Positions 1 through 64,000 are shown, counted from the stretch's first letter. The stretch is DNA of 64,000 nucleotides from Steroidobacter gossypii (GCF_016801985.1 NZ_JAEVLS010000004.1:62001-126000), one strand, 5' to 3'. The notes: generated by a model not told the origin, from the sequence alone. A program made the numbers and translations.

Positions 1-1960
1 CCAGCCCCAGGCAGCTGTGACATCCTGGCCGATGAGTTCGCGCAGATTCGCGGCGAGATTGAAGACGGACTGGTGAGCAACGGCGACGCCGTTTGGGCGA
101 CCGGTGGTGCCGGACGTGTAGATCACGTAGGCGAGGCTGGCCGGCGAGAGTCTCGTCACCTCGTCCACGTCGCCCGAACCGTAGCCACGTATCCGATCCT
201 GGAACTCGCCGTCATCCAGACACAGCACAGGCACGTCGCACTCCAGCGCGTCTCGATGTTGTTGCTGTGTGAGCACTAACGCGAGCCCGCTGTCCTTGCT
301 GATATACGACAGGCGCTCGGCAGGATATGTCGGATCAAGCGGCACATAGGCGCAGCCCGCCTTCCACACACCCAATATGGCTACGATCATGTCCAGGCTG
401 CGACCGATGCACAGACCGACGGCACTTTCCGCAGACAGCCGTTGTGCGAGGAGATATCGAGCCAGCCGATTGGCTCGAGCATTCAGCTCTTTGAAACTGA
501 GCGATTCGCCCTCGAAGACCACTGCTGTGCGTTCCGGCGTCGCCGCGGCCGTCGCCTCAAACAGCCGATGCACACATATATATGTGTGGTTCGCCTCCGC
601 GCCCTGCCACGCCGACATCCGCTCGGCATCTGCAGCCGTGACCAATGGCTTGGCGAACAGGGGCTGTTCCGGCGCCTCGACGATTCGCTCCAGCAGCAGC
701 TCGAACGATGCCGCCAGTGTGGCCAGTGTCGAGGGCTCGAACAGGCGCGTCGCATAGATCCAGGTCAGCGCCAGGCCGTCGGTGCGCTCGTGGGCGTTCA
801 GGCTGAGATCGAATTTGGCAACGACTTCGTTGGAATCCCGCTTCAGCCTGCGACCGAGCAGCTCACGGACCGGCGCCCTTGCCTCGTCATGGTTCAGCGC
901 GAACAGGATCTGGAGCACCGGCGTGTGGCTCAGGCTGCGCTCCGGCTGCAGATCGTCCACCAGCAGATCGAACGGCACTTCCTGGTGTTCGAACGCTTCC
1001 AGGATCATTGCTCGATTGCGCGTCAGCAGCTGATCGAAACTCTCTCGTGGCGATACGTCACTTCGGAGCACCAGCGTGTTGACGAAGAAGCCGATCAGCG
1101 GCTCGAGGTCCTTGTGGGTGCGGCCCGCGATCGGGCTGCCCATCACGATGTCCTGTTCGCGGCTCCAGTAGCTCAGCAGCGCCGCGAAGGCACTTTGCAG
1201 CACCATGAACAGGCTGGCGTTGTGATGTGCCGCCAACGTTTGCAGCCGCTCCAACAGTGCCTTGCCCAGACGCTGCTCGAACATACCGCCCGTGAAGTCC
1301 ATCTGCGCCGGGCGCACACGGTCCAGCGGCAAGCTGTGCACCGTTGGTATGCCCGCCAGCTGTGACTGCCAGTAAGCACGCTTGCGAGCGAACTCCGGCT
1401 CCGCCATCCGAGCGCGCTGCCAGTGCGCGTAGTCTGCGTATTGAACTGAGAGTGGCCGCAGGTTGGCGGATCGGCCTTCGCGATAAGCGTCGTATAGGGC
1501 TTCGAGCTCTCTCAGCAGGATTTGCATCGACCACGCATCCGAAGCGATGTGATGCTGAGTCAGAAGCAGCGCGTGATCTTGCTCACCGAGGCGAACCAAG
1601 CCGGCGCGGATCGGAAATTCATTCGCAAGATCGAAGACGAATCCGCTCTCTTCGCGCCTCAGCTGAGACAGGCGCTCAGCCTGAACATCCGGCGAGTACG
1701 AGGACAGGTCCACCTGCCACAGTGGCAGCGACCTCGGCGCGTGCACCACCTGTCTGGCTTCACCGTTCACCGTAGCGTAGGTGGTCCTCAGAATCTCGTG
1801 ACGCTCGATCAACGCATCCAGGCTGGACTGCAACGCCTGCACGTTCACTGCACCGCTCAGTCGCATTCCCGCGGGAATGTTGTATTGCGCGCCGCCGCCT
1901 TCGAGCTGATCGATAAACCACAATCGTTGCTGGGCAGACGACAACGGCAATGCGGCTTCC
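1..1960 (-). other. NRPS module 6 (C6-A5, truncated by window edge)
   Basis: C6 has HHIASDA at His5001. A5 is visible only to just past its YTSGTTGRPNG motif (residues about 5475-5490), so its pocket cannot be read. The last visible residues (AAWGW) resemble the WGW lead-in of the Gln/Glu-type A1-A3 domains rather than A4, so an acidic or amide substrate is likely. The stop codon and any thioesterase or reductase domain lie to the left of base 1. Confidence 0.75.
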
Positions 1961-4900
1961 CGTGGAACCTGCGGAATGGGTCCCGACTCTCCCGTCGACA
2001 TTGCCGCGATGTGGCTGGCCAGATCGCGAATCGTGCTGTGCTCGAACAGTGCCTTGATCGGAACATCCCTTCCGAGCCGTTCGGCGATCCGGTTGACTAT
2101 CCGTATCGCCAGCAACGAATGACCGCCCAACGCAAAGAAGTCCTGATCCACGCTGACGCGGTTGAGCTTCAGCTCGTTGCGCCAGATTTCCGCGATCGCC
2201 GCCTCGATTTCGTTCAACGGTTCGCAGACGACATCCGCCGTTGTGGGCGGCGCCGGCAATGCTCGCTTGTCGACCTTGCCGTTTGCGGTCATCGGCAATG
2301 CATCCAGCTCAACGAACACCGGGGGCACCATGTAGTCCGGCAGTCGCTGCTTCAATTGCGACTTGAGCTGAGCTATGTCGACAAGTTGCGAGGTCGCGAC
2401 AACGTACGCCACCAGTTGTTTGTCGTTCGCGTTTCCGCGCACGATCACCGCCGCCGACTTGACTTCAGGCAGCTGGCTCAGCTGCGATGCTATCTCGCTC
2501 GGCTCGATGCGAAAGCCGCGAATCTTGACCTGCTCGTCCGTGCGCCCGAGGTACTCCAGTTCGCCGCCGTCCAGGTATCGAACGAGATCGCCGGTTCGAT
2601 ACATCCGCCGTCCCGGCGCAACGTCGAAAGTGTCCGGCACGAATCGCTCGGCCGTCAGCGAGGGCCGATTCAGATAGCCGCGCGATACGCCAGCGCCGCC
2701 GATATACAACTCGCCGATGCATCCGGGCGGCACCGCCTTCATCGCATGATTCAGCACATAACAGCGCACGTTGGGTAGCGGTTTGCCGATGGTGATCGGC
2801 ATGCCAGGCCCGACTTCGGCGAGCGTGGCGCACACCGTCGCTTCGGTCGGCCCGTAGCCGTTCAGCAAGCGCCAGCGCTCGGCCCATTTCCACGCGGACG
2901 CCTTTTCGCAAGCTTCGCCGCCGACCATCAACATTTGCAGCGAGTACGGCCGGTCGGGCTGCATGTATGCGAGCAGCGCGGGGGGCAACACGGCGTGAGT
3001 GATCCGCTGCTCGATGAGGAACTCACTGAGCGCGTCGGGCGACGCCATCGTCCGCCGGGGGCAGATGTGCAACGAAGCCCCGTTCAGCAGCGCCATGGGC
3101 CATTCCCAGCTCGCGGCATCGAAGTTCAGCGTCGCGAACTGCAGTACCCTGCTCTCACGACCCACACCGAGCATGGGCAGTGAGCAATGAACCAGATTCA
3201 CGACCGAGCAGTGAGGAACAGCGACGCCGTTCGGCCGACCCGTCGTCCCCGAGGTGTAGATGACGTAAGCGGGACTTTGGGGCGACAGCACTTCATCCAC
3301 ATCGTCCGGCGCATAGGTGCACAACTGTTTCTGGAAGACAGCGTCATCCAGACACACAGCGGGAACCTCACATTCCAGCACGCCACGATGGGGCAGCTGG
3401 GTCAGCACCAAGCCGAGCCCACTGTCTTTGCTGATATAGGACAGGCGATCCGCTGGGTAGCTCGGATCGAGCGGCACGTAGGCACAGCCGGCCTTCAACG
3501 TCCCCAGGACCGCTACGATCATGTCGAGGCTACGCGCGATGCATAGACCGACCCGACTTTCGGCGGGCAGATGCAACGATAGTAGATAGCGCGCCAGCTG
3601 GTTGGCTCGAGCGTTCAATGCTCCATAGTTCAGCGTGCTTCCTTCGAACACCACGGCGATGTGTTCCGGTGCTGCCGCCGCCTGCGCCTCGAACAGCTGG
3701 TGTAAACAAACGGATGGATAATCGGCTTTCGGCCCGTGCCAAGACGACAGGCGCTCGGCATCGGCCGCCGTGACCATCCGAACGTTGAACAGCGGCTCGG
3801 CGGCGCTCTCTGTGATCCGGTTCAGCAGCAGTTCGAACGAAGCTGCCAAGCGTGCCACGGTCGATCGCTCGAACAGGCTGGTCGCATAAATCCAATGCAG
3901 CGACAGCCCCTCCGCATGTTCGGTGGCGTTCAAGGTGAGATCGAACTTGGCGACGCCACTGCGATCCGCCCCGAGCGCACGGCTACGCAGCCCAGCCGGC
4001 GTCGATTCCCGCCGATCGCTGCTTTGCTCCTGCCGGTTCAGAGCGAACATGATCTGGAACACGGGTGAGTGGCTCAGGCTGCGCTCGGGCTGCAGTTCCT
4101 CCACCAGCAGATCGAACGGCACTTCCTGGTGTTCGAATGCGTCGAGGATCATGGTTCGATTGCGCGTCAACAACTGATCAAAGCTGTCTCGCGGCGAGAC
4201 GTCGCTTCGAAGCACCAGCGTGTTGACGAAGAAGCCGATCAGCGGCTCGAGGTCCTTGTGGGTGCGGCCCGCGATCGGGCTGCCCATCACGATGTCCTGT
4301 TCGCGGCTCCAGTAGCTCAGCAGCGCGGCGAAAGCGCTCTGCAGCACCATGAACAGGCTGGCGTTGTGATGGGCCGCCACCTTCTGCAACCCCGCTAACA
4401 AATTAGTGCCCAGGCGCTGCTCGAACACGTCTCCCGTGAAATCCATCTGCGCCGGGCGCACTCGGTCCAGGGGCAAGCTGTGCACCGTCGGGATGCCTGC
4501 CAGTTGTGACTGCCAGTATGCGCGCTTGCGAGCGAACTCCGGCTCGGACATCCGGCTACGCTGCCAGTGCGCGTAGTCCGCGTATTGAATCGGCAGCTTC
4601 GGTAGATCACTCGGCACGCCGGCGCAGAACGACGCGTACAGCTCATTCAGCTCTCGCAGCAGGATCTGCATCGACCACGCATCCGAGGCGATGTGATGCT
4701 GAATCAGCAGTAGCACGTGGTCTTGTTCGCCGAGGCGAACCAAGCGGGCGCGAATCGGAAACTCGTTCGCGAGATCGAAGACGTAGCCACTCTCTTCGCG
4801 CCTCAGCTGGGAGAGGCGCTCGGCTTGCACCTCTTTCGAATACGACGACAGATCCACCTGCCGAAGTGACAGCGGCCTCGGCGCATTCACCACCTGCCTG

Positions 4901-7900
4901 GCCTCACCGTCGACCGCAACGTAAGTGGTCCTCAGGATCTCGTGGCGCTCGACCAACGCATCCAGGCTCGACTGCAACGCCGCCACATTCAACTCACCGC
5001 TCAATCGCAAACCGGCCGGAATGTTGTATCGAGGGCTGCCGCCATCCAGACGATCGATGAACCACAGCCGCTGCTGAGCCGACGAGAGCGGCAAGGGCGC
5101 TTCCCGTGACGCGGCCGGTATGCGGCTTGCGTCCGCTTCCAACGAAGCGACGTACTTCGCCAGATCGCGAATCGTGTTGTGCTCGAACAAAGCCTTGATC
5201 GGTGCGTCTCGTCCGAGTCGTTCCCTTATCCGATTGGCGATGCGGATGGCGAGCAGCGAATGCCCACCCAACGCAAAGAAGTCCTGATCCGTGCTGACAC
5301 GGTCGAGCTTCAGCTCCTCGAGCCAGATATCCGCAATCGCGGCTTCGGTCTCGTTCGATGGATCGCAAACGACGTCTGCCGTCGCTGGCGGCGGAGGTAG
5401 TGCTCGCTTGTCGATCTTGCCGTGATTGGTCAGCGGCAGTTCATCCAGCTCGACGAATACGGCGGGCACCATGTAGTCCGGCAGCCACTGTTTCAGCTGC
5501 GCCTTGATCATGGCCGCATCGATAGGTGCGCAAGCCGGAACGACGTATGCAATCAATTGCCGGCCGGCGGCGGCGGCTCGCACCACCACCGTCGCGGCCT
5601 TGATCTCCCGCAGTTGAAGCAACCGCGTGGCTATCTCGGCGGGCTCGATGCGGTAGCCGTGAATCTTGACCTGCTCATCCGTGCGACCGAGGTACTCCAG
5701 ATCCCCATTCGCCAGATAACGAACGAGATCGCCGGTGCGATAGAGCCTCGCGCCTGACACAGCGCCGAATGGATCCGGTACGAATCGCTCCGCGCTCAGC
5801 GAGGGTCGGTCCAGATAACCGCGCGAAACACCGACGCCGCCGATGTACAACTCGCCGACGCACAACGGCGGCACCAGATTCATGCGGTCGTCACATACAT
5901 ATTGCTGCACGTTCGCGAGCGGCCGACCGATGTTCGGCTTCGGCCCGCGAATGGGTGTCCAGCAGCTGTCGACGCAGGTTTCGGTCGGGCCGTAGACGTT
6001 GAATGCTCTGCGCCCTTGACGTTCCTGCCACTCCACGAGTCGCGCCCACAGATCCTGGGTAATCGGCTCGCCACCGATGACGAGATCCGGCAGCACCTCG
6101 CCCAGCCCGACGCCGAGCCAGAGATCGACGATGGAAGGCGTGCAGTCCATGACCGCCAACGGGAACGATTCGAGCGTGCGACGCAGAGCTTTCGGATGGC
6201 GCCGAGCTTCCTCGGAAAAGATAACAACCGGGCGTCCGCTCACGAGCTGCGCGATGGCCTGCACCGACGCATCGAATGCGAACGACGCGACCCAACCCCA
6301 CGCGCCTTCGCATTCATTACCGATAAGCGTGCGCAGATTCTCAGCGAGGTTCACCACCGAGCGATGAGGCACGGCCACGCCGTTCGGCCGACCGGTCGTG
6401 CCCGAGGTGTAGATCACGTAAGCAAGGCTTCCCGCGCACAGTCCTGGCAGTTCGCCGACGTCATTTGTCTCATAACGACGCAGGTGCCCCTGGAATGCGG
6501 CATCATCCAGACACATCGTGGGCACGTCACATTCCAGTACGTCGCGATGGTCCAGCTGCGTCAGCACGAGGGCCAGTCCGCTGTCCTTGCTGACATACGA
6601 CAGGCGTTCGGCCGGATACGTTGGATCGAGCGGCACATAGGCGCAGCCCGCCTTCAAGGTACCCAGAATCGCCACGATCATATCGAGGCTGCGGGCGATG
6701 CACAGACCAACACGACTTTCTGCAGGTAGCTGCTGCGACAATAGATAGCGCGCCAGCTGGTTGGCCCGGGCGTTGAGCGCTGCATAGCTCAGCGACTCGC
6801 CCTCGTACATCACCGCCATCCGCTCGGGGCTCATCGCCACCTGCGTCTCGAACAGCTGGTGCAGACATATATATGGGTGGTCCGTAAATGCGCCCTGCCA
6901 TGACGACATGCGCTCGGCATCCGCGACCGTGACCAACGGTGCTCGGAACAACGGCTCGACAGGAGCCTCGACGATGCGTTCGAGCAGCAACTCGAGGGAC
7001 GCTGCCAGCCTGGCCACGGTCGGCGCCTCGAACAGGCTCTTCGCATACGTCCAGTTCAGCGATAGCCCGTCCGCACGCTGATTGACAGTGAGGCTCAGGT
7101 CGAACTTGGCGATGACGTTGCCGGTATATGACTTGAGCGCACGGCTACGCAGGCCAGCCAGCGCCGATTCTTGCTGATCGGCGCTTTGCTCGCGTGGGTT
7201 CAGCGCGAACATGATCTGGAACACGGGTGTGTGGCTCAGGCTGCGCTCGGGCTGCAGTTCCTCCACCAGCACATCGAACGGCACTTCCTGGTGCTCGAAC
7301 GCGTCCAGGATCATCGCTCGATTGCGCGTCAGCAGCTGACCGAAGCTCTCGCTCGGCGAGATCTCGCTTCGGAGCACCAGCGTGTTGACAAAGAAGCCGA
7401 TCAGCGGCTCCACGTCTTTGTGGGTGCGGCCTGCGATCGGACTGCCCATCACGATGTCAGATTCGCGGCTCCAGTAGCTCAGCAGTGCGGCGAAGGCACT
7501 CTGGAGCACCATGAACAGGCTTGCGTTGTGATGTGCCGCCAGCGTTTGCAACCGCTCCAACAGTCCCTTGCCTAGGCGCTGCTCGAACACATCGCCCGTG
7601 AAATCCATCTGCGCCGGGCGCACTCGGTCGAGCGGCAAGCTATGCACCGTCGGTACGCCTGCCAGTTGTGACTTCCAGTAAGCACGCTTGCGAGCAAACT
7701 CCGGCTCGGACATCCGGGAACGCTGCCAGTGCGCGTAGTCCGCGTACTGAATCGAGAGCGGCGGCAGGTTGGCGGATCGGCTATTGCAACAGGCGTCGTA
7801 CAACTCATCCAGCTCTCTGATCAGGATCTGCATCGACCACCCGTCCGAGGCCATGTGATGCTGAGTCAGCAGTAGCACGTGCACCTGCTCGCCGAGGTGA

Positions 7901-10900
7901 ACCAAGCCTGCGCGAATCGGAAGCTCGGTCGCGAGGTCGAAGACGTATCCGCTCTCTTCGCGTCTCAGCTGAGACAGGCGCTCGGCCTGAGCCTCCGGCG
8001 AGCACGAGGACAGGTCCACATGCCACAGTGGCAGCGACCTCGGCGCATGCACCACCTGTCTGGCTTCGCCGTCCACCGCCGCGTAGGTGGTCCTCAGAAT
8101 CTCGTGACGCTCGATCAATGCATCCAGGCTCGACTGCAACGCCTGCACGTTCACTGCGCCGCTCAGTCGCACGCTGGCGGGAATGTTGTATTGAGGGCTG
8201 CCGCCCTCCAGCCGATCGATGAACCACAACCGCTGCTGAGCCGACGAGAGCGGCAATGGTGCGTCCCGTGGCGCCGCCGGTATGGCGCCCGTCGCGTCGA
8301 CATCCAGCAGGTCGATGTGCTTCGCCAGGGCACGAATCGTGTTGTGCTCGAACAGCGCTTTGATCGGCACGTCCCGCCCGAAGCGCTCGGCGAGCCGATT
8401 CGCGACGCGGATCGCCAGCAACGAGTGACCGCCGAGCGTGAAGAAATCCTGGTCGACACCAACGCGCTCGAGCTTCAGCTCCTTGCGCCAGATGTCAGCG
8501 ATGCCGGCTTCCGTTGCGTTGCCTGGTTCGCTGCCCACGTCCGTTGCTGCTGGCGGCGCAGGCAATGCACGCTTATCGACCTTGCCGTGGATGGTCAACG
8601 GCAACGCGTCCAGCTCGACGAAGACGCTGGGGACCAGGTAATCCGGCAGTCGCTGCTTCAGCTGAGTTTTGAGTTGCGCAACATCGACGGGGCGACTGGT
8701 GGGTACGAAATAAGCGATCAACTGTCTGTCGATCGCTGTGCCGCGTACGATGACGGCCGCCGCCTTGATCTCAGAGAGCTGCCGCAACTGCGACGCGATC
8801 TCTTCGGGCTCGATGCGGAACCCCCGAATCTTGATCTGATCGTCCGCGCGTCCCAGATACTCGATCTCGCCGTTCTCGAGATGGCGAACCAGATCACCGG
8901 TGCGGTAGAGCCTCGCGCCCGCAGTATCGCCGAACGGATCGGGCACAAACCGCGCCGCTGTCAGCGAGGAGCGGTTCAGATAGCCACGGGAGACACCGAC
9001 GCCCCCGATATACAACTCGCCGACGCAAAGCGGCGGCACCCGGTTCATGCGGTCGTCACATATATATTGCCGCACGTTCGCGAGCGGTCGGCCGAGGATC
9101 GGCTTCGAGCCGCTGATCCGGGTCCAGCAGCTGTCGACGCATGTTTCCGTGGGGCCGTAGACGTTGAATGCCCTGCGCCCGTGACGCTGCTGCCACGTGA
9201 CCAGGCGCGCCCAAAGTTCGGCCGTGATCGGCTCGCCGCCGATGACGAGATCCGGAAGCAGTTCGCCCAGCCCGACGCCGAGCCACAGATCGAGCATGGA
9301 CGGCGTGCAATCGATGGTCGCCAGCGGGAAGGTTGCGAGCGAGCGTCGCAACACCTGCGGATCGAGCCTGGCTTCATCGGGAAAGATAACCAGTGGCCGT
9401 CCGGCGATGAGTTGCGCGATGCCCTTGAGCGAGCCATCGAACGCGAAGGAAACGGTCCAGCCCCATCCACCCTCGCGCTCATCGCCGATCAGTGCGCGCA
9501 GGTTCTGCGTGAGGTTCACGACGGAGTGATGAGCAACGGCGACGCCATTGGGCCGACCAGTGGTCCCTGAAGTGTAGATCACATAGGCGAGACTTTGCGG
9601 GGTGAGTCCCGGCACGACATCGACATCGTTCGTCTCATAACCATGCACGTGATCCTGGAACTCGGCGTCATCCAAGCAGACCGTAGGCAAGTCACGATCC
9701 AACACGCCTCGATGACGTAGCTGCGTCAGCACCAACGCAACGCCGCTGTTTTTGCTGATGTAAGACAAGCGTTCCGCAGGATACGTCGGATCGACGGGCA
9801 CAAAAGCACAGCCTGCCTTCATCGTGCCCAGGATCGCGACGATCATATCCAGGCTGCGACCGAGACAAATGCCGACGCGGCTTTCAGCAGGCAGACCCTG
9901 CGCCCGCAAGTAGCGCGCGAGCTGGTTGGATCGAGCATTGAGCGCGGCGAAATCTAGCGACTCTCCCTCGAACACCACCGCCGTGCGCTCCGGCGTCGTC
10001 GCTGCCTGCTGCTCGAACAGCTGGTGCAAACAAACGGCTGGATAGTGCGTCCTCGCGCCCTGCCATGACGACATGCGCTCGACATCCGAGGCCGTTAGCA
10101 ACGGCGCGGCGAATAGTGGCTCGGCAGGAGCCGAGACGATCCGTTCAAGCAGCAGCTCGAACGACGTCGCCAGTCTCGCTAACGTCGAGGGCTCGAACAA
10201 GCTCCGTGCATAGATCCAATTCAGAGAAAGCTCATCTTCACGCTCGATGACATTCAACGTGAGATCGAACTTCGCGACGCCGTGGCTGGTATCCCACTTG
10301 AGCGTACGACCCCGCAAGCTGGACGGCGCCGCTTCTTGAAGGTCGCTGCTTTGCTCGCGCCGGTTCAGCATGAACATGACCTGGAACACCGGTGTGTGAC
10401 TCAGGCTGCGCTCAGGATTCAGCTCCTCCACCAACATGTCGAACGGCACTTCCTGATGCTCGAATGCATCCAGGATCATCGTTCGATTGCGCGCCAGTAG
10501 CTGGTCGAAGCTCTCGCACGTCGTGACCTCGCTTCGAAGCACCAGCGTGTTGACGAAGAAGCCGATCAGCGGCTCGAGGTCCTTGTGGGTGCGGCCCGCG
10601 ATCGGGCTGCCCATCACGATGTCCTGTTCGCGGCTCCAGTAGCTCAGCAGCGCGGCGAAGGCACACTGCAGCACCATGAACAGGCTGGCGTTGTGATGTG
10701 CCGCCAACGTTTGCAGCCGCTGCAACAGTTCCTTGCCCAGGCGCTGCTCGAATACGTCGCCTTTGAAGTCCATCTGCGCCGGGCGCACTCGGTCCAGCGG
10801 CAAGCTATGCACCGTCGGTATGCCCGCCAGTTGTGACTGCCAGTAAGCACGCTTGCGAGCGAACTCCGGCTCCTCCATCCGAGCGCGCTGCCAGTGCGCG

Positions 10901-13900
10901 TAGTCCGCGTATTGAATCGGCAGCTTCGGTAGATCACTCGGCACGCCGGCGCAGAACGACGCGTACAGCTCATTCAGCTCTCGCAGCAGGATCTGCATCG
11001 ACCACGCATCCGAGGCGATGTGATGCTGAGTCAGCAGTAGCACGTGGTCTTGCTCGCTCAAGCGAACCAGGCCGGCGCGAATCGGAAACTCATTCGTGAG
11101 ATCGAAGACGTAGCCACTCTCTTCGCGCCTCAGCTGGGAGAGGCGCTCGGCTTGCACCTCTTTCGGATACGACGACAGATCCACTTGCCACAGCGGCAGC
11201 GACTTCGGCGCATGCACCACCTGTCTGGCCTCGCCCTCCACGACAACGTAGGTGGTCCTGAGGATTTCGTGACGCTCGATGATCGCGTCCAGGCTGGCCT
11301 GCAACGCCTCCACGTTCAGCGCGCCACTCAGCCGCAGTCCCGCAGGAATGTTGTATTGCGCGCCGCCGCCCTCCAGCCGGTCGATGAACCATAGCCTCTG
11401 CTGCGCGAAGGACAAGGGCAATGTTTGCTGCCGAGAAACTCTCGGTATGCTGCCGACCGCATCGCCTTCCAGCCGGTCCATGTACCTGGCGAGATCCCGA
11501 ATGGTGTTGTGCTCGAACAAGGCCTTGATCGGCGCCTCTCGTCCGAATCGCTCGGTGATCCGGTTGGCGATGCGAATCGCGAGCAGCGAGTGGCCACCCA
11601 CCGAAAAGAAGTCTGCATCGACGCTGATGCGATCGAGCTTGAGCTCCCTGCGCCATATCTCGGCGATCGCCCTTTCGGTCTGGTTCAAGGGTTCGCAAAC
11701 GACCGCTGCTGTCGTTGGAGGCTCGGGCAAGGCTCGCTTGTCAATCTTGCCGTTGCCTGTCAACGGCAGTGCCTGCAACTCTACGAATGCAGCGGGAACC
11801 AGGTAGTCCGGCAGTTGTTGCTTGAGCTTCAACCTGAGTGCAGCGATGTCGACAGGCTCGCCGGCGCGAACGAAGTAAGCGATCAGTCGCTTGTCGTTCG
11901 CCTGGCCGCGCGCGACCACTGTGGCCGCCTTGATCTCGGGGAGCTTCAGCAACTGCGATGCTATTTCACCGGGCTCGATACGGAAGCCGCGGATCTTGAC
12001 CTGGTCGTCGGTTCGTCCGAGATACTCCAGATCGCCATTGTCCAGGTAGCGAACCAGGTCGCCGGTGCGATAAAGCCTCGCGCCAGCGACTGCACTGAAT
12101 GGATCCGGCACGAAACGCGCAGCGGTCAGCGAGGAGCGGTTCAGATAACCTCGAGAGACACATACACCGCCGATGTACAGCTCGCCGACACAAAGTGGCG
12201 GCACGGGATTCATCTGATCGTCACATACATACTGCTGCACGTTCGCGAGCGGCCGGCCGATGTTCGGTTTCGGACCGCGGACTCGAGTCCAGCAACTGTC
12301 GACGCACGTCTCGGTGGGCCCATATACATTGAATGCCCGGCGACCGTAACGATCCTGCCACTCGAGCAGTCGCATCCATAGATCCACGCTGACAGGCTCG
12401 CCACCGACGACGATGTCAGGCAAAAGCTCACCCAAGCCGACGCTCAGCCACAGATCGAGCATGGAAGGCGTGCAGTCGATCACCCCGAGCGGCAGCGCGG
12501 CGAGCGAACGACTCAACACTCGCGGATCATGGCGCGCGTCCTCGGAGAAGATCACGACCGAACGACCGTGCATGAGCTCGGCGATGGCCTGGAGCGACCC
12601 GTCGAACGCGAACGACGCAATCCATCCCCATGCGCCGCGGCACTCATCCCCGATGAGTGCGTGCATGTTCTTGGCCAGATTCACCACCGAGGAATGAGGA
12701 ACCGCGACACCGTTTGGCCGACCGGTCGTTCCCGACGTATAGATCACATACGCGAGACTTTGCGGGGACAAGCCCGGCACGTCATCGACATCGTCCGTTC
12801 CATAGCCACGCACGTGATCCTGAAAGGCGGCGTCGTCCACGCAGACGGTGGGCACGTCACATTCCAGCGCGTCTCGATGGGGCAACTGCGACAGCACCAA
12901 CGCAACGCCACTGTCCTTGCTGATGTACGACAGACGATCCGCAGGGTAGGTCGGATCGAGCGGCACATAGGCACAGCCCGCCTTCAAGGACGCGATGATC
13001 GCGACGATCATGTCCAGGCTGCGGCCGATGCAAACGCCGATGCAGCTTTCCGCAGGCAACTTCTGCGCCAACAGATAGCGTGCCAGTTGGTTGGATCGAG
13101 CATTGAGCTCGGCGTAGCTCAGCGACTCTTTCTCGAACACCACCGCCGTGCGCTCTGGCGTCGTCTCCACCTGCTGCTCGAACAGCCGGTGCAAACAGAT
13201 CAAGGGATAGTCGGCGTTCGGGCCTTGCCACGACGATATCCGCTCGACATTCGCCAGCGTCAACAGCGGTGTACCGAACATGGGCCGCTCAGGGAATGCC
13301 GTGACCCGCTCAAGCAGCAGCTCGAACGCCGCGCCCAGCTGGCTCAACGTCGCGCCGTCAAACAGGCTCTTTGCATAAATCCAATTCAGCGACAGGCCAT
13401 CCGAGCGCTCGTTGGCGTTCAACGTGAGATCGAACTTCGCGACGATGCGACTCGATCCCCACTCCAACTCGCGGCTTCGGAGGCCGTTCGCCTGCGGAGC
13501 ATTCGCCTGCGTCGCGCCCCGATCATGGTTCAGCGTGAACATGATCTGGAACACCGGCGTGTGACTCAGACTGCGCTCGGGCTGCAGCTCCTCCACCAAC
13601 ATGTCGAACGGCACTTCCTGATGCTCGAACGCGTCGAGGATCATCGCTCGATTGCGCGTCAACAGCTGACCGAAACTCTCGCTCGGCAAGATCTCGCTTC
13701 GGAGCACCAGGGTGTTGACGAAGAAGCCGATCAGCGGCTCGAGGTCCTTGTGGGTGCGGCCTGCGATCGGGCTGCCCATCACGATGTCGCGTTCGCGGCT
13801 CCAGTAGCTCAGCAGCGCGGCGAAAGCGCTCTGCAGCACCATGAACAGGCTGGCGTTGTGATGGGCCGCCAACGTTTGCAGCCGCTGCAACAGCTCCTTG

Positions 13901-16554
13901 CCCAGGCGCTGCTCGAACACGTCTCCCGTGAAATCCATCTGCGCCGGGCGCACTCGGTCGAGGGGCAAGCTGTGCACCGTCGGGATGCCTGCCAGTTGTG
14001 ACTGCCAGTATGCGCGCTTGCGAGCGAACTCCGGCTCGGACATCCGGCTACGCTGCCAGTGCGCGTAGTCCGCGTATTGAATCGGCAGCTTCGGTAGATC
14101 ACTCGGCACGCCGGCGCAGAACGACGCGTACAGCGCTTCGAGCTCCCTCATCAGGATCTGCATCGACCACGCATCCGAGGCGATGTGATGCTGACTCAGC
14201 AGTAGCACGTGGTCTTGTTTGCCGAGGCGAACCAAGCCGGCGCGAATCGGAAACTCGTTCGCGAGATCGAAGACGTAGCCACTCTCTTCGCGCCTAAGCT
14301 GGGAGAGGCGCTCGGCTTGCACCTCTTTCGGATACGACGACAGATCCACCTGCCAAAGTGACAGCGGCCTCGGCGCATGCACCACCTGTCTGGCCTCACC
14401 GTCGACCGCCGCGTAAGTGGTCCTCAGGATTTCGTGGCGCTCGATGATCGCATCCAAGCTCGCCTGCCACGCGTCCACGTTCAACGCGCCACTTAGTCGC
14501 AATCCGGCGGGAATGTTGTATTGCGCGCCGCCGCCCTCCAATCGATCGATGAACCACAGCCGTTGCTGCGCGAACGACAATGGCAATGATTGCTCCCGCA
14601 AAACCACGGGTATGCCCTCGCCCGTGCTCTCCACGTCGAGCGAGTCGATGTGCCTGGCCAGGTCCCGAATGGTGTTGAAGTTGAAGATCTCGGTCATGCC
14701 GAGCTCGATCTGGAACGTTTCGTTCGCAGCGTTGAGCATCAGGATGGCGCGCAGCGAATTGCCGCCCATATCGAAGAAATTCGTCGCGACGCCGACCGAC
14801 TCGATATCCAGCACCTCCTGCCAGATACTCGCCAATGCAGCTTCGGTCTCCGTCTCCGCCGCAACGTAAGATGCGTCAAGCGCTCGCGATGCTTTCTCGG
14901 TCTGCGATGTCGAGTGATTGCCGTGCAATCCTGTCTCACCTATCTCATCGGCGAGCAGGTCCGAAACCCGCGAAGTGGCATCGCGCGTCACCGCTTTGAG
15001 TATCCGAGCGAGCGTTGCAGACATCTGCTCGACCAGCGCCCGGTCGAACAGGTCCTGACGGTAGTCCCACCGCAGCCTCAGCCCTTTGTCGTCCTGGTGG
15101 ATGACGATCTCGAGTTCGTTCTTCGGGGTGAATCCGCCCTTCGACATGGGCCGCATGACCGCCCCGTCGCTCGCCTCGTGATCGGCGCCGCGTTGCTTGT
15201 CCGGCCAGCTGATCATCAATTGAAACAGCGGACTGTGCGTCTGGCTCCGCGGCGGGTTGAGCTCGCTCACCAGCATGCTGAAAGGCACGTGCTGGTTGTC
15301 ATACGCCTCGAGAATCGTTGCCGCGTTCCGGCGCATGAACTCGACGAACGTCTGGTTCGGGTCGACGTCGCTACGTAGCACGAGCACGTTGACCATCAGG
15401 CCGACCATGGCCTCGAGCTCCTTATGCGTGCAGCCGGTGATCGTCGTGCCGACCACCACATCTCGCCGCGCGCTGTAGGCGGCGACGACCAAGGCGAACA
15501 CCGCGTGCAACAGCATGAAGGGCGTGCACTCGACGCTCCGGCACAGTTGCCTCGCGCCTTGCGCAACGTCGGCGTCAACGTGCTGCCAGAACGAGGCGCC
15601 GGAGCCCTGAACCTTGGCCTGCCTCGGTCCCTTCAGCGGCAAGGCATGCACCTCGGGAAGATCGGCCAGCTGCTTCCTCCAGTAACCCAGCTGCTTCTCG
15701 ATGAACTCCTTCTGCATCAACTCGCGATGCCAGCAAGCGTAATCTCCATACTGGAGTTGCAGCGGTTGCAGGCGAGGTTCCACACCCTGTTGGTACGCGT
15801 CATAGGCCGCGAACATTTCCTTGCGAACGAGTTCCATCGAGCGAGCGTCCGCGGCGATGTGGTGCACGTTCACCAGGACTCCGCACGCGCGGTCGCTCAG
15901 TGGAATGATCGATACCCGGAATGGCAACTGGGTCTCGAGATCGAAAGGCGCCGACGCATCGGCATGCGCCAAGCGTTGCAACTCCGTCTGCTGCTGCGGT
16001 TCCGGCAGACCTCTCAGGTCGAACTCCACCACCGGCAGCGAGTAGTGCTCGTGAACGATCTGCTCCGGCACTCCGTCCGCACCATAATCGAAGGTCGTCC
16101 TGAGAATCTCATGCCGGCGCAGTACATAAGCGATGGCGCGTTTGAAGTTGCTGGTGTCGAACGCGCCTTCCACCACGTACGCACGTGGCATGTTGTATGT
16201 CGTGTCTGCCTCGGCGTAACGAGACAGAATCCACAACTGCTGTTGTGCATGGGTCAGAGGAATGCGCGCCCCAGGTCGTCTTCTCGGGATCGGCGCCGCG
16301 ACGTGCTCTGGATCGACCGTTCTGTCGAGCAGCGATTGCAGATAGCCCACGATCTCTTCGCGGTAGTTTCGTACCGCGTCCAGCAGGCTCTTCGGCACCG
16401 TTCCCGGTTTCGCCTTCAGCGTGAGCTTGCCGTTCTCCAGCGTGAGGCTGGCGTCCTTCTCCTGCAGTTGCCGGAGCAGTTGCTGGACGGTGAGCTCACG
16501 ATCCTGCAATGGATCGCGGGCGGCCATCGCCGCCGTCTTCACGCTACCAATCAT
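1..16554 (-). CDS. Giant nonribosomal peptide synthetase, docking-C-T-(C-A-T)x4-C-A..., C-terminus outside window
   Basis: This is one open frame of 5,518 codons without a stop, running off the left edge. I checked that the conserved A-domain motif LYIGG stays in the same frame at 12.18, 9.01, 5.85 and 2.71 kb. Domains in order are a TubC-type N-terminal docking domain (residues about 15-75), C1, T1 (Ser600), then four C-A-T modules with carrier serines at about 1656, 2711, 3766 and 4813, then C6 and the start of a fifth A domain. Condensation HHxxxD motifs start at His231, 789, 1844, 2899, 3953 and 5001. No epimerisation, methylation or terminal thioesterase domain is seen. The ATG at 16554 overlaps the stop of the upstream nicotianamine-synthase-like gene as ATGA; a second in-frame ATG lies at 16527. 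It is the assembly line of the cluster, and termination must lie beyond the window. Confidence 0.96.
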   Translation of the reverse strand, partial: MIGSVKTAAMAARDPLQDRELTVQQLLRQLQEKDASLTLENGKLTLKAKPGTVPKSLLDAVRNYREEIVGYLQSLLDRTVDPEHVAAPIPRRRPGARIPLTHAQQQLWILSRYAEADTTYNMPRAYVVEGAFDTSNFKRAIAYVLRRHEILRTTFDYGADGVPEQIVHEHYSLPVVEFDLRGLPEPQQQTELQRLAHADASAPFDLETQLPFRVSIIPLSDRACGVLVNVHHIAADARSMELVRKEMFAAYDAYQQGVEPRLQPLQLQYGDYACWHRELMQKEFIEKQLGYWRKQLADLPEVHALPLKGPRQAKVQGSGASFWQHVDADVAQGARQLCRSVECTPFMLLHAVFALVVAAYSARRDVVVGTTITGCTHKELEAMVGLMVNVLVLRSDVDPNQTFVEFMRRNAATILEAYDNQHVPFSMLVSELNPPRSQTHSPLFQLMISWPDKQRGADHEASDGAVMRPMSKGGFTPKNELEIVIHQDDKGLRLRWDYRQDLFDRALVEQMSATLARILKAVTRDATSRVSDLLADEIGETGLHGNHSTSQTEKASRALDASYVAAETETEAALASIWQEVLDIESVGVATNFFDMGGNSLRAILMLNAANETFQIELGMTEIFNFNTIRDLARHIDSLDVESTGEGIPVVLREQSLPLSFAQQRLWFIDRLEGGGAQYNIPAGLRLSGALNVDAWQASLDAIIERHEILRTTYAAVDGEARQVVHAPRPLSLWQVDLSSYPKEVQAERLSQLRREESGYVFDLANEFPIRAGLVRLGKQDHVLLLSQHHIASDAWSMQILMRELEALYASFCAGVPSDLPKLPIQYADYAHWQRSRMSEPEFARKRAYWQSQLAGIPTVHSLPLDRVRPAQMDFTGDVFEQRLGKELLQRLQTLAAHHNASLFMVLQSAFAALLSYWSRERDIVMGSPIAGRTHKDLEPLIGFFVNTLVLRSEILPSESFGQLLTRNRAMILDAFEHQEVPFDMLVEELQPERSLSHTPVFQIMFTLNHDRGATQANAPQANGLRSRELEWGSSRIVAKFDLTLNANERSDGLSLNWIYAKSLFDGATLSQLGAAFELLLERVTAFPERPMFGTPLLTLANVERISSWQGPNADYPLICLHRLFEQQVETTPERTAVVFEKESLSYAELNARSNQLARYLLAQKLPAESCIGVCIGRSLDMIVAIIASLKAGCAYVPLDPTYPADRLSYISKDSGVALVLSQLPHRDALECDVPTVCVDDAAFQDHVRGYGTDDVDDVPGLSPQSLAYVIYTSGTTGRPNGVAVPHSSVVNLAKNMHALIGDECRGAWGWIASFAFDGSLQAIAELMHGRSVVIFSEDARHDPRVLSRSLAALPLGVIDCTPSMLDLWLSVGLGELLPDIVVGGEPVSVDLWMRLLEWQDRYGRRAFNVYGPTETCVDSCWTRVRGPKPNIGRPLANVQQYVCDDQMNPVPPLCVGELYIGGVCVSRGYLNRSSLTAARFVPDPFSAVAGARLYRTGDLVRYLDNGDLEYLGRTDDQVKIRGFRIEPGEIASQLLKLPEIKAATVVARGQANDKRLIAYFVRAGEPVDIAALRLKLKQQLPDYLVPAAFVELQALPLTGNGKIDKRALPEPPTTAAVVCEPLNQTERAIAEIWRRELKLDRISVDADFFSVGGHSLLAIRIANRITERFGREAPIKALFEHNTIRDLARYMDRLEGDAVGSIPRVSRQQTLPLSFAQQRLWFIDRLEGGGAQYNIPAGLRLSGALNVEALQASLDAIIERHEILRTTYVVVEGEARQVVHAPKSLPLWQVDLSSYPKEVQAERLSQLRREESGYVFDLTNEFPIRAGLVRLSEQDHVLLLTQHHIASDAWSMQILLRELNELYASFCAGVPSDLPKLPIQYADYAHWQRARMEEPEFARKRAYWQSQLAGIPTVHSLPLDRVRPAQMDFKGDVFEQRLGKELLQRLQTLAAHHNASLFMVLQCAFAALLSYWSREQDIVMGSPIAGRTHKDLEPLIGFFVNTLVLRSEVTTCESFDQLLARNRTMILDAFEHQEVPFDMLVEELNPERSLSHTPVFQVMFMLNRREQSSDLQEAAPSSLRGRTLKWDTSHGVAKFDLTLNVIEREDELSLNWIYARSLFEPSTLARLATSFELLLERIVSAPAEPLFAAPLLTASDVERMSSWQGARTHYPAVCLHQLFEQQAATTPERTAVVFEGESLDFAALNARSNQLARYLRAQGLPAESRVGICLGRSLDMIVAILGTMKAGCAFVPVDPTYPAERLSYISKNSGVALVLTQLRHRGVLDRDLPTVCLDDAEFQDHVHGYETNDVDVVPGLTPQSLAYVIYTSGTTGRPNGVAVAHHSVVNLTQNLRALIGDEREGGWGWTVSFAFDGSLKGIAQLIAGRPLVIFPDEARLDPQVLRRSLATFPLATIDCTPSMLDLWLGVGLGELLPDLVIGGEPITAELWARLVTWQQRHGRRAFNVYGPTETCVDSCWTRISGSKPILGRPLANVRQYICDDRMNRVPPLCVGELYIGGVGVSRGYLNRSSLTAARFVPDPFGDTAGARLYRTGDLVRHLENGEIEYLGRADDQIKIRGFRIEPEEIASQLRQLSEIKAAAVIVRGTAIDRQLIAYFVPTSRPVDVAQLKTQLKQRLPDYLVPSVFVELDALPLTIHGKVDKRALPAPPAATDVGSEPGNATEAGIADIWRKELKLERVGVDQDFFTLGGHSLLAIRVANRLAERFGRDVPIKALFEHNTIRALAKHIDLLDVDATGAIPAAPRDAPLPLSSAQQRLWFIDRLEGGSPQYNIPASVRLSGAVNVQALQSSLDALIERHEILRTTYAAVDGEARQVVHAPRSLPLWHVDLSSCSPEAQAERLSQLRREESGYVFDLATELPIRAGLVHLGEQVHVLLLTQHHMASDGWSMQILIRELDELYDACCNSRSANLPPLSIQYADYAHWQRSRMSEPEFARKRAYWKSQLAGVPTVHSLPLDRVRPAQMDFTGDVFEQRLGKGLLERLQTLAAHHNASLFMVLQSAFAALLSYWSRESDIVMGSPIAGRTHKDVEPLIGFFVNTLVLRSEISPSESFGQLLTRNRAMILDAFEHQEVPFDVLVEELQPERSLSHTPVFQIMFALNPREQSADQQESALAGLRSRALKSYTGNVIAKFDLSLTVNQRADGLSLNWTYAKSLFEAPTVARLAASLELLLERIVEAPVEPLFRAPLVTVADAERMSSWQGAFTDHPYICLHQLFETQVAMSPERMAVMYEGESLSYAALNARANQLARYLLSQQLPAESRVGLCIARSLDMIVAILGTLKAGCAYVPLDPTYPAERLSYVSKDSGLALVLTQLDHRDVLECDVPTMCLDDAAFQGHLRRYETNDVGELPGLCAGSLAYVIYTSGTTGRPNGVAVPHRSVVNLAENLRTLIGNECEGAWGWVASFAFDASVQAIAQLVSGRPVVIFSEEARRHPKALRRTLESFPLAVMDCTPSIVDLWLGVGLGEVLPDLVIGGEPITQDLWARLVEWQERQGRRAFNVYGPTETCVDSCWTPIRGPKPNIGRPLANVQQYVCDDRMNLVPPLCVGELYIGGVGVSRGYLDRPSLSAERFVPDPFGAVSGARLYRTGDLVRYLANGDLEYLGRTDEQVKIHGYRIEPAEIATRLLQLREIKAATVVVRAAAAGRQLIAYVVPACAPIDAAMIKAQLKQWLPDYMVPAVFVELDELPLTNHGKIDKRALPPPPATADVVCDPSNETEAAIADIWLEELKLDRVSTDQDFFALGGHSLLAIRIANRIRERLGRDAPIKALFEHNTIRDLAKYVASLEADASRIPAASREAPLPLSSAQQRLWFIDRLDGGSPRYNIPAGLRLSGELNVAALQSSLDALVERHEILRTTYVAVDGEARQVVNAPRPLSLRQVDLSSYSKEVQAERLSQLRREESGYVFDLANEFPIRARLVRLGEQDHVLLLIQHHIASDAWSMQILLRELNELYASFCAGVPSDLPKLPIQYADYAHWQRSRMSEPEFARKRAYWQSQLAGIPTVHSLPLDRVRPAQMDFTGDVFEQRLGTNLLAGLQKVAAHHNASLFMVLQSAFAALLSYWSREQDIVMGSPIAGRTHKDLEPLIGFFVNTLVLRSDVSPRDSFDQLLTRNRTMILDAFEHQEVPFDLLVEELQPERSLSHSPVFQIMFALNRQEQSSDRRESTPAGLRSRALGADRSGVAKFDLTLNATEHAEGLSLHWIYATSLFERSTVARLAASFELLLNRITESAAEPLFNVRMVTAADAERLSSWHGPKADYPSVCLHQLFEAQAAAAPEHIAVVFEGSTLNYGALNARANQLARYLLSLHLPAESRVGLCIARSLDMIVAVLGTLKAGCAYVPLDPSYPADRLSYISKDSGLGLVLTQLPHRGVLECEVPAVCLDDAVFQKQLCTYAPDDVDEVLSPQSPAYVIYTSGTTGRPNGVAVPHCSVVNLVHCSLPMLGVGRESRVLQFATLNFDAASWEWPMALLNGASLHICPRRTMASPDALSEFLIEQRITHAVLPPALLAYMQPDRPYSLQMLMVGGEACEKASAWKWAERWRLLNGYGPTEATVCATLAEVGPGMPITIGKPLPNVRCYVLNHAMKAVPPGCIGELYIGGAGVSRGYLNRPSLTAERFVPDTFDVAPGRRMYRTGDLVRYLDGGELEYLGRTDEQVKIRGFRIEPSEIASQLSQLPEVKSAAVIVRGNANDKQLVAYVVATSQLVDIAQLKSQLKQRLPDYMVPPVFVELDALPMTANGKVDKRALPAPPTTADVVCEPLNEIEAAIAEIWRNELKLNRVSVDQDFFALGGHSLLAIRIVNRIAERLGRDVPIKALFEHSTIRDLASHIAAMSTGESGPIPQVPREAALPLSSAQQRLWFIDQLEGGGAQYNIPAGMRLSGAVNVQALQSSLDALIERHEILRTTYATVNGEARQVVHAPRSLPLWQVDLSSYSPDVQAERLSQLRREESGFVFDLANEFPIRAGLVRLGEQDHALLLTQHHIASDAWSMQILLRELEALYDAYREGRSANLRPLSVQYADYAHWQRARMAEPEFARKRAYWQSQLAGIPTVHSLPLDRVRPAQMDFTGGMFEQRLGKALLERLQTLAAHHNASLFMVLQSAFAALLSYWSREQDIVMGSPIAGRTHKDLEPLIGFFVNTLVLRSDVSPRESFDQLLTRNRAMILEAFEHQEVPFDLLVDDLQPERSLSHTPVLQILFALNHDEARAPVRELLGRRLKRDSNEVVAKFDLSLNAHERTDGLALTWIYATRLFEPSTLATLAASFELLLERIVEAPEQPLFAKPLVTAADAERMSAWQGAEANHTYICVHRLFEATAAATPERTAVVFEGESLSFKELNARANRLARYLLAQRLSAESAVGLCIGRSLDMIVAILGVWKAGCAYVPLDPTYPAERLSYISKDSGLALVLTQQQHRDALECDVPVLCLDDGEFQDRIRGYGSGDVDEVTRLSPASLAYVIYTSGTTGRPNGVAVAHQSVFNLAANLRELIGQDVTAAWGW
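2010..5095 (-). other. NRPS module 5 (C5-A4-T5), unusual hydrophobic-type pocket
   Basis: C5 has HHIASDA at His3953, A4 has its motif near residue 4435, and the carrier serine is Ser4813. A4 is from a different lineage than A1-A3 (core FDAASWEW rather than SFAFDGS). Its pocket reads about D-A-W-V-M-G-G-V-C-K, which does not match a code I know. It looks hydrophobic or small. It is the natural candidate to accept a special residue made by the tailoring genes, but that is inference. Confidence 0.65.
4561..4702. repeat. 142-bp exact repeat between two condensation domains (copy 2 at 10888-11029)
   Basis: Bases 4561-4702 (C5) and 10888-11029 (C3) are identical over 142 bases. The first 82 bases also occur exactly at 14053-14134 (C2). 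The flanks are very similar over several hundred bases (about 4200-4960, 10550-11290 and 13690-14450). This indicates recent duplication or gene conversion between condensation domains of the same gene. It also makes this gene prone to misassembly with short reads. Confidence 0.93.
5150..8260 (-). other. NRPS module 4 (C4-A3-T4), predicted Gln
   Basis: C4 carries HHMASDG at His2899, slightly different from its sisters. A3 has its nucleotide-binding motif near residue 3385, and the carrier serine is Ser3766. The pocket read by eye is D-A-Q-D-V-G-V-V-D-K, nine of ten positions identical to the recalled Gln code DAQDLGVVDK. This is the best-supported substrate prediction in the protein. Confidence 0.72.
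8310..11430 (-). other. NRPS module 3 (C3-A2-T3), predicted Glu
   Basis: C3 has HHIASDA at His1844, A2 has its nucleotide-binding motif near residue 2330, and the carrier serine is Ser2711. The hand-aligned pocket reads D-G-K-D-V-G-V-V-D-K, close to the Glu code DAKDLGVVDK. The Lys at position 3 is the feature that favours Glu over Gln. Confidence 0.68.
11480..14610 (-). other. NRPS module 2 (C2-A1-T2), predicted Gln
   Basis: C2 has HHIASDA at His789. A1 has YTSGTTGRPNG near residue 1270 and a carrier domain with GGHSLL at Ser1656. Aligning by eye to the GrsA phenylalanine-activating domain gives the pocket residues D-G-Q-D-V-G-V-V-D-K. This is closest to the Gln code DAQDLGVVDK that I recall from lipopeptide synthetases. 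The assignment depends on a manual alignment. Confidence 0.7.
14660..16540 (-). other. NRPS segment 1: docking domain, C1 and T1, no adenylation domain
   Basis: After about 15 residues, a stretch of about 60 residues (LTVQQLLRQLQEKD...) resembles TubC-type N-terminal docking domains, which accept a chain from a separate upstream protein. C1 follows with HHIAADA at His231 and is the most divergent C domain of the protein. It leads straight into a carrier domain (DMGGNSLRA, Ser600) with no A domain between. The T1 substrate must be loaded in trans, or T1 must receive its chain from the discrete carrier protein encoded at 23937-24185. The domain order is read from the sequence; the loading partner is inference. 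Confidence 0.85.
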
Positions 16555-17387
16555 CGGAGCAGCAACGACGAAATCGTGTCCTCGTCGCCTCCACTCGCCA
16601 CGCGCGAGTCCACGATGGAGAATCCAGCGAGATCCTCCCGGCCGGCCAGCGGCTCGTACAGAAACCGGCGCAGTCCATAGGAAGTCCGGCAGATGATCTG
16701 CGCGTCGGGCTTCCTGGTCCTGGCGATGTTTTCGAGAATCACCCGCTTGGGCTTCGCCAACAGCGCAATGATGATGAGGTCGTACTGCGCGACCGAATAC
16801 GCAGGTTCGGCCCGATGGATCGGCCGCAGCCTGTCATGCAGGGCGAGCGCATCGATCATGCTTTGCGAGCGCGCGATCGCGTCGACGTTGATGTCGACGC
16901 AGTCGATGGCGCTGTCGAGATAGCCCGCCATCAGGATCGCGCTGATCGGCAGAGGCCCGGAGCCAATGAACAGCGCCTTGGGCGCGGCGCTGATGCGAAC
17001 CATGGAGAACTCGCGGGCCAGCAGCCTGCGAAACCGCTCATACAACAGGTACTCCCGGTAGCTGGCCACGGCGCCACTCTCCAGCGCCATGACGAAGCGT
17101 GTCTCGAGTTCTGTCTCCCAGGCGAGGTAGGCGCGATTGAAAAGCCACAGCAGGTTGCCAATCGGCTCTTCGGGAATGGTGTCGCGGCCACTGCCGCAGG
17201 CTGCAAAAATCCTGGCTTCCAGCTGCAGAATGAGATCGTTCAGCTGCGCAAAGTGATTGCCGGCATCGCTGATCATCTCGGGCTGTTCGAGCAGCCGCGC
17301 CGCCGTGTACCGGGCAAACGCCACGAACTGCGGACATGCGGCTTCGGTTGGTTCGATCCTTGCGCTTGCGATGCTAGCAGCCGTCAT
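16551..17387 (-). CDS. Nicotianamine-synthase-like enzyme
   Basis: The 278-residue product has the nicotianamine synthase signature. There is a SAM-binding loop FIGSGPLPISAI (about residues 140-151), an acidic VDINVDA segment, a YDLIIIALL strand, and a CRTSYGLRRFLYEP segment matching the RSAHGARAFLY region of plant enzymes. Family members transfer aminocarboxypropyl groups from SAM; plant enzymes finish by closing an azetidine ring, while bacterial CntL-type enzymes make a single transfer onto a histidine. The gene sits directly upstream of the NRPS, whose ATG overlaps its TGA, and its own start overlaps the GMC oxidoreductase by 14 bases. It probably supplies an azetidine-2-carboxylate or aminobutyrate-type building block, or modifies the peptide. 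A plain opine-metallophore role is less likely because no opine dehydrogenase is next to it. Confidence 0.82.
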   Translation of the reverse strand: MTAASIASARIEPTEAACPQFVAFARYTAARLLEQPEMISDAGNHFAQLNDLILQLEARIFAACGSGRDTIPEEPIGNLLWLFNRAYLAWETELETRFVMALESGAVASYREYLLYERFRRLLAREFSMVRISAAPKALFIGSGPLPISAILMAGYLDSAIDCVDINVDAIARSQSMIDALALHDRLRPIHRAEPAYSVAQYDLIIIALLAKPKRVILENIARTRKPDAQIICRTSYGLRRFLYEPLAGREDLAGFSIVDSRVASGGDEDTISSLLLR

Positions 17388-18918
17388 CGTGACACCCTTC
17401 CCTGAGTATTGCCTTATCCGTCGTCCAATCGACGGCCCGCAGTGTGCGAACCTGGCTCTTCAACAAGTCGCCCAGGCGAGCCGCCAGCGCCATGACCGTC
17501 AACGTCGGGTTTGCCAGGCCCGCCGTGGGAAACACCGAGGTCCCGCATACGTACAGATTGTCGATTCCATGGACTTTGCAGTCGCGATCGACCACGCCTT
17601 GCGACGGATCGTCGTGCATGCGCGTGGCCCCGATGTGGTGCCGGCTGAGTTCCGCCGTCGCAGCCGGATCGAAATGCAGATCGGAGTCGCTGAGCCTGCC
17701 GAGCTTCGAGTGCTCGAGGAATCCTGCAAACAGACGCACGCCGCGGTTCAAGTTCTCGATGTCCTTGCGATCGAAGCGCCATTCCAGGTGCAGGCGGCGC
17801 AAACCCAACGCATCCTCGTCGTCCGTGAGCGTCAGTCGGCTCTGCGGATTCGGCGCCTGCTCCGTCATGAAAAACAACGGGTAATGATCGTCCGCCGCCT
17901 CCGGCTCAGGGCGCTCGAGCGTGACCGAGAAGCCCATCATTCTTTCTCGCCACTGCGCCTTGGAGGCGAGCGTGAATATGCCCTGCAGACGTGTTGGATC
18001 TTTGTCTGAATACAGCGCCAATGACTGCCCGCAACCTGGCATCACCGCGAAACACGGTTCGCTTCCACCACGAGCTACGTTCTTGAAAACCGTGTGGCCG
18101 CTGTAGAAACGGCCGACGACGTCGCAATCGTTCCCCAGCCCGTTTGGCTGCTGTCTATTGGAATTGAGCAGGAGTCGCGGATTCTCGAGCCCTCCAGCCG
18201 CAAGAACGAAGCACCGCGCTTCCACAGTGCACTGCTTTCCCGAATTCGTCTTGACGTGCAGGCGCGAGACGGACTGCACGTTCGCCGAGCACTGGATATC
18301 TGTGACCGTCGCGTTCAAATAGATGGAAACGTTGTGCTGCCTCGCCACGCGACGCTTGAACTCGGCGAAGGAATCTCCTGGCGCGCTTCCCGTCAGGCCG
18401 CTGAAGCAGCGCAGCGCCGTCGTGAAGTTGTCGCCATCCTCGCATCGGGTGAGCACCGGGCGCTCCTGCAGCTCGCGCGAGATGGATGTAACGTCCAGCG
18501 TCGTCGGGATATTGAGCGCGTAACAAGCACGATCGTAGTAGCGCTCCAACTCGTCGAGCCCGATGGGCCAGCCGCTGTAATCAACCCACGGACGTTGCCG
18601 GAAATCATGTCGCTCGAGCTTCGCGCACTTGCCGCCCCAGACATTCCCCGTGCCGCCGAAATATCGCTCCCGCGATTCGTGCAGGTAATCGTCGAACCGC
18701 CGCGACGATCCATCGGGGTTCACGATGCGACCGGTCCCGCGACTCAATGCCTGGCTATGCTCGGAGAATCCGACACCGCCGCTCTCCAGCACCACGACCG
18801 ACGCCTGCGACAGTTTCAGCTCGCTCGCCAGATACAGACCTGCCATGCCGGCGCCGACGATCGCGACGTCGCATCGGATCGGCGCATCACTGTCGCGGCT
18901 GTGCAGATCGATCATCAT
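17374..18918 (-). CDS. GMC-family FAD-dependent oxidoreductase
   Basis: The product has 514 residues. The N-terminal FAD-binding motif GAGMAGLYLASEL follows a DVAIV strand. A GGTGNVWGG segment and a C-terminal HHIGATRM plus CGTSVFPTAGLANPT block are typical of the GMC family, including the His and Asn at the active site. Family members oxidise alcohols or dehydrogenate C-H bonds next to heteroatoms. The start at 18918 was chosen because ATG overlaps the KAS III stop (ATGA) and lies just before the FAD motif. Longer starts would add an unlikely leader read from inside the previous gene. It is presumably a tailoring oxidase acting on the peptide or a building block; the substrate is unknown. 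Confidence 0.88.
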   Translation of the reverse strand: MMIDLHSRDSDAPIRCDVAIVGAGMAGLYLASELKLSQASVVVLESGGVGFSEHSQALSRGTGRIVNPDGSSRRFDDYLHESRERYFGGTGNVWGGKCAKLERHDFRQRPWVDYSGWPIGLDELERYYDRACYALNIPTTLDVTSISRELQERPVLTRCEDGDNFTTALRCFSGLTGSAPGDSFAEFKRRVARQHNVSIYLNATVTDIQCSANVQSVSRLHVKTNSGKQCTVEARCFVLAAGGLENPRLLLNSNRQQPNGLGNDCDVVGRFYSGHTVFKNVARGGSEPCFAVMPGCGQSLALYSDKDPTRLQGIFTLASKAQWRERMMGFSVTLERPEPEAADDHYPLFFMTEQAPNPQSRLTLTDDEDALGLRRLHLEWRFDRKDIENLNRGVRLFAGFLEHSKLGRLSDSDLHFDPAATAELSRHHIGATRMHDDPSQGVVDRDCKVHGIDNLYVCGTSVFPTAGLANPTLTVMALAARLGDLLKSQVRTLRAVDWTTDKAILREGCHDDGC

Positions 18919-19838
18919 GACGCGACGACGCCGCGACCCGTGGCTCTCAGAGGCAGCATCGCCATGAATCCCGGTGCGTAGGACTGCAACATGAAATGCT
19001 CGCCGCTGGCCGCCGGATTGGAGTGCAGATAGTCGAGCATGTTGATGATGGGATCGGAACACGCACAGTGGCCATAGGACGCGGCCGTTCGCGTGTACAC
19101 CTGCTTGAGCGACAAGGCGGCCGCATACACCTTCGAGATCGGTTCGAAGAAATTGGTCGAGAATACCTTGCTCAACTGTTGCGGCTGCAGGCCGGCGCGC
19201 TGCAAGGATTTCTTGAGCACGCTTTGGCCCAGCCGAGTGCGCACGTTGAAGTCATCGGTGCCTGTGGCGCCCTGCCAGTCGTAGCCGCTCGCATAGCCCA
19301 GTATCTGGAGCCCGCTTCGACCCTTCGAAACAATGCAGCTGGATGCCGCGTCGCTGAGCACTCCGTATGGCGCGACTCGGTCATCATCCGAGGGCGTCAC
19401 GTCGAAGCACACGACAAGCGCGCTGCGCATGTCCTCATCCTGCAGGGATCGAGTTGCGACATCGATGGCCGTCAGCAGCGACAAGCATTCTTGCAGCGAA
19501 ACCGCCAGCGGCATGGCTCGCTGGAGGCCATGCTTCTGCAGCAGCCGCTGCACGAACGATCGATCCAGGGACTCAGCCGTGTGGCGTGCGGACGCAAACA
19601 CGAACGCGTCGATCTCGCTCGCATCGAGCGCCGCGTCCGCCAGAGTTCGCGACATCGTCGCCGAGATCATTTCTTCCAGCGGCTGCCGAGCTTCGTAGAA
19701 GTAACGGCAGCCCAGCATCTTGGTATTGGCCGGCAGGCCGGCGCGCTTGAACTGCCCTTCCACGCCGTCTATGGACAGGACTTCGCGCTGGGTGTTGCCC
19801 AGCTCGAAGCTCAACGAATGCAGTGCGACCGCGCTCAT
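18915..19838 (-). CDS. KAS III-like (thiolase-fold) acyl-transfer or condensing enzyme, atypical active site
   Basis: The 307-residue product has the beta-ketoacyl-ACP synthase III length and fold pattern. The nucleophile is Cys118 in SLQECLSLL. The usual second and third residues look changed. The segment expected to carry the HQAN histidine reads FSTNFFEP (Asn229), and the segment expected to carry YGN reads YGHCACSDP (His257). This suggests either a rearranged triad or a non-decarboxylating acyltransferase role, as known for some KAS III-like enzymes in secondary metabolism. The start at 19838 overlaps the previous stop as TGATG. Its acyl donor may be the discrete carrier protein at 23937-24185. 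Confidence 0.78.
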   Translation of the reverse strand: MSAVALHSLSFELGNTQREVLSIDGVEGQFKRAGLPANTKMLGCRYFYEARQPLEEMISATMSRTLADAALDASEIDAFVFASARHTAESLDRSFVQRLLQKHGLQRAMPLAVSLQECLSLLTAIDVATRSLQDEDMRSALVVCFDVTPSDDDRVAPYGVLSDAASSCIVSKGRSGLQILGYASGYDWQGATGTDDFNVRTRLGQSVLKKSLQRAGLQPQQLSKVFSTNFFEPISKVYAAALSLKQVYTRTAASYGHCACSDPIINMLDYLHSNPAASGEHFMLQSYAPGFMAMLPLRATGRGVVAS

Positions 19839-21163
19839 CAAGCGGCACTCACTGTGTTGTGACGATCTGCACTCGCATGCCAGTGCGCCGAAATGCCCTC
19901 GTACATTCCATAGAACAGGTCGCAAGTGGTCCGTACCGCCTCCAGCGCTTCCTGTTGCATGCGAGCGTTCTGGCACACAGCCGCAACCAGGCTGATGCCT
20001 TCCTTGACGTGCCCGACATCCTCTTTCTGGTGAACGGAGAAAAAGCTCAGATCGTCCGCCGTCAAACCGTAGACTCGGGGGAGCAGGTCGTGTCGCGCAT
20101 CGCCCGCCGCCGTCTCCAGGTTCTGGCCTTCGCTGCCGATCATCACGGCGGCGGCGCCCATGTGGAATGTGTAGCGATTCCTCACCAGGTCCATTCGATA
20201 GTCGATCAGTCGCTTGGTGGACGGCAACGGCTGCGCCGCGTCCCTGGTCGGCTCGTCGATGCCGATAGCGCGAATGAAGTTCTGCATCAACGTCACGTGA
20301 TTGTCGGTCGAGGAGAAACGACCGGTCTCCTCCTCGAACATGTTGTAGAGCAGGCGTCGCTTGTGCACGCCGCGCGGACAGTGGTGATAAAGGATCTCGA
20401 TGTAGCTGAGGAAGTGCTTGGTGAGCTGGTAGCCCTGCAGCGTCATGAAGCGCAGCAACTCCCAGTTCGGCTCGCCGCTCAGCACCTCCTTGATGATGGG
20501 ATGGGTCATCGTCACGCGCGCCATCAGCTCCTCGCGCAGCGCAACCTTGAACACCTCCTCCGGCATCATGGTTGCCTTCCTGGATGAAAGGCGCCGGGAC
20601 GACGCTTCGCTCGCCCCCCTCGTGAGTGCCTCGAGGCGCTCGATCAGCTCGTCGGTGTATTGATACATGTACGCACCCGAGAAAGACTCCCCGTCGACGC
20701 GTGCGTAATCGTGCAGGATTCCATATTCCTTGAAGCCCAGCCGGCTCCAGATGCTGTGCGGCTCGGTTCCCGCTCGTACGTCGAGCGTGAGCATGTCATA
20801 GCCTTCGAGCTTGGCTCTCTCGGCGACATGTAACAGCGCGCCCGGCAGAATACCGCTGGCCCGCAGCTCCGAGTGAATCGCACCTTTGGAAATCTCGGCG
20901 ATGTGTTTGCAGTTCGGCAGTTTGTTCGGTGTGAGTATCGCGGTGCCGACCAGTCGCTCGCCGCTGTAGATGCCGAACAGCAGAATGCGCTTCTCGCCGA
21001 GCGCGTCATTCAAACGATGCACGATCGAAACACGCTCGCTCGGCTCGATCGGTTCCGGATAGCCCAGATAGGTACCGGAAGTGAGCGCGTCGTCATAGAG
21101 CTCTAGCAGGGCGCGCCCACTGTGCTCATCCAGCGTGGTGATCCAACGGTAATCTACCGGCAT
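19838..21163 (-). CDS. GNAT acetyltransferase fused to heme-oxygenase-like diiron oxidase
   Basis: The product has 441 residues. Residues about 1-165 form a GNAT domain with an RASGIL acetyl-CoA-loop-like motif near residue 101. Residues about 200-430 are an all-helical heme-oxygenase-like domain. Its potential ligands are in the spacing I recall for SznF-type diiron oxidases: Glu256, Glu279, His289 (10 after Glu279), Glu345, then HQKEDVGH giving His378, Asp382 and His385. Such oxidases N-oxygenate amines, cleave C-C bonds or build small rings. The ATG at 21163 is preceded by a GGGA Shine-Dalgarno at 7 bases, and a hairpin lies just upstream. It is the first gene of the distal half of the cluster. 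Substrate and reaction are unknown. Confidence 0.85.
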   Translation of the reverse strand: MPVDYRWITTLDEHSGRALLELYDDALTSGTYLGYPEPIEPSERVSIVHRLNDALGEKRILLFGIYSGERLVGTAILTPNKLPNCKHIAEISKGAIHSELRASGILPGALLHVAERAKLEGYDMLTLDVRAGTEPHSIWSRLGFKEYGILHDYARVDGESFSGAYMYQYTDELIERLEALTRGASEASSRRLSSRKATMMPEEVFKVALREELMARVTMTHPIIKEVLSGEPNWELLRFMTLQGYQLTKHFLSYIEILYHHCPRGVHKRRLLYNMFEEETGRFSSTDNHVTLMQNFIRAIGIDEPTRDAAQPLPSTKRLIDYRMDLVRNRYTFHMGAAAVMIGSEGQNLETAAGDARHDLLPRVYGLTADDLSFFSVHQKEDVGHVKEGISLVAAVCQNARMQQEALEAVRTTCDLFYGMYEGISAHWHASADRHNTVSAA

Positions 21164-21176
21164 GTCCCTATCCCGC

Positions 21177-21200
21177 CTGCCGGCGTTTGCTCGCCGGCAG
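21177..21200. promoter_or_regulatory. GC-rich hairpin abutting the ribosome site of the GNAT/diiron gene
   Basis: CTGCCGGCG at 21177-21185 and CGCCGGCAG at 21192-21200 pair perfectly over 9 bp around a 6-base loop. In the transcript the stem ends 13 bases before the ATG, right beside the Shine-Dalgarno sequence. No U-run follows, so it is not an obvious terminator. It may control translation or stabilise the 5' end. Confidence 0.5.
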
Positions 21201-21470
21201 AAGACCACGAATTCACGCGGAGTTTTTTGACCAGGCCGCGCAGATTCTTTGGTTGTTCGAATTCCCTACCGAACTGATGGAACGGTTTAACGAGAGTTCC
21301 CGCTCGTGCGGTGGCCAACATACTGATGGCCACTTGGCCTGTCAACACGTGACATTTGTATATTTCCGAAGCGATGCATACGTAACGTTACTGACAAAAA
21401 CATCGCGCGAAAATATATTTTCACTAGCACGTGCTCGGCGCACTCGGATGGCTGTATGTTCTCGCCTCGT
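21201..21470 (-). promoter_or_regulatory. Palindrome-rich intergenic region, likely internal promoter/operator of the cluster
   Basis: The gap between the decarboxylase stop and the GNAT/diiron gene (21164-21470) is AT-rich compared with its surroundings and holds no gene. It contains three perfect palindromes within 54 bases: GTAACGTTAC (21382-21391), GAAAATATATTTTC (21409-21422) and AGCACGTGCT (21426-21435). The middle one includes TATATT, a good -10 candidate, but I see no convincing -35. The likely role is a second promoter and regulator binding sites for the GNAT-to-NRPS half of the cluster. Confidence 0.5.
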
Positions 21471-22994
21471 TCACCCGGCGCTTCGATAGATCTCGGTCTG
21501 CGTCCTTCCTTCGACGACGCTCGCCGCCAGATTTTCCTGATCTTCCAGCACCGCACGCAGATCGTCGTGCGTGATCAACGGATTCGAGAGCACGACGCGG
21601 AATACCGCGATCTTCCGCCCTCCGTCCGAGATCCGGGTTCTGGAAACGAAGCTGCGCCCTCTCAGGAACTGCTCCTGCTGGATCGCCTCGACGGCCTCGT
21701 CGATCTTCCGACTCTCACTTTCGGAATACATGGGACCATACCCACGCAAGGCCACAGGGATGTAACGATAGTTGACGATATTGGTCTGCGGCTCGCCGAT
21801 CAGCTCGAAACCGCTGCTGCTCGCGAGCAGGCGCTTGAAATGCGCCACCTTCTCCATGCTGTTGTCGACCAGCCATGCCAACCCTTGTTTCGACAATACG
21901 TGCAGGATGGCATGCACCAAAAGTGACGCCGCGGGCCGCGAGCCCTCCAACGTATACTGCCCCATGTCGAAGCTGCCACGACGTGCTTGATAGTCGGCGT
22001 GCACGGAAGCGCAGTGAGCGACGTTGGTATCCCGGAACAGACAAATGCTGCCGCCCTGCGCCGAGAACATCTGCTTGTGCGCGCAAAACGTGATCGAGTC
22101 CGCCAGCGATATTCCGTCCAGCAAGTAGCGGTGGCGATCGGAGAAGATGAAAGCGCCGCCCCACGCGGCGTCGACATGGAAAGGAATGGCGCGTTTCGCC
22201 GCGATTCGCGCCATGTCGGCCAGCGGATCGATGGTGCCGGTCTCGGTCGCTCCCGCGACCGCAACTATGGCGATGACGAGTTTTCGGTGCTCTTCGCACC
22301 ACCTCAGCTTCTGCTCGAGGTCGCCGAGCGAGACTCTTCGGCCGGCGTCCTGTTCGAGCAGCACCAAGTTTTGCTCGCCGAGTCCCATCACGGCGACCGC
22401 TTTCCGGATCGAGTAGTGCGCCAGTGGCGATGCGACGATGGCCGCGCCGGAATATCCAAGACGCCTGATCGCTTCGAACGCCCCGATACTGGCCAGGTCC
22501 TGTTTGCCGATGCCGGCGTCGATGAGCCGGCGATTCCTCGCACACCACAACGCCGCGATGTTCGCGGTGCTGCCGCCACTGGCAAACACGCCGAACACAT
22601 GCTCCGGGTCCTGCACGATGTCACGATATGCGGACAGCGGCCGATCGAAGAACAGCCGATGCAGTTTGGCCAGAACCTGCCGCTCCAGCAGCGTGAGCGC
22701 CTTTGACGTCTCGATCTTGACCACGTTCTGATTGAGCTGCGCCATCCACCGGCTCATTTCCGGCACGAACTCGGGCAATGCCGATGTCATGTGACCGATG
22801 AAGCGCGGCGACGCCACATTGACCAGGTAGGGCAACAGGTCGTCGCGCAGCGCCTCGCGATATGCTTCGAACGAAGCGGGCACGGCAGGAATCTCGACGT
22901 CGACAAAGCGCTCCTTCAACTGCTCCAGCGGCACATCGGGCGCCGTGATCCACTCGCCCGCCGATGGTGCAAAGTCATAGCTCGATGCGGCCAT
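21471..22994 (-). CDS. PLP-dependent group II amino acid decarboxylase (aspartate/glutamate type)
   Basis: The product has 507 residues. The segment SPRFIGHMTSALPEF near residue 62 and LNQNVVKIETSK resemble the PanP-like aspartate 1-decarboxylase branch of the glutamate decarboxylase family. The PLP region shows VDAAWGGA and the cofactor lysine in CAHKQMFSAQGG. It should remove a carboxyl group from Asp (giving beta-alanine), Glu or a related acid. Its ATG is one base after the amidohydrolase stop, so the two are co-translated. The product could serve as a starter unit for the ligase/carrier-protein pair just upstream. The exact substrate cannot be read from sequence. Confidence 0.85.
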   Translation of the reverse strand: MAASSYDFAPSAGEWITAPDVPLEQLKERFVDVEIPAVPASFEAYREALRDDLLPYLVNVASPRFIGHMTSALPEFVPEMSRWMAQLNQNVVKIETSKALTLLERQVLAKLHRLFFDRPLSAYRDIVQDPEHVFGVFASGGSTANIAALWCARNRRLIDAGIGKQDLASIGAFEAIRRLGYSGAAIVASPLAHYSIRKAVAVMGLGEQNLVLLEQDAGRRVSLGDLEQKLRWCEEHRKLVIAIVAVAGATETGTIDPLADMARIAAKRAIPFHVDAAWGGAFIFSDRHRYLLDGISLADSITFCAHKQMFSAQGGSICLFRDTNVAHCASVHADYQARRGSFDMGQYTLEGSRPAASLLVHAILHVLSKQGLAWLVDNSMEKVAHFKRLLASSSGFELIGEPQTNIVNYRYIPVALRGYGPMYSESESRKIDEAVEAIQQEQFLRGRSFVSRTRISDGGRKIAVFRVVLSNPLITHDDLRAVLEDQENLAASVVEGRTQTEIYRSAG

Positions 22995-22995
22995 G

Positions 22996-23937
22996 TCAGT
23001 TCCCGTAAGGTTTTCCCACCAGCTCGGCGATGGACCGCCCGAAGATGCCGTCGATCGAGCGTTGCTCCAGCGCTCGCAGCGGGCCGCGCTCGGAGAACAA
23101 CTCGTCCATCAGCGGCCGCACGCCCGTTTGCAGCGAATGGACCGGCCAGTCCGTTCCGAAAACGATCTTGTGATTCAGGCCCTGCGCAAACAGCGAGGTC
23201 AGGTGCTGCGGCCAGCCTCCATCGCAGAGCACGACCGGAAACGGCGAAATGTCCAGATAAACGTTCGGCCGATACTTGCACATCAGCTTGGCCTGCTCGA
23301 CCAGGTTGACGCCGCCATGCCCCAGGATGAAGTTCACCTCGGGAAACTCCCTGGCAGCCTTGTCGATGAGGTACGGATCGGCGAACGTGAAGTCGAGCGT
23401 CGGTGAAGTGGGCCCGGTGTGCACCAGCACGGGCAACCGATGCCGTCGACATATCTCGTACAGCGGAAAGACGATCTCGCTGCTCGGCGAGAACCCGCAG
23501 GGCGGATATAACTTCAGGCCCTCGAAGCCGAACTCCGTGACGGCGCGCTCGAACAAGTCGAAACCCTCCTTGCCCCAGCGAGGGTCGACGCCTTGAAACA
23601 CCCAAAATCGATCTGGATGGCGCTCGCGGACTGTCACGTGCTGACGCGCGATGCTCTCGATGTCGATCGGCGATTTGAAGACGTACGTGAAGTCCGGCAC
23701 CAGCAGCACCGCCCTGGCGATACCCGCCTCGTCCATCTGCGCGACCAGCTTGTCGCCCATATGGTCTTCGTGCTGCAGCCAGAGCATCTGCGTGATCTTG
23801 TCGACGGAGACGGGCACCCCCTGAAACGCGCTACTCCGGGCCATGTTGGCCGCGACTCCCGCAAAGAATTCGCGAGGCACGCATCTGTTCGAAGCCAGAT
23901 GACAATGAGCGTCGATGATTGCCGGCGGGCGTTGCAT
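22996..23937 (-). CDS. Amidohydrolase-2 family metal-dependent hydrolase/decarboxylase
   Basis: The 313-residue TIM-barrel protein has all expected metal and catalytic residues of the amidohydrolase-related family: DAHCHL at residues 9-14, HTGP, LGHGG and FGTDWP. Relatives hydrolyse amides and lactones or decarboxylate aromatic acids. The ATG overlaps the carrier-protein stop (TAATG) and the next gene starts one base after its stop, so it belongs to the core operon. Possible jobs are trimming the peptide, opening a ring or decarboxylating a precursor; the sequence does not decide. Confidence 0.85.
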   Translation of the reverse strand: MQRPPAIIDAHCHLASNRCVPREFFAGVAANMARSSAFQGVPVSVDKITQMLWLQHEDHMGDKLVAQMDEAGIARAVLLVPDFTYVFKSPIDIESIARQHVTVRERHPDRFWVFQGVDPRWGKEGFDLFERAVTEFGFEGLKLYPPCGFSPSSEIVFPLYEICRRHRLPVLVHTGPTSPTLDFTFADPYLIDKAAREFPEVNFILGHGGVNLVEQAKLMCKYRPNVYLDISPFPVVLCDGGWPQHLTSLFAQGLNHKIVFGTDWPVHSLQTGVRPLMDELFSERGPLRALEQRSIDGIFGRSIAELVGKPYGN

Positions 23938-24185
23938 TACTTCGCGTCCGCCGCGACCGAGCTAATGTAATCAGCCGCCCCGCCGACCGTCTGAATCTGC
24001 ATCAGCTGCGTCATGTGCTGCTCCAGATCGATCTCGAACTCCTGCTCGATCAGTGCGATCAGCATGATCGCGTTGACCGAGGAGAAGCCCAGGTCTTCGA
24101 CGAACCGGCTGCTCTCGCGCACCTCCGGGGCGCGCGGCGACGACACCACGCGATTGACGATCTGCGCCAGCCTTTCCATGGTCAT
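23937..24185 (-). CDS. Discrete acyl/peptidyl carrier protein
   Basis: This is an 82-residue acidic protein with the phosphopantetheine attachment motif DLGFSSVNAI; the serine is about residue 36. It is the right size for a free-standing carrier protein. The start at 24185 has an AGGGA ribosome site about 7 bases upstream. An alternative ATG at 24200 overlaps the ligase stop as ATGA and would add five residues. It is almost certainly loaded by the acyl ligase just upstream. Its cargo could be passed to the NRPS docking/C1 region or to the KAS III-like enzyme. The gene is easy to miss because an open frame in the same phase extends upstream through the ligase gene. Confidence 0.9.
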   Translation of the reverse strand: MTMERLAQIVNRVVSSPRAPEVRESSRFVEDLGFSSVNAIMLIALIEQEFEIDLEQHMTQLMQIQTVGGAADYISSVAADAK

Positions 24186-24196
24186 GCTCGATTCCC

Positions 24197-25639
24197 TCAT
24201 CGCTCGATCGCGTCCGCGTAATGCCGATAAATGTTCTCGCGGTGATACTTCAAGTTCCGCGTCAACAGCCCCGAATCCATCGAGAACTTCGCGTCGGTGA
24301 TGACGTGCGCGCCTATCTTTCGATAGCTGACGGCGCGCTCGTTGTACTCCTGTAGCGCCGTTGCTACGGATCGGCGCGCACCCTCGCTTGCGCCGTCGAC
24401 GACGATCACGGCCGCCAGCTGCTTCCGTCCCGGCGACCACAGCACCGCGACCTGGAGCACGCCGGGAATGGCCCCAAGCTGGCTCTCGATCTGTTCCGGA
24501 TGCACCTTCACCCCGGCGTTCGTCACGATGATTTCTTTCTTGCGCCCCTTGAGCGTCAGAAATCCCTCCGCATCCAACTCGCCGATGTCGCCGGTGTGAA
24601 TGCTGCCGTCGGTCTTGAAGACCTGATGTCCTTCCCCCTGCCGGGAGTAGAAGTAGCCATTCGAGAGCGGCGACGGCCGCTTGATGACAATCTCGCCGTC
24701 TTCCATCAGATGCACGTGCTCCGGATGGATGGGTTTGCCGACAGTTCCCGGGCGGCGAGCATCGAACGTGTTCCACGCGATCATGCCCGTCTCGGTCACG
24801 CCATAGGCTTCCAGGAGCGTCTGCGCGAAGCGCGTATTGAAGGCCTCCAGCACCTCTGTGCGGATCGGCGCCATGCCGGTGATCATGAAGCGCATGTTCC
24901 CGCCCAGGAACCTCTGCACGCTGGCCGCGGCGTTCGGGTCCGCTTTGAACGCGTTGAAAACATTCTCGAAGATGGCCGGGGGACCGATGATGAAGGACGG
25001 CTTGTCGGTGCGCAGCGCTGCAAACAACTGTGGAAAGTCGGTCACCGACAATGACATCCCGGCGAACAGGCAGGCGTAAACGGATAGTCGTTGCTGGTAG
25101 TTCGACAGCGGCAGAAACAGCAGATGGCTGTCCGCTTCGGACATTCCAAATGCATCGATGAAATCGCTGATGAGCAACTCCGTGCCGCGCCGACTGATAC
25201 TCAGGCCCTTGAGGTAACCGGAGCTCCCCGACGAGTACGCCCTGGTCAAGATATCGCGGTCGTCAATGATGTCGGCATCAGGGGCCACGGGCCCGAGACT
25301 TTCGAACGACAGGTTCGCGTGCATGAACAGCGCAAAGCGATCCGCGGCGAATGACGGATCGGCAGTCTTGAGATCAACCTCTTCCGGAAAGACCTGCAGC
25401 ACCGCCCCGATCCGGATCGCGGCCAGGTCCCAGAGAATGAACTCGTAGCAGTTCGGCAGCTGCAGGCCAACCAGGTGCCCGCGTTCGACACCTCGATCCT
25501 GCAGCCCCTGGGCGAGAGCCTCTGCATCGCGAATCACGTCGGCATGCGTCACGGTGACCATGTTGCCGTCGAGTCGCTTGACCTTGAGCGTGCCGCGGGC
25601 ATTTCCAGACGCCCGCTCGAACAATCCATTGAAATCCAT
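24197..25639 (-). CDS. Stand-alone acyl-CoA/acyl-ACP ligase (ANL superfamily)
   Basis: The protein has about 480 residues with the P-loop AYSSGSSGYLKG (a variant of YTSGTTGxPKG), EAYGVTETGM, the HTGDIGELD hinge region, KGRKKEIIVTNAG and the C-terminal catalytic lysine region LLTRNLKYHR. The pattern is closer to acyl/fatty-acid ligases than to NRPS A domains. The ATG at 25639 was preferred over TTG at 25645. The gene overlaps the carrier-protein gene region and most likely charges that carrier with a carboxylic acid starter. It may also be the in-trans loader for the A-less first NRPS segment, though this is less certain. Confidence 0.88.
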   Translation of the reverse strand: MDFNGLFERASGNARGTLKVKRLDGNMVTVTHADVIRDAEALAQGLQDRGVERGHLVGLQLPNCYEFILWDLAAIRIGAVLQVFPEEVDLKTADPSFAADRFALFMHANLSFESLGPVAPDADIIDDRDILTRAYSSGSSGYLKGLSISRRGTELLISDFIDAFGMSEADSHLLFLPLSNYQQRLSVYACLFAGMSLSVTDFPQLFAALRTDKPSFIIGPPAIFENVFNAFKADPNAAASVQRFLGGNMRFMITGMAPIRTEVLEAFNTRFAQTLLEAYGVTETGMIAWNTFDARRPGTVGKPIHPEHVHLMEDGEIVIKRPSPLSNGYFYSRQGEGHQVFKTDGSIHTGDIGELDAEGFLTLKGRKKEIIVTNAGVKVHPEQIESQLGAIPGVLQVAVLWSPGRKQLAAVIVVDGASEGARRSVATALQEYNERAVSYRKIGAHVITDAKFSMDSGLLTRNLKYHRENIYRHYADAIER

Positions 25640-25693
25640 GGTCAACGATCCGTGTTATTCCGTTCTGGCTACGTTTCGAAGCGCGCGGCGACA

Positions 25694-27580
25694 CTACGCC
25701 ACGACTGCCGCCGCCTTGGGCCGACTCGTCTCCTCCTCTTCGGCGGCCAGGCGACGATATACAGGACTGCTCGCCAGCAATCCGGCGTGCGTGCCTTGCG
25801 CCACGATCCTGCCCTCGTCCATCACAGCGATCGTGTCGGACGTCATCGCATCTCTGATGCTATGGGTGATCTTGATAACCGTCGTGGCGTTCGCGCTGAC
25901 TTGGTCGAGCGCCGCGCGCACCTCCCGCTCGCTCTCCTGGTCCAGCGCCGTCGTAGCCTCATCGAGCAAAAGAATCCGCGGCTTGCGCAGCATCGCCCGC
26001 GCCAGGGAGATGCGCCGTCGCTGTCCGCCCGAAAGTCTGCTGCCGACCTCGCCCAGATCGGTCTGGTAACCGTTAGGCAGTTGCTCGATGAAGCCATGCG
26101 CGTGCGCGCGCCGGGCGGCATACACCGCGTCGTCGAGGCTCGCCTCCGGATTTCCATATCGGATATTCTCAATGACGCTGCCGGACAAGAGGAAATCCTC
26201 CTGGGGCACGTAGCCGATGGCGGCGCACAGTTCGCTCACTGGAATATTCCTCACGTCGGCGCCGCCGACCACAATGCTGCCTTTGTCCGGCTCGTAGATG
26301 CGCATCAGCAGCTCGAGCAGCGTCGATTTGCCCGAGCCGGAAATGCCGACGAGCGCAATCTTGCCGCCCGGTGGCACCGTCAGGTTCACGCCTTTGAGCA
26401 CTGGCGTGTCGGGCCTGGACGCATACGCGAAGTGCACATCTCGAAACTCGATCGACCCAGAAAGATCGATGCGCGTAGCGGTCGCTGGCACAGTGTCGAG
26501 CCTCACCGACGACTTGGCATCGAGATAGTCCACCACTCGCGAAGCGACGCCGGCCGCGACATGAAATGACGATCCAATGTCCACCAGGTTACGCGACGCG
26601 ATCAGGATCGCCTGGACATAGAAGCCGAACGAGATCAACTCGCCCAACGTCATCCGGCCGGCGAACACATCTCGAAACGCGAACCAGAACAGCACCGTGA
26701 TGCATGCGAGCGACAGCGATTCGGCCAACGCGTTCAAGAACAGCATGAGCCGGTTTACGCGCCTGTCACATTGCGCGACCAGGCCGACTTTGCCGGAGAA
26801 TCGCCGGCTCTCGTTCGTGTGCTGATCGAATACATGCACTGCCTTGATGCGCCGGAATATTTCTCCGGCCGATCTACCCGCGTCGGCGATGGTCGCCTGC
26901 CACACGGAAGCGAGCTTACGCAGCGGCCGTGACGCGAGGATGAACGGCAACACCGTCAGCGGAACGCCGATCAGCACCACGGTGGCCAGCTCGACATTCA
27001 CAAAGAAACAGGCAATCAGCGCCGCAGTCAGCATCATCGAGGACTTGACGAATACCGGAATCTGCTTGGCCAGGAACTCGCCCAGCGAACTGGTGTCGGC
27101 GATGATCCGGGTCTGGATGGAGCCGCTCGAGTGCCGATCGATGTAGCTCGCACCCATGGCGATCACGTTCTTGAAAACATCTTTGCGCAGCTCTTCGGTG
27201 ACCTTGATCGCCACCAGACGCATGCAGTACATGCGCGCAAACGTGCTCAGGAAGTAGATGACGATCACGGCTAGGGTTATCGCCGCGACATAGTTCGAGA
27301 ATCGCAGCGCCTCGGCGGCATCCTTGGGGATGTTGTCGATGACCCACTTGATCACCTGGCCGAAGGAGATGGTCAGGATCGCGACCGTGGCCATCGCCAG
27401 CAAGCCGAGCGCAAGTGCTCCTCTGCACTTGCTGAGGTAGGGAAACAACCGCTTCAGGGATTGATACGAACCGCGCTGGTCGCTCGCTTCCTGTGTGCGC
27501 GCCGCTTCGGAAATTCGCCGGACAGGCGCGGGACGCTGTCGCTCCTCGATCGACCTGACCAGGCTCTCGTCGTTCGTCAT
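25694..27580 (-). CDS. ABC-type exporter, fused membrane and ATPase domains
   Basis: This 628-residue half-transporter of the MsbA/lipid-peptide exporter type has an N-terminal membrane domain (about residues 50-340, several hydrophobic segments including one near residue 60). The C-terminal ATPase domain has Walker A GISGSGKST, the signature LSGGQRRR and Walker B ILLLDEATTALD. The start has a GAAGGA ribosome site. It lies 46 bases after the thioesterase gene and 55 bases before the ligase. It probably exports the cluster's peptide across the inner membrane as a homodimer. Confidence 0.92.
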   Translation of the reverse strand: MTNDESLVRSIEERQRPAPVRRISEAARTQEASDQRGSYQSLKRLFPYLSKCRGALALGLLAMATVAILTISFGQVIKWVIDNIPKDAAEALRFSNYVAAITLAVIVIYFLSTFARMYCMRLVAIKVTEELRKDVFKNVIAMGASYIDRHSSGSIQTRIIADTSSLGEFLAKQIPVFVKSSMMLTAALIACFFVNVELATVVLIGVPLTVLPFILASRPLRKLASVWQATIADAGRSAGEIFRRIKAVHVFDQHTNESRRFSGKVGLVAQCDRRVNRLMLFLNALAESLSLACITVLFWFAFRDVFAGRMTLGELISFGFYVQAILIASRNLVDIGSSFHVAAGVASRVVDYLDAKSSVRLDTVPATATRIDLSGSIEFRDVHFAYASRPDTPVLKGVNLTVPPGGKIALVGISGSGKSTLLELLMRIYEPDKGSIVVGGADVRNIPVSELCAAIGYVPQEDFLLSGSVIENIRYGNPEASLDDAVYAARRAHAHGFIEQLPNGYQTDLGEVGSRLSGGQRRRISLARAMLRKPRILLLDEATTALDQESEREVRAALDQVSANATTVIKITHSIRDAMTSDTIAVMDEGRIVAQGTHAGLLASSPVYRRLAAEEEETSRPKAAAVVA

Positions 27581-27626
27581 TGCGTCCTTCCTTGAACGTC
27601 ACACAGCGCCGGCTTTCCGTTCCCGA

Positions 27627-28385
27627 CTACGCAAGCTCCGGGCTGTGCAGCAGCGGCTTCAATATCGAGCCCAGACGCTCGACGAACTGGTCATGATGCG
27701 TCCGAATGAAAAGATGCGGACCGTCGAACGCGTGCAGCTCGATCTCCTGACTGAAGTGACGTTGCCACTCGAGCATGGACTGCCTGGACACGTCGAGATC
27801 GTCACGGCCCCAGAACAGCACGGCTTTGGTGCGCTCCTTGGGTGCGGCAATGAAACGATACGTCTCGCTGAGGGCAAAATCGGCTCGTATCAGCGGCGTG
27901 AACAGTTGCATCAGCGCCCTATCTTCGAGCAATTCGCCTGGGATCGAATCCATCGTTCTCAGCTTCTGCAGCAGCTCATCGAAGGGCAAGTCGTGAATCG
28001 GCCCTCTGATGCGCGGCAGATGCGGCGCCCTCTTGGCGGAGATGACAATGGCCTTCACACACCGCTTCGCCGCGTGATCGAGCGATCGCAACAGTTCGAA
28101 CGCGACCAGCGCGCCGCTGCTGTGTCCGACGAACACGCTCGGCACGTCGAGGTACTTGTCGATCTCCCTGCGCAGAATGGCCACTTTCTCGGTCAACGAA
28201 GCGACCGGTGGCTCCTGGTAGCGACATTCCCTGCCGGGCGCCTGCATGCCGAGCACGTCCATATCCGCGGGCAGCAGTCTCGGCCAGTGGCGAAACAGCG
28301 AAGCGCCGCCACAGGCATACGGAAAACAAAACAACCGGCAACTCGGCTGGTCCGTCAACCGAAATTCTTTGAACCATTTCGACAT
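27627..28385 (-). CDS. Type II (editing) thioesterase
   Basis: The 252-residue alpha/beta hydrolase has the GrsT/RifR-like pattern: FPYACGGASLF near residue 21, the nucleophile in GHSSGA (about residue 94), the acid in WGRDDLDVS and the histidine in FDGPHLF. These enzymes remove mis-primed or stalled acyl groups from carrier domains. It is the first gene of the cluster, downstream of a 162-bp gap that carries the likely promoter. Its presence supports an active NRPS pathway. Confidence 0.92.
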   Translation of the reverse strand: MSKWFKEFRLTDQPSCRLFCFPYACGGASLFRHWPRLLPADMDVLGMQAPGRECRYQEPPVASLTEKVAILRREIDKYLDVPSVFVGHSSGALVAFELLRSLDHAAKRCVKAIVISAKRAPHLPRIRGPIHDLPFDELLQKLRTMDSIPGELLEDRALMQLFTPLIRADFALSETYRFIAAPKERTKAVLFWGRDDLDVSRQSMLEWQRHFSQEIELHAFDGPHLFIRTHHDQFVERLGSILKPLLHSPELA

Positions 28386-28489
28386 GGGCGCAGAAGCTAC
28401 CTCAAGCGCACGAAGGGATCAATTTCGGTGTGACACCACGGATGTCGCCACCAAGCGGACGCGGCGCGCTTAAGGCGTAGGATGAGTCG

Positions 28490-28536
28490 ACCTATTCCAT
28501 GGAATATATTTTTCGGAAAGGTTGACTAGTTAACGT
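28490..28536 (-). promoter_or_regulatory. Candidate promoter/operator of the peptide cluster
   Basis: In the gap between the DJ-1 gene and the thioesterase gene lies a perfect 14-bp palindrome TATTCCATGGAATA (28493-28506). Next to it is a near-palindrome around ACTAGT (28521-28534, one mismatched pair). On the minus strand TTAACT and TATATT are 19 bases apart, a passable -35/-10 pair with long spacing. This would give a leader of about 110 bases before the thioesterase ATG. Promoter function is inference. Confidence 0.4.
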
Positions 28537-28547
28537 CGATGGAGAGA

Positions 28548-29183
28548 CTAGGCGCCTGGATTCAGCCGTCGGATGTAGCCAGGCAGGCTCTCGCTACGGA
28601 ACGGCTCTCCATACACCAGTCCCGCCGGAAAATACTCCACGTCCAGTTGCACCTGTGCGGCGACGGCGGCACCGAAGGTGTCGGCGATGTATGCAAACGT
28701 CATGTCAATGCCGGCAGAAACGCCCGCCGAGGTCCAGATGCGCCCATCGCGAACGAAACGTTCCTCTACGACCGTCACATCGGGATCGTCGCGCAGCCGA
28801 TCGAGAAACGCCCAGTGTGTGGTTGCTTTCAGACCTCGCAGCAGTCCGGCCTTCTGCAGCAGAATGCTTCCGGTGCAAACGGACAAGATGGCTTTGCTGG
28901 TGCCTCCCAACCATTGCACGTACGAGACCACCTGCTGCTCTTTCATCGCCTCGCGCGCGCCTCTTCCTCCGGGAATGATCACGACGTCGGGCTGCAACCG
29001 TTCGGTGTAGTGCGCGTCGGCACTGAAGCGCATCTTGTGCTCGCCGACCGGTGTCATTGTATTCAATGACACCAGCACCGGCGGCTCGCAATGTCCCCGC
29101 TGCGCCAGCGAACCGACCAGCTCCCACGGCCCGACCAGGTCGAGCTCTTCCACGTGATCGAAAATCAGGAACTGAATTCGCAT
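28548..29183 (-). CDS. DJ-1/PfpI family protein, isonitrile-hydratase-like
   Basis: The 211-residue protein has the nucleophile elbow SVCTGS (about residue 101), followed by ATTHWAFLDRL, RDGRIWTSAGVSAGID and other blocks that resemble Pseudomonas isonitrile hydratase. Relatives hydrate isonitriles to N-formamides or act as glyoxalases. A strong AGGAGGT ribosome site precedes the ATG. It is transcribed toward the peptide cluster but is separated from it by a gap with its own promoter-like elements, so membership in the cluster is uncertain. Confidence 0.8.
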   Translation of the reverse strand: MRIQFLIFDHVEELDLVGPWELVGSLAQRGHCEPPVLVSLNTMTPVGEHKMRFSADAHYTERLQPDVVIIPGGRGAREAMKEQQVVSYVQWLGGTSKAILSVCTGSILLQKAGLLRGLKATTHWAFLDRLRDDPDVTVVEERFVRDGRIWTSAGVSAGIDMTFAYIADTFGAAVAAQVQLDVEYFPAGLVYGEPFRSESLPGYIRRLNPGA

Positions 29184-29302
29184 GGTCCGACCTCCTGCTT
29201 GGGGTGGCGGATAGAGTACATGACCCTTCAGCCCGTTGAACCTGCGGCCACGCTCGCCTTCGGAGAATGTAACATTCGCTTCTCTCGTGGGTTCGAACGG
29301 AT

Positions 29303-30424
29303 ATGAGCCAACGCCATCTGATCTGCTCGCAGCTGCTCGTTGTCGCGATGGCAGTGAGTCTGACTGCTGTCGCCGCCTGCCGGCCAGTTGCAGACCCTGT
29401 GAGCATGGCGCTCGAGCGGGAGTTGAAAGCTCAATCGCGACCGATGGCGATCTTCGTGGTCAGTGTCGAAGGCTCGGCTGCCGCCGCAACGGGTTTAGCC
29501 GATGCCGAAACCGGTCGAGCAATGACGGTAGATACGCCCGTGCGTGTGGCGAGCGTCACCAAAACCTTGGTAGCGGCTACGCTGCTGCGACTGTGGGAAC
29601 AGCATCGCATCGATCTCGACGCGCCCATCGATTCGCTCCTCTCTCCGAAGCTCGAGAACCTGCTCCGCAACGACGGTTTCGATACACGGCGGATCACGAT
29701 TCGACATCTGCTCGGCCATAGCGCTGGCCTCGACAGCTACAGCAGCGATGATCGTTTTCGTGAGGCTGTGCTTGCCGAGCCGCGCCGGATCTGGACGCCC
29801 GAGGATCAGGTGCGCCTCACCATGGAATATGCCGACCCGCTCGGCGCACCTGGCAAAGCTTTTCACTATTCAGACACCGGTTATGTACTCTTGGGCGACA
29901 TCATCGTGCGCCTCACCGGGCTCGACCTCGCCACCGCCGTGCGCCGTGAGCTGAGGCTCATGAAACTGCCCCTGAATGCGACCTGGTGGGAATCTCTCGA
30001 GGTCGCCCCTCCCTCAGCGGGACCACGCGCCCGACAGTATGTGGACGAGGTGGAGCTGACGAATGTGCACCCGTCCATCGATCTGTATGGCAGCGGCGGC
30101 CTGGTCATGTCAGCGCGCGATGTCGCGATCTTCTTTTCGGCGCTATTTTCTGGACGCATCTATGACCGACCCGAGACGCTGCAAGAAATGCTGCGGCCGG
30201 GGCAACATGAAGGCGCCGAGCGCTATCGGCTCGGCATCTTCGCCAAACGCATCGGCGATCAGGACCTCTATTGCCATGGGGGCGTCTGGGGCATCATGGC
30301 CTGCTACTCACCATCGACCCGTACGGCGGTCGCCGGCGTTACGACGCATCGGGACGCTTACGATCCGCTGATCGACATCGTACAGGCGACTGCGATTCGG
30401 TCGCAGCCGAAACGAGATCGCTGA
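29303..30424 (+). CDS. Serine hydrolase of the beta-lactamase (class C/esterase) fold, lipoprotein
   Basis: The 373-residue protein starts with a signal ending in AVAAC, so Cys26 is a lipid-attachment site. The catalytic SxxK motif is SVTK (Ser84-Lys87), the second motif is YSDT instead of YxN, and the third is a C-terminal HGG (YCHGGVWG). This set is typical of penicillin-binding-protein-like peptidases and esterases rather than true AmpC. It is divergent from the DJ-1 gene. It could be a periplasmic peptidase acting on the exported peptide or on cell-wall peptides; no direct link is shown. Confidence 0.85.
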   Translation: MSQRHLICSQLLVVAMAVSLTAVAACRPVADPVSMALERELKAQSRPMAIFVVSVEGSAAAATGLADAETGRAMTVDTPVRVASVTKTLVAATLLRLWEQHRIDLDAPIDSLLSPKLENLLRNDGFDTRRITIRHLLGHSAGLDSYSSDDRFREAVLAEPRRIWTPEDQVRLTMEYADPLGAPGKAFHYSDTGYVLLGDIIVRLTGLDLATAVRRELRLMKLPLNATWWESLEVAPPSAGPRARQYVDEVELTNVHPSIDLYGSGGLVMSARDVAIFFSALFSGRIYDRPETLQEMLRPGQHEGAERYRLGIFAKRIGDQDLYCHGGVWGIMACYSPSTRTAVAGVTTHRDAYDPLIDIVQATAIRSQPKRDR

Positions 30425-30429
30425 AAGAT

Positions 30430-32202
30430 TTAGCCGAACGGGTTGTGCCCACTGATGCGTGTGAGGCGGTGACCGCGCCCGATCTGGGCATTGAATTCCT
30501 GCTGATGGAGGAACGGCGTCAAGCCGTGCCGCGCCTCCCACGCCGGACCGCCCACCAACTCCCAGATGCAAACGTAACGGTCTTGCCCGTTGGCGCCATA
30601 GCCGCTCACGTCGATCAGGCGCCACCCCTGCGACGCCAGTTCGTTGAACAACCGTTGGTACTCATCGGCTGTTAAACCATGCCGTGCCAACCAGCGCTCG
30701 CCGCCCGTCTGCCGCCAGATCGTGGCGAAGCGATCCTGCCCCGCGACGGTGTATCCGTTGACCCGCCACGGCCGAAAGCCCTGCGACGGAAGCGTCCCGA
30801 ACAAATTCTGGTACTGATTGGCGTCGAGCCCATGGCGTGCGATCCACGCCGGCCCTCCTTCCTTCGACCAAACAGCGGCGTAGCGCGCCTGCCCGCCCTC
30901 GGCATATCCGCTCACGCAGAGCGGGCGAAATCCGCGAGCGGTCAGATCGTTGAATGTGTGCTGGTACTGGTCCGAGTTCAACCCGTGCCGCGCCTCCCAG
31001 GCAGGCCCACCCTCTTTGCGCCAGATGCCACTGAAGCGCGGACTGCCCTTGCTCGAGTGCACGTCGACATCGACCAATCGATAGCCTTCCGTCGCGAGTG
31101 CGGTAAAGGTCTGCTGATACTCGGCGGGGCTGATTCCGTGACGCGCTTGCCACGCCACTCCATCGAGCGGCTCCCAAATGGAGGCATAGCGCGAAGTGAA
31201 GCGCTCCACCTCCAGAGCGAGAGACACCACTCCCGCTTGCGCATCCACGGACTTCACAGCGATTCCGAGTTGCGCCTTCGGTACGTAGGCCGAAGCGCCT
31301 TGGCGTGCAGGTAACGAAGCGAGCAGCGTCGTGGATGTTCCCGGTCCGAGCGCGCTTGCCTCATGCGCCAGCACCCAGCCCGCGCCACCTTCGCCTGGAT
31401 CGGGCATGCCACGGTCATACTCATCGCGCCAACGTGCCTCGACCGTCAGGAATTGGTTTGTTACACCCGAAGCGAAGGCGAAGACTCGCTTCGGGCGATC
31501 CGACGGAGGCGCACCGCGCAGCGCCTCGATTCGGAATTCTGCACGCCCTTGTTGGGATTGAAGGGGCGCGGAAACATCCACGCCATGGCTGGCAGGATCG
31601 AGCCAGCCGCAACCGAGGAGTGTTGGCGCCACCATGCCCGGCCCGCTATCGGAGAGCTCTGTGGACACGTTGCCTGCCGCGTCTGTTAGATTCAGCGGCG
31701 CGTGCGTGAAGGAATATTTCGCGCCTTCTCGCCCCATGATGCAAAACTGGTCGTCGTACTCGCTCGGACCGCTGGGTGTGTCCAGGTTTGCATGATTTGC
31801 GCCGAGGAAATGCCCGATCTCATGGGCGAGCAGCGCTGGGTCCAAGTCCTGTGCCGCCACGTGCACATATTGCGGATGTGACGGCGAGACCGCGGCCGAC
31901 CCGGCATCCGCGCGATCGATGACCAGCGCGAAATGCGTGTAGTGGCTTAGATCGACATCCAGTCCGGCTTCTACCATGGGTCGCACGATAGGCCCCACGC
32001 CGAAGCCCGCGTTCATCCACTCGGCGCCTGTCATCGGCAGAGTGAACCAGTCGAATACACGGTATTCGATGATCTTCCGGCCGCCCGACTGCTCGGTGAA
32101 GAAGCCGGTGGTGTGGTTGACGAGCATGTGCACCCAGTCGCGGCTGTAGGTCGTTGCCCGTGGGAGATCACTGTTCTGCAGCAGGAGAACTGCGAGTTTC
32201 AT
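30430..32202 (-). CDS. Metzincin-like zinc metalloprotease with five C-terminal tandem repeats
   Basis: The 590-residue product has the full zinc motif HEIGHFLGANH (residues 127-137) and a CIMG segment downstream that could be the Met-turn. The C-terminal about 250 residues are five repeats of about 50 residues, each with the pattern RYAxIW...GGPAWxARHGLxxxxYQxxFxxLxxxGxRxxxVSGY. These match the bacterial tandem repeat domain found on secreted polyglycine-hydrolase-like proteins. The ATG at 32202 was chosen for its AAGGA ribosome site at 7 bases. No classical signal peptide is visible. It ends 5 bases from the convergent beta-lactamase-fold gene. Confidence 0.87.
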   Translation of the reverse strand: MKLAVLLLQNSDLPRATTYSRDWVHMLVNHTTGFFTEQSGGRKIIEYRVFDWFTLPMTGAEWMNAGFGVGPIVRPMVEAGLDVDLSHYTHFALVIDRADAGSAAVSPSHPQYVHVAAQDLDPALLAHEIGHFLGANHANLDTPSGPSEYDDQFCIMGREGAKYSFTHAPLNLTDAAGNVSTELSDSGPGMVAPTLLGCGWLDPASHGVDVSAPLQSQQGRAEFRIEALRGAPPSDRPKRVFAFASGVTNQFLTVEARWRDEYDRGMPDPGEGGAGWVLAHEASALGPGTSTTLLASLPARQGASAYVPKAQLGIAVKSVDAQAGVVSLALEVERFTSRYASIWEPLDGVAWQARHGISPAEYQQTFTALATEGYRLVDVDVHSSKGSPRFSGIWRKEGGPAWEARHGLNSDQYQHTFNDLTARGFRPLCVSGYAEGGQARYAAVWSKEGGPAWIARHGLDANQYQNLFGTLPSQGFRPWRVNGYTVAGQDRFATIWRQTGGERWLARHGLTADEYQRLFNELASQGWRLIDVSGYGANGQDRYVCIWELVGGPAWEARHGLTPFLHQQEFNAQIGRGHRLTRISGHNPFG

Positions 32203-32418
32203 GGTGTAATCCTTCCCAGCCAGAGCGTGTAGCCGCATCACACCTCTGTCTTGGAACCGCAGAAACTCCCACAGACTGCGCCTATGGTTTCGGATCTACT
32301 GTGTGCGTTGTTTCCTCAATAGACAGAGACATCATGGATTACTGTCATGGAGGGTGCAGGAATTGCGGCTGGTTCGTGCGCTTCCTGCGCACCATCCTCA
32401 CATCGAGCTGCTCATCGC
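32203..32418. other. Intergenic region with no gene seen
   Basis: This is the 216-bp gap between two minus-strand genes. It must carry the promoter of the metalloprotease gene, but I see no clear -35/-10 pair, terminator hairpin or small gene. Confidence 0.4.
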
Positions 32419-32805
32419 TCAGAACAATCCAATGTAAACAGGTACCGGACTATTGCCATACGTTGGCAGCGCCGAGCACGCCGTGTTCGTATTGTAATAG
32501 ACAGTTACATCGAGATTGTCCGCCTTGGCTTTCATGAGCGTCGCGTACCAGCTCAGACAGACCTCCGCGGACACAGTACCGAAACTGCCACTCGTGCTAC
32601 ACACGAACGTATAGTCGCCGCGCCACTGGCCGACGATGTTGACCGTACCGTCCGAGTATAGGAGCACCTTGGCGACCTTACCGACGCAGTCCACCGCGGC
32701 CTGAGCCTGTTGGGCCGTGCACAGCGCCCCGACCGCAAAGATCAGCGGCCGCAGAAAACTCAAACCCGTGCGAACTCCCTCAACCAGTGGTTTGCGCGAT
32801 GACAT
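32419..32805 (-). CDS. Small secreted protein, family member 1
   Basis: This 128-residue protein has a long N-region, a hydrophobic core (LIFAVGALCTA) and a cleavage site after AQQAQA, giving a mature protein of about 92 residues. The mature part has the pattern CxGKVxxV...SDG...V, then C...C..W...LM.AKA...VTVYY...C. The same skeleton recurs in the proteins at 36824-37171, 38409-38741 and, more weakly, 36157-36516. A strong AGGAGG ribosome site precedes the ATG. I do not recognise the family, and the function is unknown. Confidence 0.8.
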   Translation of the reverse strand: MSSRKPLVEGVRTGLSFLRPLIFAVGALCTAQQAQAAVDCVGKVAKVLLYSDGTVNIVGQWRGDYTFVCSTSGSFGTVSAEVCLSWYATLMKAKADNLDVTVYYNTNTACSALPTYGNSPVPVYIGLF

Positions 32806-32878
32806 TTCCGCTCCTCCTTGCGTTTTCGATTCTCGACTCCGCTATCATGCGGGCACGACGGTCATCAGGGATACTCCC

Positions 32879-33472
32879 GTGCCTCGACGCTGGTTACTGC
32901 CTGTCACTGTATTGCTGCCATTTATGACCAGTAGCTGCGGTAGCGACGAGTACTTCGGCAGCTATGTCTTTCCGACTGCGATCATCGGCGTCCGAACACA
33001 ATCACCTCAAGAGGCAGTGGCGCTCGAACGCCAGGTCACCCGCTTCGCCATCGGCAAGAAGCTCGACGTCTACTACCCCACCGCCAACGAACCGATCGCC
33101 AATCCGCTGGAGCGCCCCCTGACCGGCGATGCCTTCGAATACGCACCGAATCCTCCCGGGCACACATACGGCTTCAGCATGGCGCTCAAGAAGCTCGGAG
33201 AGGGATGTTTCATGGTCCGACTCTCGGAACAAAGCCAGAGCTGGACGCCAGAGTCACTAGCCACCCTGAAGGAGCTCCACGGGAGACTGAGCCGAAGCCT
33301 GCCGGGCCAGGTGTACGCGCTGGTGCGGGCCAAACCCGAACAGAACCGCTCGGAATCGCGGGGATACATCGATCCGGAGTGGCCCGATCGCTTCGAGTCG
33401 CTGTGCGACCGGATGAACCAACCGGACGATGCAAGCAAGCTTGCATCGCCGGTGGCACCAGGCTTTCAGTGA
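32879..33472 (+). CDS. Putative lipoprotein or secreted protein of unknown function
   Basis: The 197-residue product starts at GTG 32879, supported by AGGGA 7 bases upstream and by a hydrophobic signal directly after it (WLLPVTVLLPFMTSSC). The cysteine could be a lipid attachment site, although the lipobox is not ideal. An upstream in-frame ATG at 32717 would run through the start region of the divergent gene and is less likely. No known domain is recognised. Its stop overlaps the stop of the convergent neighbour by 7 bases. Confidence 0.7.
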   Translation: MPRRWLLPVTVLLPFMTSSCGSDEYFGSYVFPTAIIGVRTQSPQEAVALERQVTRFAIGKKLDVYYPTANEPIANPLERPLTGDAFEYAPNPPGHTYGFSMALKKLGEGCFMVRLSEQSQSWTPESLATLKELHGRLSRSLPGQVYALVRAKPEQNRSESRGYIDPEWPDRFESLCDRMNQPDDASKLASPVAPGFQ

Positions 33473-34950
33473 GCTTTGCCACAGCCGCCGGCGATGTGAC
33501 ATTCGATGAAACGGTCGAGCGTCCAGAAGATGTACAGCCCGCCCAGCTCATTCACTACCGGACACGCGCCCGTGCCGCCACCGACGGTGCGGATCTTCAC
33601 GCCTCCGGTCGGATCGGGCTGGCTCCATCGGTTCACGGTCCCGGAATGGAACAGGTGGCCCGGCAGTGTCTGATTCTGATATCGATATTCAGCGTCGTAC
33701 CTCGTGACCTGGATGGGACCGCCATCGAGGATGCCCACGCCCTTCCACCCCAGCAGACTGAGCGGATCGCACGCCCCGGGAATCTCCCAGGTACAACCCA
33801 TGCGTGCGTAACCAATCTCCCCGTCGATGAACGGCCGCTTTCGATCCCAGTAGCCAGTCACCGGGTGATAGAGCATTTCACCGAAGTACACGTCGCTCTG
33901 GGTGCAACCGGCCGCGCCCGCCGGACAAACCTTGTTCTCCATCTCATAGCTGTGCGGCGTCCCCGGCGGATCGCAGAACGTGTCGATGACGAGCTTGCGG
34001 AACACCTTGAAGAGACTGTCCAGTCGCAGTCGGGCAAAGAAACTGTCGCGAGTATCGGGCGAGTCCGGATCGATGAGCGCGGGAGCGAGACTGCTTTCCA
34101 CGCCCCAATTCGCGCCGCCGCTTTCCAGCGTGTCGCGCATGATCGGAATCCCGAGTACGGTCTTGAGGATCTGCGAGACCTGCGGGGCCTCGTCGACCTG
34201 CGGCCAGAGATCGCCGAAACGTAGCGAGTAGATGAATTCGTTCAAGAACTCGAGCGCCGGCACGCTGTAGTTGGTCGTATCCAGATAGGTTCCGCAGACC
34301 ACCACCTGGACCGGCTCCCAGCGGTACCACACATTGCCGAACTCGTCGCCCTCGTAGATCGGAATCCATACGAGCCGCGGTTGGCAGGCATACACCAGCC
34401 CTGGGTCATAGTAGTGTTGGGGATCTTCGACCCAACCCACTACGTCGCGAACAAACCATTCGAGGCCCGCGTCCCAGTTACGCACATGCGCGGGAGCTGC
34501 CCCGTGATTCAAAGGCGCGAACACTATGGCGTCCTTTGCGCCGGGCACAAAGTTCGATACTTCACGGATCAGCACATCGATCACGCCATCGACGTTGAAA
34601 TCTCCATAAATGAGCTGGGCGGCGATTTCGCCCCACGAGCGGATGGTTGCCTGCTGAGCGGCAGTGAGATTGGAAACCAAAGTGAACCCACCGCTCGAAT
34701 TCTGTTGCAACACGAAGTCCTGCACCGGAATCCGAGGCGCGATCGGAATCGCGATGTCATCGAGCATGATGGGTAGCACCGGAGGCTTGAACTTCAGGTG
34801 CAGATCCTGCCGCCCATCCATGTTCAAGTCGCCCACTTGCACACTGTAACGATCGGCGAATCCCTGATACTCGCCCGCTACGGCGGGACTCGCAGCGGTC
34901 AAGGCCCATAAGGCCATCGCAACCAGCCCACCCAGGATTTTGTTGCTCAT
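33466..34950 (-). CDS. Secreted protein with FG-GAP/Ca-binding-like repeats
   Basis: The 494-residue protein has a signal peptide cleaved near SPAVAG. Two calcium-loop-like motifs, GDLNMDGRQDL near residue 40 and GDFNVDGVIDV near residue 116, resemble FG-GAP/VCBS repeats. Many Trp, Tyr and paired Cys residues follow, as in exported proteins. The ATG overlaps the stop of the upstream gene as ATGA, so the two form a pair. The rest of the protein matches nothing I recognise. Confidence 0.78.
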   Translation of the reverse strand: MSNKILGGLVAMALWALTAASPAVAGEYQGFADRYSVQVGDLNMDGRQDLHLKFKPPVLPIMLDDIAIPIAPRIPVQDFVLQQNSSGGFTLVSNLTAAQQATIRSWGEIAAQLIYGDFNVDGVIDVLIREVSNFVPGAKDAIVFAPLNHGAAPAHVRNWDAGLEWFVRDVVGWVEDPQHYYDPGLVYACQPRLVWIPIYEGDEFGNVWYRWEPVQVVVCGTYLDTTNYSVPALEFLNEFIYSLRFGDLWPQVDEAPQVSQILKTVLGIPIMRDTLESGGANWGVESSLAPALIDPDSPDTRDSFFARLRLDSLFKVFRKLVIDTFCDPPGTPHSYEMENKVCPAGAAGCTQSDVYFGEMLYHPVTGYWDRKRPFIDGEIGYARMGCTWEIPGACDPLSLLGWKGVGILDGGPIQVTRYDAEYRYQNQTLPGHLFHSGTVNRWSQPDPTGGVKIRTVGGGTGACPVVNELGGLYIFWTLDRFIECHIAGGCGKAH

Positions 34951-36098
34951 TCCTTGCTCCCCATAGGCACCGCCGTCCTGGCGGGGTTCGTCGGGTAAAC
35001 CGTAGAGGCATGGGCAAGGCTGCGAACACCGGTTGCCAGCACGGCGGCGCTCGCCGCGTAGGCGGGCTCGCCAAGGAGCGCCCGTAGCTGCTCGTTCTTA
35101 GTCCGTTCTGCCGCAGCCCACTTCGCCCGCGCGTCGAGGGCCATCACGGGACCTTGTCTCTGCAGCGACTCTGCGCGCTCATCCGATTCGCGAAGCAGCG
35201 CATAGGCCTGCACGATGTTTGCGTCGGGCACCCGATAGCTGGCCGCCAGAGAAGACAACACCCTGTAACGAGGATCCTGGCTCATCTCGTACTGGCGGAA
35301 TCGTTGCTCGCCGAGGATCTCACGGACCTGGCTGGATGTTTGGTCGTCCGCATGGGCTGTGATACGCACCACGGACTCGCCTCGCGTCGCCTGCGCCTCC
35401 GCGTACACTGCGAACATCCGGCGAAACTCCGACTCGTCCAACTCGAACTCCAGCTCTCGCAACTGCTGAGCGATGCTCGAGCGGCGCAGTTCATACTCTC
35501 GAAATTCATCAGCTCCCAGTAGCTGCTCGACGCCGGCATTGAGCTGAGCCATCACTTCGGAACGCTTCACACTCAAGCCGGGCTCGATGGGCAGGCTCGC
35601 CAAAGTGCGATTGGCTTGCGCGATGAGTGCTTGCAAGCCGCGCAGCTTGTCGGCGGACAGGAAATCGAAATCCTTATGCAGTGGCAAGAAAACGGGTGCG
35701 AACGCTGGATCGTACTGTGCCTCGGCACCGAACAGCGTCGTCAACGTCTGCTCGGCGCGCTGCTGTTGCTCGAAGCGGGCGACTTCCTCTGTTGCGATCT
35801 GCCGGAATCTTGGCTCCCAGAATGCCCTGGCAGGCGCCGCGGGCTCCGCTTGCACGAGCGAAACCATGAACTTTTTGACCAACCCGGGCTCGATTCCCTT
35901 TGCGCGCAGTTGCTCCAACGTGCTTCGAAGCTCTTCCGTGTTCGCAGCGGGCGGCGGTCTCGAATCGCTGGGTGATGTCGCGGCCGTTTTTTCCCGGGAC
36001 ACCGCGGAAACATCGGAGCCGTCCTTCGCGAAGATCAGGATCGCAATCAAAGCGGCGTTCAGCGCCAGCGATCCTCCCAGGATCCATCTGCTATCCAT
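34947..36098 (-). CDS. Membrane-anchored helical protein of unknown function
   Basis: The 383-residue protein has one N-terminal membrane anchor (WILGGSLALNAALIAILIF), then a Pro/Ser-rich linker and a long, charged, mainly helical region rich in Glu, Arg and Gln. It looks like a single-pass periplasmic protein, perhaps lipase-chaperone-like or a secretion accessory factor in overall shape, but I cannot assign it. ATG 36098 was preferred over TTG at 36113. It is coupled to the FG-GAP-like gene, which suggests a role in that protein's export or folding. Confidence 0.7.
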   Translation of the reverse strand: MDSRWILGGSLALNAALIAILIFAKDGSDVSAVSREKTAATSPSDSRPPPAANTEELRSTLEQLRAKGIEPGLVKKFMVSLVQAEPAAPARAFWEPRFRQIATEEVARFEQQQRAEQTLTTLFGAEAQYDPAFAPVFLPLHKDFDFLSADKLRGLQALIAQANRTLASLPIEPGLSVKRSEVMAQLNAGVEQLLGADEFREYELRRSSIAQQLRELEFELDESEFRRMFAVYAEAQATRGESVVRITAHADDQTSSQVREILGEQRFRQYEMSQDPRYRVLSSLAASYRVPDANIVQAYALLRESDERAESLQRQGPVMALDARAKWAAAERTKNEQLRALLGEPAYAASAAVLATGVRSLAHASTVYPTNPARTAVPMGSKE

Positions 36099-36156
36099 GG
36101 CACGTTGCCTCAACTGATTGGTCCGCGCCCTGCGTGAGCGCCGGGACCGATTCGCT

Positions 36157-36516
36157 TCAATGCATCCCGAACTCGACGAGCTTGCAGAACGACGGGTTGG
36201 CTGTATCGGGCGCCACGACCAAGGCCACGGTGCTGCCTTGAGCTTTGGCCATCATCAGTGCGGCTGCGTACACGTTGTAGTTCGCTGTTTCGCGCCCGAG
36301 ACTGTCATATGCGGGCGCGAAGTACACGAAGGCGGAGCCACCGTTACCGCAAGGATCTGTTACTCCGTGCAGAAAGATCCGCACCGGAAAGTTTCCTTGC
36401 CCTGAAAAATAAAGCTCTTGAATGGTGCCGGTGAGTGCCGACGCATCGGCCGCGATGAGCAAGCCCACTGATGCCAGAACGCTCCGAACGAGTTTGGGTG
36501 CGCCGAATGCGAACAT
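36157..36516 (-). CDS. Small secreted protein, family member 2 (divergent)
   Basis: The 119-residue product has a signal peptide ending near ADASA. The mature part begins TGTIQELYFSGQG and later has YAAALMMAKAQGSTVALVV...C, matching the second half of the small-protein family pattern (A..LM.AKA...V.V...C). The first conserved cysteine is missing. ATG 36516 has a GAGGG ribosome site. It lies 58 bases upstream of the membrane-anchored gene and is read in the same direction. Function is unknown. Confidence 0.75.
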   Translation of the reverse strand: MFAFGAPKLVRSVLASVGLLIAADASALTGTIQELYFSGQGNFPVRIFLHGVTDPCGNGGSAFVYFAPAYDSLGRETANYNVYAAALMMAKAQGSTVALVVAPDTANPSFCKLVEFGMH

Positions 36517-36823
36517 GTGATCCCTCACTTTGTTTCTTTGGATGCGCGCCAATCCATGAGCGCCCTGTCTGTAATTTGCTGTCGCCCGCACCGGTTGTCA
36601 ATTACCGAGGCGGCTGCTGCAGGATGAATCAGGTTTTTGCTGAAGCAGGCCGTTGCGGATCTGCCGCGATGACTTACATTGACACGAACATCTACCAGCC
36701 CCGAAACTACCAACACTCAGATGGAACATCATGCGCTCGCCATGGAAGGCTACTATAGAAGCCGCCGCGCGCGCCCTGCTTCGATCCGTCTCTCGTGCAT
36801 GTCAACAAGGAAGGTACACAGAT
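36517..36823. other. Divergent intergenic region, no gene seen
   Basis: This 307-bp gap separates family members 2 (minus) and 3 (plus), so it should hold both promoters. A perfect TTGACA occurs at 36679-36684 on the plus strand, but no -10 box follows at 16-18 bases. TACTAT at 36751-36756 is an isolated -10-like sequence. No RNA gene or hairpin terminator was noticed. Confidence 0.35.
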
Positions 36824-37171
36824 ATGTTCAAGAATATGCTCGTTGCGACAACAATGACGACGTTGCTGTGCTCGAATGCGGGCGCCGCCATCTGCGACGG
36901 TATCATCACCAGCGTCGCCGTTCAGAACGATGGTTCGCTTCACGTCCGCCAGGCGAACGGAGGACACTGGGTGCTGTGTAACGTCCACCAGGAGGGTGTC
37001 TTCCAAGGCGTAACCACCAAGGCGGCGGCGTGCCGCAGCTGGCAGGCCATTCTCATGGCCGCTCAAAAGGCCGGAACGACAGTCCGTCTTTATATGCAGG
37101 ACCCCAACCAGACCTGCTCGCTTGCGGATTGGTCGACCGCCAGCGTGTACTTCGTCGAAGATCTCGGCTGA
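36824..37171 (+). CDS. Small secreted protein, family member 3
   Basis: The 115-residue product has a signal peptide (MLVATTMTTLLCSNAGAA). The mature part is CDGIITSVAVQNDGSLHV...WVLC...CRSWQAILMAAQKAGTTVRLY...C, the clearest match to family member 1. ATG 36824 follows an AAGGAAGG ribosome site; an earlier in-frame ATG at 36731 would prevent a proper signal. Four mature cysteines suggest two disulfides. Function is unknown. Confidence 0.8.
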   Translation: MFKNMLVATTMTTLLCSNAGAAICDGIITSVAVQNDGSLHVRQANGGHWVLCNVHQEGVFQGVTTKAAACRSWQAILMAAQKAGTTVRLYMQDPNQTCSLADWSTASVYFVEDLG

Positions 37172-37217
37172 GTCGCAGCGAAGGCTTGAGTCCGCCGGAT
37201 GGGTCCAGGCCGGCCCA

Positions 37218-38324
37218 TCAATCGCTCAACAGCAGATGGTTGATCACAGGAAGGACCGTGGTGAAGGGAACGATCCCGTTCCCACGGGGAGGCGCTTTGA
37301 AGTGCAGCAAGTTGTAATCGAACTGCATGCCGCGGATGAAGACATGCGTGACGCCTCGGGAGGCGAAACCGAGTGGATTGCCGTCGGCGTCCCTTGGGAG
37401 GGACACGACTGATGACCATTGTGAATGATCCAACCGCATATGGGAAACGTCGTCGAAGCCGCTGCCGACTCGTTGCCAGAAGAAGTCGACGACTCCGCGG
37501 GCCGGAGACGCGATCCCCACATTCCGCGCTGTGTGCGGAAGTACCTCCGAATGCCACGCTCCATCGAACCAGAGGCGCTTCAGCCGCTTCGGCGATGAAC
37601 TGAACTCGTTCGCAATGACGTCATAGCGGTTTGGGCCCCAGGATGTCACTTCGAACTCGCTGAGATTGCCCTCGATCACCTGCCACGGCGCCCATGCCGA
37701 GCCGCCCTGCCAGGTCCGATACTGAAGACTGCCGCCGCACCGGGCGAACACCGCCATATGCCCAGGTCCCCAGGAGATTGGGCGGACGATATTGCACGAA
37801 TTGCCCAGACCTATCCAATCGCTCCATGTTGCACCATCGAAGAGGCGATATTCGATGCGATTGCCGCTGCCAACGATGAATACCGCGATCCGACCATTGC
37901 CAATGGCGATCGCCCTTGGACCGCCCGCCACCACATTTCCATAGAGCACTTCCAGCGGGCCCCACTCTGTACCCCCTAGCCACGTTCGATAGCCGACGCC
38001 GCCGGCCGTCCCGCGAAAGAAGACTGTCATCTGTCCGGGCGCCGGAGAGACGGCTGAGGGATCAGAGGCGGCAATAAGCCCCAGCGACTCCCAGCCGCTC
38101 GACGTTCCATCCGTAAACAAGCGGCGGTATTTGATCGAATAATCGTCCTTGTCGATGATGAACGCGGTAATTGTGCCGTCCCTATCCGCGATCACGCTGG
38201 GTGTATAGACGATGCCTTCTCCCAGCCACTCGTACTCCCAGGGAACCTGCTCCTGTGCCGCCCCGAGAGACACGTTGAAGACCAGAATCAGACCTGCCAA
38301 CCAACGAGCCATTGAATTACGCAC
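37218..38324 (-). CDS. Secreted beta-propeller (PLL/tectonin-like) protein
   Basis: The 368-residue protein has a signal peptide (WLAGLILVFNVSLGAA). The mature part has five to seven repeats of about 45-50 residues with conserved blocks such as YRTWLGGTEWGP, YRLFDGATWSDW and YRTWQGGSAWAPW, the mark of lectin-like or tectonin-like beta-propellers. GTG 38324 was chosen because AAGGGA lies 6 bases upstream; ATG 38312 is an alternative. The likely role is surface carbohydrate or protein binding, by family resemblance only. Confidence 0.78.
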   Translation of the reverse strand: MRNSMARWLAGLILVFNVSLGAAQEQVPWEYEWLGEGIVYTPSVIADRDGTITAFIIDKDDYSIKYRRLFTDGTSSGWESLGLIAASDPSAVSPAPGQMTVFFRGTAGGVGYRTWLGGTEWGPLEVLYGNVVAGGPRAIAIGNGRIAVFIVGSGNRIEYRLFDGATWSDWIGLGNSCNIVRPISWGPGHMAVFARCGGSLQYRTWQGGSAWAPWQVIEGNLSEFEVTSWGPNRYDVIANEFSSSPKRLKRLWFDGAWHSEVLPHTARNVGIASPARGVVDFFWQRVGSGFDDVSHMRLDHSQWSSVVSLPRDADGNPLGFASRGVTHVFIRGMQFDYNLLHFKAPPRGNGIVPFTTVLPVINHLLLSD

Positions 38325-38408
38325 TCGCAATCCCTTTCGTTTGACGTGCGCACGCCGGGCTGCAACGAGGGTGACCGCTGCAGATGAAAATCGATTCTGG
38401 AATCAGCG

Positions 38409-38741
38409 TCAGGTCGAGTTGAGGAAAACGCCCCAGACCTTATGCTGTGTTTGTACGCCGGTGCACGGGACACCGTCGTCGACGAAGCGAACCGTTATCG
38501 ATCGTTCGCTGACCATGCCCGTCGTCGCCAATGCGAGGATGTTCTTGGATCGGTTGCTGCCGTTTGGACCTGCTTCATCGTCGGCAGGCCACACTCCAAA
38601 TACGAGACCGGTATCGAAAAACACCCACGTGGTGCCGTCGCTCCAGATGCGCGTGATATTTCCAGTGCATTCTGTATAAGCGTGCGCGGCATTGGATGTA
38701 GCCGTCAACAGCGTAGCGGCAATGATGGATCGGAACTTCAT
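38409..38741 (-). CDS. Small secreted protein, family member 4
   Basis: The 110-residue product has a signal peptide ending at AAHA. The mature part reads YTECTGNITRIWSDGTTWVFF...ALATTGMVSERSITVRFVDDGVPC, matching the CxGxI..I.SDG..W start and the V-V-C end of the family pattern. ATG 38741 has a GGAG ribosome site. It lies about 85 bases upstream of the propeller gene on the same strand and may be co-transcribed with it. Confidence 0.76.
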   Translation of the reverse strand: MKFRSIIAATLLTATSNAAHAYTECTGNITRIWSDGTTWVFFDTGLVFGVWPADDEAGPNGSNRSKNILALATTGMVSERSITVRFVDDGVPCTGVQTQHKVWGVFLNST

Positions 38742-38951
38742 GTTCACTCCGGGCTCTCCTATTGGCGCGGAGCGATCGTAGCAATGCCGATTCGATGACA
38801 CATAGCGGGGAAAACCTGAATTCCCGCGTCAGCCGCAGCAAACATTCTCTCGTGCACGACTGAAGCGGCGCTCGCCGCAGAAACAAAAGTCCCTAGGATG
38901 TTTACGCGCCATCACTAGCGGCCGCGCCAGCTCTGGCATCCGACAGGTGCG

Positions 38952-41015
38952 CTAGAAGGTCACACCGAGCGTCACTCGAACCGTCCGTGGCTCCACGGGA
39001 TGGAAGTGGATGTCGCTCACCGGCTCGCTCTCACCAGCCAGCTGCGACTCGTAGAAATAGGTGATGTCGCGATCGTTGCTGTCGAACACGTTGTAAACCG
39101 CCGCGCTGATCTTGTAGCGGTCAGCAAAGCGATAGCCCGCTTCGACGTTCACGAGCGTGGTCGGCTCGGAGCGAACGCTGTTGTCTTCGATCAGGGGGGC
39201 TGCGCCGAAGTGCCGAAAGCGCGCGCCGCCGAACCAGCCGCTCGGATGATCGATCGCGACACCCAGCGACGCGACGTTCTCGACCGCGCCCGGGATGCGA
39301 TCCCCTGCCGGATCGGCATCGCTGAAGCGGGCTCGGGACCAGGCAAGATCGGCATCGACGATCAGCCATGGAACGGGGTTCCAAATGGCCGCCAATTCGA
39401 TTCCGCGCCGCTCGCTCTCGCGGCTCGCCTCCGTCGTCCCGGCGTCGCCGATGAACAGCAGCTCGGATTCCAGATTCAGACGCCACAGCGAGATGCTGAC
39501 CTGCATGTTGGGCACAACCGCCGTTCTAAGCCCCACATCTGTGCCCAACGCCTTCACCAGCGGGTCCACGCGTTGCGCGGGCGTAACTCCGTCAGCAGGA
39601 TCGACTTGAATGGTCGTGCCGCGGGCGTCATTGCTATGGAAGCCCCGGCCGACGTTCATGAAAAACTCTGTCTTCCGCCACGGGCCCAGCACGACCGCGA
39701 GCTTCGGGCTGAGCAGCGAGTCGCTCGCGCTTCCGGAGTTCGCCGCAAGATTCGCGTCCACGTCGAAATCGAAGTGATCTGCGCGCAGACCGGCCGTCGT
39801 GCGCAGGTAATCGCTCCAGCGAGTATCGACGCGCGAATAGACGGCGTAGCTGGTTTGCTTCACGGCATCCTCGCGGACGGTAGCGAATCGCTCGCGAGCG
39901 ATCGTTCGATAGAGCCCGACTTTGTCGATATCGTCATGCCGGATCTGCACACCCACAGCAAGCTCCTGCCCTCGATCGTGCCAATCGAACGGGCGGCGCC
40001 ACTCCCAGTTGCCGCCATAGATACGACGATCGTCGAGCTGCTCGAACTGGTCGCCATGGTCGGGATCGGTGAAGTAGGAGAAGTTGGAGATCAGCTCGAG
40101 ATCGTAGTCGAGCGCATAGAGCTGCCCGCTCGCGGTGCCGGGTCCCAGCGATCCGCTCCAATCCGCGCTCAGGCTGTATCGATGAGTGGATCCGCCATCG
40201 GTCGGGTCGATGAAGCCGAACCGATCGATTTCACCGGAGCGCACGGCGCGCAGCGGCACTTGATCTGTGGATCTCCAGTCGCCCTCATAGGCCTGCGCGG
40301 TGATGCTGAACCGACCGTCCCTGCCAGCGCGGCTGTATCGAAGCAGCGCATTGCGCTTGTCGAAATCTTCCTCCAGGACCCAGGGACCGTCGATGTGCGC
40401 GTATTCCACTCCGACCAGGAGCGTTCCTCCCCCGACCTCCGGTGCAGCCGCCGCGACGCCGCGCATGTAGTTGTCCTCGCCTCCCTCCAGAACCAACATC
40501 GGTGCATCCATCTCGTGCCGATAGCGCATGTTCACCGCGCCGGCGGCCGAGAAGTTGCCGGTCTCGGCGTAATACGTTCCTTTGCGGTACTCGATCGCCT
40601 GCACCAGCTCGGGAATGACGAAGTTGATATCGGTGTAGCCTTGCCCATGGCCGTGGGTCGGCATGTTCACCGGCACGCCGTCGACGGTGGTGGCCAGGTC
40701 GGTGCCGTGATCCAGGTTGAATCCACGTAGAAAGAACTGATTCGCCTTGCCGTCGCCGCTGTGCTGGGTGACGATGAGTCCCGGCACCACCTCCAGCAAT
40801 TCTCCGCTGCGCAGTACCGGGCGAAGCGACAGCTGCTCGTCGCTCACCACACCTTGGCTGGCAGAGACCGGCGTTCCCTGCAGACGGTCCAAGCGGCCGC
40901 TCACCAACACCTCGTCGATGACTGCCGTGGGGACCCCACCTGCGAAGCTGGCCAAGGGCAATGAAGCGCTGCTCAGTGCGAACAGAGCACGACGCAAGAC
41001 ACTGGTCCGTAACAT
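38952..41015 (-). CDS. TonB-dependent outer membrane receptor
   Basis: The 687-residue protein has a signal peptide (ALFALSSASLPLASFA). The plug domain begins IDEVLVSGRLD and includes LLEVVPGLIVTQHSG and FFLRGFNLDHGTDLATTVDGVPVN. The barrel ends in a terminal Phe (VTLGVTF), as expected for outer-membrane insertion. A GGGGA ribosome site precedes the ATG. The His-rich plug loop (PTHGHGQG) may hint at metal or metal-chelate handling, but the substrate is unknown. It is downstream of the RND operon with a 63-bp gap. Confidence 0.92.
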   Translation of the reverse strand: MLRTSVLRRALFALSSASLPLASFAGGVPTAVIDEVLVSGRLDRLQGTPVSASQGVVSDEQLSLRPVLRSGELLEVVPGLIVTQHSGDGKANQFFLRGFNLDHGTDLATTVDGVPVNMPTHGHGQGYTDINFVIPELVQAIEYRKGTYYAETGNFSAAGAVNMRYRHEMDAPMLVLEGGEDNYMRGVAAAAPEVGGGTLLVGVEYAHIDGPWVLEEDFDKRNALLRYSRAGRDGRFSITAQAYEGDWRSTDQVPLRAVRSGEIDRFGFIDPTDGGSTHRYSLSADWSGSLGPGTASGQLYALDYDLELISNFSYFTDPDHGDQFEQLDDRRIYGGNWEWRRPFDWHDRGQELAVGVQIRHDDIDKVGLYRTIARERFATVREDAVKQTSYAVYSRVDTRWSDYLRTTAGLRADHFDFDVDANLAANSGSASDSLLSPKLAVVLGPWRKTEFFMNVGRGFHSNDARGTTIQVDPADGVTPAQRVDPLVKALGTDVGLRTAVVPNMQVSISLWRLNLESELLFIGDAGTTEASRESERRGIELAAIWNPVPWLIVDADLAWSRARFSDADPAGDRIPGAVENVASLGVAIDHPSGWFGGARFRHFGAAPLIEDNSVRSEPTTLVNVEAGYRFADRYKISAAVYNVFDSNDRDITYFYESQLAGESEPVSDIHFHPVEPRTVRVTLGVTF

Positions 41016-41078
41016 ACTTCCCCGAAATGAATGATGCTGCTGTCGTGGTGAATCGAGCGAGCGCGCGCCAGCGCAACG

Positions 41079-41396
41079 CTAGCCATGCCGTCGCGGCCGC
41101 AGGGAGATGCCGTGCATGCCGGCCTTGTTCTTGATAGCTGAAGTCGTGCGTCGCAGAGCTCCGGCAATTGCGTTCACTGGCGTACCGGTGGCCGCCAGCT
41201 CTCGCAGGCGCCGTAGTTCTTCAGTCGACCAGTCGTTACGCGAGCTGCGTCGAGACGGGCGTGTGCCGCCAAATGTGCTTGTAGCCCGCTGGTAGCTCGC
41301 CGATGAAGGCGGCTCATGATCGTTCGATCCGGACTGCTCGGTCTGCAGGTCCACGAAGGCCTCCTGTACGCACGGGAGCCTCATCGATTCATTCAC
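41079..41396 (-). CDS. Small Myb/SANT-like DNA-binding protein
   Basis: The product has about 105 residues. The C-terminal half, WSTEELRRLRELAATGTP...IAGALRRTTSAIKNKAGMHGISL, is a Myb/SANT-like helix-turn-helix pattern seen in small bacterial proteins. The N-terminal half is Ser/Arg-rich and disordered. GTG 41396 (GGAG upstream) lies 3 bases after the RND stop; ATG 41384 would trim four residues. It may regulate this operon or the receptor gene downstream. Confidence 0.68.
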   Translation of the reverse strand: MNESMRLPCVQEAFVDLQTEQSGSNDHEPPSSASYQRATSTFGGTRPSRRSSRNDWSTEELRRLRELAATGTPVNAIAGALRRTTSAIKNKAGMHGISLRPRRHG

Positions 41397-41399
41397 TAT

Positions 41400-44300
41400 C
41401 TATTTCTCCGCAAGAACCGGGGTGGAATTGGCCGCTGACGGCTGCTCTGAAGCAGGCGCTCGGCTGGAAAAGATACGATCGAGCGTCAGGTAGATCACCG
41501 GAGTCGTATAAAGCGTCAACAGCTGGCTCGCGAGCAGCCCGCCAAACACTGCGATGCCCAGCGGCTGACGCAGCTCCGATCCCGTGCCGACCCCGAGCAT
41601 GAGCGGCACTGCGCCGAGCATCGCGGCAACTGTCGTCATGATGATGGGACGAAAGCGCGCCAGACACGCTTCGTGGATCGCCTCGGTGGGCGTTGCGCCC
41701 GCGCGTTGCCGCTCCAGCGCAAAGTCGACCAGCAGGATGCCGTTCTTTTTCACGATGCCGATCAGCAGCACCACGCCGATCAGCGCCATGATGGAAAAGT
41801 CCTGGCCGACTGCCCAGAGCGCGAAGATCGCGCCGACGCCCGCCGAGGGCAGCGTCGAAAGGATGGTCAACGGATGCACGAAGCTTTCGTACAACACGCC
41901 CAGGATGATGTACACGGTGACCAGCGCCGCCAGAATGAGCCAGGGCTGAGTTGCCAACGCTTCCTGAAAAGCCTGCGCCGTGCCCTTGAACGCGCCTTTG
42001 ATCGTCGCCGGCGCGCCCACCTCGGCCTCGGCCTGCGCGATCAACTTCACTGCCTCGCCCAACGCGATGCCCGGCGCCATATTGAAAGAGATCGTGGCGG
42101 ACGGAAACATCCCGTCGTGACTGATGCTCAACGGGCCGACTGAAGGCGGCTCGACGCGCGTCACCGCGCCGAGCGGCACCATGGCATCTGTCAACGGCGA
42201 GCGCAGATAAAAGTGATCCAGGCTCCCGGCCCGAGCGCGCTGCCGTGCGTCTGCCTCGAGAATGATCTTGTACTGGTTGATCTCGTTCTGATATTCGCTG
42301 ATCTGCCGTTGGCCGTATGCATCGTAGAGCACTTGATCTATGTCTTCCGCGCGCAATCCAAATCGCGCGGCCGCGACCCGATCGATGGTGAGTTTGGTCA
42401 CAGCAGCGCGCAGCTGCATCTCGTTCGAGACATCTCGGAACTGCGGCATGCTTTGCAACTTCGTCGCGAGCCGATTGGCCCATTCTCCCAGCGAGCCACT
42501 GTCGGCGCCGCTCAACACATACTGATACTGCGAGCGCGACCCGCGACCGGCCAGATTGATGTCCTGCTGGGTGCGCAATACAAGGGTGATTCCGGGAATC
42601 TGATTCAACTGCGGACGTAGTCGCTCGATCAGCTCCTCCGACGATACATCCCGATCGCTGCGATCCTTCAACACCAGGTAGAAACGTCCATTGGCGAGAT
42701 TTGGGTTCGGCGGCGCGGCGCCGACCACGTGACTGATGGCCTGAATCGCGTCATCGCGGCTCAGGATCTCGGCGAGCGCTTGATGCTTCCGCACCATGCT
42801 GGAGTAGGAAACATCGTCCGCCGCGCGCGAGGAACCCAAGACGTATGCAGTATCCTGCAGCGGAAAGAACCCTTTCGGCACGAACACGTAACCGACCACG
42901 GCGACGGCAATCGTGAGTCCGAACATCCCCAGCACGGCGCGCTGATGACCGAGGGCCCAAACGAGGCCCCGATCGTAGGCCGCGGTAAGACGATCGCTGA
43001 AGCTCGACTCGTCATGCGCACGCGCCGGCAGCGTGTTCATGAAGCGCGCAGCGAGCATTGGCGCGAGCGTGAGCGATGCAATGACAGACAACAGGATGGC
43101 GGCGGTGAGCGTTCCGGCGAACTCACGAAACAATCGGCCGACCACGCCGCCCATGAGCAGCAAAGGAATGAACGCCGCCACCAGGGACAAGCTGATGGAC
43201 ACCACCGTGAAACCGATCTCGGCCGCGCCGTTGAGCGCCGCGGTCGGCATGCCCTCGCCTGCTTCCAGACGCCGATGGATGTTCTCGACCACGACGATGG
43301 CGTCGTCCACGACAAAGCCCACCGCCACCACCAGCGCCACCAACGTGAGATTGTTGACGCTGAACCCGAGCACGTACATCGCAGCAACCGTCGCAACCAG
43401 AGCGACTATCAACACGCACGCGACGATCACCGTGGCCGACAACTGCCGCAGAAACGCGCCCATCACCAGGATGACCAGCACGAATGTCACGATCAGCGTG
43501 AGTTGCACTTCATGCAAGGAGGAACGGATGGTGCGCGTCCGGTCATTGAGCACCGCCAGCTCCACGCTGGCGGGCAGCCGTTCGCGAATCGCAGGCAATG
43601 CGGCTTGCACGGCTTCGGCAGTGGCGACGATGTTGGCGCCGGGCTGGCGCCGAACCATGAGATAGACGCCTGGCTTGCCGTTCTGCCAGGACGCAATGTA
43701 GTCGTTCTCCGCCCCGAGCGAGACCTGCGCCACATCGCGCAGGAACACCGGCGCGCCCTGCCGGTACGCCACGATCAGATTGGCGTAATCCTCCGGTCGA
43801 AACATCTGATCGTTGGTGGCCAGGGTGGCAACCCGTCCTTCGCCATAGATCGCGCCCTTGGCGCGGTTGACGCTACCGGATCGAACGATCTGGCGCAGAT
43901 CCGCGAACGTGAGTCCCAGCGCCGCCAGCTTTTCGGGCGAGGCTTGGATGCGCAGCGCGGGCTTGCGCTGGCCGTAGATATTCACTTCGGAGACGCCGCC
44001 GATCTGGCTGATCTGCCGCGCCACCGCCGTTTCCGCCAGATCGCTCAGCGCAGTCAGCGTCATGACTTCGGACTGCATCATCAGGCCGAGGATGGGACTG
44101 TCATTGGGATTGGATTTGCGCCAGGTCGGCAGGTTCGGCAGCTCCGCGGGCAGCCTGCCAGCCGCCGTATTGATCGCTGCCTGCACTTCCTGCGCGGCAA
44201 CGTCGACATCCTTATCGAGCTCGAACAGCAACGTGATCGAAGTGCGGCCGAGCGAGCTGCTCGAGGTCATCTCACGAATGCCAGGCACGCCGCTCAGCTG

Positions 44301-44564
44301 CACTTCCAACGGCGTCGCGACCGATGAGGCCATGGTTTCCGGGCTCGCGCCCGGCAGCGACGCGCTCACTTCGATGGTCGGCAGGTCCACTTCCGGAATG
44401 GGGGCGACCGGCAACAGCGGATATGCAGCGATGCCGAGCAGGATCAACCCGATCGTCAGCAGTGTCGTTCCAATCGGGTGCGCCACGCACCAGCTCGATA
44501 GCGTCGCACGAGCCAGGCTGGCCTGTGCGCGACTCACAGGCACGTGCTTAGGTTCCAGCGACAT
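41400..44564 (-). CDS. RND-family multidrug efflux pump, inner membrane subunit
   Basis: The 1,054-residue protein has the HAE1-type layout: first membrane segment with FFHP-like start (VAHPIGTTLLTIGLILLG), LPVAPIPEVDLPTIEV, periplasmic loops, and the DDAIVVVENIHRRLEAG motif in the fourth membrane region with the proton-relay aspartates. It resembles the MdtB/MdtC branch. ATG 44564 was chosen because it overlaps the membrane-fusion gene by 17 bases and directly precedes the first membrane segment. It is expected to expel toxic compounds with its adaptor and a TolC-like channel encoded elsewhere. Confidence 0.94.
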   Translation of the reverse strand: MSLEPKHVPVSRAQASLARATLSSWCVAHPIGTTLLTIGLILLGIAAYPLLPVAPIPEVDLPTIEVSASLPGASPETMASSVATPLEVQLSGVPGIREMTSSSSLGRTSITLLFELDKDVDVAAQEVQAAINTAAGRLPAELPNLPTWRKSNPNDSPILGLMMQSEVMTLTALSDLAETAVARQISQIGGVSEVNIYGQRKPALRIQASPEKLAALGLTFADLRQIVRSGSVNRAKGAIYGEGRVATLATNDQMFRPEDYANLIVAYRQGAPVFLRDVAQVSLGAENDYIASWQNGKPGVYLMVRRQPGANIVATAEAVQAALPAIRERLPASVELAVLNDRTRTIRSSLHEVQLTLIVTFVLVILVMGAFLRQLSATVIVACVLIVALVATVAAMYVLGFSVNNLTLVALVVAVGFVVDDAIVVVENIHRRLEAGEGMPTAALNGAAEIGFTVVSISLSLVAAFIPLLLMGGVVGRLFREFAGTLTAAILLSVIASLTLAPMLAARFMNTLPARAHDESSFSDRLTAAYDRGLVWALGHQRAVLGMFGLTIAVAVVGYVFVPKGFFPLQDTAYVLGSSRAADDVSYSSMVRKHQALAEILSRDDAIQAISHVVGAAPPNPNLANGRFYLVLKDRSDRDVSSEELIERLRPQLNQIPGITLVLRTQQDINLAGRGSRSQYQYVLSGADSGSLGEWANRLATKLQSMPQFRDVSNEMQLRAAVTKLTIDRVAAARFGLRAEDIDQVLYDAYGQRQISEYQNEINQYKIILEADARQRARAGSLDHFYLRSPLTDAMVPLGAVTRVEPPSVGPLSISHDGMFPSATISFNMAPGIALGEAVKLIAQAEAEVGAPATIKGAFKGTAQAFQEALATQPWLILAALVTVYIILGVLYESFVHPLTILSTLPSAGVGAIFALWAVGQDFSIMALIGVVLLIGIVKKNGILLVDFALERQRAGATPTEAIHEACLARFRPIIMTTVAAMLGAVPLMLGVGTGSELRQPLGIAVFGGLLASQLLTLYTTPVIYLTLDRIFSSRAPASEQPSAANSTPVLAEK

Positions 44565-45690
44565 CGGCGGCGCCGCCTGCTGTAGATGGCTTGACCTTGG
44601 TGCCCGGTTTGAGCCGCGACTGTCCATCGATCACGATCGAATCTCCGGGTGCGACGCCGGTGGCAATCACCGCAATCTCATCGTCGAGGTAGCTGGTGAC
44701 GACCGGTACGGGTTGCGCGACTGCGTCGTGCACGCGATACACGAAGGGGCCCTCCATGCCCTGTTGTATGGCTTGGGCGGGCAATACTGTCGCGTTCGCG
44801 GTGGTGCCAGTCTCGAGCTGCAAGGTGACGAATTGCCCGGGCCACAGCTCGTTGCTGTCATTGTCGAACTCGGCGCGCAGACGCAGCGTGCCAGTCGCAA
44901 CATCGACTTGATTGTCGATCGTCGTCAAGCGGCCGTGCGCAAGCGGCTCGCCGCCATCGCGATCGAATGCGGTCACCTGCATCTGCCGGCTCGCCTTGGT
45001 TGCCGCGCGCAAGCGGGACAACATCTCTTGCGGCACCGTGAACACAATCGAAATCGGATCGACCTGAGTCACAATCACCAGGCCCTGCTCATCGCCCGCC
45101 TGCACCAGATTACCGGGATCGATCCGCCGGATGCCGATGCGACCGCGCATCGGCGAACGAATCTCCGAGAAGGAAAGCTGCACACGCTGCGCCTCGATGC
45201 GTGCTTCGCTGGCTCGAATCGCGGCCTTGAGCTTCTCGACCACCGCTGCTTGCTGCTCGATGGTCTGGCGCGAAACGATGCTGCGATCCCGCAGGCTGTT
45301 GTAGCGCGCCAGATCGAGCTCTGCGATGCGCAGATCGGCCTCGCCGCTCGCCTTTTCAGCCTGCGCTTGCGCCAGGGCCGCCTTGATGGAGCGATCGTCG
45401 ATTCGCGCCAGCAACTCGCCGCGTTCGACCATCTCGCCTTCTTCGAACGACACCTCAACGATGGCGCCAGACACCTGCGGCCGCAGCACGACGGTGTGCA
45501 ACGATTGCACCGTGCCGATCGCCGAGATGCGTTGAGGAACGTCTCGCCGCTGCGCCTCCACTACTGTCACGGGCACCGTGGATCCGCCACCTGCCGGCGC
45601 GGGAACATTTGCTGGCGCTCGCGTATGCCACCAATAGCCGGCGGCGAGCAGCACCACTGCGATCGCCGCCGCCCGACTTGCTTTCGTCAT
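44548..45690 (-). CDS. RND periplasmic adaptor (membrane-fusion protein)
   Basis: The 380-residue MdtA/AcrA-like protein has an N-terminal anchor (AAAIAVVLLAAGYWW), lipoyl halves (VVLRPQVSGAIVEVSFEEGEMV and SPMRGRIGIRRIDPGNLV), a helical hairpin between them and a beta-barrel with LWPGQFVTLQL. Its ATG overlaps the TonB receptor stop as ATGA, and its end overlaps the RND pump, so the three are translated together. Confidence 0.94.
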   Translation of the reverse strand: MTKASRAAAIAVVLLAAGYWWHTRAPANVPAPAGGGSTVPVTVVEAQRRDVPQRISAIGTVQSLHTVVLRPQVSGAIVEVSFEEGEMVERGELLARIDDRSIKAALAQAQAEKASGEADLRIAELDLARYNSLRDRSIVSRQTIEQQAAVVEKLKAAIRASEARIEAQRVQLSFSEIRSPMRGRIGIRRIDPGNLVQAGDEQGLVIVTQVDPISIVFTVPQEMLSRLRAATKASRQMQVTAFDRDGGEPLAHGRLTTIDNQVDVATGTLRLRAEFDNDSNELWPGQFVTLQLETGTTANATVLPAQAIQQGMEGPFVYRVHDAVAQPVPVVTSYLDDEIAVIATGVAPGDSIVIDGQSRLKPGTKVKPSTAGGAADVAGT

Positions 45691-48575
45691 GATCCCCAGT
45701 CGATACGAAATCCGATTCGGAAGGTACGCCCGAGATAGTCATACAGTGCGCGATTGATACCTGGCTCGACATTGCTGCTGTCACCGGGACCAAGGCCCAC
45801 CACCACCGGATCCTTGTCGGTGAGATTGTTCACTTTGAAAAAGATCTGGTTGCGCATGGTGTCGGTTTGCAGCGTCCAGGCGACGAATGCGTCCAGATAG
45901 AGCGCGCCGTCGATGTGGTTGGTATTGATGGTGCGATTCAACGCCGTCGACTGCGGGCATCCGGAAGTGCACTCTATATATGTATTGTCATAGGTCCCGG
46001 AGCTTATGCCGCGTCCGGTGAGCTGCACCGTCAGCTGATCCAACGTGTACGCGGCGGACAGCCGATATTGCCAGTCCGGCGGACCGCCGTTGGTGTTCTG
46101 CCCGGCGCGATCGGTCGGCGGATCGACGCCGTTGTTGGAGGACATTTCGATGTAGTGCGTGGCCAGCGATCGCAACGTGATGTTGCCCGGCAGGGAGCTG
46201 CCGAAGTCGGAAAAGGCGAAGCGGTAGCTTGCTTCCAGATCCAGGCCCCGCGCGCGCTCCGATACGAAGTTGAACGGACTGTTGGTGATCAGCAGCTCGT
46301 TGCCCGAGTCGGAGGTGGGGTCACGCGTGAAGGCAGCGCAGAACGTTTGATTGCCGTCGTAGCAGCGATCGACGATGTCCTGCGCGCTCACCATACTGAT
46401 CGCGTCTTCGATTTCGATGTCGTAGTAGTCGGCGGACAGCGCCAGGCCTGGCACGAACGAGGGCTGATACACCACGCCGAGGGTCAATGCATCCGCCTTC
46501 TCCGGTTGCAGCTCGACGTTGCCCATCGTCGTTTCCGTGAATCGCTGGGAGATATTGTTGAAGAATGGATCGGTCACGAAGTTGGTGCGGCGACGACCTG
46601 CTTGATACAACTCTTCCAGATTCGGCGCGCGGATATCACGGGAGAGTGTCACTCGCGCACGCAAGTCCGCGAGCGGCGCCCATGCGAGCCCCGCCTTCCA
46701 AGTCGTCACGAAACCGGAAGTGCTGTAATCGGTGCCGCGCGCCGCGCCATTGAACTCCAGGTTCCACGGCAGGGACACCAACGTCTCGAGGTACGCTTCG
46801 CGCACGGTGTAATCGCCGAAGGTGGGCAGAAAGTTGCCGACGATCCAGCCCTCCTGGTACTGCGAATCCACGTAACCCGAGATTTCCTCGCGGCGATATT
46901 CCACGCCGAAAGCGACACCGATGGGATCGAGCCACGGATTGTTCACCTCGGTGCTGAAGTTGAGCGCGGCCACGTCCTGCTCGAACTTCTGCGTGCGCTC
47001 CGGATGGCCCATGAAATAGGCCAGCGCCTCCGGACTGTTGACGCCGATGCCCATGCGATTGAATGGCACGCAGCCATTGCCCGGGTTCGCGATCGAGGAG
47101 CGGCACACGATCTCGCCGGTGTCCGGATGCAAGACCGCGTCCTGGGCGAGTCGCAATCGCCCCGTGTGGGCGGAGTACAGCCGCTCCTCGGCGTCGGTGA
47201 CGCCGCGCTGATAATAAGTATCCCAATCCCACTCGGCGCCGAGCATGAAGGTGCCTTCCAGTCCCAGCACGAAGCGCTTCACCGTGCGCTCGTTATCGCT
47301 CTCGCGCGTCGGAATGTCGGCGTTCGAGGAACCCAGGTTGAATTGGGTGATGTCCGCCGACGGCAGCGCGTTGTACTCGGCGATCTGCTGGCGCACGGAC
47401 TCCGGAATGAATGCGTTGTCTGCCATGATGATGATCGTGCCCTTGTCGGACTGCACACCACCCCACTGCTTGGCGCTGTTGCGATTCCAGGACGCCTCAC
47501 CGAATATCGATGTGCTGTCGGTCAGGTCCCAGGACATGCGAGTGAACGCGCCCTCGCGCTCGCTTTCCGGCTCGAGCGAGGTGCGCTGGTTGGACTGACC
47601 GAGCTGCCAGTCGCCGCCGATGGTCCACGGATCCCGCGTCGCTCCATACGCGAACTGATTCACCGAGCCGCCGACACCGAAATACGTGCCGCGCAACGCG
47701 GTGTTCGTGATGATGCCGCCGGGCGTCATCACGCTTTGCCCGGCGTTGTTGGTCACAAAATATTCAGGCGCGCCGTTGCCGGGCTGATAGGCGGGATTGT
47801 TCACCATGTACCAGCCATCATCAGCCCACTCGCGATGCATGCCGTAGACGCCGTCGCGGTGCGCGGACTCCGCGTTGAACAGCAAATGTCCGCGACCGTC
47901 AGCGAGCGGCATGCCCGCAGTCAACGTCGCTTGCCAGTTCTGATCGTCGCCGTACGAAGTCTCACCGCCCTCGACGTTGAACTTCACGCCGGTGTAGGTC
48001 TTGTCGAGAATGAAATTCACCACGCCCGAAACCGCGTCGGAGCCGTATGTGGCCGACGCGCCGCCGGTGACGATCTCGATGTTCTTGACCAGGCCCTGCG
48101 GAAACGTGTTGATGTCCACCGTTCCCTGCGCGAGCGAGCCCACTGAGCGCCGGCCGTCCAGCAGCACCAGCGTGCGCGCATTGCCGAGCGAGCGCAGATT
48201 CACCGAGCTGATTCCTGCCGCGCCGTTGCTCAAGCTGCGATTCGCGGTCGACGGAGCGCTGCTGCCCGATACCGAAGGCAACTCGTTGACGAAGTCGGCG
48301 ATGTTGGGCTGGCCCGATGAAAGAATGTCCTGCTCGCCGATCACCGTGACCGGCGTCGGCGTTTCGTAGCCGGTGCGCGCCAGGCGGCTGCCGGTGACGA
48401 CCACATCTTCAATAGGGCTCTGCTGGTCCGCCGCCATGGTGACCTCCTGGGCCGCGGCGGGCGTTGTCATAGCAAGCGCAAATAGAACGTTCAGTCCCTT
48501 GATGGGGGTGGCGATCCTCCTGATCTTGGGAGCTGGCTGGAACAATGGCGCAATCCTCTCGTGCAATGAATACAT
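45687..48575 (-). CDS. TonB-dependent receptor, large
   Basis: The 962-residue receptor has the plug signature IEDVVVTGSRLARTGYETPTPVTV, the SVNLRSLGNARTLVLLDGRR block and the TGGASATYGSDAVSGVVNFIL block, typical of the receptors abundant in Xanthomonadales and Caulobacterales. The barrel contains Cys pairs in surface loops. The C-terminus (FRIGFRIDWGS) lacks the usual terminal Phe. It is the first gene of the receptor/adaptor/pump operon and is divergent from the LysR gene. Linking an uptake receptor directly to an efflux pump suggests handling of one compound class. Confidence 0.93.
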   Translation of the reverse strand: MYSLHERIAPLFQPAPKIRRIATPIKGLNVLFALAMTTPAAAQEVTMAADQQSPIEDVVVTGSRLARTGYETPTPVTVIGEQDILSSGQPNIADFVNELPSVSGSSAPSTANRSLSNGAAGISSVNLRSLGNARTLVLLDGRRSVGSLAQGTVDINTFPQGLVKNIEIVTGGASATYGSDAVSGVVNFILDKTYTGVKFNVEGGETSYGDDQNWQATLTAGMPLADGRGHLLFNAESAHRDGVYGMHREWADDGWYMVNNPAYQPGNGAPEYFVTNNAGQSVMTPGGIITNTALRGTYFGVGGSVNQFAYGATRDPWTIGGDWQLGQSNQRTSLEPESEREGAFTRMSWDLTDSTSIFGEASWNRNSAKQWGGVQSDKGTIIIMADNAFIPESVRQQIAEYNALPSADITQFNLGSSNADIPTRESDNERTVKRFVLGLEGTFMLGAEWDWDTYYQRGVTDAEERLYSAHTGRLRLAQDAVLHPDTGEIVCRSSIANPGNGCVPFNRMGIGVNSPEALAYFMGHPERTQKFEQDVAALNFSTEVNNPWLDPIGVAFGVEYRREEISGYVDSQYQEGWIVGNFLPTFGDYTVREAYLETLVSLPWNLEFNGAARGTDYSTSGFVTTWKAGLAWAPLADLRARVTLSRDIRAPNLEELYQAGRRRTNFVTDPFFNNISQRFTETTMGNVELQPEKADALTLGVVYQPSFVPGLALSADYYDIEIEDAISMVSAQDIVDRCYDGNQTFCAAFTRDPTSDSGNELLITNSPFNFVSERARGLDLEASYRFAFSDFGSSLPGNITLRSLATHYIEMSSNNGVDPPTDRAGQNTNGGPPDWQYRLSAAYTLDQLTVQLTGRGISSGTYDNTYIECTSGCPQSTALNRTINTNHIDGALYLDAFVAWTLQTDTMRNQIFFKVNNLTDKDPVVVGLGPGDSSNVEPGINRALYDYLGRTFRIGFRIDWGS

Positions 48576-48630
48576 GCAGTAACGCTAGCAACAGCCGCGC
48601 CAGGGCTGCATGAAAAGGCGGTTCGCCTGC

Positions 48631-48645
48631 ATAACGAGGGGTTAT
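48631..48645. promoter_or_regulatory. Candidate LysR box (T-N11-A) in divergent promoter region
   Basis: ATAAC-GAGGG-GTTAT is an inverted repeat with 5-bp arms that satisfies the T-N11-A rule for LysR-type regulators. It lies 56 bases upstream of the receptor ATG in the 48576-48909 gap, the classical place for a divergent LysR operator. The rest of that gap holds no gene; a weaker TCAT/ATGA repeat occurs near 48815. Confidence 0.55.
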
Positions 48646-48909
48646 ACGCACCGTGTTCGCACGCGCCGGGCGCGCCACGCACTGTTTGATCGCAATTTCG
48701 CCGGTCCGCTCTCACTCAAAGAGTGCAACTCGCGAGTTGCCAGGGACTTTTCAGTGCACGCGGAAAAAATCATGCGTGCCGCAGTGTTGTGACAATCATA
48801 TGTCTGTCATGAGGTAATGACCGGCGCACGATCTGCTCGTCACGTTGCTGCGTGGCATGAAATCTGCACCCTCGGTGGCTGAATCACGACGGCGATGCAG
48901 GGGAGTTGC

Positions 48910-49892
48910 ATGCAATCGACATTGCGCGATAACAATCCAGACCTCGGCTCATTGGGGGGCATGCATCTGCGCTACATCGAGATGTTCCAGGCCATTCTGC
49001 AGGCGGGAACGTTGACGGATGCGGCCTCGCTGCTGAACATTTCGCAGCCGGCGGCCACCAAGTTGCTGAAACAGGCGGAGCGTCGGCTCGGTTTTCCTTT
49101 GTTCGTGCGCCTCAAAGGTCAGTGGCATCTCACTCCCGAAGGGCGGCTGCTGCAGGGACAGATCGAACGCATCTTCGAGGAACTGCGCGATCTGCAGCGC
49201 CTGGTATCGAACATCGCGCGGGCCGACAAGCTGCCGTTGCGCGCCATCAGCACGCCGACCCTCGCAAACGCCATCATTCCCAAATCACTGGCGCGCCTGC
49301 GGCAGCAGCTCCAGCAAAGCGCTGTGGAACTGTCAACACAGCATTCACCCGAGATGCTCAAGTCCATCATCCTGCGAGAGGCCGACGTGGGCATCACTCT
49401 GCAGGAGCTCACGCATCCGGATGTCCGTTGCGAACATCTTTGCGAAGGGCCGCTGGTGCTGATCGCCCCGAAGGACACCTGGTCGCGCACCGCCGCCCTG
49501 CAGCGATCTCGATCGATTCGCTGTCGAACACCACGCTGCTCGGCATTACTCGCGCCGATCAGCTCGGCCGCCAGTTGCAGGCCTATCTGGAGCAGCTCGA
49601 TCCGCCGGCGCGCATTTCGACCTGGGTGCAGACGTACCAAATCGCCAAGGACATCGTGTGCAGCGGCGAGGGCCTGGCTTTGGTCGACCCGTTCACCGCA
49701 GTATCGGCGGGCGCGGAGCTGCAGACCCGGGTGGTCGAGCCGATCATGAAGATCAATCTATATGCGGTGTATCGGGCTGACGGCCCGCTCAACAGCGTGC
49801 AACGGGCATTCGTGCAGTCCGTGAGAACGATCGCCGCCGAACTGATCAGCTCTCTGAGAAATCGAGAGCGCCGGCTGCACGCCGTGCAATGA
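48910..49892 (+). pseudogene. LysR-family regulator with a one-base frameshift
   Basis: From ATG 48910 (AGGGGAG ribosome site) the frame encodes the winged helix (AASLLNISQPAATKLLKQAERRLG) and the first half of the effector domain up to about 49500 (APKDTWSRTAAL). The conserved sequence then continues in another frame from 49503 (AISIDSLSNTTLLGITRADQLG) to the stop at 49892. One missing base between 49498 and 49503 explains this. The restored protein would have about 327 residues, normal for LysR. The restored stop overlaps the next ATG as ATGA. It may be a true inactivation or a sequencing error. Confidence 0.88.
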
Positions 49893-51010
49893 GCCGCCAG
49901 TTCACGATCCTGCTGCTGTTGCTTGCGACAGCCATGGCTCACGTCGCTTGCGCTCGTGCTCAATCCGGGCACGAATCGTCGCTGTCGCTGCACGTGGAGC
50001 GAGCAAGCGTGCGCGGCGAGTGGCAAGTTCCGCTGCTCGATCTCGATGCGGCGCTGACTTTGGACAGCGATCGGGACGGCCGCATCGCCTGGCCGGAGAT
50101 CGAGCATCGCCGCGCCGAGATCGAGGAATACCTCGATGCCAACTTGCGGATCCTGGCTGACGGCGTGAAACCGGGAATGCGCTTCGAGAAGTTGAGTTTC
50201 GGTGCGCGGCAGGGCGAGCCGTTCGTGCTGTCGGAGTTCTCGGCCGTGGCGCAGGACGATGTGGAGTCACTCGACGTCGACTACACCCTGCTGTTCGAGC
50301 ATCGGCCCGAGCACCGCGCAGTTGTGAAAGTCATCTGGCAAGGCCTGGGCTCGCAGCGCGCCCTGATCGCCGCCCCTGGCGGAGCCAATCTGTTTTCTCG
50401 CGCCGATGCCGGCAGGACACCGTGGGTCGAGCTCCTGAAATCGGGCGTCTGGCACATCTGGATCGGCTACGACCATATTCTGTTCCTGCTGGTGCTGCTC
50501 ATTCCGGCCGTGCTCCGGCGCACCACTCACGGCCGTGAAGCGGCCACGGACTTTTCCGGACCTTTTCTCCGCGTCGTCGCCATCGTCTCGGCGTTCACTG
50601 TCGCGCACTCGATCACGCTGAGCTGCGCGGCATTGGGTTGGATCGTGCTGCCCAGCCGGCTGGTCGAATCCGCCATCGCCGCCTCCGTCGTCGTGGCCGC
50701 GCTCGTGAACCTTCTGCCGCGCACGGCCGGAGCCAGCGGCGTCTGGATTGCATCTGGATTCGGACTGCTGCACGGCTTCGGCTTCGCCAACGTGCTGAGT
50801 GAGATCGATGCGGAAGGCGAACCGGCGTGGCGCACGCTGCTGGGATTCAACTTGGGCGTGGAGATCGGGCAACTCGCCATCGTGGCGGTGTTCCTGCCGA
50901 TCGCCTACCTGTTGCGTACCACTCGTTTTTACAGGACCGGCGTGGTGTATGGCGGCTCGTCGCTGGCGGCGGTATGCGCGATGTTCTGGCTGTGGCAACG
51001 CGCGCTGTGA
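49889..51010 (+). CDS. HupE/UreJ-like membrane protein with EF-hand
   Basis: The 373-residue protein has a signal peptide and a soluble N-terminal half with a complete EF-hand loop (DSDRDGRIAWPE, near residues 58-69). The membrane half has the HupE/UreJ_2 motifs: GYDHILFL, FTVAHSITL, FGLLHGFGFANVL and FNLGVEIGQ. Relatives are proposed metal (Ni/Co) or membrane accessory proteins. It is translationally coupled to the frameshifted LysR gene and precedes the Bat-type genes. Confidence 0.85.
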   Translation: MSRQFTILLLLLATAMAHVACARAQSGHESSLSLHVERASVRGEWQVPLLDLDAALTLDSDRDGRIAWPEIEHRRAEIEEYLDANLRILADGVKPGMRFEKLSFGARQGEPFVLSEFSAVAQDDVESLDVDYTLLFEHRPEHRAVVKVIWQGLGSQRALIAAPGGANLFSRADAGRTPWVELLKSGVWHIWIGYDHILFLLVLLIPAVLRRTTHGREAATDFSGPFLRVVAIVSAFTVAHSITLSCAALGWIVLPSRLVESAIAASVVVAALVNLLPRTAGASGVWIASGFGLLHGFGFANVLSEIDAEGEPAWRTLLGFNLGVEIGQLAIVAVFLPIAYLLRTTRFYRTGVVYGGSSLAAVCAMFWLWQRAL

Positions 51011-51049
51011 ACCACTCCTACTGCAAAGATAGCTAGAGGATCGCTCTGA

Positions 51050-52861
51050 ATGAGCTGGGGAAGCCCTTGGGTGCTGCTGGCGCTGGTGTTTCCGGTGCTT
51101 GGGTTCATCCTGCTGCGTCGTATGGCGCGCCGGGATTCGTTGCTGCGCTGGCCCGCCCTGCGGCGGGTGGAGATTTCAGGCAACGAGGTTCGCTCCGCAT
51201 CGGCGCCCAAGATGCGCACTACCGTGTTCGCGATGCTCGCGATCGCGTTCGCCCTGATTGCAATCGCGCAGCCTCGCTGGGGCGAGGGAAGTTCGGAGTC
51301 GTATAGTCACACGCGCGAAGTCATGATCGCCGTCGACCTGTCGCGCAGCATGCTCGCCGAAGACGTGGCTCCTTCGCGTCTCGATCATGCCAGGCAACTC
51401 ACCGAATATCTGCTCGACAGCCTGCAGGGCGAGAGCGTGGGGCTGGTGGTGTTCGCGGGCTCGGCGTTCGTACAAGTGCCGCTCAGCCCCGACTACCGGA
51501 TCATCCGGGAATTCCTGCCGAGCCTCGACACCGACTACCTGCCGCGCGGCGGCTCCGATTATTCGAAGATGCTCGACGCCGCGCTGGAAGGCTTCAGCGA
51601 AACGGCCGACCGCGATCGTTATCTCGTCGTGCTCAGCGACGGTGAGAGCAGCACCGAAGGGTGGGAGCAGCGGCTCGGCCGCCTCGCGGAGCGAGAGATT
51701 CACGTCGTTGCCATCGGCCTCGGCACCGCCAACGGCGCGTTCGTGCCCGACTTGCAGAATGGCGGCTATCTGGCCGACAGCAACGGCGACGCCGTGCATT
51801 CCAAGCTGATGCCGGCAACGTTGGAAGCACTCGCGCGCAGAACGCAGGGTAAATATTTCGACGGCGGCTCGCTGCGAGACGTCGCGGACGTGAAAGCGCT
51901 GCTGGCGCAAACCGTCGAGACCGGCCGCAAGGGCAGAGTGAGCAACGCGGCCGGCAGCGCCGGCATCGAGCGTTTTCAATGGTTCCTGTTGCCAGCGATC
52001 CTGTTCGGCTTGCTGAGCCTGCTGCGTGAGTTTCAGCAGCGAACCAAGCCGCGCCAGGTCCGCAAGGAAGACGCTGGCGGTTCCTCCGAGGCGTCCGACG
52101 TGCCTGCTCGCCTCGCCGCTTGTATCGTTCTGGCCGCGGCCCTGAGCCTCCCTCCTCCGGCCCGTGCGCACTTCGATTCCGAAGCGGAATTTCAGGTGCA
52201 AGAAGTGTTCGACAGCAATCCGGCGGAGCGGCTGCGCGCCATCGCCGATCACCTTGCCCGGTATGGCTACGACGCGTTCGACCTTCGCTTGATGGTCGAA
52301 GCCTCCATTCGTTATGGCATCGACGCGCAACGCACCGGCGTCGCCATCGCCGAAGGTGTGATTCGCGACGCGATCGATGCCGCGCATCGAGGCGAGCAGC
52401 TCGACACGTCGATCGCGGACTGGTCTTACTACCGAAGTCAGCTCACCGCGATGCTCGAACCGCCGCCTGCCGAAGCCATGGATGACAAGTCACAAGCGCC
52501 CGACGCCATCATGGACGAGGAGAACGAGCGCCCCATCGTCACCGGCGACAGCAGCCAGCAATCGGCGAACGATTCGTTCGGTGAAGGTGCGTCCGCCAAG
52601 ACGGATGCCGCGCTGGGCGACATGTCCGCCGACTCCGACACGGACCTGCAACGAGGCAAGAAGCCGAAACCGCCGGCGAAGGTTCGCGCTGCTGCCCTCA
52701 GAGCCGCGCGCTCCAGCAGTGGAGGCGACGCTGAAGATCCGATTCTCAAGCTCACTCGCAAGAACCTGGACGAAGCCGCGCGTCGTGATTCCCCCGGCCG
52801 CCTGCATCAATTGATGGCGCCCGAGGAGTCGCAGGCCGATCCGAATCGATTCGACTGGTAA
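51050..52861 (+). CDS. BatB-like von Willebrand factor A membrane protein
   Basis: The 603-residue protein has two N-terminal membrane segments (about residues 8-22 and 55-73), then a VWA domain with metal site DLSRSM and VVLSDGES, a third membrane segment near residue 310, and a long charged C-terminal tail. In Bat-type systems this protein combines BatB with a BatC-like tail. It works with the MoxR ATPase and DUF58 partners, which here are encoded on the opposite strand at 56991-58908. Confidence 0.85.
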   Translation: MSWGSPWVLLALVFPVLGFILLRRMARRDSLLRWPALRRVEISGNEVRSASAPKMRTTVFAMLAIAFALIAIAQPRWGEGSSESYSHTREVMIAVDLSRSMLAEDVAPSRLDHARQLTEYLLDSLQGESVGLVVFAGSAFVQVPLSPDYRIIREFLPSLDTDYLPRGGSDYSKMLDAALEGFSETADRDRYLVVLSDGESSTEGWEQRLGRLAEREIHVVAIGLGTANGAFVPDLQNGGYLADSNGDAVHSKLMPATLEALARRTQGKYFDGGSLRDVADVKALLAQTVETGRKGRVSNAAGSAGIERFQWFLLPAILFGLLSLLREFQQRTKPRQVRKEDAGGSSEASDVPARLAACIVLAAALSLPPPARAHFDSEAEFQVQEVFDSNPAERLRAIADHLARYGYDAFDLRLMVEASIRYGIDAQRTGVAIAEGVIRDAIDAAHRGEQLDTSIADWSYYRSQLTAMLEPPPAEAMDDKSQAPDAIMDEENERPIVTGDSSQQSANDSFGEGASAKTDAALGDMSADSDTDLQRGKKPKPPAKVRAAALRAARSSSGGDAEDPILKLTRKNLDEAARRDSPGRLHQLMAPEESQADPNRFDW

Positions 52862-52872
52862 GAGGTTTCAAC

Positions 52873-54225
52873 ATGCATCCGCTGCCCCTGGGCGAGCTCG
52901 CCGCGACGCCCTGGTCGCTCAACCCGTACTGGTTCGTCGCACTGGCGCTGGGCATTCCGGCGCTGCTCTGGCTGGCGCTTGCGTGGCGACGCGCTTTGCT
53001 GGAATGTCCGAATCGCGTGCGCCGCGCCGGCATCAGGGAAATGCGCCGCTTGCTGAAAGTCGTGCAGCACTCGGACGGGCTGCCTCGTCCTGCGCACTTG
53101 CATGCCTGGCTGCGCGTCACCGCGCGCGTTTGGAACGTCCGCACCTCGGCGCCATGTGTCGGGGAAGTCTCACAAGCAGCGCATGCGCTCAGCGGCGATC
53201 GAACCGTGAGCTCTCGATGGCGCGAGCTGTGGCAGACGACGGAGCACGGGCTGTACGGGCCCAACACGCAACCTGCGCATGACTGGCTCGAACGCGCCAA
53301 GAGTGCGGCAGCGACCGTGAACATGCCGAAGCGCGAGCGGTTGTTTCCCAATCGCCTCAGTCACTGGTTGCCTTCGGTCGCTTGCGCACTGCTGGTGTTG
53401 GTGTTTGGCCCGCAGTCGCTTGCCGATGTGCCGTGGTCCTCGCCCTCGCAGGCGAGCAACGCCGCTGCGAATGCCGAACAAGAATCAGCGCCGCAGCCCG
53501 CCGATGAATCGCTGATCGAGCCAGCTCCGGAACCGATGGCTCCGGAAGTGGCGCAGGCCGCGCGAACAGCCCTGGAAAGCCACTGGAACGACTGGGCCGC
53601 GCATCGCAATCTCGCCGCTTTCCAGACTCAGGAAGGTGAGTTGAACCAGGCGATTGCCCACGCAGTGGCCGCGTTTATCCAGCATCCGACCGGTTCGGCG
53701 ACCCGCGAAACACTGCTCGCCGCTTTGGGAGAAACCGAGTCTGTGGATAGAAGCCTGCGTCGCTTGTTAGCCGGCGCGTGGTATGAGCGCGCCCCCGCTC
53801 TGCTATCGCCCGCGGCCTGGCAGCGCCTCGCGCTGTTCGCTTCACTCGTTACGGCAGCCGGCTGTTGCACTCTGGTGCTCTCTTTGTACTCGTCCAGCTG
53901 GCATTCGCGATTGCCACGACACGTACTGCTGTGGACGGGTCGAGGTGCCGCCGCCCTCGGAGCGCTGCTCCTGATCGCGTCGATCGCCGGTTGGAACGCG
54001 TATGGCGCTTTCGGTCATCCGCAAGCAGCCATTCTCGTGCAGAACGCGAATGTGACTCCCGTGCCCACGGATCTGGTGCCTACGGAAGAAACATCACCAC
54101 TGTCGGCTGGCGCCGTCGTGGTGGCCGGACGCCGCTTCTTGGGATGGCGTGAGGTGAGTAGCGAACCGGAGATTTCCGGATGGATTCGCAGCGAGGCTGT
54201 GATGTCGCTCTACGCGCAGCGCTGA
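52873..54225 (+). CDS. Bat-operon membrane protein, BatD/BatE-like, of uncertain family
   Basis: The 450-residue protein has an N-terminal membrane segment (WFVALALGIPALLWLALAW), one near residue 165, a helical TPR-like segment (about residues 230-290), two more membrane segments (about 315-335 and 350-370) and a C-terminal SH3-like strand region. Its place directly after the BatB-like gene (11-base gap, AAGAGG ribosome site) supports a Bat-type role. I cannot assign it more exactly. Confidence 0.72.
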   Translation: MHPLPLGELAATPWSLNPYWFVALALGIPALLWLALAWRRALLECPNRVRRAGIREMRRLLKVVQHSDGLPRPAHLHAWLRVTARVWNVRTSAPCVGEVSQAAHALSGDRTVSSRWRELWQTTEHGLYGPNTQPAHDWLERAKSAAATVNMPKRERLFPNRLSHWLPSVACALLVLVFGPQSLADVPWSSPSQASNAAANAEQESAPQPADESLIEPAPEPMAPEVAQAARTALESHWNDWAAHRNLAAFQTQEGELNQAIAHAVAAFIQHPTGSATRETLLAALGETESVDRSLRRLLAGAWYERAPALLSPAAWQRLALFASLVTAAGCCTLVLSLYSSSWHSRLPRHVLLWTGRGAAALGALLLIASIAGWNAYGAFGHPQAAILVQNANVTPVPTDLVPTEETSPLSAGAVVVAGRRFLGWREVSSEPEISGWIRSEAVMSLYAQR

Positions 54226-54235
54226 TGAAGCGCCA

Positions 54236-54262
54236 CGCGGCGGTGGATTCCCCACCGCCGCG
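54236..54262. terminator. Bidirectional terminator hairpin between convergent operons
   Basis: CGCGGCGGTGG and CCACCGCCGCG form a perfect 11-bp stem around a 5-base loop, in the 54-bp space between the plus-strand Bat gene stop (54225) and the minus-strand MlrC-family gene stop (54280). There is no strong T-run on either side, so efficiency is uncertain. Confidence 0.62.
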
Positions 54263-54279
54263 TATTGCAAAGTGTCCGA

Positions 54280-55908
54280 TCAGGTGCTGGTGGTCGGATA
54301 CGTCACGTTCTTGCCGTACGGATAGAACTTGTCGAGCTTGAGATGCTTGTAGTTCAGCGCCTCCAGGCGCACCGTGCCGACGAACGGATCGTCCGGCTCG
54401 ACCAGCAGGATGGTCTTCGCATAGCCGCTGTCGTAGAAGCCACGCCGGAAATGCACGCGCGACTTGATGGCGAACGCCTTGAACTGGTTCGGATCGATGC
54501 CGAGCTGCGTGAACGATTGCGGCTGCACGATCTGACTCAGGTAAGGGCTGATCACCACTACGTTGTTGTCGCCGAACTTCACGCTCACCCATAGTTGTGA
54601 GCCGCCGGCCTGACTGCTGCCGCGGGTGAGCCCGCCGCTGACGGTGTGCACTTTGCCGACCACGCGCACCGGCTTGCCCGCCGAGACATCGAGCTTGCCG
54701 CCGATTTCCATGTCGAAGTTGTCGCCGACCTTGACGCCTTTCTTGCGCAACGCGTTGATCGCGTCCTCATCGGCGATGGTGCCGATCAAGGTGTTGCTGA
54801 GCTTTTGTTCGATGATCTGGCCGAGCAGCCAGGTCGCCGCTCCCGTGCGATCGCTGTGATCGGCGAGCACGATGGGCACGGCGCCCTTCTGCATCGCCTG
54901 CTTGGCGAGCGCCACGCCTTCCTTGTGACGATGAACCTTGGTGCCGTGGACCAGCTCGTCGCGCAGGCGCCAGGCGGTTTGCCCCATGTCGTCGGCGATG
55001 TGCCTGGCGAGCTCCGGATCGCCGTTGGTCATGACTTGAAACGTCATGCCCGCGTCGGCCGCATCCATGAAGGCAAAGCCGTAATAGAAGCTCACATAGA
55101 CGTCAGGCTCGCGCGCTTCCCAAACCAGCGCGCGCTGCACCAGATCCATCCACGGCGACTGGCCGGTCCATTGTAAAACCGAGGGTGTGATGATGGGCGG
55201 TTTGGCGGTTGCCGTGGTCGGTTTGTAATCGCCGCGAATGCATCGAATGAGCGTGCGAGCGGCGCGCTCGCCCTGCAGGTGGCCGTCGTAGTGAGGGTAG
55301 TACTTGATGCAGAACGCGAGATTGGCGTAGCGCAGGAACTCGTCGTCCTCGTTGCCGTGCGGATCGAAGGTGCCGGCAATGAAGCCCTTCGGGCCGATCA
55401 CTTCGCGCACACGGCGCGCCAGTGTCGCTTCGGGCTTGGCAACGTCCCGCACGCCCATCGCCCCGTGCAGCGAAAGGTATGCGCCGTCAAACGGCCCCTG
55501 CGCCTTCAGATCCGCGATCATGCGTTCGGTGAAATGATCGAACGCCTGCTTGGTGATCCAGCCCGAGCCCGAACCCTTCTTGGAGCCGAGCGGCGACTCG
55601 ATGCCGACCAGCTCGACGTTCGCATGCTCGCGCGCGACTTTCACGAAGCCGCCCATGTAGCCTTCCGGCGATGCAGACAACAGCGCTTCGCCGCGCGCCG
55701 GCGAGCCCTCATAAATGAAATCTTCCGTCGTGGTGTCATACGGCAGGAATGTCACCGTCTCGTGCGAGAAATGCATGCACGCGATACGAATCTTGCGGGT
55801 GGCGGCGTTGGAGCGCGCTGCTGACTGTGCACCCGCCGCCAGCGGCAGCGCGGCGGCGGCTGACCCCAAACCGAGGCCTGCCAGGACCTCGCGTCTCGAA
55901 ATCTTCAT
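54280..55908 (-). CDS. MlrC-family (M81) metallopeptidase, Tat-exported
   Basis: The 542-residue protein starts with a Tat signal (SRREVLAGLGLGSAAAALPL). The body has the family blocks CMHFSHETVTF, SLHGAM, FDPHGNEDD, KYYPHYDG and ADHSDRTGAATW, which supply the expected His/Asp metal ligands. MlrC is known for breaking linearised microcystin at its Adda-Glu linkage; most homologues cut other short acidic peptides. Its ATG overlaps the BatA-like stop (ATGA). With the racemase, symporter and CapA-like genes upstream, it suggests periplasmic breakdown of an acidic peptide. Confidence 0.88.
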   Translation of the reverse strand: MKISRREVLAGLGLGSAAAALPLAAGAQSAARSNAATRKIRIACMHFSHETVTFLPYDTTTEDFIYEGSPARGEALLSASPEGYMGGFVKVAREHANVELVGIESPLGSKKGSGSGWITKQAFDHFTERMIADLKAQGPFDGAYLSLHGAMGVRDVAKPEATLARRVREVIGPKGFIAGTFDPHGNEDDEFLRYANLAFCIKYYPHYDGHLQGERAARTLIRCIRGDYKPTTATAKPPIITPSVLQWTGQSPWMDLVQRALVWEAREPDVYVSFYYGFAFMDAADAGMTFQVMTNGDPELARHIADDMGQTAWRLRDELVHGTKVHRHKEGVALAKQAMQKGAVPIVLADHSDRTGAATWLLGQIIEQKLSNTLIGTIADEDAINALRKKGVKVGDNFDMEIGGKLDVSAGKPVRVVGKVHTVSGGLTRGSSQAGGSQLWVSVKFGDNNVVVISPYLSQIVQPQSFTQLGIDPNQFKAFAIKSRVHFRRGFYDSGYAKTILLVEPDDPFVGTVRLEALNYKHLKLDKFYPYGKNVTYPTTST

Positions 55909-56981
55909 GGTTCGATTCCTGTGTGAGTGGTTGTGGTGGAAAGCTTCAGGTTGGAGCTCATGTCACGCTCGGCTCGCGCGGCACGAAAATGCGCTTCATA
56001 CCATGCGAGCGCGAGCAGCCCGACGCCCATGAGTGCGAAGACATGAAACAGCTCGCGGCTGACCAGTGGCGGGGCCGCGGCGAATTCGACCTTCTGCGCT
56101 TCATCGATACGGGCGAAGGCGTCGCGCACTGCGTTGGCGTCAGTCGCCCGGAAAAACAATCCATCGGTGCTCTCGGCGACGTCACGCAACAGCAACGAGT
56201 CGATCTCCGATGCGCGCATCTCGGTGCCGGTGCGATTGCCGGCGTAGTCGAACACGGGGACGGGCACCAACCCTTCGGCTCCGGCTCCGATCGTGTAGAT
56301 CGCGACGCCTTCGTCGGCCGCAAGGCGCGCCGCCTGGCGCGGATCGAGCGAGCCCTTGTTACTAGAACCATCCGTCAGTAGCACGATGAACGATCCGTGC
56401 CGTCCTTGTTCTTCGGCCCTGCCCTCGCGCAGTCGACGCAGCGCCACCCCGATGGCGTCGCCGATGGCGGTGCCATCTTCGATCAGCCCGATCGACAGCC
56501 GCGCGCTCTGCTTGCGCAGCCATTCATGATCGAACGTCAGCGGTGCGAACGTGTAAGCGCGACCGCCAAACACGACGATGCCGATGCGATCGTCGGGCCG
56601 CTCGTTGATGAAGGCGGAAATGATGGGCTTGACCGCCTGCAAGCGATTGACCGTCGTGGCGCCACGCTGGAAATCCTCGGCGTACATGCTGGTGGACAGA
56701 TCGATGGCGATGATCAAGTCATAGCCGCGCCGCTGGTGATCGTCCAAGGGAACGAACACCTGCGGTCGCGCCAGTCCGCCTACCAGCAGGGCGATGCCGA
56801 CATAGGCGCAGACGATCGGCCAGAGCGCCGACGATGTCGCACCGGGTGAATGCCATTCGTGCGCGCCGGGCACGACTAGCGCGGGCACACTGCGCCGGCG
56901 GCGAAGCCACGCGATTACCGGCAACAGTAGTAGCAGCAGCAACCAGTAAGGATCGTGGAACGTTGCGCCGGAGATATTCAC
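55905..56981 (-). CDS. BatA-like von Willebrand factor A membrane protein
   Basis: The 358-residue protein has an N-terminal membrane anchor (YWLLLLLLLPVIAWL), a second segment near residue 58, and a VWA domain with an intact metal site: IDLSTSMYAED, EDGTAIGDAI and LLTDGSSNKG. A third membrane segment lies near residue 318. It is next to the DUF58 and MoxR genes in the usual Bat order and overlaps the MlrC-family start. Confidence 0.9.
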   Translation of the reverse strand: MNISGATFHDPYWLLLLLLLPVIAWLRRRRSVPALVVPGAHEWHSPGATSSALWPIVCAYVGIALLVGGLARPQVFVPLDDHQRRGYDLIIAIDLSTSMYAEDFQRGATTVNRLQAVKPIISAFINERPDDRIGIVVFGGRAYTFAPLTFDHEWLRKQSARLSIGLIEDGTAIGDAIGVALRRLREGRAEEQGRHGSFIVLLTDGSSNKGSLDPRQAARLAADEGVAIYTIGAGAEGLVPVPVFDYAGNRTGTEMRASEIDSLLLRDVAESTDGLFFRATDANAVRDAFARIDEAQKVEFAAAPPLVSRELFHVFALMGVGLLALAWYEAHFRAARAERDMSSNLKLSTTTTHTGIEP

Positions 56982-56990
56982 GTCGCTGCC

Positions 56991-57905
56991 TCAGGCCCGG
57001 GCGCCGCCGTGGCGATGGCGATGAAACCACGCGACCAAGGCCTGCAGCGGATCGTCTTCATTGCGGACCACCAGCCGATCGTCGCTGCGAGGAAACATTT
57101 CCATGAAGTACGCGTCGCGACGCTCACGCCAGGCGGCGTGCGCCGCGCGTTCGGCGCTCGATGAGGTATTCAGCAGAGTCAATCGCCCAGCCAGTGGATC
57201 GTAGGCAGAGAGCCTCTCGTTCCGCGGCAGCTCAACATCCCACGGATCGTCGGCGCGTACGCCCACAGCTTGGTGACGGTAATGCAGCTCACGCCACAGC
57301 TCGGGCATTCGTTGCGGCGCGAATGGGCCAAACCACAGCAACACGCTACCGCGTGACGCCGTCTTCTTAACGAACGACCAGGGCAACGGGCAGCTCGCCG
57401 GGCCGCCGAGCGATGGCGCCGGCTGGCCCAGCAGCATCGCCGCAACCCGCATGATGCCTTTGCGACCGGGCAACGCGCGCTGAAACCATGACTTTCCAGG
57501 TGCGCTGTACAACAGGGCGACGCGGTCGCGGTTGATGGCGCCAATCAGCATCAGTAACGCGGCCGTCTCCAGCAACGTCTCACGTCGTGTGCGGCCTTCG
57601 GATCCGAACTGAAGCGCCGGCGAATCCTCGAATATGAAAGTAACGGTGAGATCCCGCTCTTCGACGAAACGCTTGCGATACGGCTCCCCCAGGCGGGCGG
57701 TCACGTTCCAGTCGATGTCGCGCGGATCGTCGCCCCATTGGTATTTGACGACTTGATCGAACTCCATGCCCCGCCCGCGAAAGGCGGAGCGATACTCGCC
57801 GCTCACGGTCGTGTTGACGGCGTGCCGCGCTCGCCATTCGAGCCGCTGTAGCAGCGCCGTCGGCGCCGAAGGCATTGGAGTCACTTGCGCCGACATCTCA
57901 GCCAT
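56991..57905 (-). CDS. DUF58 protein (MoxR/VWA partner)
   Basis: The 304-residue soluble protein has the DUF58 signature FRGRGMEFDQVVKYQWGDDP...DIDWNVTAR at about residues 42-72. Such proteins always accompany MoxR ATPases and VWA proteins and are thought to scaffold complex assembly or envelope stress responses. It overlaps the MoxR gene by 8 bases and is 9 bases before the BatA-like gene. Confidence 0.9.
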   Translation of the reverse strand: MAEMSAQVTPMPSAPTALLQRLEWRARHAVNTTVSGEYRSAFRGRGMEFDQVVKYQWGDDPRDIDWNVTARLGEPYRKRFVEERDLTVTFIFEDSPALQFGSEGRTRRETLLETAALLMLIGAINRDRVALLYSAPGKSWFQRALPGRKGIMRVAAMLLGQPAPSLGGPASCPLPWSFVKKTASRGSVLLWFGPFAPQRMPELWRELHYRHQAVGVRADDPWDVELPRNERLSAYDPLAGRLTLLNTSSSAERAAHAAWRERRDAYFMEMFPRSDDRLVVRNEDDPLQALVAWFHRHRHGGARA

Positions 57906-58908
57906 CGCGTCCGCCGCTCTCCGGTACCGGCGTCTGATCGAGAATGTCTCTGAGAATGCGATCGGCGGACAGGCCGCGCGACTCGGCCTCGTACGTCAAG
58001 CCGACTCGATGGCGCATGACGTCCGAGAAGACCTCCTGAACCAGCGCCGGCGTCACGTAATCGGCGTCACGCAACCAGGCCAGCGCCTTGCTCGCCTGAA
58101 ACAACCCCAGACACGCTCGAGGCGAAGCGCCGTACGAAAGTGTTTTCTGCGCGCCGGACGCGATGGCGCGCGTCGCACGCACGAGCTTCACAACGTACGC
58201 TTGCACGGACTCCGCGACGTGGATGCGATCGACCAGCTGCCTCAGGCGCAGCAGCTCATCGCCACTGGAGACCGACAGCAACTCGGGATGCGATGTGACG
58301 GAGCCCCAGCGCTGCACCATCTGCAACTCTTCCAGCTCGCTCGGGTAATCCAGCAGCAGCTTGAACAGGAAACGATCGAGCTGCGCTTCGGGCAACGGAT
58401 AGGTGCCTTCCTGCTCCACCGGGTTCTGCGTGGCCATGACCAGGAACGGGCTGGGCAGCTCATACGTCACGCCACCGAGCGTGACCTGTCGTTCCTGCAT
58501 CGCTTCGAGCAAGGCGCTCTGCACTTTGGCAGGAGCACGGTTGATCTCGTCCGCGAGCACCAGATTCGCGAAAATCGGGCCACGGTGCGGCGAGAAGCGG
58601 CCGTCGCCGGGCGAGTAGACCATCGTGCCCACGATGTCGCTCGGTAGCAGGTCGGGGGTGAACTGAATGCGCTCGAACTGCATGCCGAGCGCTTGCGACA
58701 GCGATTTCACCAGCAGCGTCTTGGCCAGACCGGGCATGCCCTCGAGCAGCACGTGTCCGCCGGTCAGCAACGCGATCTGCAGCCGCTCGATGATGGCGAG
58801 CTGTCCGAGCACCGCCTTGCCGATCTCGCCGCGAACGCGGCTCGACCATTGCGCGCCACCCTGCTGGCCGGTCTCGACGTGCACGTGACTGACTCTTTCG
58901 CTACGCAT
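57898..58908 (-). CDS. moxR: MoxR-family AAA+ ATPase
   Basis: The 336-residue ATPase has Walker A EGMPGLAKT (about residues 57-65), Walker B LVLADEINR, sensor-1 region MATQNPVEQEG and the arginine-finger region typical of MoxR/RavA. It should act as a chaperone for metal insertion or complex assembly together with DUF58 and the VWA proteins. The start overlaps the symporter stop by 8 bases. Confidence 0.93.
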   Translation of the reverse strand: MRSERVSHVHVETGQQGGAQWSSRVRGEIGKAVLGQLAIIERLQIALLTGGHVLLEGMPGLAKTLLVKSLSQALGMQFERIQFTPDLLPSDIVGTMVYSPGDGRFSPHRGPIFANLVLADEINRAPAKVQSALLEAMQERQVTLGGVTYELPSPFLVMATQNPVEQEGTYPLPEAQLDRFLFKLLLDYPSELEELQMVQRWGSVTSHPELLSVSSGDELLRLRQLVDRIHVAESVQAYVVKLVRATRAIASGAQKTLSYGASPRACLGLFQASKALAWLRDADYVTPALVQEVFSDVMRHRVGLTYEAESRGLSADRILRDILDQTPVPESGGRDG

Positions 58909-60208
58909 TGCTTCGTCTCACATCAATTTCGAGTTCGGGGCCTTCGACCTCGGACTGCGTCGGCTCATCTCGCGCGGGCGCCGAGGCTTGCAGCTCGCCT
59001 TCCCATCGAGACACCACAGCGGTCGCGATGCTGTTGCCTACCACGTTGGTGGCCGAGCGCCCCATGTCCAGGAAATGATCGATGCCCAGCAGCAGCAACA
59101 TGCCTGCTTCCGGCAAGTTGAATTGAGTGAGCGCCGCCGCGACCACCACCAGCGAGGCGCGTGGCACGCCGGCGATGCCCTTGGATGTGAGCATCAGCAC
59201 CGCGATCATGGTGACCTGCTGAGCGATGCTCACTTCGATGCCGTACGCCTGCGCGATGAACATGATCGCGAACGTGCAATACATCATCGAGCCGTCGAGA
59301 TTGAACGAATACCCGACCGGCAGTACGAAGCTCGCCACGCGATTGCTGCAGCCGAAGCGCTCGAGCTCCTCGAGCGTGCGTGGATAGGCGGACTCGGAGC
59401 TCGCTGTCGAAAACGCGAGCAGCACCGGGCCGCGGATGCCGCGCACCAGGCGCAACACGCCCGGCCCTACGAACAGCACGCCGAGCGCAATCAGGATGCC
59501 CCACAAGATCGCAAGTCCCAGGTAGAACTCGCCGATGAACAGACCGTAAACGCCGATGATGCCCAAACCCTCTTTCGCCACCGTGCTGGCCAGCGCGCCG
59601 AGCACAGCGAGCGGCGCGAAGTTCATCACGTACCCGGTGACCTTCAGCATGATTTGGGCCAACGCGTCCAGCACCTCGACCAGCGCGCGGCTGCGCTCGC
59701 CGAGGGCCGCCATCGCCGTGCCAAAAAATAGCGAGAACACCACGATTTGCAGGATTTCATTGCGCGCCATGGCGTCGATGGCGCTGATCGGCAGCGTGTG
59801 CTCGATGAAACCTTTCAACGACATGCCGCTGGCCTGCATGCCCGAGCTTGCACCTTCATTGGGCAACGGCAGGTTCAATGCCCTGCCGGGCTCGAAAATC
59901 TGCACAACGATGAGGCCCAGCACCAGCGAGATCAGCGACGCGCCGATGAACCACGCCAGCGCCTTGCCGCCGACCCGGCCGACCGTTGCGATGTCACCCA
60001 TTTTCGCGATGCCGACCACCAGCGTGGCAAACACCAGTGGCGCGATGATCATCTTGATGAGCCGTAGAAACGCGAACGGCAACAGTCCGATGGCCTCGGC
60101 AAAGCCGGTGGCGGCCGCTTCGGATGCGCCGGCATGCACGGCGTAGCCGAGCACGACGCCCAGCACCAGGCCGGCGACGATGAGTGCAGTGAGCCTCTTG
60201 GATGTCAT
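58901..60208 (-). CDS. Dicarboxylate/amino acid:cation symporter (DctA/GltP family)
   Basis: The 435-residue membrane protein has the family motifs STASSESAYPRTLEEL (serine-rich hairpin), VLPVGYSFNLDGSMMY, GIAGVPRAS and LGIDHFLDMGRSATNVVGN, the last two lining the substrate site. It imports C4-dicarboxylates, Asp or Glu with sodium or protons. ATG 60208 forms TGATG with the racemase stop. This start was chosen over longer reads because it directly precedes the first membrane segment. Pairing with the racemase points to aspartate or glutamate as substrate. Confidence 0.92.
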   Translation of the reverse strand: MTSKRLTALIVAGLVLGVVLGYAVHAGASEAAATGFAEAIGLLPFAFLRLIKMIIAPLVFATLVVGIAKMGDIATVGRVGGKALAWFIGASLISLVLGLIVVQIFEPGRALNLPLPNEGASSGMQASGMSLKGFIEHTLPISAIDAMARNEILQIVVFSLFFGTAMAALGERSRALVEVLDALAQIMLKVTGYVMNFAPLAVLGALASTVAKEGLGIIGVYGLFIGEFYLGLAILWGILIALGVLFVGPGVLRLVRGIRGPVLLAFSTASSESAYPRTLEELERFGCSNRVASFVLPVGYSFNLDGSMMYCTFAIMFIAQAYGIEVSIAQQVTMIAVLMLTSKGIAGVPRASLVVVAAALTQFNLPEAGMLLLLGIDHFLDMGRSATNVVGNSIATAVVSRWEGELQASAPARDEPTQSEVEGPELEIDVRRSNA

Positions 60209-61665
60209 CAGCGCCTCGACCACAGCATCGCCGCGGAAACACAGCGTCTGGCGAGAATGTCGGTCGGATCGACCAACGTCACTTGCTTGCCGCTCGCCGT
60301 GACGCGCTCCGGCTCGGGCAGCAACAGCGGCAGCTCGGTGCAGCCGAGTACGATGACCTCGACGCCCTGCGCGACCAGCTCTTCGATCGCCGCGTCGACA
60401 TCGGCTACGCTGGGGCCGGTGGTGAAGCCTGCCTTCACGCCCCGCGGCCCATAGATCGCGTTCATCACTCTCGCCTGCAACGGCGGCGAGGGCACGACTT
60501 CCTGCAGGCCGTGGTCCTCCAACGCCCGTTTGTACACCCCGCTCGAGACGGTGCCGTCGGTGGCGAGCAAGCCGACCTTGCGCAGCTTGGGAAACAGCTC
60601 GCGGATATGCTTCACCGTAACGGTGAGCATGTTCATGATGGGAATGTCGAGCTCGGATTGAATGGCTTCGACGAAGGCGTGCGCCGTGTTGCACGGAATC
60701 GCGATGAGATCCGCTTCACCGGCTTGCAACTTCTTGCAGGTCGCATACAGCGCCAGCGTCGGATCCATGCCGTCGCCCACCAGGTGTTCGGTGCGATCCG
60801 GAATCTGTGGATTCTGCTCCACCAGCAACCGCAAGTGATCCTGGTCCCGGGCGGCCGGAGTGTTACGCACCACCTTGTCGAGAAAGTCGACCGTCGCCGC
60901 GGGTCCAACGCCGCCGACCACGCCGAGCTTGAAAGGCCGCTCGATCCCGGCCGCGGGATCGGCGACCAGATGCTGTGCATACACCCGATGCGGATCGAGC
61001 AACGGCACCTGCACCTGGGCCAGCTCATTCGCCACCAGGGCAAGCTCGGTCACGCCCGGCAACAGCAATTGCGCGCCCTGCGCGATGAGATCGGCGCAAG
61101 CGTCGCGCAGCAGCTCGATGGAATATCCACTGCGGCTGCCGCTCTTGATGCCGTCCCTGCCGTAAACGGCTTCCGTGACCAGGTCGACTCCGCCGCGCGG
61201 ACGGGCGTACAGCAGCTCGAATTCCTCCGACCGGAAATAGCGCTCGAACAAAGCGCTGTCACGCAACGCCGCCGTTGTGAGCACGCCGATGCGACGTTGC
61301 CGTGGAAACGTCGTGCGCACGTGATTGCACAACACCTCGATCATGTCCGCGATCGGCAGCGGCGAGTTCTCCTTCAGCTCCTCCATGAAGCTGTGGCTCA
61401 AGAAACAAGGCAACACCACCGTGCCGATGCCTCGCGCCTTGAAGCTGTCGATTCTGTTGAAGATGTACAGCATGCGCGCCGTGTTGGCGGCGCTCGGGCC
61501 GTCGCTGCGCGTGAACGGACGTTGTTCGAACACGATCTCGAACTGGCCGGCATCGACGTGTCGCTCGGTCGCCTCGATCAGCTTGGAGAGCAGATCCGCG
61601 TCCGCTATGGGCGACAGGCCGCCGATGATGCCGAACGACCGTTCGCGCCTCACTGGTAGACTCAT
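60208..61665 (-). CDS. Fused tandem aspartate/glutamate racemase-family protein
   Basis: The 485-residue product is twice the normal size. The C-terminal half (from about residue 243, FKLGVVGGVGPAATVDFL) keeps both catalytic cysteines: PCNTAHAF and LGCTELPLLL. The N-terminal half has the first one (LPCFLSHSF), but the second position reads LLPGVTELAL, so a glycine replaces the cysteine. The first half is probably structural or binds ligand, while the second half racemises Asp, Glu or a related acid. It sits 12 bases after the CapA-like gene and is coupled to the symporter. Confidence 0.88.
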   Translation of the reverse strand: MSLPVRRERSFGIIGGLSPIADADLLSKLIEATERHVDAGQFEIVFEQRPFTRSDGPSAANTARMLYIFNRIDSFKARGIGTVVLPCFLSHSFMEELKENSPLPIADMIEVLCNHVRTTFPRQRRIGVLTTAALRDSALFERYFRSEEFELLYARPRGGVDLVTEAVYGRDGIKSGSRSGYSIELLRDACADLIAQGAQLLLPGVTELALVANELAQVQVPLLDPHRVYAQHLVADPAAGIERPFKLGVVGGVGPAATVDFLDKVVRNTPAARDQDHLRLLVEQNPQIPDRTEHLVGDGMDPTLALYATCKKLQAGEADLIAIPCNTAHAFVEAIQSELDIPIMNMLTVTVKHIRELFPKLRKVGLLATDGTVSSGVYKRALEDHGLQEVVPSPPLQARVMNAIYGPRGVKAGFTTGPSVADVDAAIEELVAQGVEVIVLGCTELPLLLPEPERVTASGKQVTLVDPTDILARRCVSAAMLWSRR

Positions 61666-61677
61666 GGAACTTTCGCG

Positions 61678-63078
61678 TCACTTCTTCCAGGAGAGCGTGC
61701 CCACACCGGCCTTGTAACTGACCGTGGTGCCGAACGGAGCGCTCACTTCCGCGAGATCCTTGAAGATCTGCTCGGCATCGGCCGCCGGCGCAGGATAGGG
61801 CTGACCCCGCTTGCTGCGAGGCTGGCCGAACCCCAGGGACACCGGGTGCAGGCGCACTTCCTGCAACGTGCGATCGTTGTCGTAAACCACTTCGGCGATC
61901 ACCGACTGCCAGTACTTGCGATCCGCGGGAAATCCGACCGTGTCGTTCTTGGAACGCTTGCTGAAGTAATCGCTGGGCAGCGACGCATGGCTCAGCCCGG
62001 TTTTCTCGTAGTTGTCGGCCGGCTGCAGCTCGACCAGATCATTTTCGAAAATGAAGTTCGCGAGCGAATAGAAGATCGGCTTGCCCTTGTAAACCTCGAT
62101 GCCGCGCAGGATGTGCGGACCGTGACCAACCACCATGTCGGCGCCCGCATCGATCATCGCGTGCGCGAACTCCACCACGAACTCGGCCGGCATCCAGCGG
62201 TCTTTCGGGTTGGCGGATTCGTGCGCATGGATGCTCACCACTACCCAGTCCGCCTGCTGATCTGCATCGCGCACGCTCGCCTGCAGTTCCTCCAGGTCGG
62301 TCTTGTTCGCTCTCGAGCTGATCTTGATTTCGTCGCCGACCACGTACTCGGCGCCGCCAAACACCAGCGTACCTGCAGCGCTCTCTCCCATGTTCGAGCT
62401 CATAGGACCGCGCAGGGTCGAGAGCGTGTCGTATGTTCCTTGCGGAACCGTGTACGTGACGGTGTGGCGCAGCGGATTCAGGCCTGGCCGACCGGGCATA
62501 TCCTTGCGCTGCGCGCCAGCGACGATCGGCGCGGGAAAGCTCGAGGAGGTGGAAATCAGCGCCACCCTGCCCTTCGGCGTGTCGAGATATCCCGGCTTGC
62601 GCGCCAAGGCGAGATTCTCGCCGACGCCGGCATAGACGAAGTTGGTTTTTGCCAGCGCCGCGACAGTGCTGCGCATGCCATCGACGCCGTAGTCGTTGAC
62701 GTGATTGTTTGCAAGGCCGAGCAGATCGAAGCCGGCCCACGCCAGCTCATCGGTGATGAAGCGCGGCGATCCCATGTAGGTGCCGCCGCTCTGCTGCGCG
62801 CCGGGTAGATTGAAATCGTGAATCAATGTTTCGAAGTTGGTGAACGCCACGTCCGCCTCGCGGATCAGCTCGAACATGTCCTCGACGCCTGGCGCCCGGA
62901 AGGTCGACAAGCGGCGATTGATGATGGCGTCGCCGGTCAGCGCGAAGACTGTTTTGGTCTCCTCGCCCGCGGCCGATTCCCAGCCGCGGGCCGGACGCGA
63001 CGGCGACGCCGCGTCCGCCGCCTGGGCGGCCAACAATCCCAGCAACACTGCTTTGGCAATCCGATTGATGTTTTTCAT
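61678..63078 (-). CDS. CapA/PgsA-family (PGA-cap) phosphoesterase-fold protein, secreted
   Basis: The 466-residue protein has a signal peptide (AVLLGLLAAQAADA). The CapA fold motifs are present: LTGDAIINR, FTNFETLI, GLANNHVNDYG, SIHAHES and VVGHGPHILRG, with SLANFIFEN near the C-terminus. Family members take part in poly-gamma-glutamate synthesis or act as metallophosphatase-like hydrolases. No PGA synthase (CapB/CapC) gene is next to it, so a role in handling a glutamyl peptide is more likely. It follows a TonB receptor gene with a zero-base gap. Confidence 0.88.
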   Translation of the reverse strand: MKNINRIAKAVLLGLLAAQAADAASPSRPARGWESAAGEETKTVFALTGDAIINRRLSTFRAPGVEDMFELIREADVAFTNFETLIHDFNLPGAQQSGGTYMGSPRFITDELAWAGFDLLGLANNHVNDYGVDGMRSTVAALAKTNFVYAGVGENLALARKPGYLDTPKGRVALISTSSSFPAPIVAGAQRKDMPGRPGLNPLRHTVTYTVPQGTYDTLSTLRGPMSSNMGESAAGTLVFGGAEYVVGDEIKISSRANKTDLEELQASVRDADQQADWVVVSIHAHESANPKDRWMPAEFVVEFAHAMIDAGADMVVGHGPHILRGIEVYKGKPIFYSLANFIFENDLVELQPADNYEKTGLSHASLPSDYFSKRSKNDTVGFPADRKYWQSVIAEVVYDNDRTLQEVRLHPVSLGFGQPRSKRGQPYPAPAADAEQIFKDLAEVSAPFGTTVSYKAGVGTLSWKK

Positions 63079-64000
63079 TTAGAAGTTCTTCGTCAGTCTC
63101 AAGGTCCAGACACGTCCCATGGCGACGCTGTTGTAGACGGCGGAGTCGTAACCGGCGGTGTCGGTGGTCAGCGGCGCGTCCTCGTTGGTGAGGTTCTTGA
63201 CGCCGACGCGCACGTTCAGGTCGCTGAGCCAGCTGTCGCCGGCCGGCGTGAAGGTGTAGGCGCCGAAGGCGTTGAAGGTGACGGAGTCATCGACGCGCCA
63301 GAAATACACACCGTCGATCGGATAGACGTAGCTCGGCCGTCCCAGGGCTTGGTAAGTCGCCTCGCTGATGCTGGCGCTGGTGTCCGCGTAGTCCCCGATG
63401 TAATAGGCGCTGATGCCGGCCGACCAGACGTCGTCCTTGGACCAGGACACGTTCACCGAGCCGCGCCACTTGGTCGCGCCGTTCTTGCCCAAGCGGGTTT
63501 CCACCGCCGCGTTCGGCCCTGCCTGCCGTTCGTATTTATCGAGATAAGTCGCATCCGTGCTCACTGCCAGCCGACCCCAGTCGAAGCGCGGCGAGTTGTA
63601 AGTGATATTGAAGTCGTAACCTTCGATGGTCGCACTCGCCAGGTTGGAGTACGGCGTGTAGGTGACCTCGAGAATGCCGACCGGAGCCAGCCACTGAGAC
63701 TGCGGGCGACTGGCGTTGTATGCGGCGAAGAACGCGCGATCGTCGGCGGTGATGGTGGCGGAGCGCTGGATCAGCGGATCGCCGGCATAATTCTCCGTGC
63801 CGCTGCCAAGATCGATCTGATCCAACGGCACGCCATTGGCCAACGCGGCTTGCGTCGCCGCGAGCAGCATGGCTGCGTCGTTGGCGCGGATCTCTTCGGC
63901 GATGGGGCTCGCGATCAGATTCTCCTGCTCGATCTTCCAGTAATCGACCGACATGCGCAGGCCCTCGACGAACGGCACGTCGAGCACGAAGCCGAGCGTG
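63079..64000 (-). CDS. TonB-dependent receptor, C-terminal part (start beyond window)
   Basis: At least 306 residues of a receptor barrel are visible, ending in VWTLRLTKNF with the terminal Phe of outer-membrane proteins. Blocks such as SVDYWKIEQENLI, TIEGYDFNITYNSPRF, VNVSWSKDDVWSAGISAYYIGDY and LNVRVGVKNLTNEDAPL are typical of the receptor family found at 45687-48575. The plug domain and signal lie to the right of the window. It is the first visible gene of the operon ending with the MlrC-family peptidase, so it probably imports the peptide that the operon degrades. Confidence 0.9.
   Translation of the reverse strand, partial: TLGFVLDVPFVEGLRMSVDYWKIEQENLIASPIAEEIRANDAAMLLAATQAALANGVPLDQIDLGSGTENYAGDPLIQRSATITADDRAFFAAYNASRPQSQWLAPVGILEVTYTPYSNLASATIEGYDFNITYNSPRFDWGRLAVSTDATYLDKYERQAGPNAAVETRLGKNGATKWRGSVNVSWSKDDVWSAGISAYYIGDYADTSASISEATYQALGRPSYVYPIDGVYFWRVDDSVTFNAFGAYTFTPAGDSWLSDLNVRVGVKNLTNEDAPLTTDTAGYDSAVYNSVAMGRVWTLRLTKNF

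Follow-up and report, generated by a model that had tools for sequence, protein, structure and literature searches.

A divergent nicotianamine synthase family protein, probably making an unusual amino-acid building block, in an NRPS/PKS cluster of Steroidobacter gossypii

Nicotianamine synthases (NAS) rely on a catalytic glutamate, E81 in the thermonicotianamine synthase MtNAS and E77 in AtNAS1 (PMC10248798, PMC10491745), and PDB entry titles record the crystallised mutants MtNAS E81Q and CntL E84Q. The plant enzyme AtNAS1, whose E73 has also been assigned a role, is killed by Y106F and needs a VGMD motif (PMC10248798). CntL, the staphylopine synthase, typifies the NAS proteins employed by opine metallophores, while in the antibiotic pathway of microcin C, MccD/MccE are proposed to perform aminocarboxypropyl transfer, with PLP-dependent decarboxylation, on a peptide-nucleotide phosphate (PMC10491745). 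AzeJ and VioH, MT1-family enzymes with deposited structures, of which AzeJ has a GxxxG motif, supply azetidine-2-carboxylate (AZE) from SAM to NRPSs (PMC11794875).

We analysed a window of 64,000 nucleotides from Steroidobacter gossypii (GCF_016801985.1, NZ_JAEVLS010000004.1:62001-126000). An ORF at 16551..17387 on the minus strand, as are all features below, encodes a 278-aa protein from an ATG start; the original prediction had named no strand, and reading this interval on the plus strand does not yield this protein. The 278-aa protein is a real, divergent member of the NAS family, in agreement with that prediction. It matches the Pfam NAS profile PF03059, which also covers plant and fungal enzymes (E 3.6e-19, 69.6 bits, cut-off 27.1), and its best solved relative is MtNAS (phmmer against the PDB, E 8.5e-21). 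Both sequence features on which membership had been proposed are present: the GSGPLP SAM loop (residues 142-147, 16947..16964), for which MtNAS has GGGPLP, and the CRTSYGLRRFLY block (residues 233-244, 16656..16691), whose MtNAS counterpart is YRTYTGMRAILY. The two proteins thus share an RT..G.R..LY block and, likewise, have no insert at the AGLD place of G336. The match to CntL is weak (E 0.03 in the phmmer search; a profile built from two sequences brings it to about 1e-7), and the CntL NCBIfam model gives 23.8 bits where its cut-off is 350. The eight phmmer matches at E<=10 comprised MtNAS, CntL and an alanine dehydrogenase; MccD/MccE were not among them, nor was any AZE synthase, although the PDB copy searched may lack AzeJ and VioH. 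GC content is even (0.624 in the gene, 0.621 in the window).

The predicted structure is of modest quality (pLDDT 61). Over model residues 39-244, it suggests MtNAS (PDB 3fpe) as the nearest fold, ranked first by both Foldseek and VIA (Z 14.5). CntL, with which, like NAS, the original prediction had proposed to compare structure models, came next after MtNAS in Foldseek; in VIA, CntL (Z 11.5) did not exceed COMT chains (up to Z 12.2). These chains, and a fold that is that of Rossmann methyltransferases, would fit a protein that simply methylates with SAM, or one that has become inactive. We consider this highly unlikely, given the leading position of MtNAS and the retention of the SAM loop and the catalytic Glu both here and in the homologue from a second genome described below.

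The putative active site combines conserved and altered residues. E95 (17103..17105) aligns with the catalytic Glu of MtNAS and AtNAS1, a residue found at this place in all six aligned proteins. E91 (17115..17117) falls at the E73 place of AtNAS1, assigned by AtNAS1 numbering as four residues before E77; plant and fungal enzymes also have Glu at both places, whereas MtNAS has G77. In contrast to MtNAS (Y107) and AtNAS1 (Y106), the partner Tyr is replaced by Phe (F119, 17031..17033), as it also is in the second-genome homologue, and the protein lacks the VGMD motif found in plant NAS. Because Y106F kills AtNAS1, F119 could signal another reaction. Loss of the Tyr is compatible with a single transfer, since CntL has Ile at the Y107 place in the two-sequence-profile alignment.

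The NAS stop codon and the start of the NRPS gene N1 (1..16554) share an ATGA, which bears out the translational coupling proposed earlier. Read through the genome contig, N1 runs on for about 2.6 kb outside the window and encodes a protein of 6,384 aa, with the layout TubC_N-C-T-(C-A-T)x5 plus a final C-type domain (Pfam on ten fragments and motifs for the rest, residues 2811-3399 and 3861-4439 lying outside the Pfam scan). On the other side, the GMC oxidoreductase gene (17374..18918, PF05199 89.5 bits, start taken as ATG 18918) overlaps NAS by 14 bp. The coupling, in fact, reaches further upstream than had been recorded, with serial overlaps running from the gene of a heme-oxygenase-like diiron oxidase (HDO) through KASIII-like and GMC to NAS and NRPS. 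The divergent KASIII-like protein (18915..19838, 307 aa, start taken as ATG 19838) keeps a candidate Cys and His; its Pfam matches are weak and under the cut-offs, and its PDB matches have E 1.5e-6 or weaker. Upstream of it lies an in-frame fusion of a GNAT acetyltransferase and the HDO (19838..21208, a later ATG start being possible), whose HDO domain (19841-20557) matches PF14518 with 77.7 bits; the GNAT half scores 18.7 for PF00583 in the whole protein, below the cut-off of 20.7, and 21.1 alone. The AT-richer non-coding stretch ahead of it (21209..21470, GC 0.496) is likely its promoter.

Further genes complete the neighbourhood: a PanP-like PLP decarboxylase (21471..22994; 494.9 bits, below the 606.1 cut-off), an amidohydrolase family 2 protein (22996..23937), a free acyl carrier protein (23937..24200; start at 24179, 24185 or 24200), an AMP-forming ligase (24197..25645), an exporter-type ABC transporter (25694..27580) and a thioesterase (27627..28385, PF00975 139 bits), probably of type II. 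We read 11 adenylation codes by eye, against reference codes: none was proline-like and none was an obvious fit to an aminocarboxypropylated amino acid. That of the NRPS N5 looked beta-Ala-like, and the PLP decarboxylase probably supplies this beta-alanine.

A conserved trio of NAS, HDO and GNAT is a new element, observed at two loci. In a second genome of the same class (locus L024), a NAS 45% identical to ours is flanked by an HDO (53%) and a GNAT (36%), with gaps of 71 and 13 bp, and the surrounding 54 kb showed no NRPS; the window instead has the fused GNAT-HDO gene, with two genes between it and NAS. These HDO and GNAT partners had gone unnoticed earlier. At E<=1e-20, the HDO subfamily occurs in 3 of 339 class genomes, namely the two with the trio and one with a far weaker 85-bit match; one trio genome carries a second such HDO without adjoining NAS or GNAT. 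The window HDO, with 4-aminobenzoate synthase 9pj4 as best solved match (E 6.9e-17), resembles known HDOs (CADD/NePabS, BesC, PolF, MboA) in keeping by alignment the six metal-ligand places of CADD. Unlike CADD, it has Ile239 aligned with Tyr27, which we take to be the source of the CADD product. Among the relatives of the G184 GNAT are a GCN5-type protein (E 5e-6), a tabtoxin-resistance protein (5.5e-5) and phosphinothricin acetylases, with MPR1 a weak match (E 0.37-0.57); the window's own GNAT matches the tabtoxin-resistance protein with E 0.017.

An unlikely reading is that a NAS-fold SAM cyclase provides AZE or an N-substituted azetidine to the NRPS, with the GNAT protective, as MPR1 is in yeast. 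Plant NAS does close an azetidine ring, and Glu (E91) occupies the plant E73 place. Moreover, azeJ-like genes in clusters II-IV often adjoin N-acetyltransferases (PMC11794875), and an HDO, PolF, forms an azetidine by another route (PMC13108848). Against this stand the phmmer matches lacking an AZE synthase, the adenylation codes, the absence of VGMD and the Phe in place of Tyr; on the same grounds, free AZE, put forward in the original prediction, is not supported as the product. Further, the HDO would be superfluous, because AzeJ forms AZE from SAM alone (PMC11794875).

The same neighbourhood bears on two other readings. It is improbable that a carrier-bound or released peptide is aminocarboxypropylated late and then decarboxylated by the PLP enzyme: MccD/MccE offer a precedent and the cluster contains a PLP decarboxylase and a GNAT, but the former is accounted for by the N5 code, the trio also exists where no NRPS was seen, and described NAS and CntL reactions take small acceptors (PMC10491745). 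A stand-alone metallophore of the staphylopine or nicotianamine type, next to the NRPS by chance operon layout, would agree with the use of CntL-like proteins in opine metallophores and with a Paenibacillus plasmid homologue that sits in an opine-metallophore set. We regard it as decidedly unlikely, as the neighbouring genes searched included no opine dehydrogenase or metal importer, and the NAS gene, whose partners differ from those of MtNAS in being biosynthetic-cluster genes, is locked between the GMC and NRPS genes.

We give an even chance to a NAS-fold aminocarboxypropyltransferase whose product is further modified by HDO and GNAT, the trio being a building-block source for the NRPS/PKS cluster. 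Most likely, one aminocarboxypropyl group is moved from SAM to an amine. With E95 as base, a small acceptor would receive a 3-amino-3-carboxypropyl group on its amine, as in CntL, with release of methylthioadenosine; the resulting amino acid, or a precursor of it, may be oxidised by the HDO, while N-acylation or protection may fall to the GNAT. We infer that the unit could enter at the A-less C-T module opening N1, or that the final C domain of N6 could accept it as an amine. From two loci, the cluster seems to have taken in the trio, which would give it a non-proteinogenic building block.

Within this large peptide-antibiotic-type cluster, the NAS-like enzyme probably produces an unusual amino acid for use as a building block. 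Aminocarboxypropyl supply from SAM to the NRPS, as originally proposed, is a plausible role. The term 'new route' overstates the case, since AzeJ and VioH, which would resemble this enzyme in feeding an NRPS from SAM, already supply AZE from SAM to NRPSs (PMC11794875); the novel part would be a NAS-fold enzyme serving an NRPS.

The gene at 16551-17387 (minus strand, 278 aa), which we call NAS, encodes a protein that scores 69.6 bits against the Pfam nicotianamine synthase profile PF03059 (curated cut-off, 27.1), and its relative in G184, another genome of the same class, scores 65.4 bits. Its closest solved sequences are entries of the thermonicotianamine synthase MtNAS (E 8.5e-21 to 1.8e-20 in a PDB sequence search), and CntL is matched at E 0.03. 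Folds were compared using a two-row AlphaFold model of modest quality (pLDDT 61, pTM 0.61). Foldseek ranked MtNAS chains at the top and CntL second, while VIA-align gave Z values of 14.2-14.5 over 192-197 residues for MtNAS, the best superposition placing residues 39-244 of this model on MtNAS 26-261 (Z 14.5, rmsd 3.9, 192 aligned). The protein is modelled as an N-terminal helical part plus a Rossmann SAM domain, as the PF03059 family requires. With a profile score above the cut-off and MtNAS best by both sequence and fold, the family assignment of the original prediction is supported.

MtNAS came first in both fold searches, and a plain methyltransferase was discarded on that ground. CntL reached Z 11.5 over 220 residues (rmsd 5.7), below the top unrelated chain, a COMT (Z 12.2), and by Z alone is not set apart from it. 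CntL identity was rejected because NAS scores 23.8 bits against the CntL profile NF033601, far under its cut-off of 350; no opine dehydrogenase partner was found among the neighbouring genes searched. The azetidine synthases AzeJ and VioH, also proposed for comparison, were absent from the best 50 matches of each fold search. Likewise, no azetidine-2-carboxylate (AZE) synthase was found among the eight PDB sequence matches at E≤10, in a searched set whose inclusion of AzeJ and VioH is unconfirmed.

Catalytic residues were assessed in an alignment of six proteins with trimmed N-termini (the window NAS, its G184 relative, MtNAS and homologues from G336, Halocatena and G571). E95 occupies the place of MtNAS E81 and AtNAS1 E77 (AtNAS1 being the Arabidopsis enzyme), where all six proteins have Glu. 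E91 falls at the AtNAS1 E73 place, located by counting four residues before the E77 place rather than from the AtNAS1 sequence; Glu is also found there in G184, G336 and Halocatena, with Gly in MtNAS and Ala in G571. The place of the catalytic tyrosine (AtNAS1 Y106, MtNAS Y107) is held by F119 in the window and by Phe in G184, Tyr being kept in MtNAS, G336, Halocatena and G571. In a separate alignment, CntL, a single-transfer enzyme, has Ile there. A scan of the whole window NAS protein found no VGMD, and the column that we take to be the VGMD place is a gap in the window NAS, G184, MtNAS and G571, AGLD in G336 and VG in Halocatena. According to excerpts of PMC10248798, AtNAS1 requires E77, Y106, E73 and 206-VGMD-209, and is inactive upon Y106F substitution or VGMD deletion; an excerpt of PMC10491745 describes Glu81 and Tyr107 of MtNAS as deprotonating the acceptor amine. 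The catalytic residues are present in part: the glutamate is kept, but the tyrosine is replaced. A canonical nicotianamine synthase was dropped because the tyrosine and VGMD are both missing. Judged from the aligned residues, including the Ile of CntL, a single aminocarboxypropyl transfer is favoured over nicotianamine synthesis.

NAS is accompanied in G184 by relatives of the heme-oxygenase-like diiron oxidase (HDO) and the GNAT of the window. There, the order is HDO (53% identity over 225 residues), NAS (45% over 195) and GNAT (36% over 179), with spacings of 71 bp and 13 bp. In the window, GNAT and HDO are fused into a single gene, and a KASIII-like and a GMC gene lie between it and NAS. 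ORFs of at least 700 aa are few in the 54 kb around the G184 trio (L021-L024), the longest encoding 1,156 aa, and none of the NRPS core motifs searched for was found in them. The trio HDO subfamily was detected at E≤1e-20 in 3 out of 339 class genomes: the window's own genome, G184 and, far more weakly (85 bits), G470. An overlapping draw of 279 phylum genomes, which does not contain G184, yielded two (the own genome and G470). A second HDO of this subfamily is encoded in G184 (L040:1612-2382, minus strand, 392.6 bits), next to a CheW-type gene. Neither NAS nor GNAT was found in its adjoining genes, which counts against a strict trio bond.

All six metal-ligand places of the HDO, three His and three carboxylate, are kept (E293, H304, E360, H393, D397 and H400), as aligned with CADD using ligand numbers that we assume for that protein, and they are invariant in our HDO alignment (A3). 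CADD Tyr27, which we take to be the substrate residue of this 4-aminobenzoate synthase, aligns with Ile239; a 4-aminobenzoate synthase identity was dropped for the HDO. The parts consulted of PMC13108848 and PMC13185094 give mainly fatty or amino acids as HDO substrates. For the G184 GNAT, the best matches are acetylases of the GCN5, tabtoxin-resistance and phosphinothricin types (MPR1 at E 0.37-0.57), and the window GNAT matches a tabtoxin-resistance protein at E 0.017; these matches offer no more than a hint.

The genes from GNAT-HDO to the assembly line, all on the minus strand, are tightly packed. The stop codon of HDO and the start codon of the KASIII-like gene run together as TGATG, the latter gene in turn overlaps GMC, GMC and NAS have 14 bp in common, and NAS (17387 to 16551) shares ATGA with the NRPS gene N1, confirming the stop-start overlap originally described. 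The 262 bp upstream of GNAT-HDO are AT-richer (GC 0.496) and likely contain the promoter. A palindrome in this AT-rich stretch, GTAACGTTAC (21382-21391), is a possible regulator site. The KASIII-like protein (18915-19838) is distant from known ketosynthases, scores under the Pfam cut-offs and retains candidate Cys and His residues. Upstream of the cluster, 30430-32241 encodes a protein of 603 aa that contains five repeats of the BTRD1 type (polyglycine hydrolase-like).

N1, which reaches past the window's left end, encodes 6,384 aa that open with TubC_N, C and an A-less T, followed by five C-A-T modules and a terminal domain of the C type, as assigned by Pfam on ten fragments and by motif only for residues 2811-3399 and 3861-4439. 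Between N1 and N2, and next to several Asp-like modules, lie TauD and PhyH oxygenases (L002:17362-19159) that may hydroxylate Asp. N2 (4,559 aa) has three modules, A-T-E by motif, with Pfam applied to residues 1-1530 and 4060-4559. N3 and N5 are C-A-T and N4 is KS-AT-KR-T, while N6 (L004:2630-8476; contig 26627-32476, past the left end) is C/Cy-A-oxidase-T-C. The Cy and E calls rest on motifs, Pfam naming those domains Condensation and the oxidase Nitroreductase. This nitroreductase-type oxidase domain adjoins a Cys-like A domain, a pairing that likely yields a thiazole. The terminal C domain of N6 is not followed by a thioesterase, an arrangement reminiscent of the bleomycin type.

Eleven A-domain specificity codes were read by eye, with code positions and reference codes that we presume to be correct. 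In N1, modules 1, 2, 3 and 5 are Gln/Glu-like and module 4 aromatic-like; the three of N2 and that of N3 are Asp-like, N5 is beta-alanine-like and N6 Cys-like. The N5 reading agrees with a PanP-like decarboxylase in the cluster (494.9 bits, under the cut-off of 606.1). Use of azetidine-2-carboxylate would lead one to expect a proline-like code, and none was found among the 11. The special unit could enter at the A-less T opening N1 or at the last C domain of N6.

NAS was found in 1 out of 150 family genomes (its own), 2 out of 296 order genomes (the other, G035, weak at 29.5 bits), 3 out of 398 phylum genomes and 1 out of 3 from the family and order to which G184 belongs. The KASIII-like protein was also restricted to the own genome among the 150 of the family, and the cluster, therefore, seems to have arrived once in the family, within the genomes sampled. 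PF03059 matched 15 of 369 class genomes at E≤1e-3, four of them above the Pfam cut-off (the own genome, G336, G184 and G308); the other 11 (12 matches) were left out. G308 (31.2 bits) was dropped as a false positive, matching only profile positions 165-240 in a CheR-like ORF whose start we read as a probable CheR methyltransferase, and G685 (31.9 bits) was dropped because its ORF start is, in our reading, PrmA-like. Seven pattern-matching stretches in viral contigs contained no NAS relatives, while 20 in genome contigs, from a weak scan with two peptide patterns only, included one, taken as the G184 locus. Plasmids gave three distant NAS records in 72,556 and no HDO. PADLOC gave one weak NAS match (E 0.003, 14.5 bits) and none for GNAT-HDO.

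NAS-fold chemistry has been described in the metal transport of plants and in metallophores of microbes. A Paenibacillus plasmid homologue (L033:11656-13817) is in a metallophore setting, where nickel ABC genes and the gene of an opine metallophore dehydrogenase adjoin it. A borderline homologue in G571 (L029:4633-17135; 26.7 bits vs 27.1) neighbours ACP, ketosynthase, two AMP-ligase, ATP-grasp, N-acetyltransferase, reductase and flavin oxidase genes, a biosynthetic setting suggesting that natural-product clusters may have acquired NAS-fold enzymes on more than one occasion. Excerpts of PMC11794875 describe AzeJ and VioH, MT1-related proteins, as making AZE from SAM for NRPSs. No description of NAS in an NRPS cluster appears in passages of that paper, PMC10491745 and PMC11172717, or in the search entries for PMC10136090, PMC3655478 and PMC9203511. 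No paper was found that combines NAS or aminocarboxypropyl chemistry with heme-oxygenase-like enzymes. Both results apply to open-licence literature, and such accounts may nonetheless have been published elsewhere.

A speculative reading, which we consider rather improbable, is that NAS, HDO and GNAT form an undescribed cassette for making a new amino acid, oxidised and N-acylated, from SAM, and that this cassette was taken whole into this NRPS/PKS cluster. The Tyr-to-Phe change in the NAS chamber may have made a SAM cyclase out of a transferase, or allowed the product of the HDO to serve as acceptor, giving an azetidine, alkene or N-oxygenated unit in two steps. Apart from this reading, a NAS wired into an NRPS line with HDO and GNAT, partners that also accompany it in G184, would represent a new route to unusual amino acids from SAM, and its natural Y-to-F change would offer a chance to ask what role the catalytic tyrosine plays.
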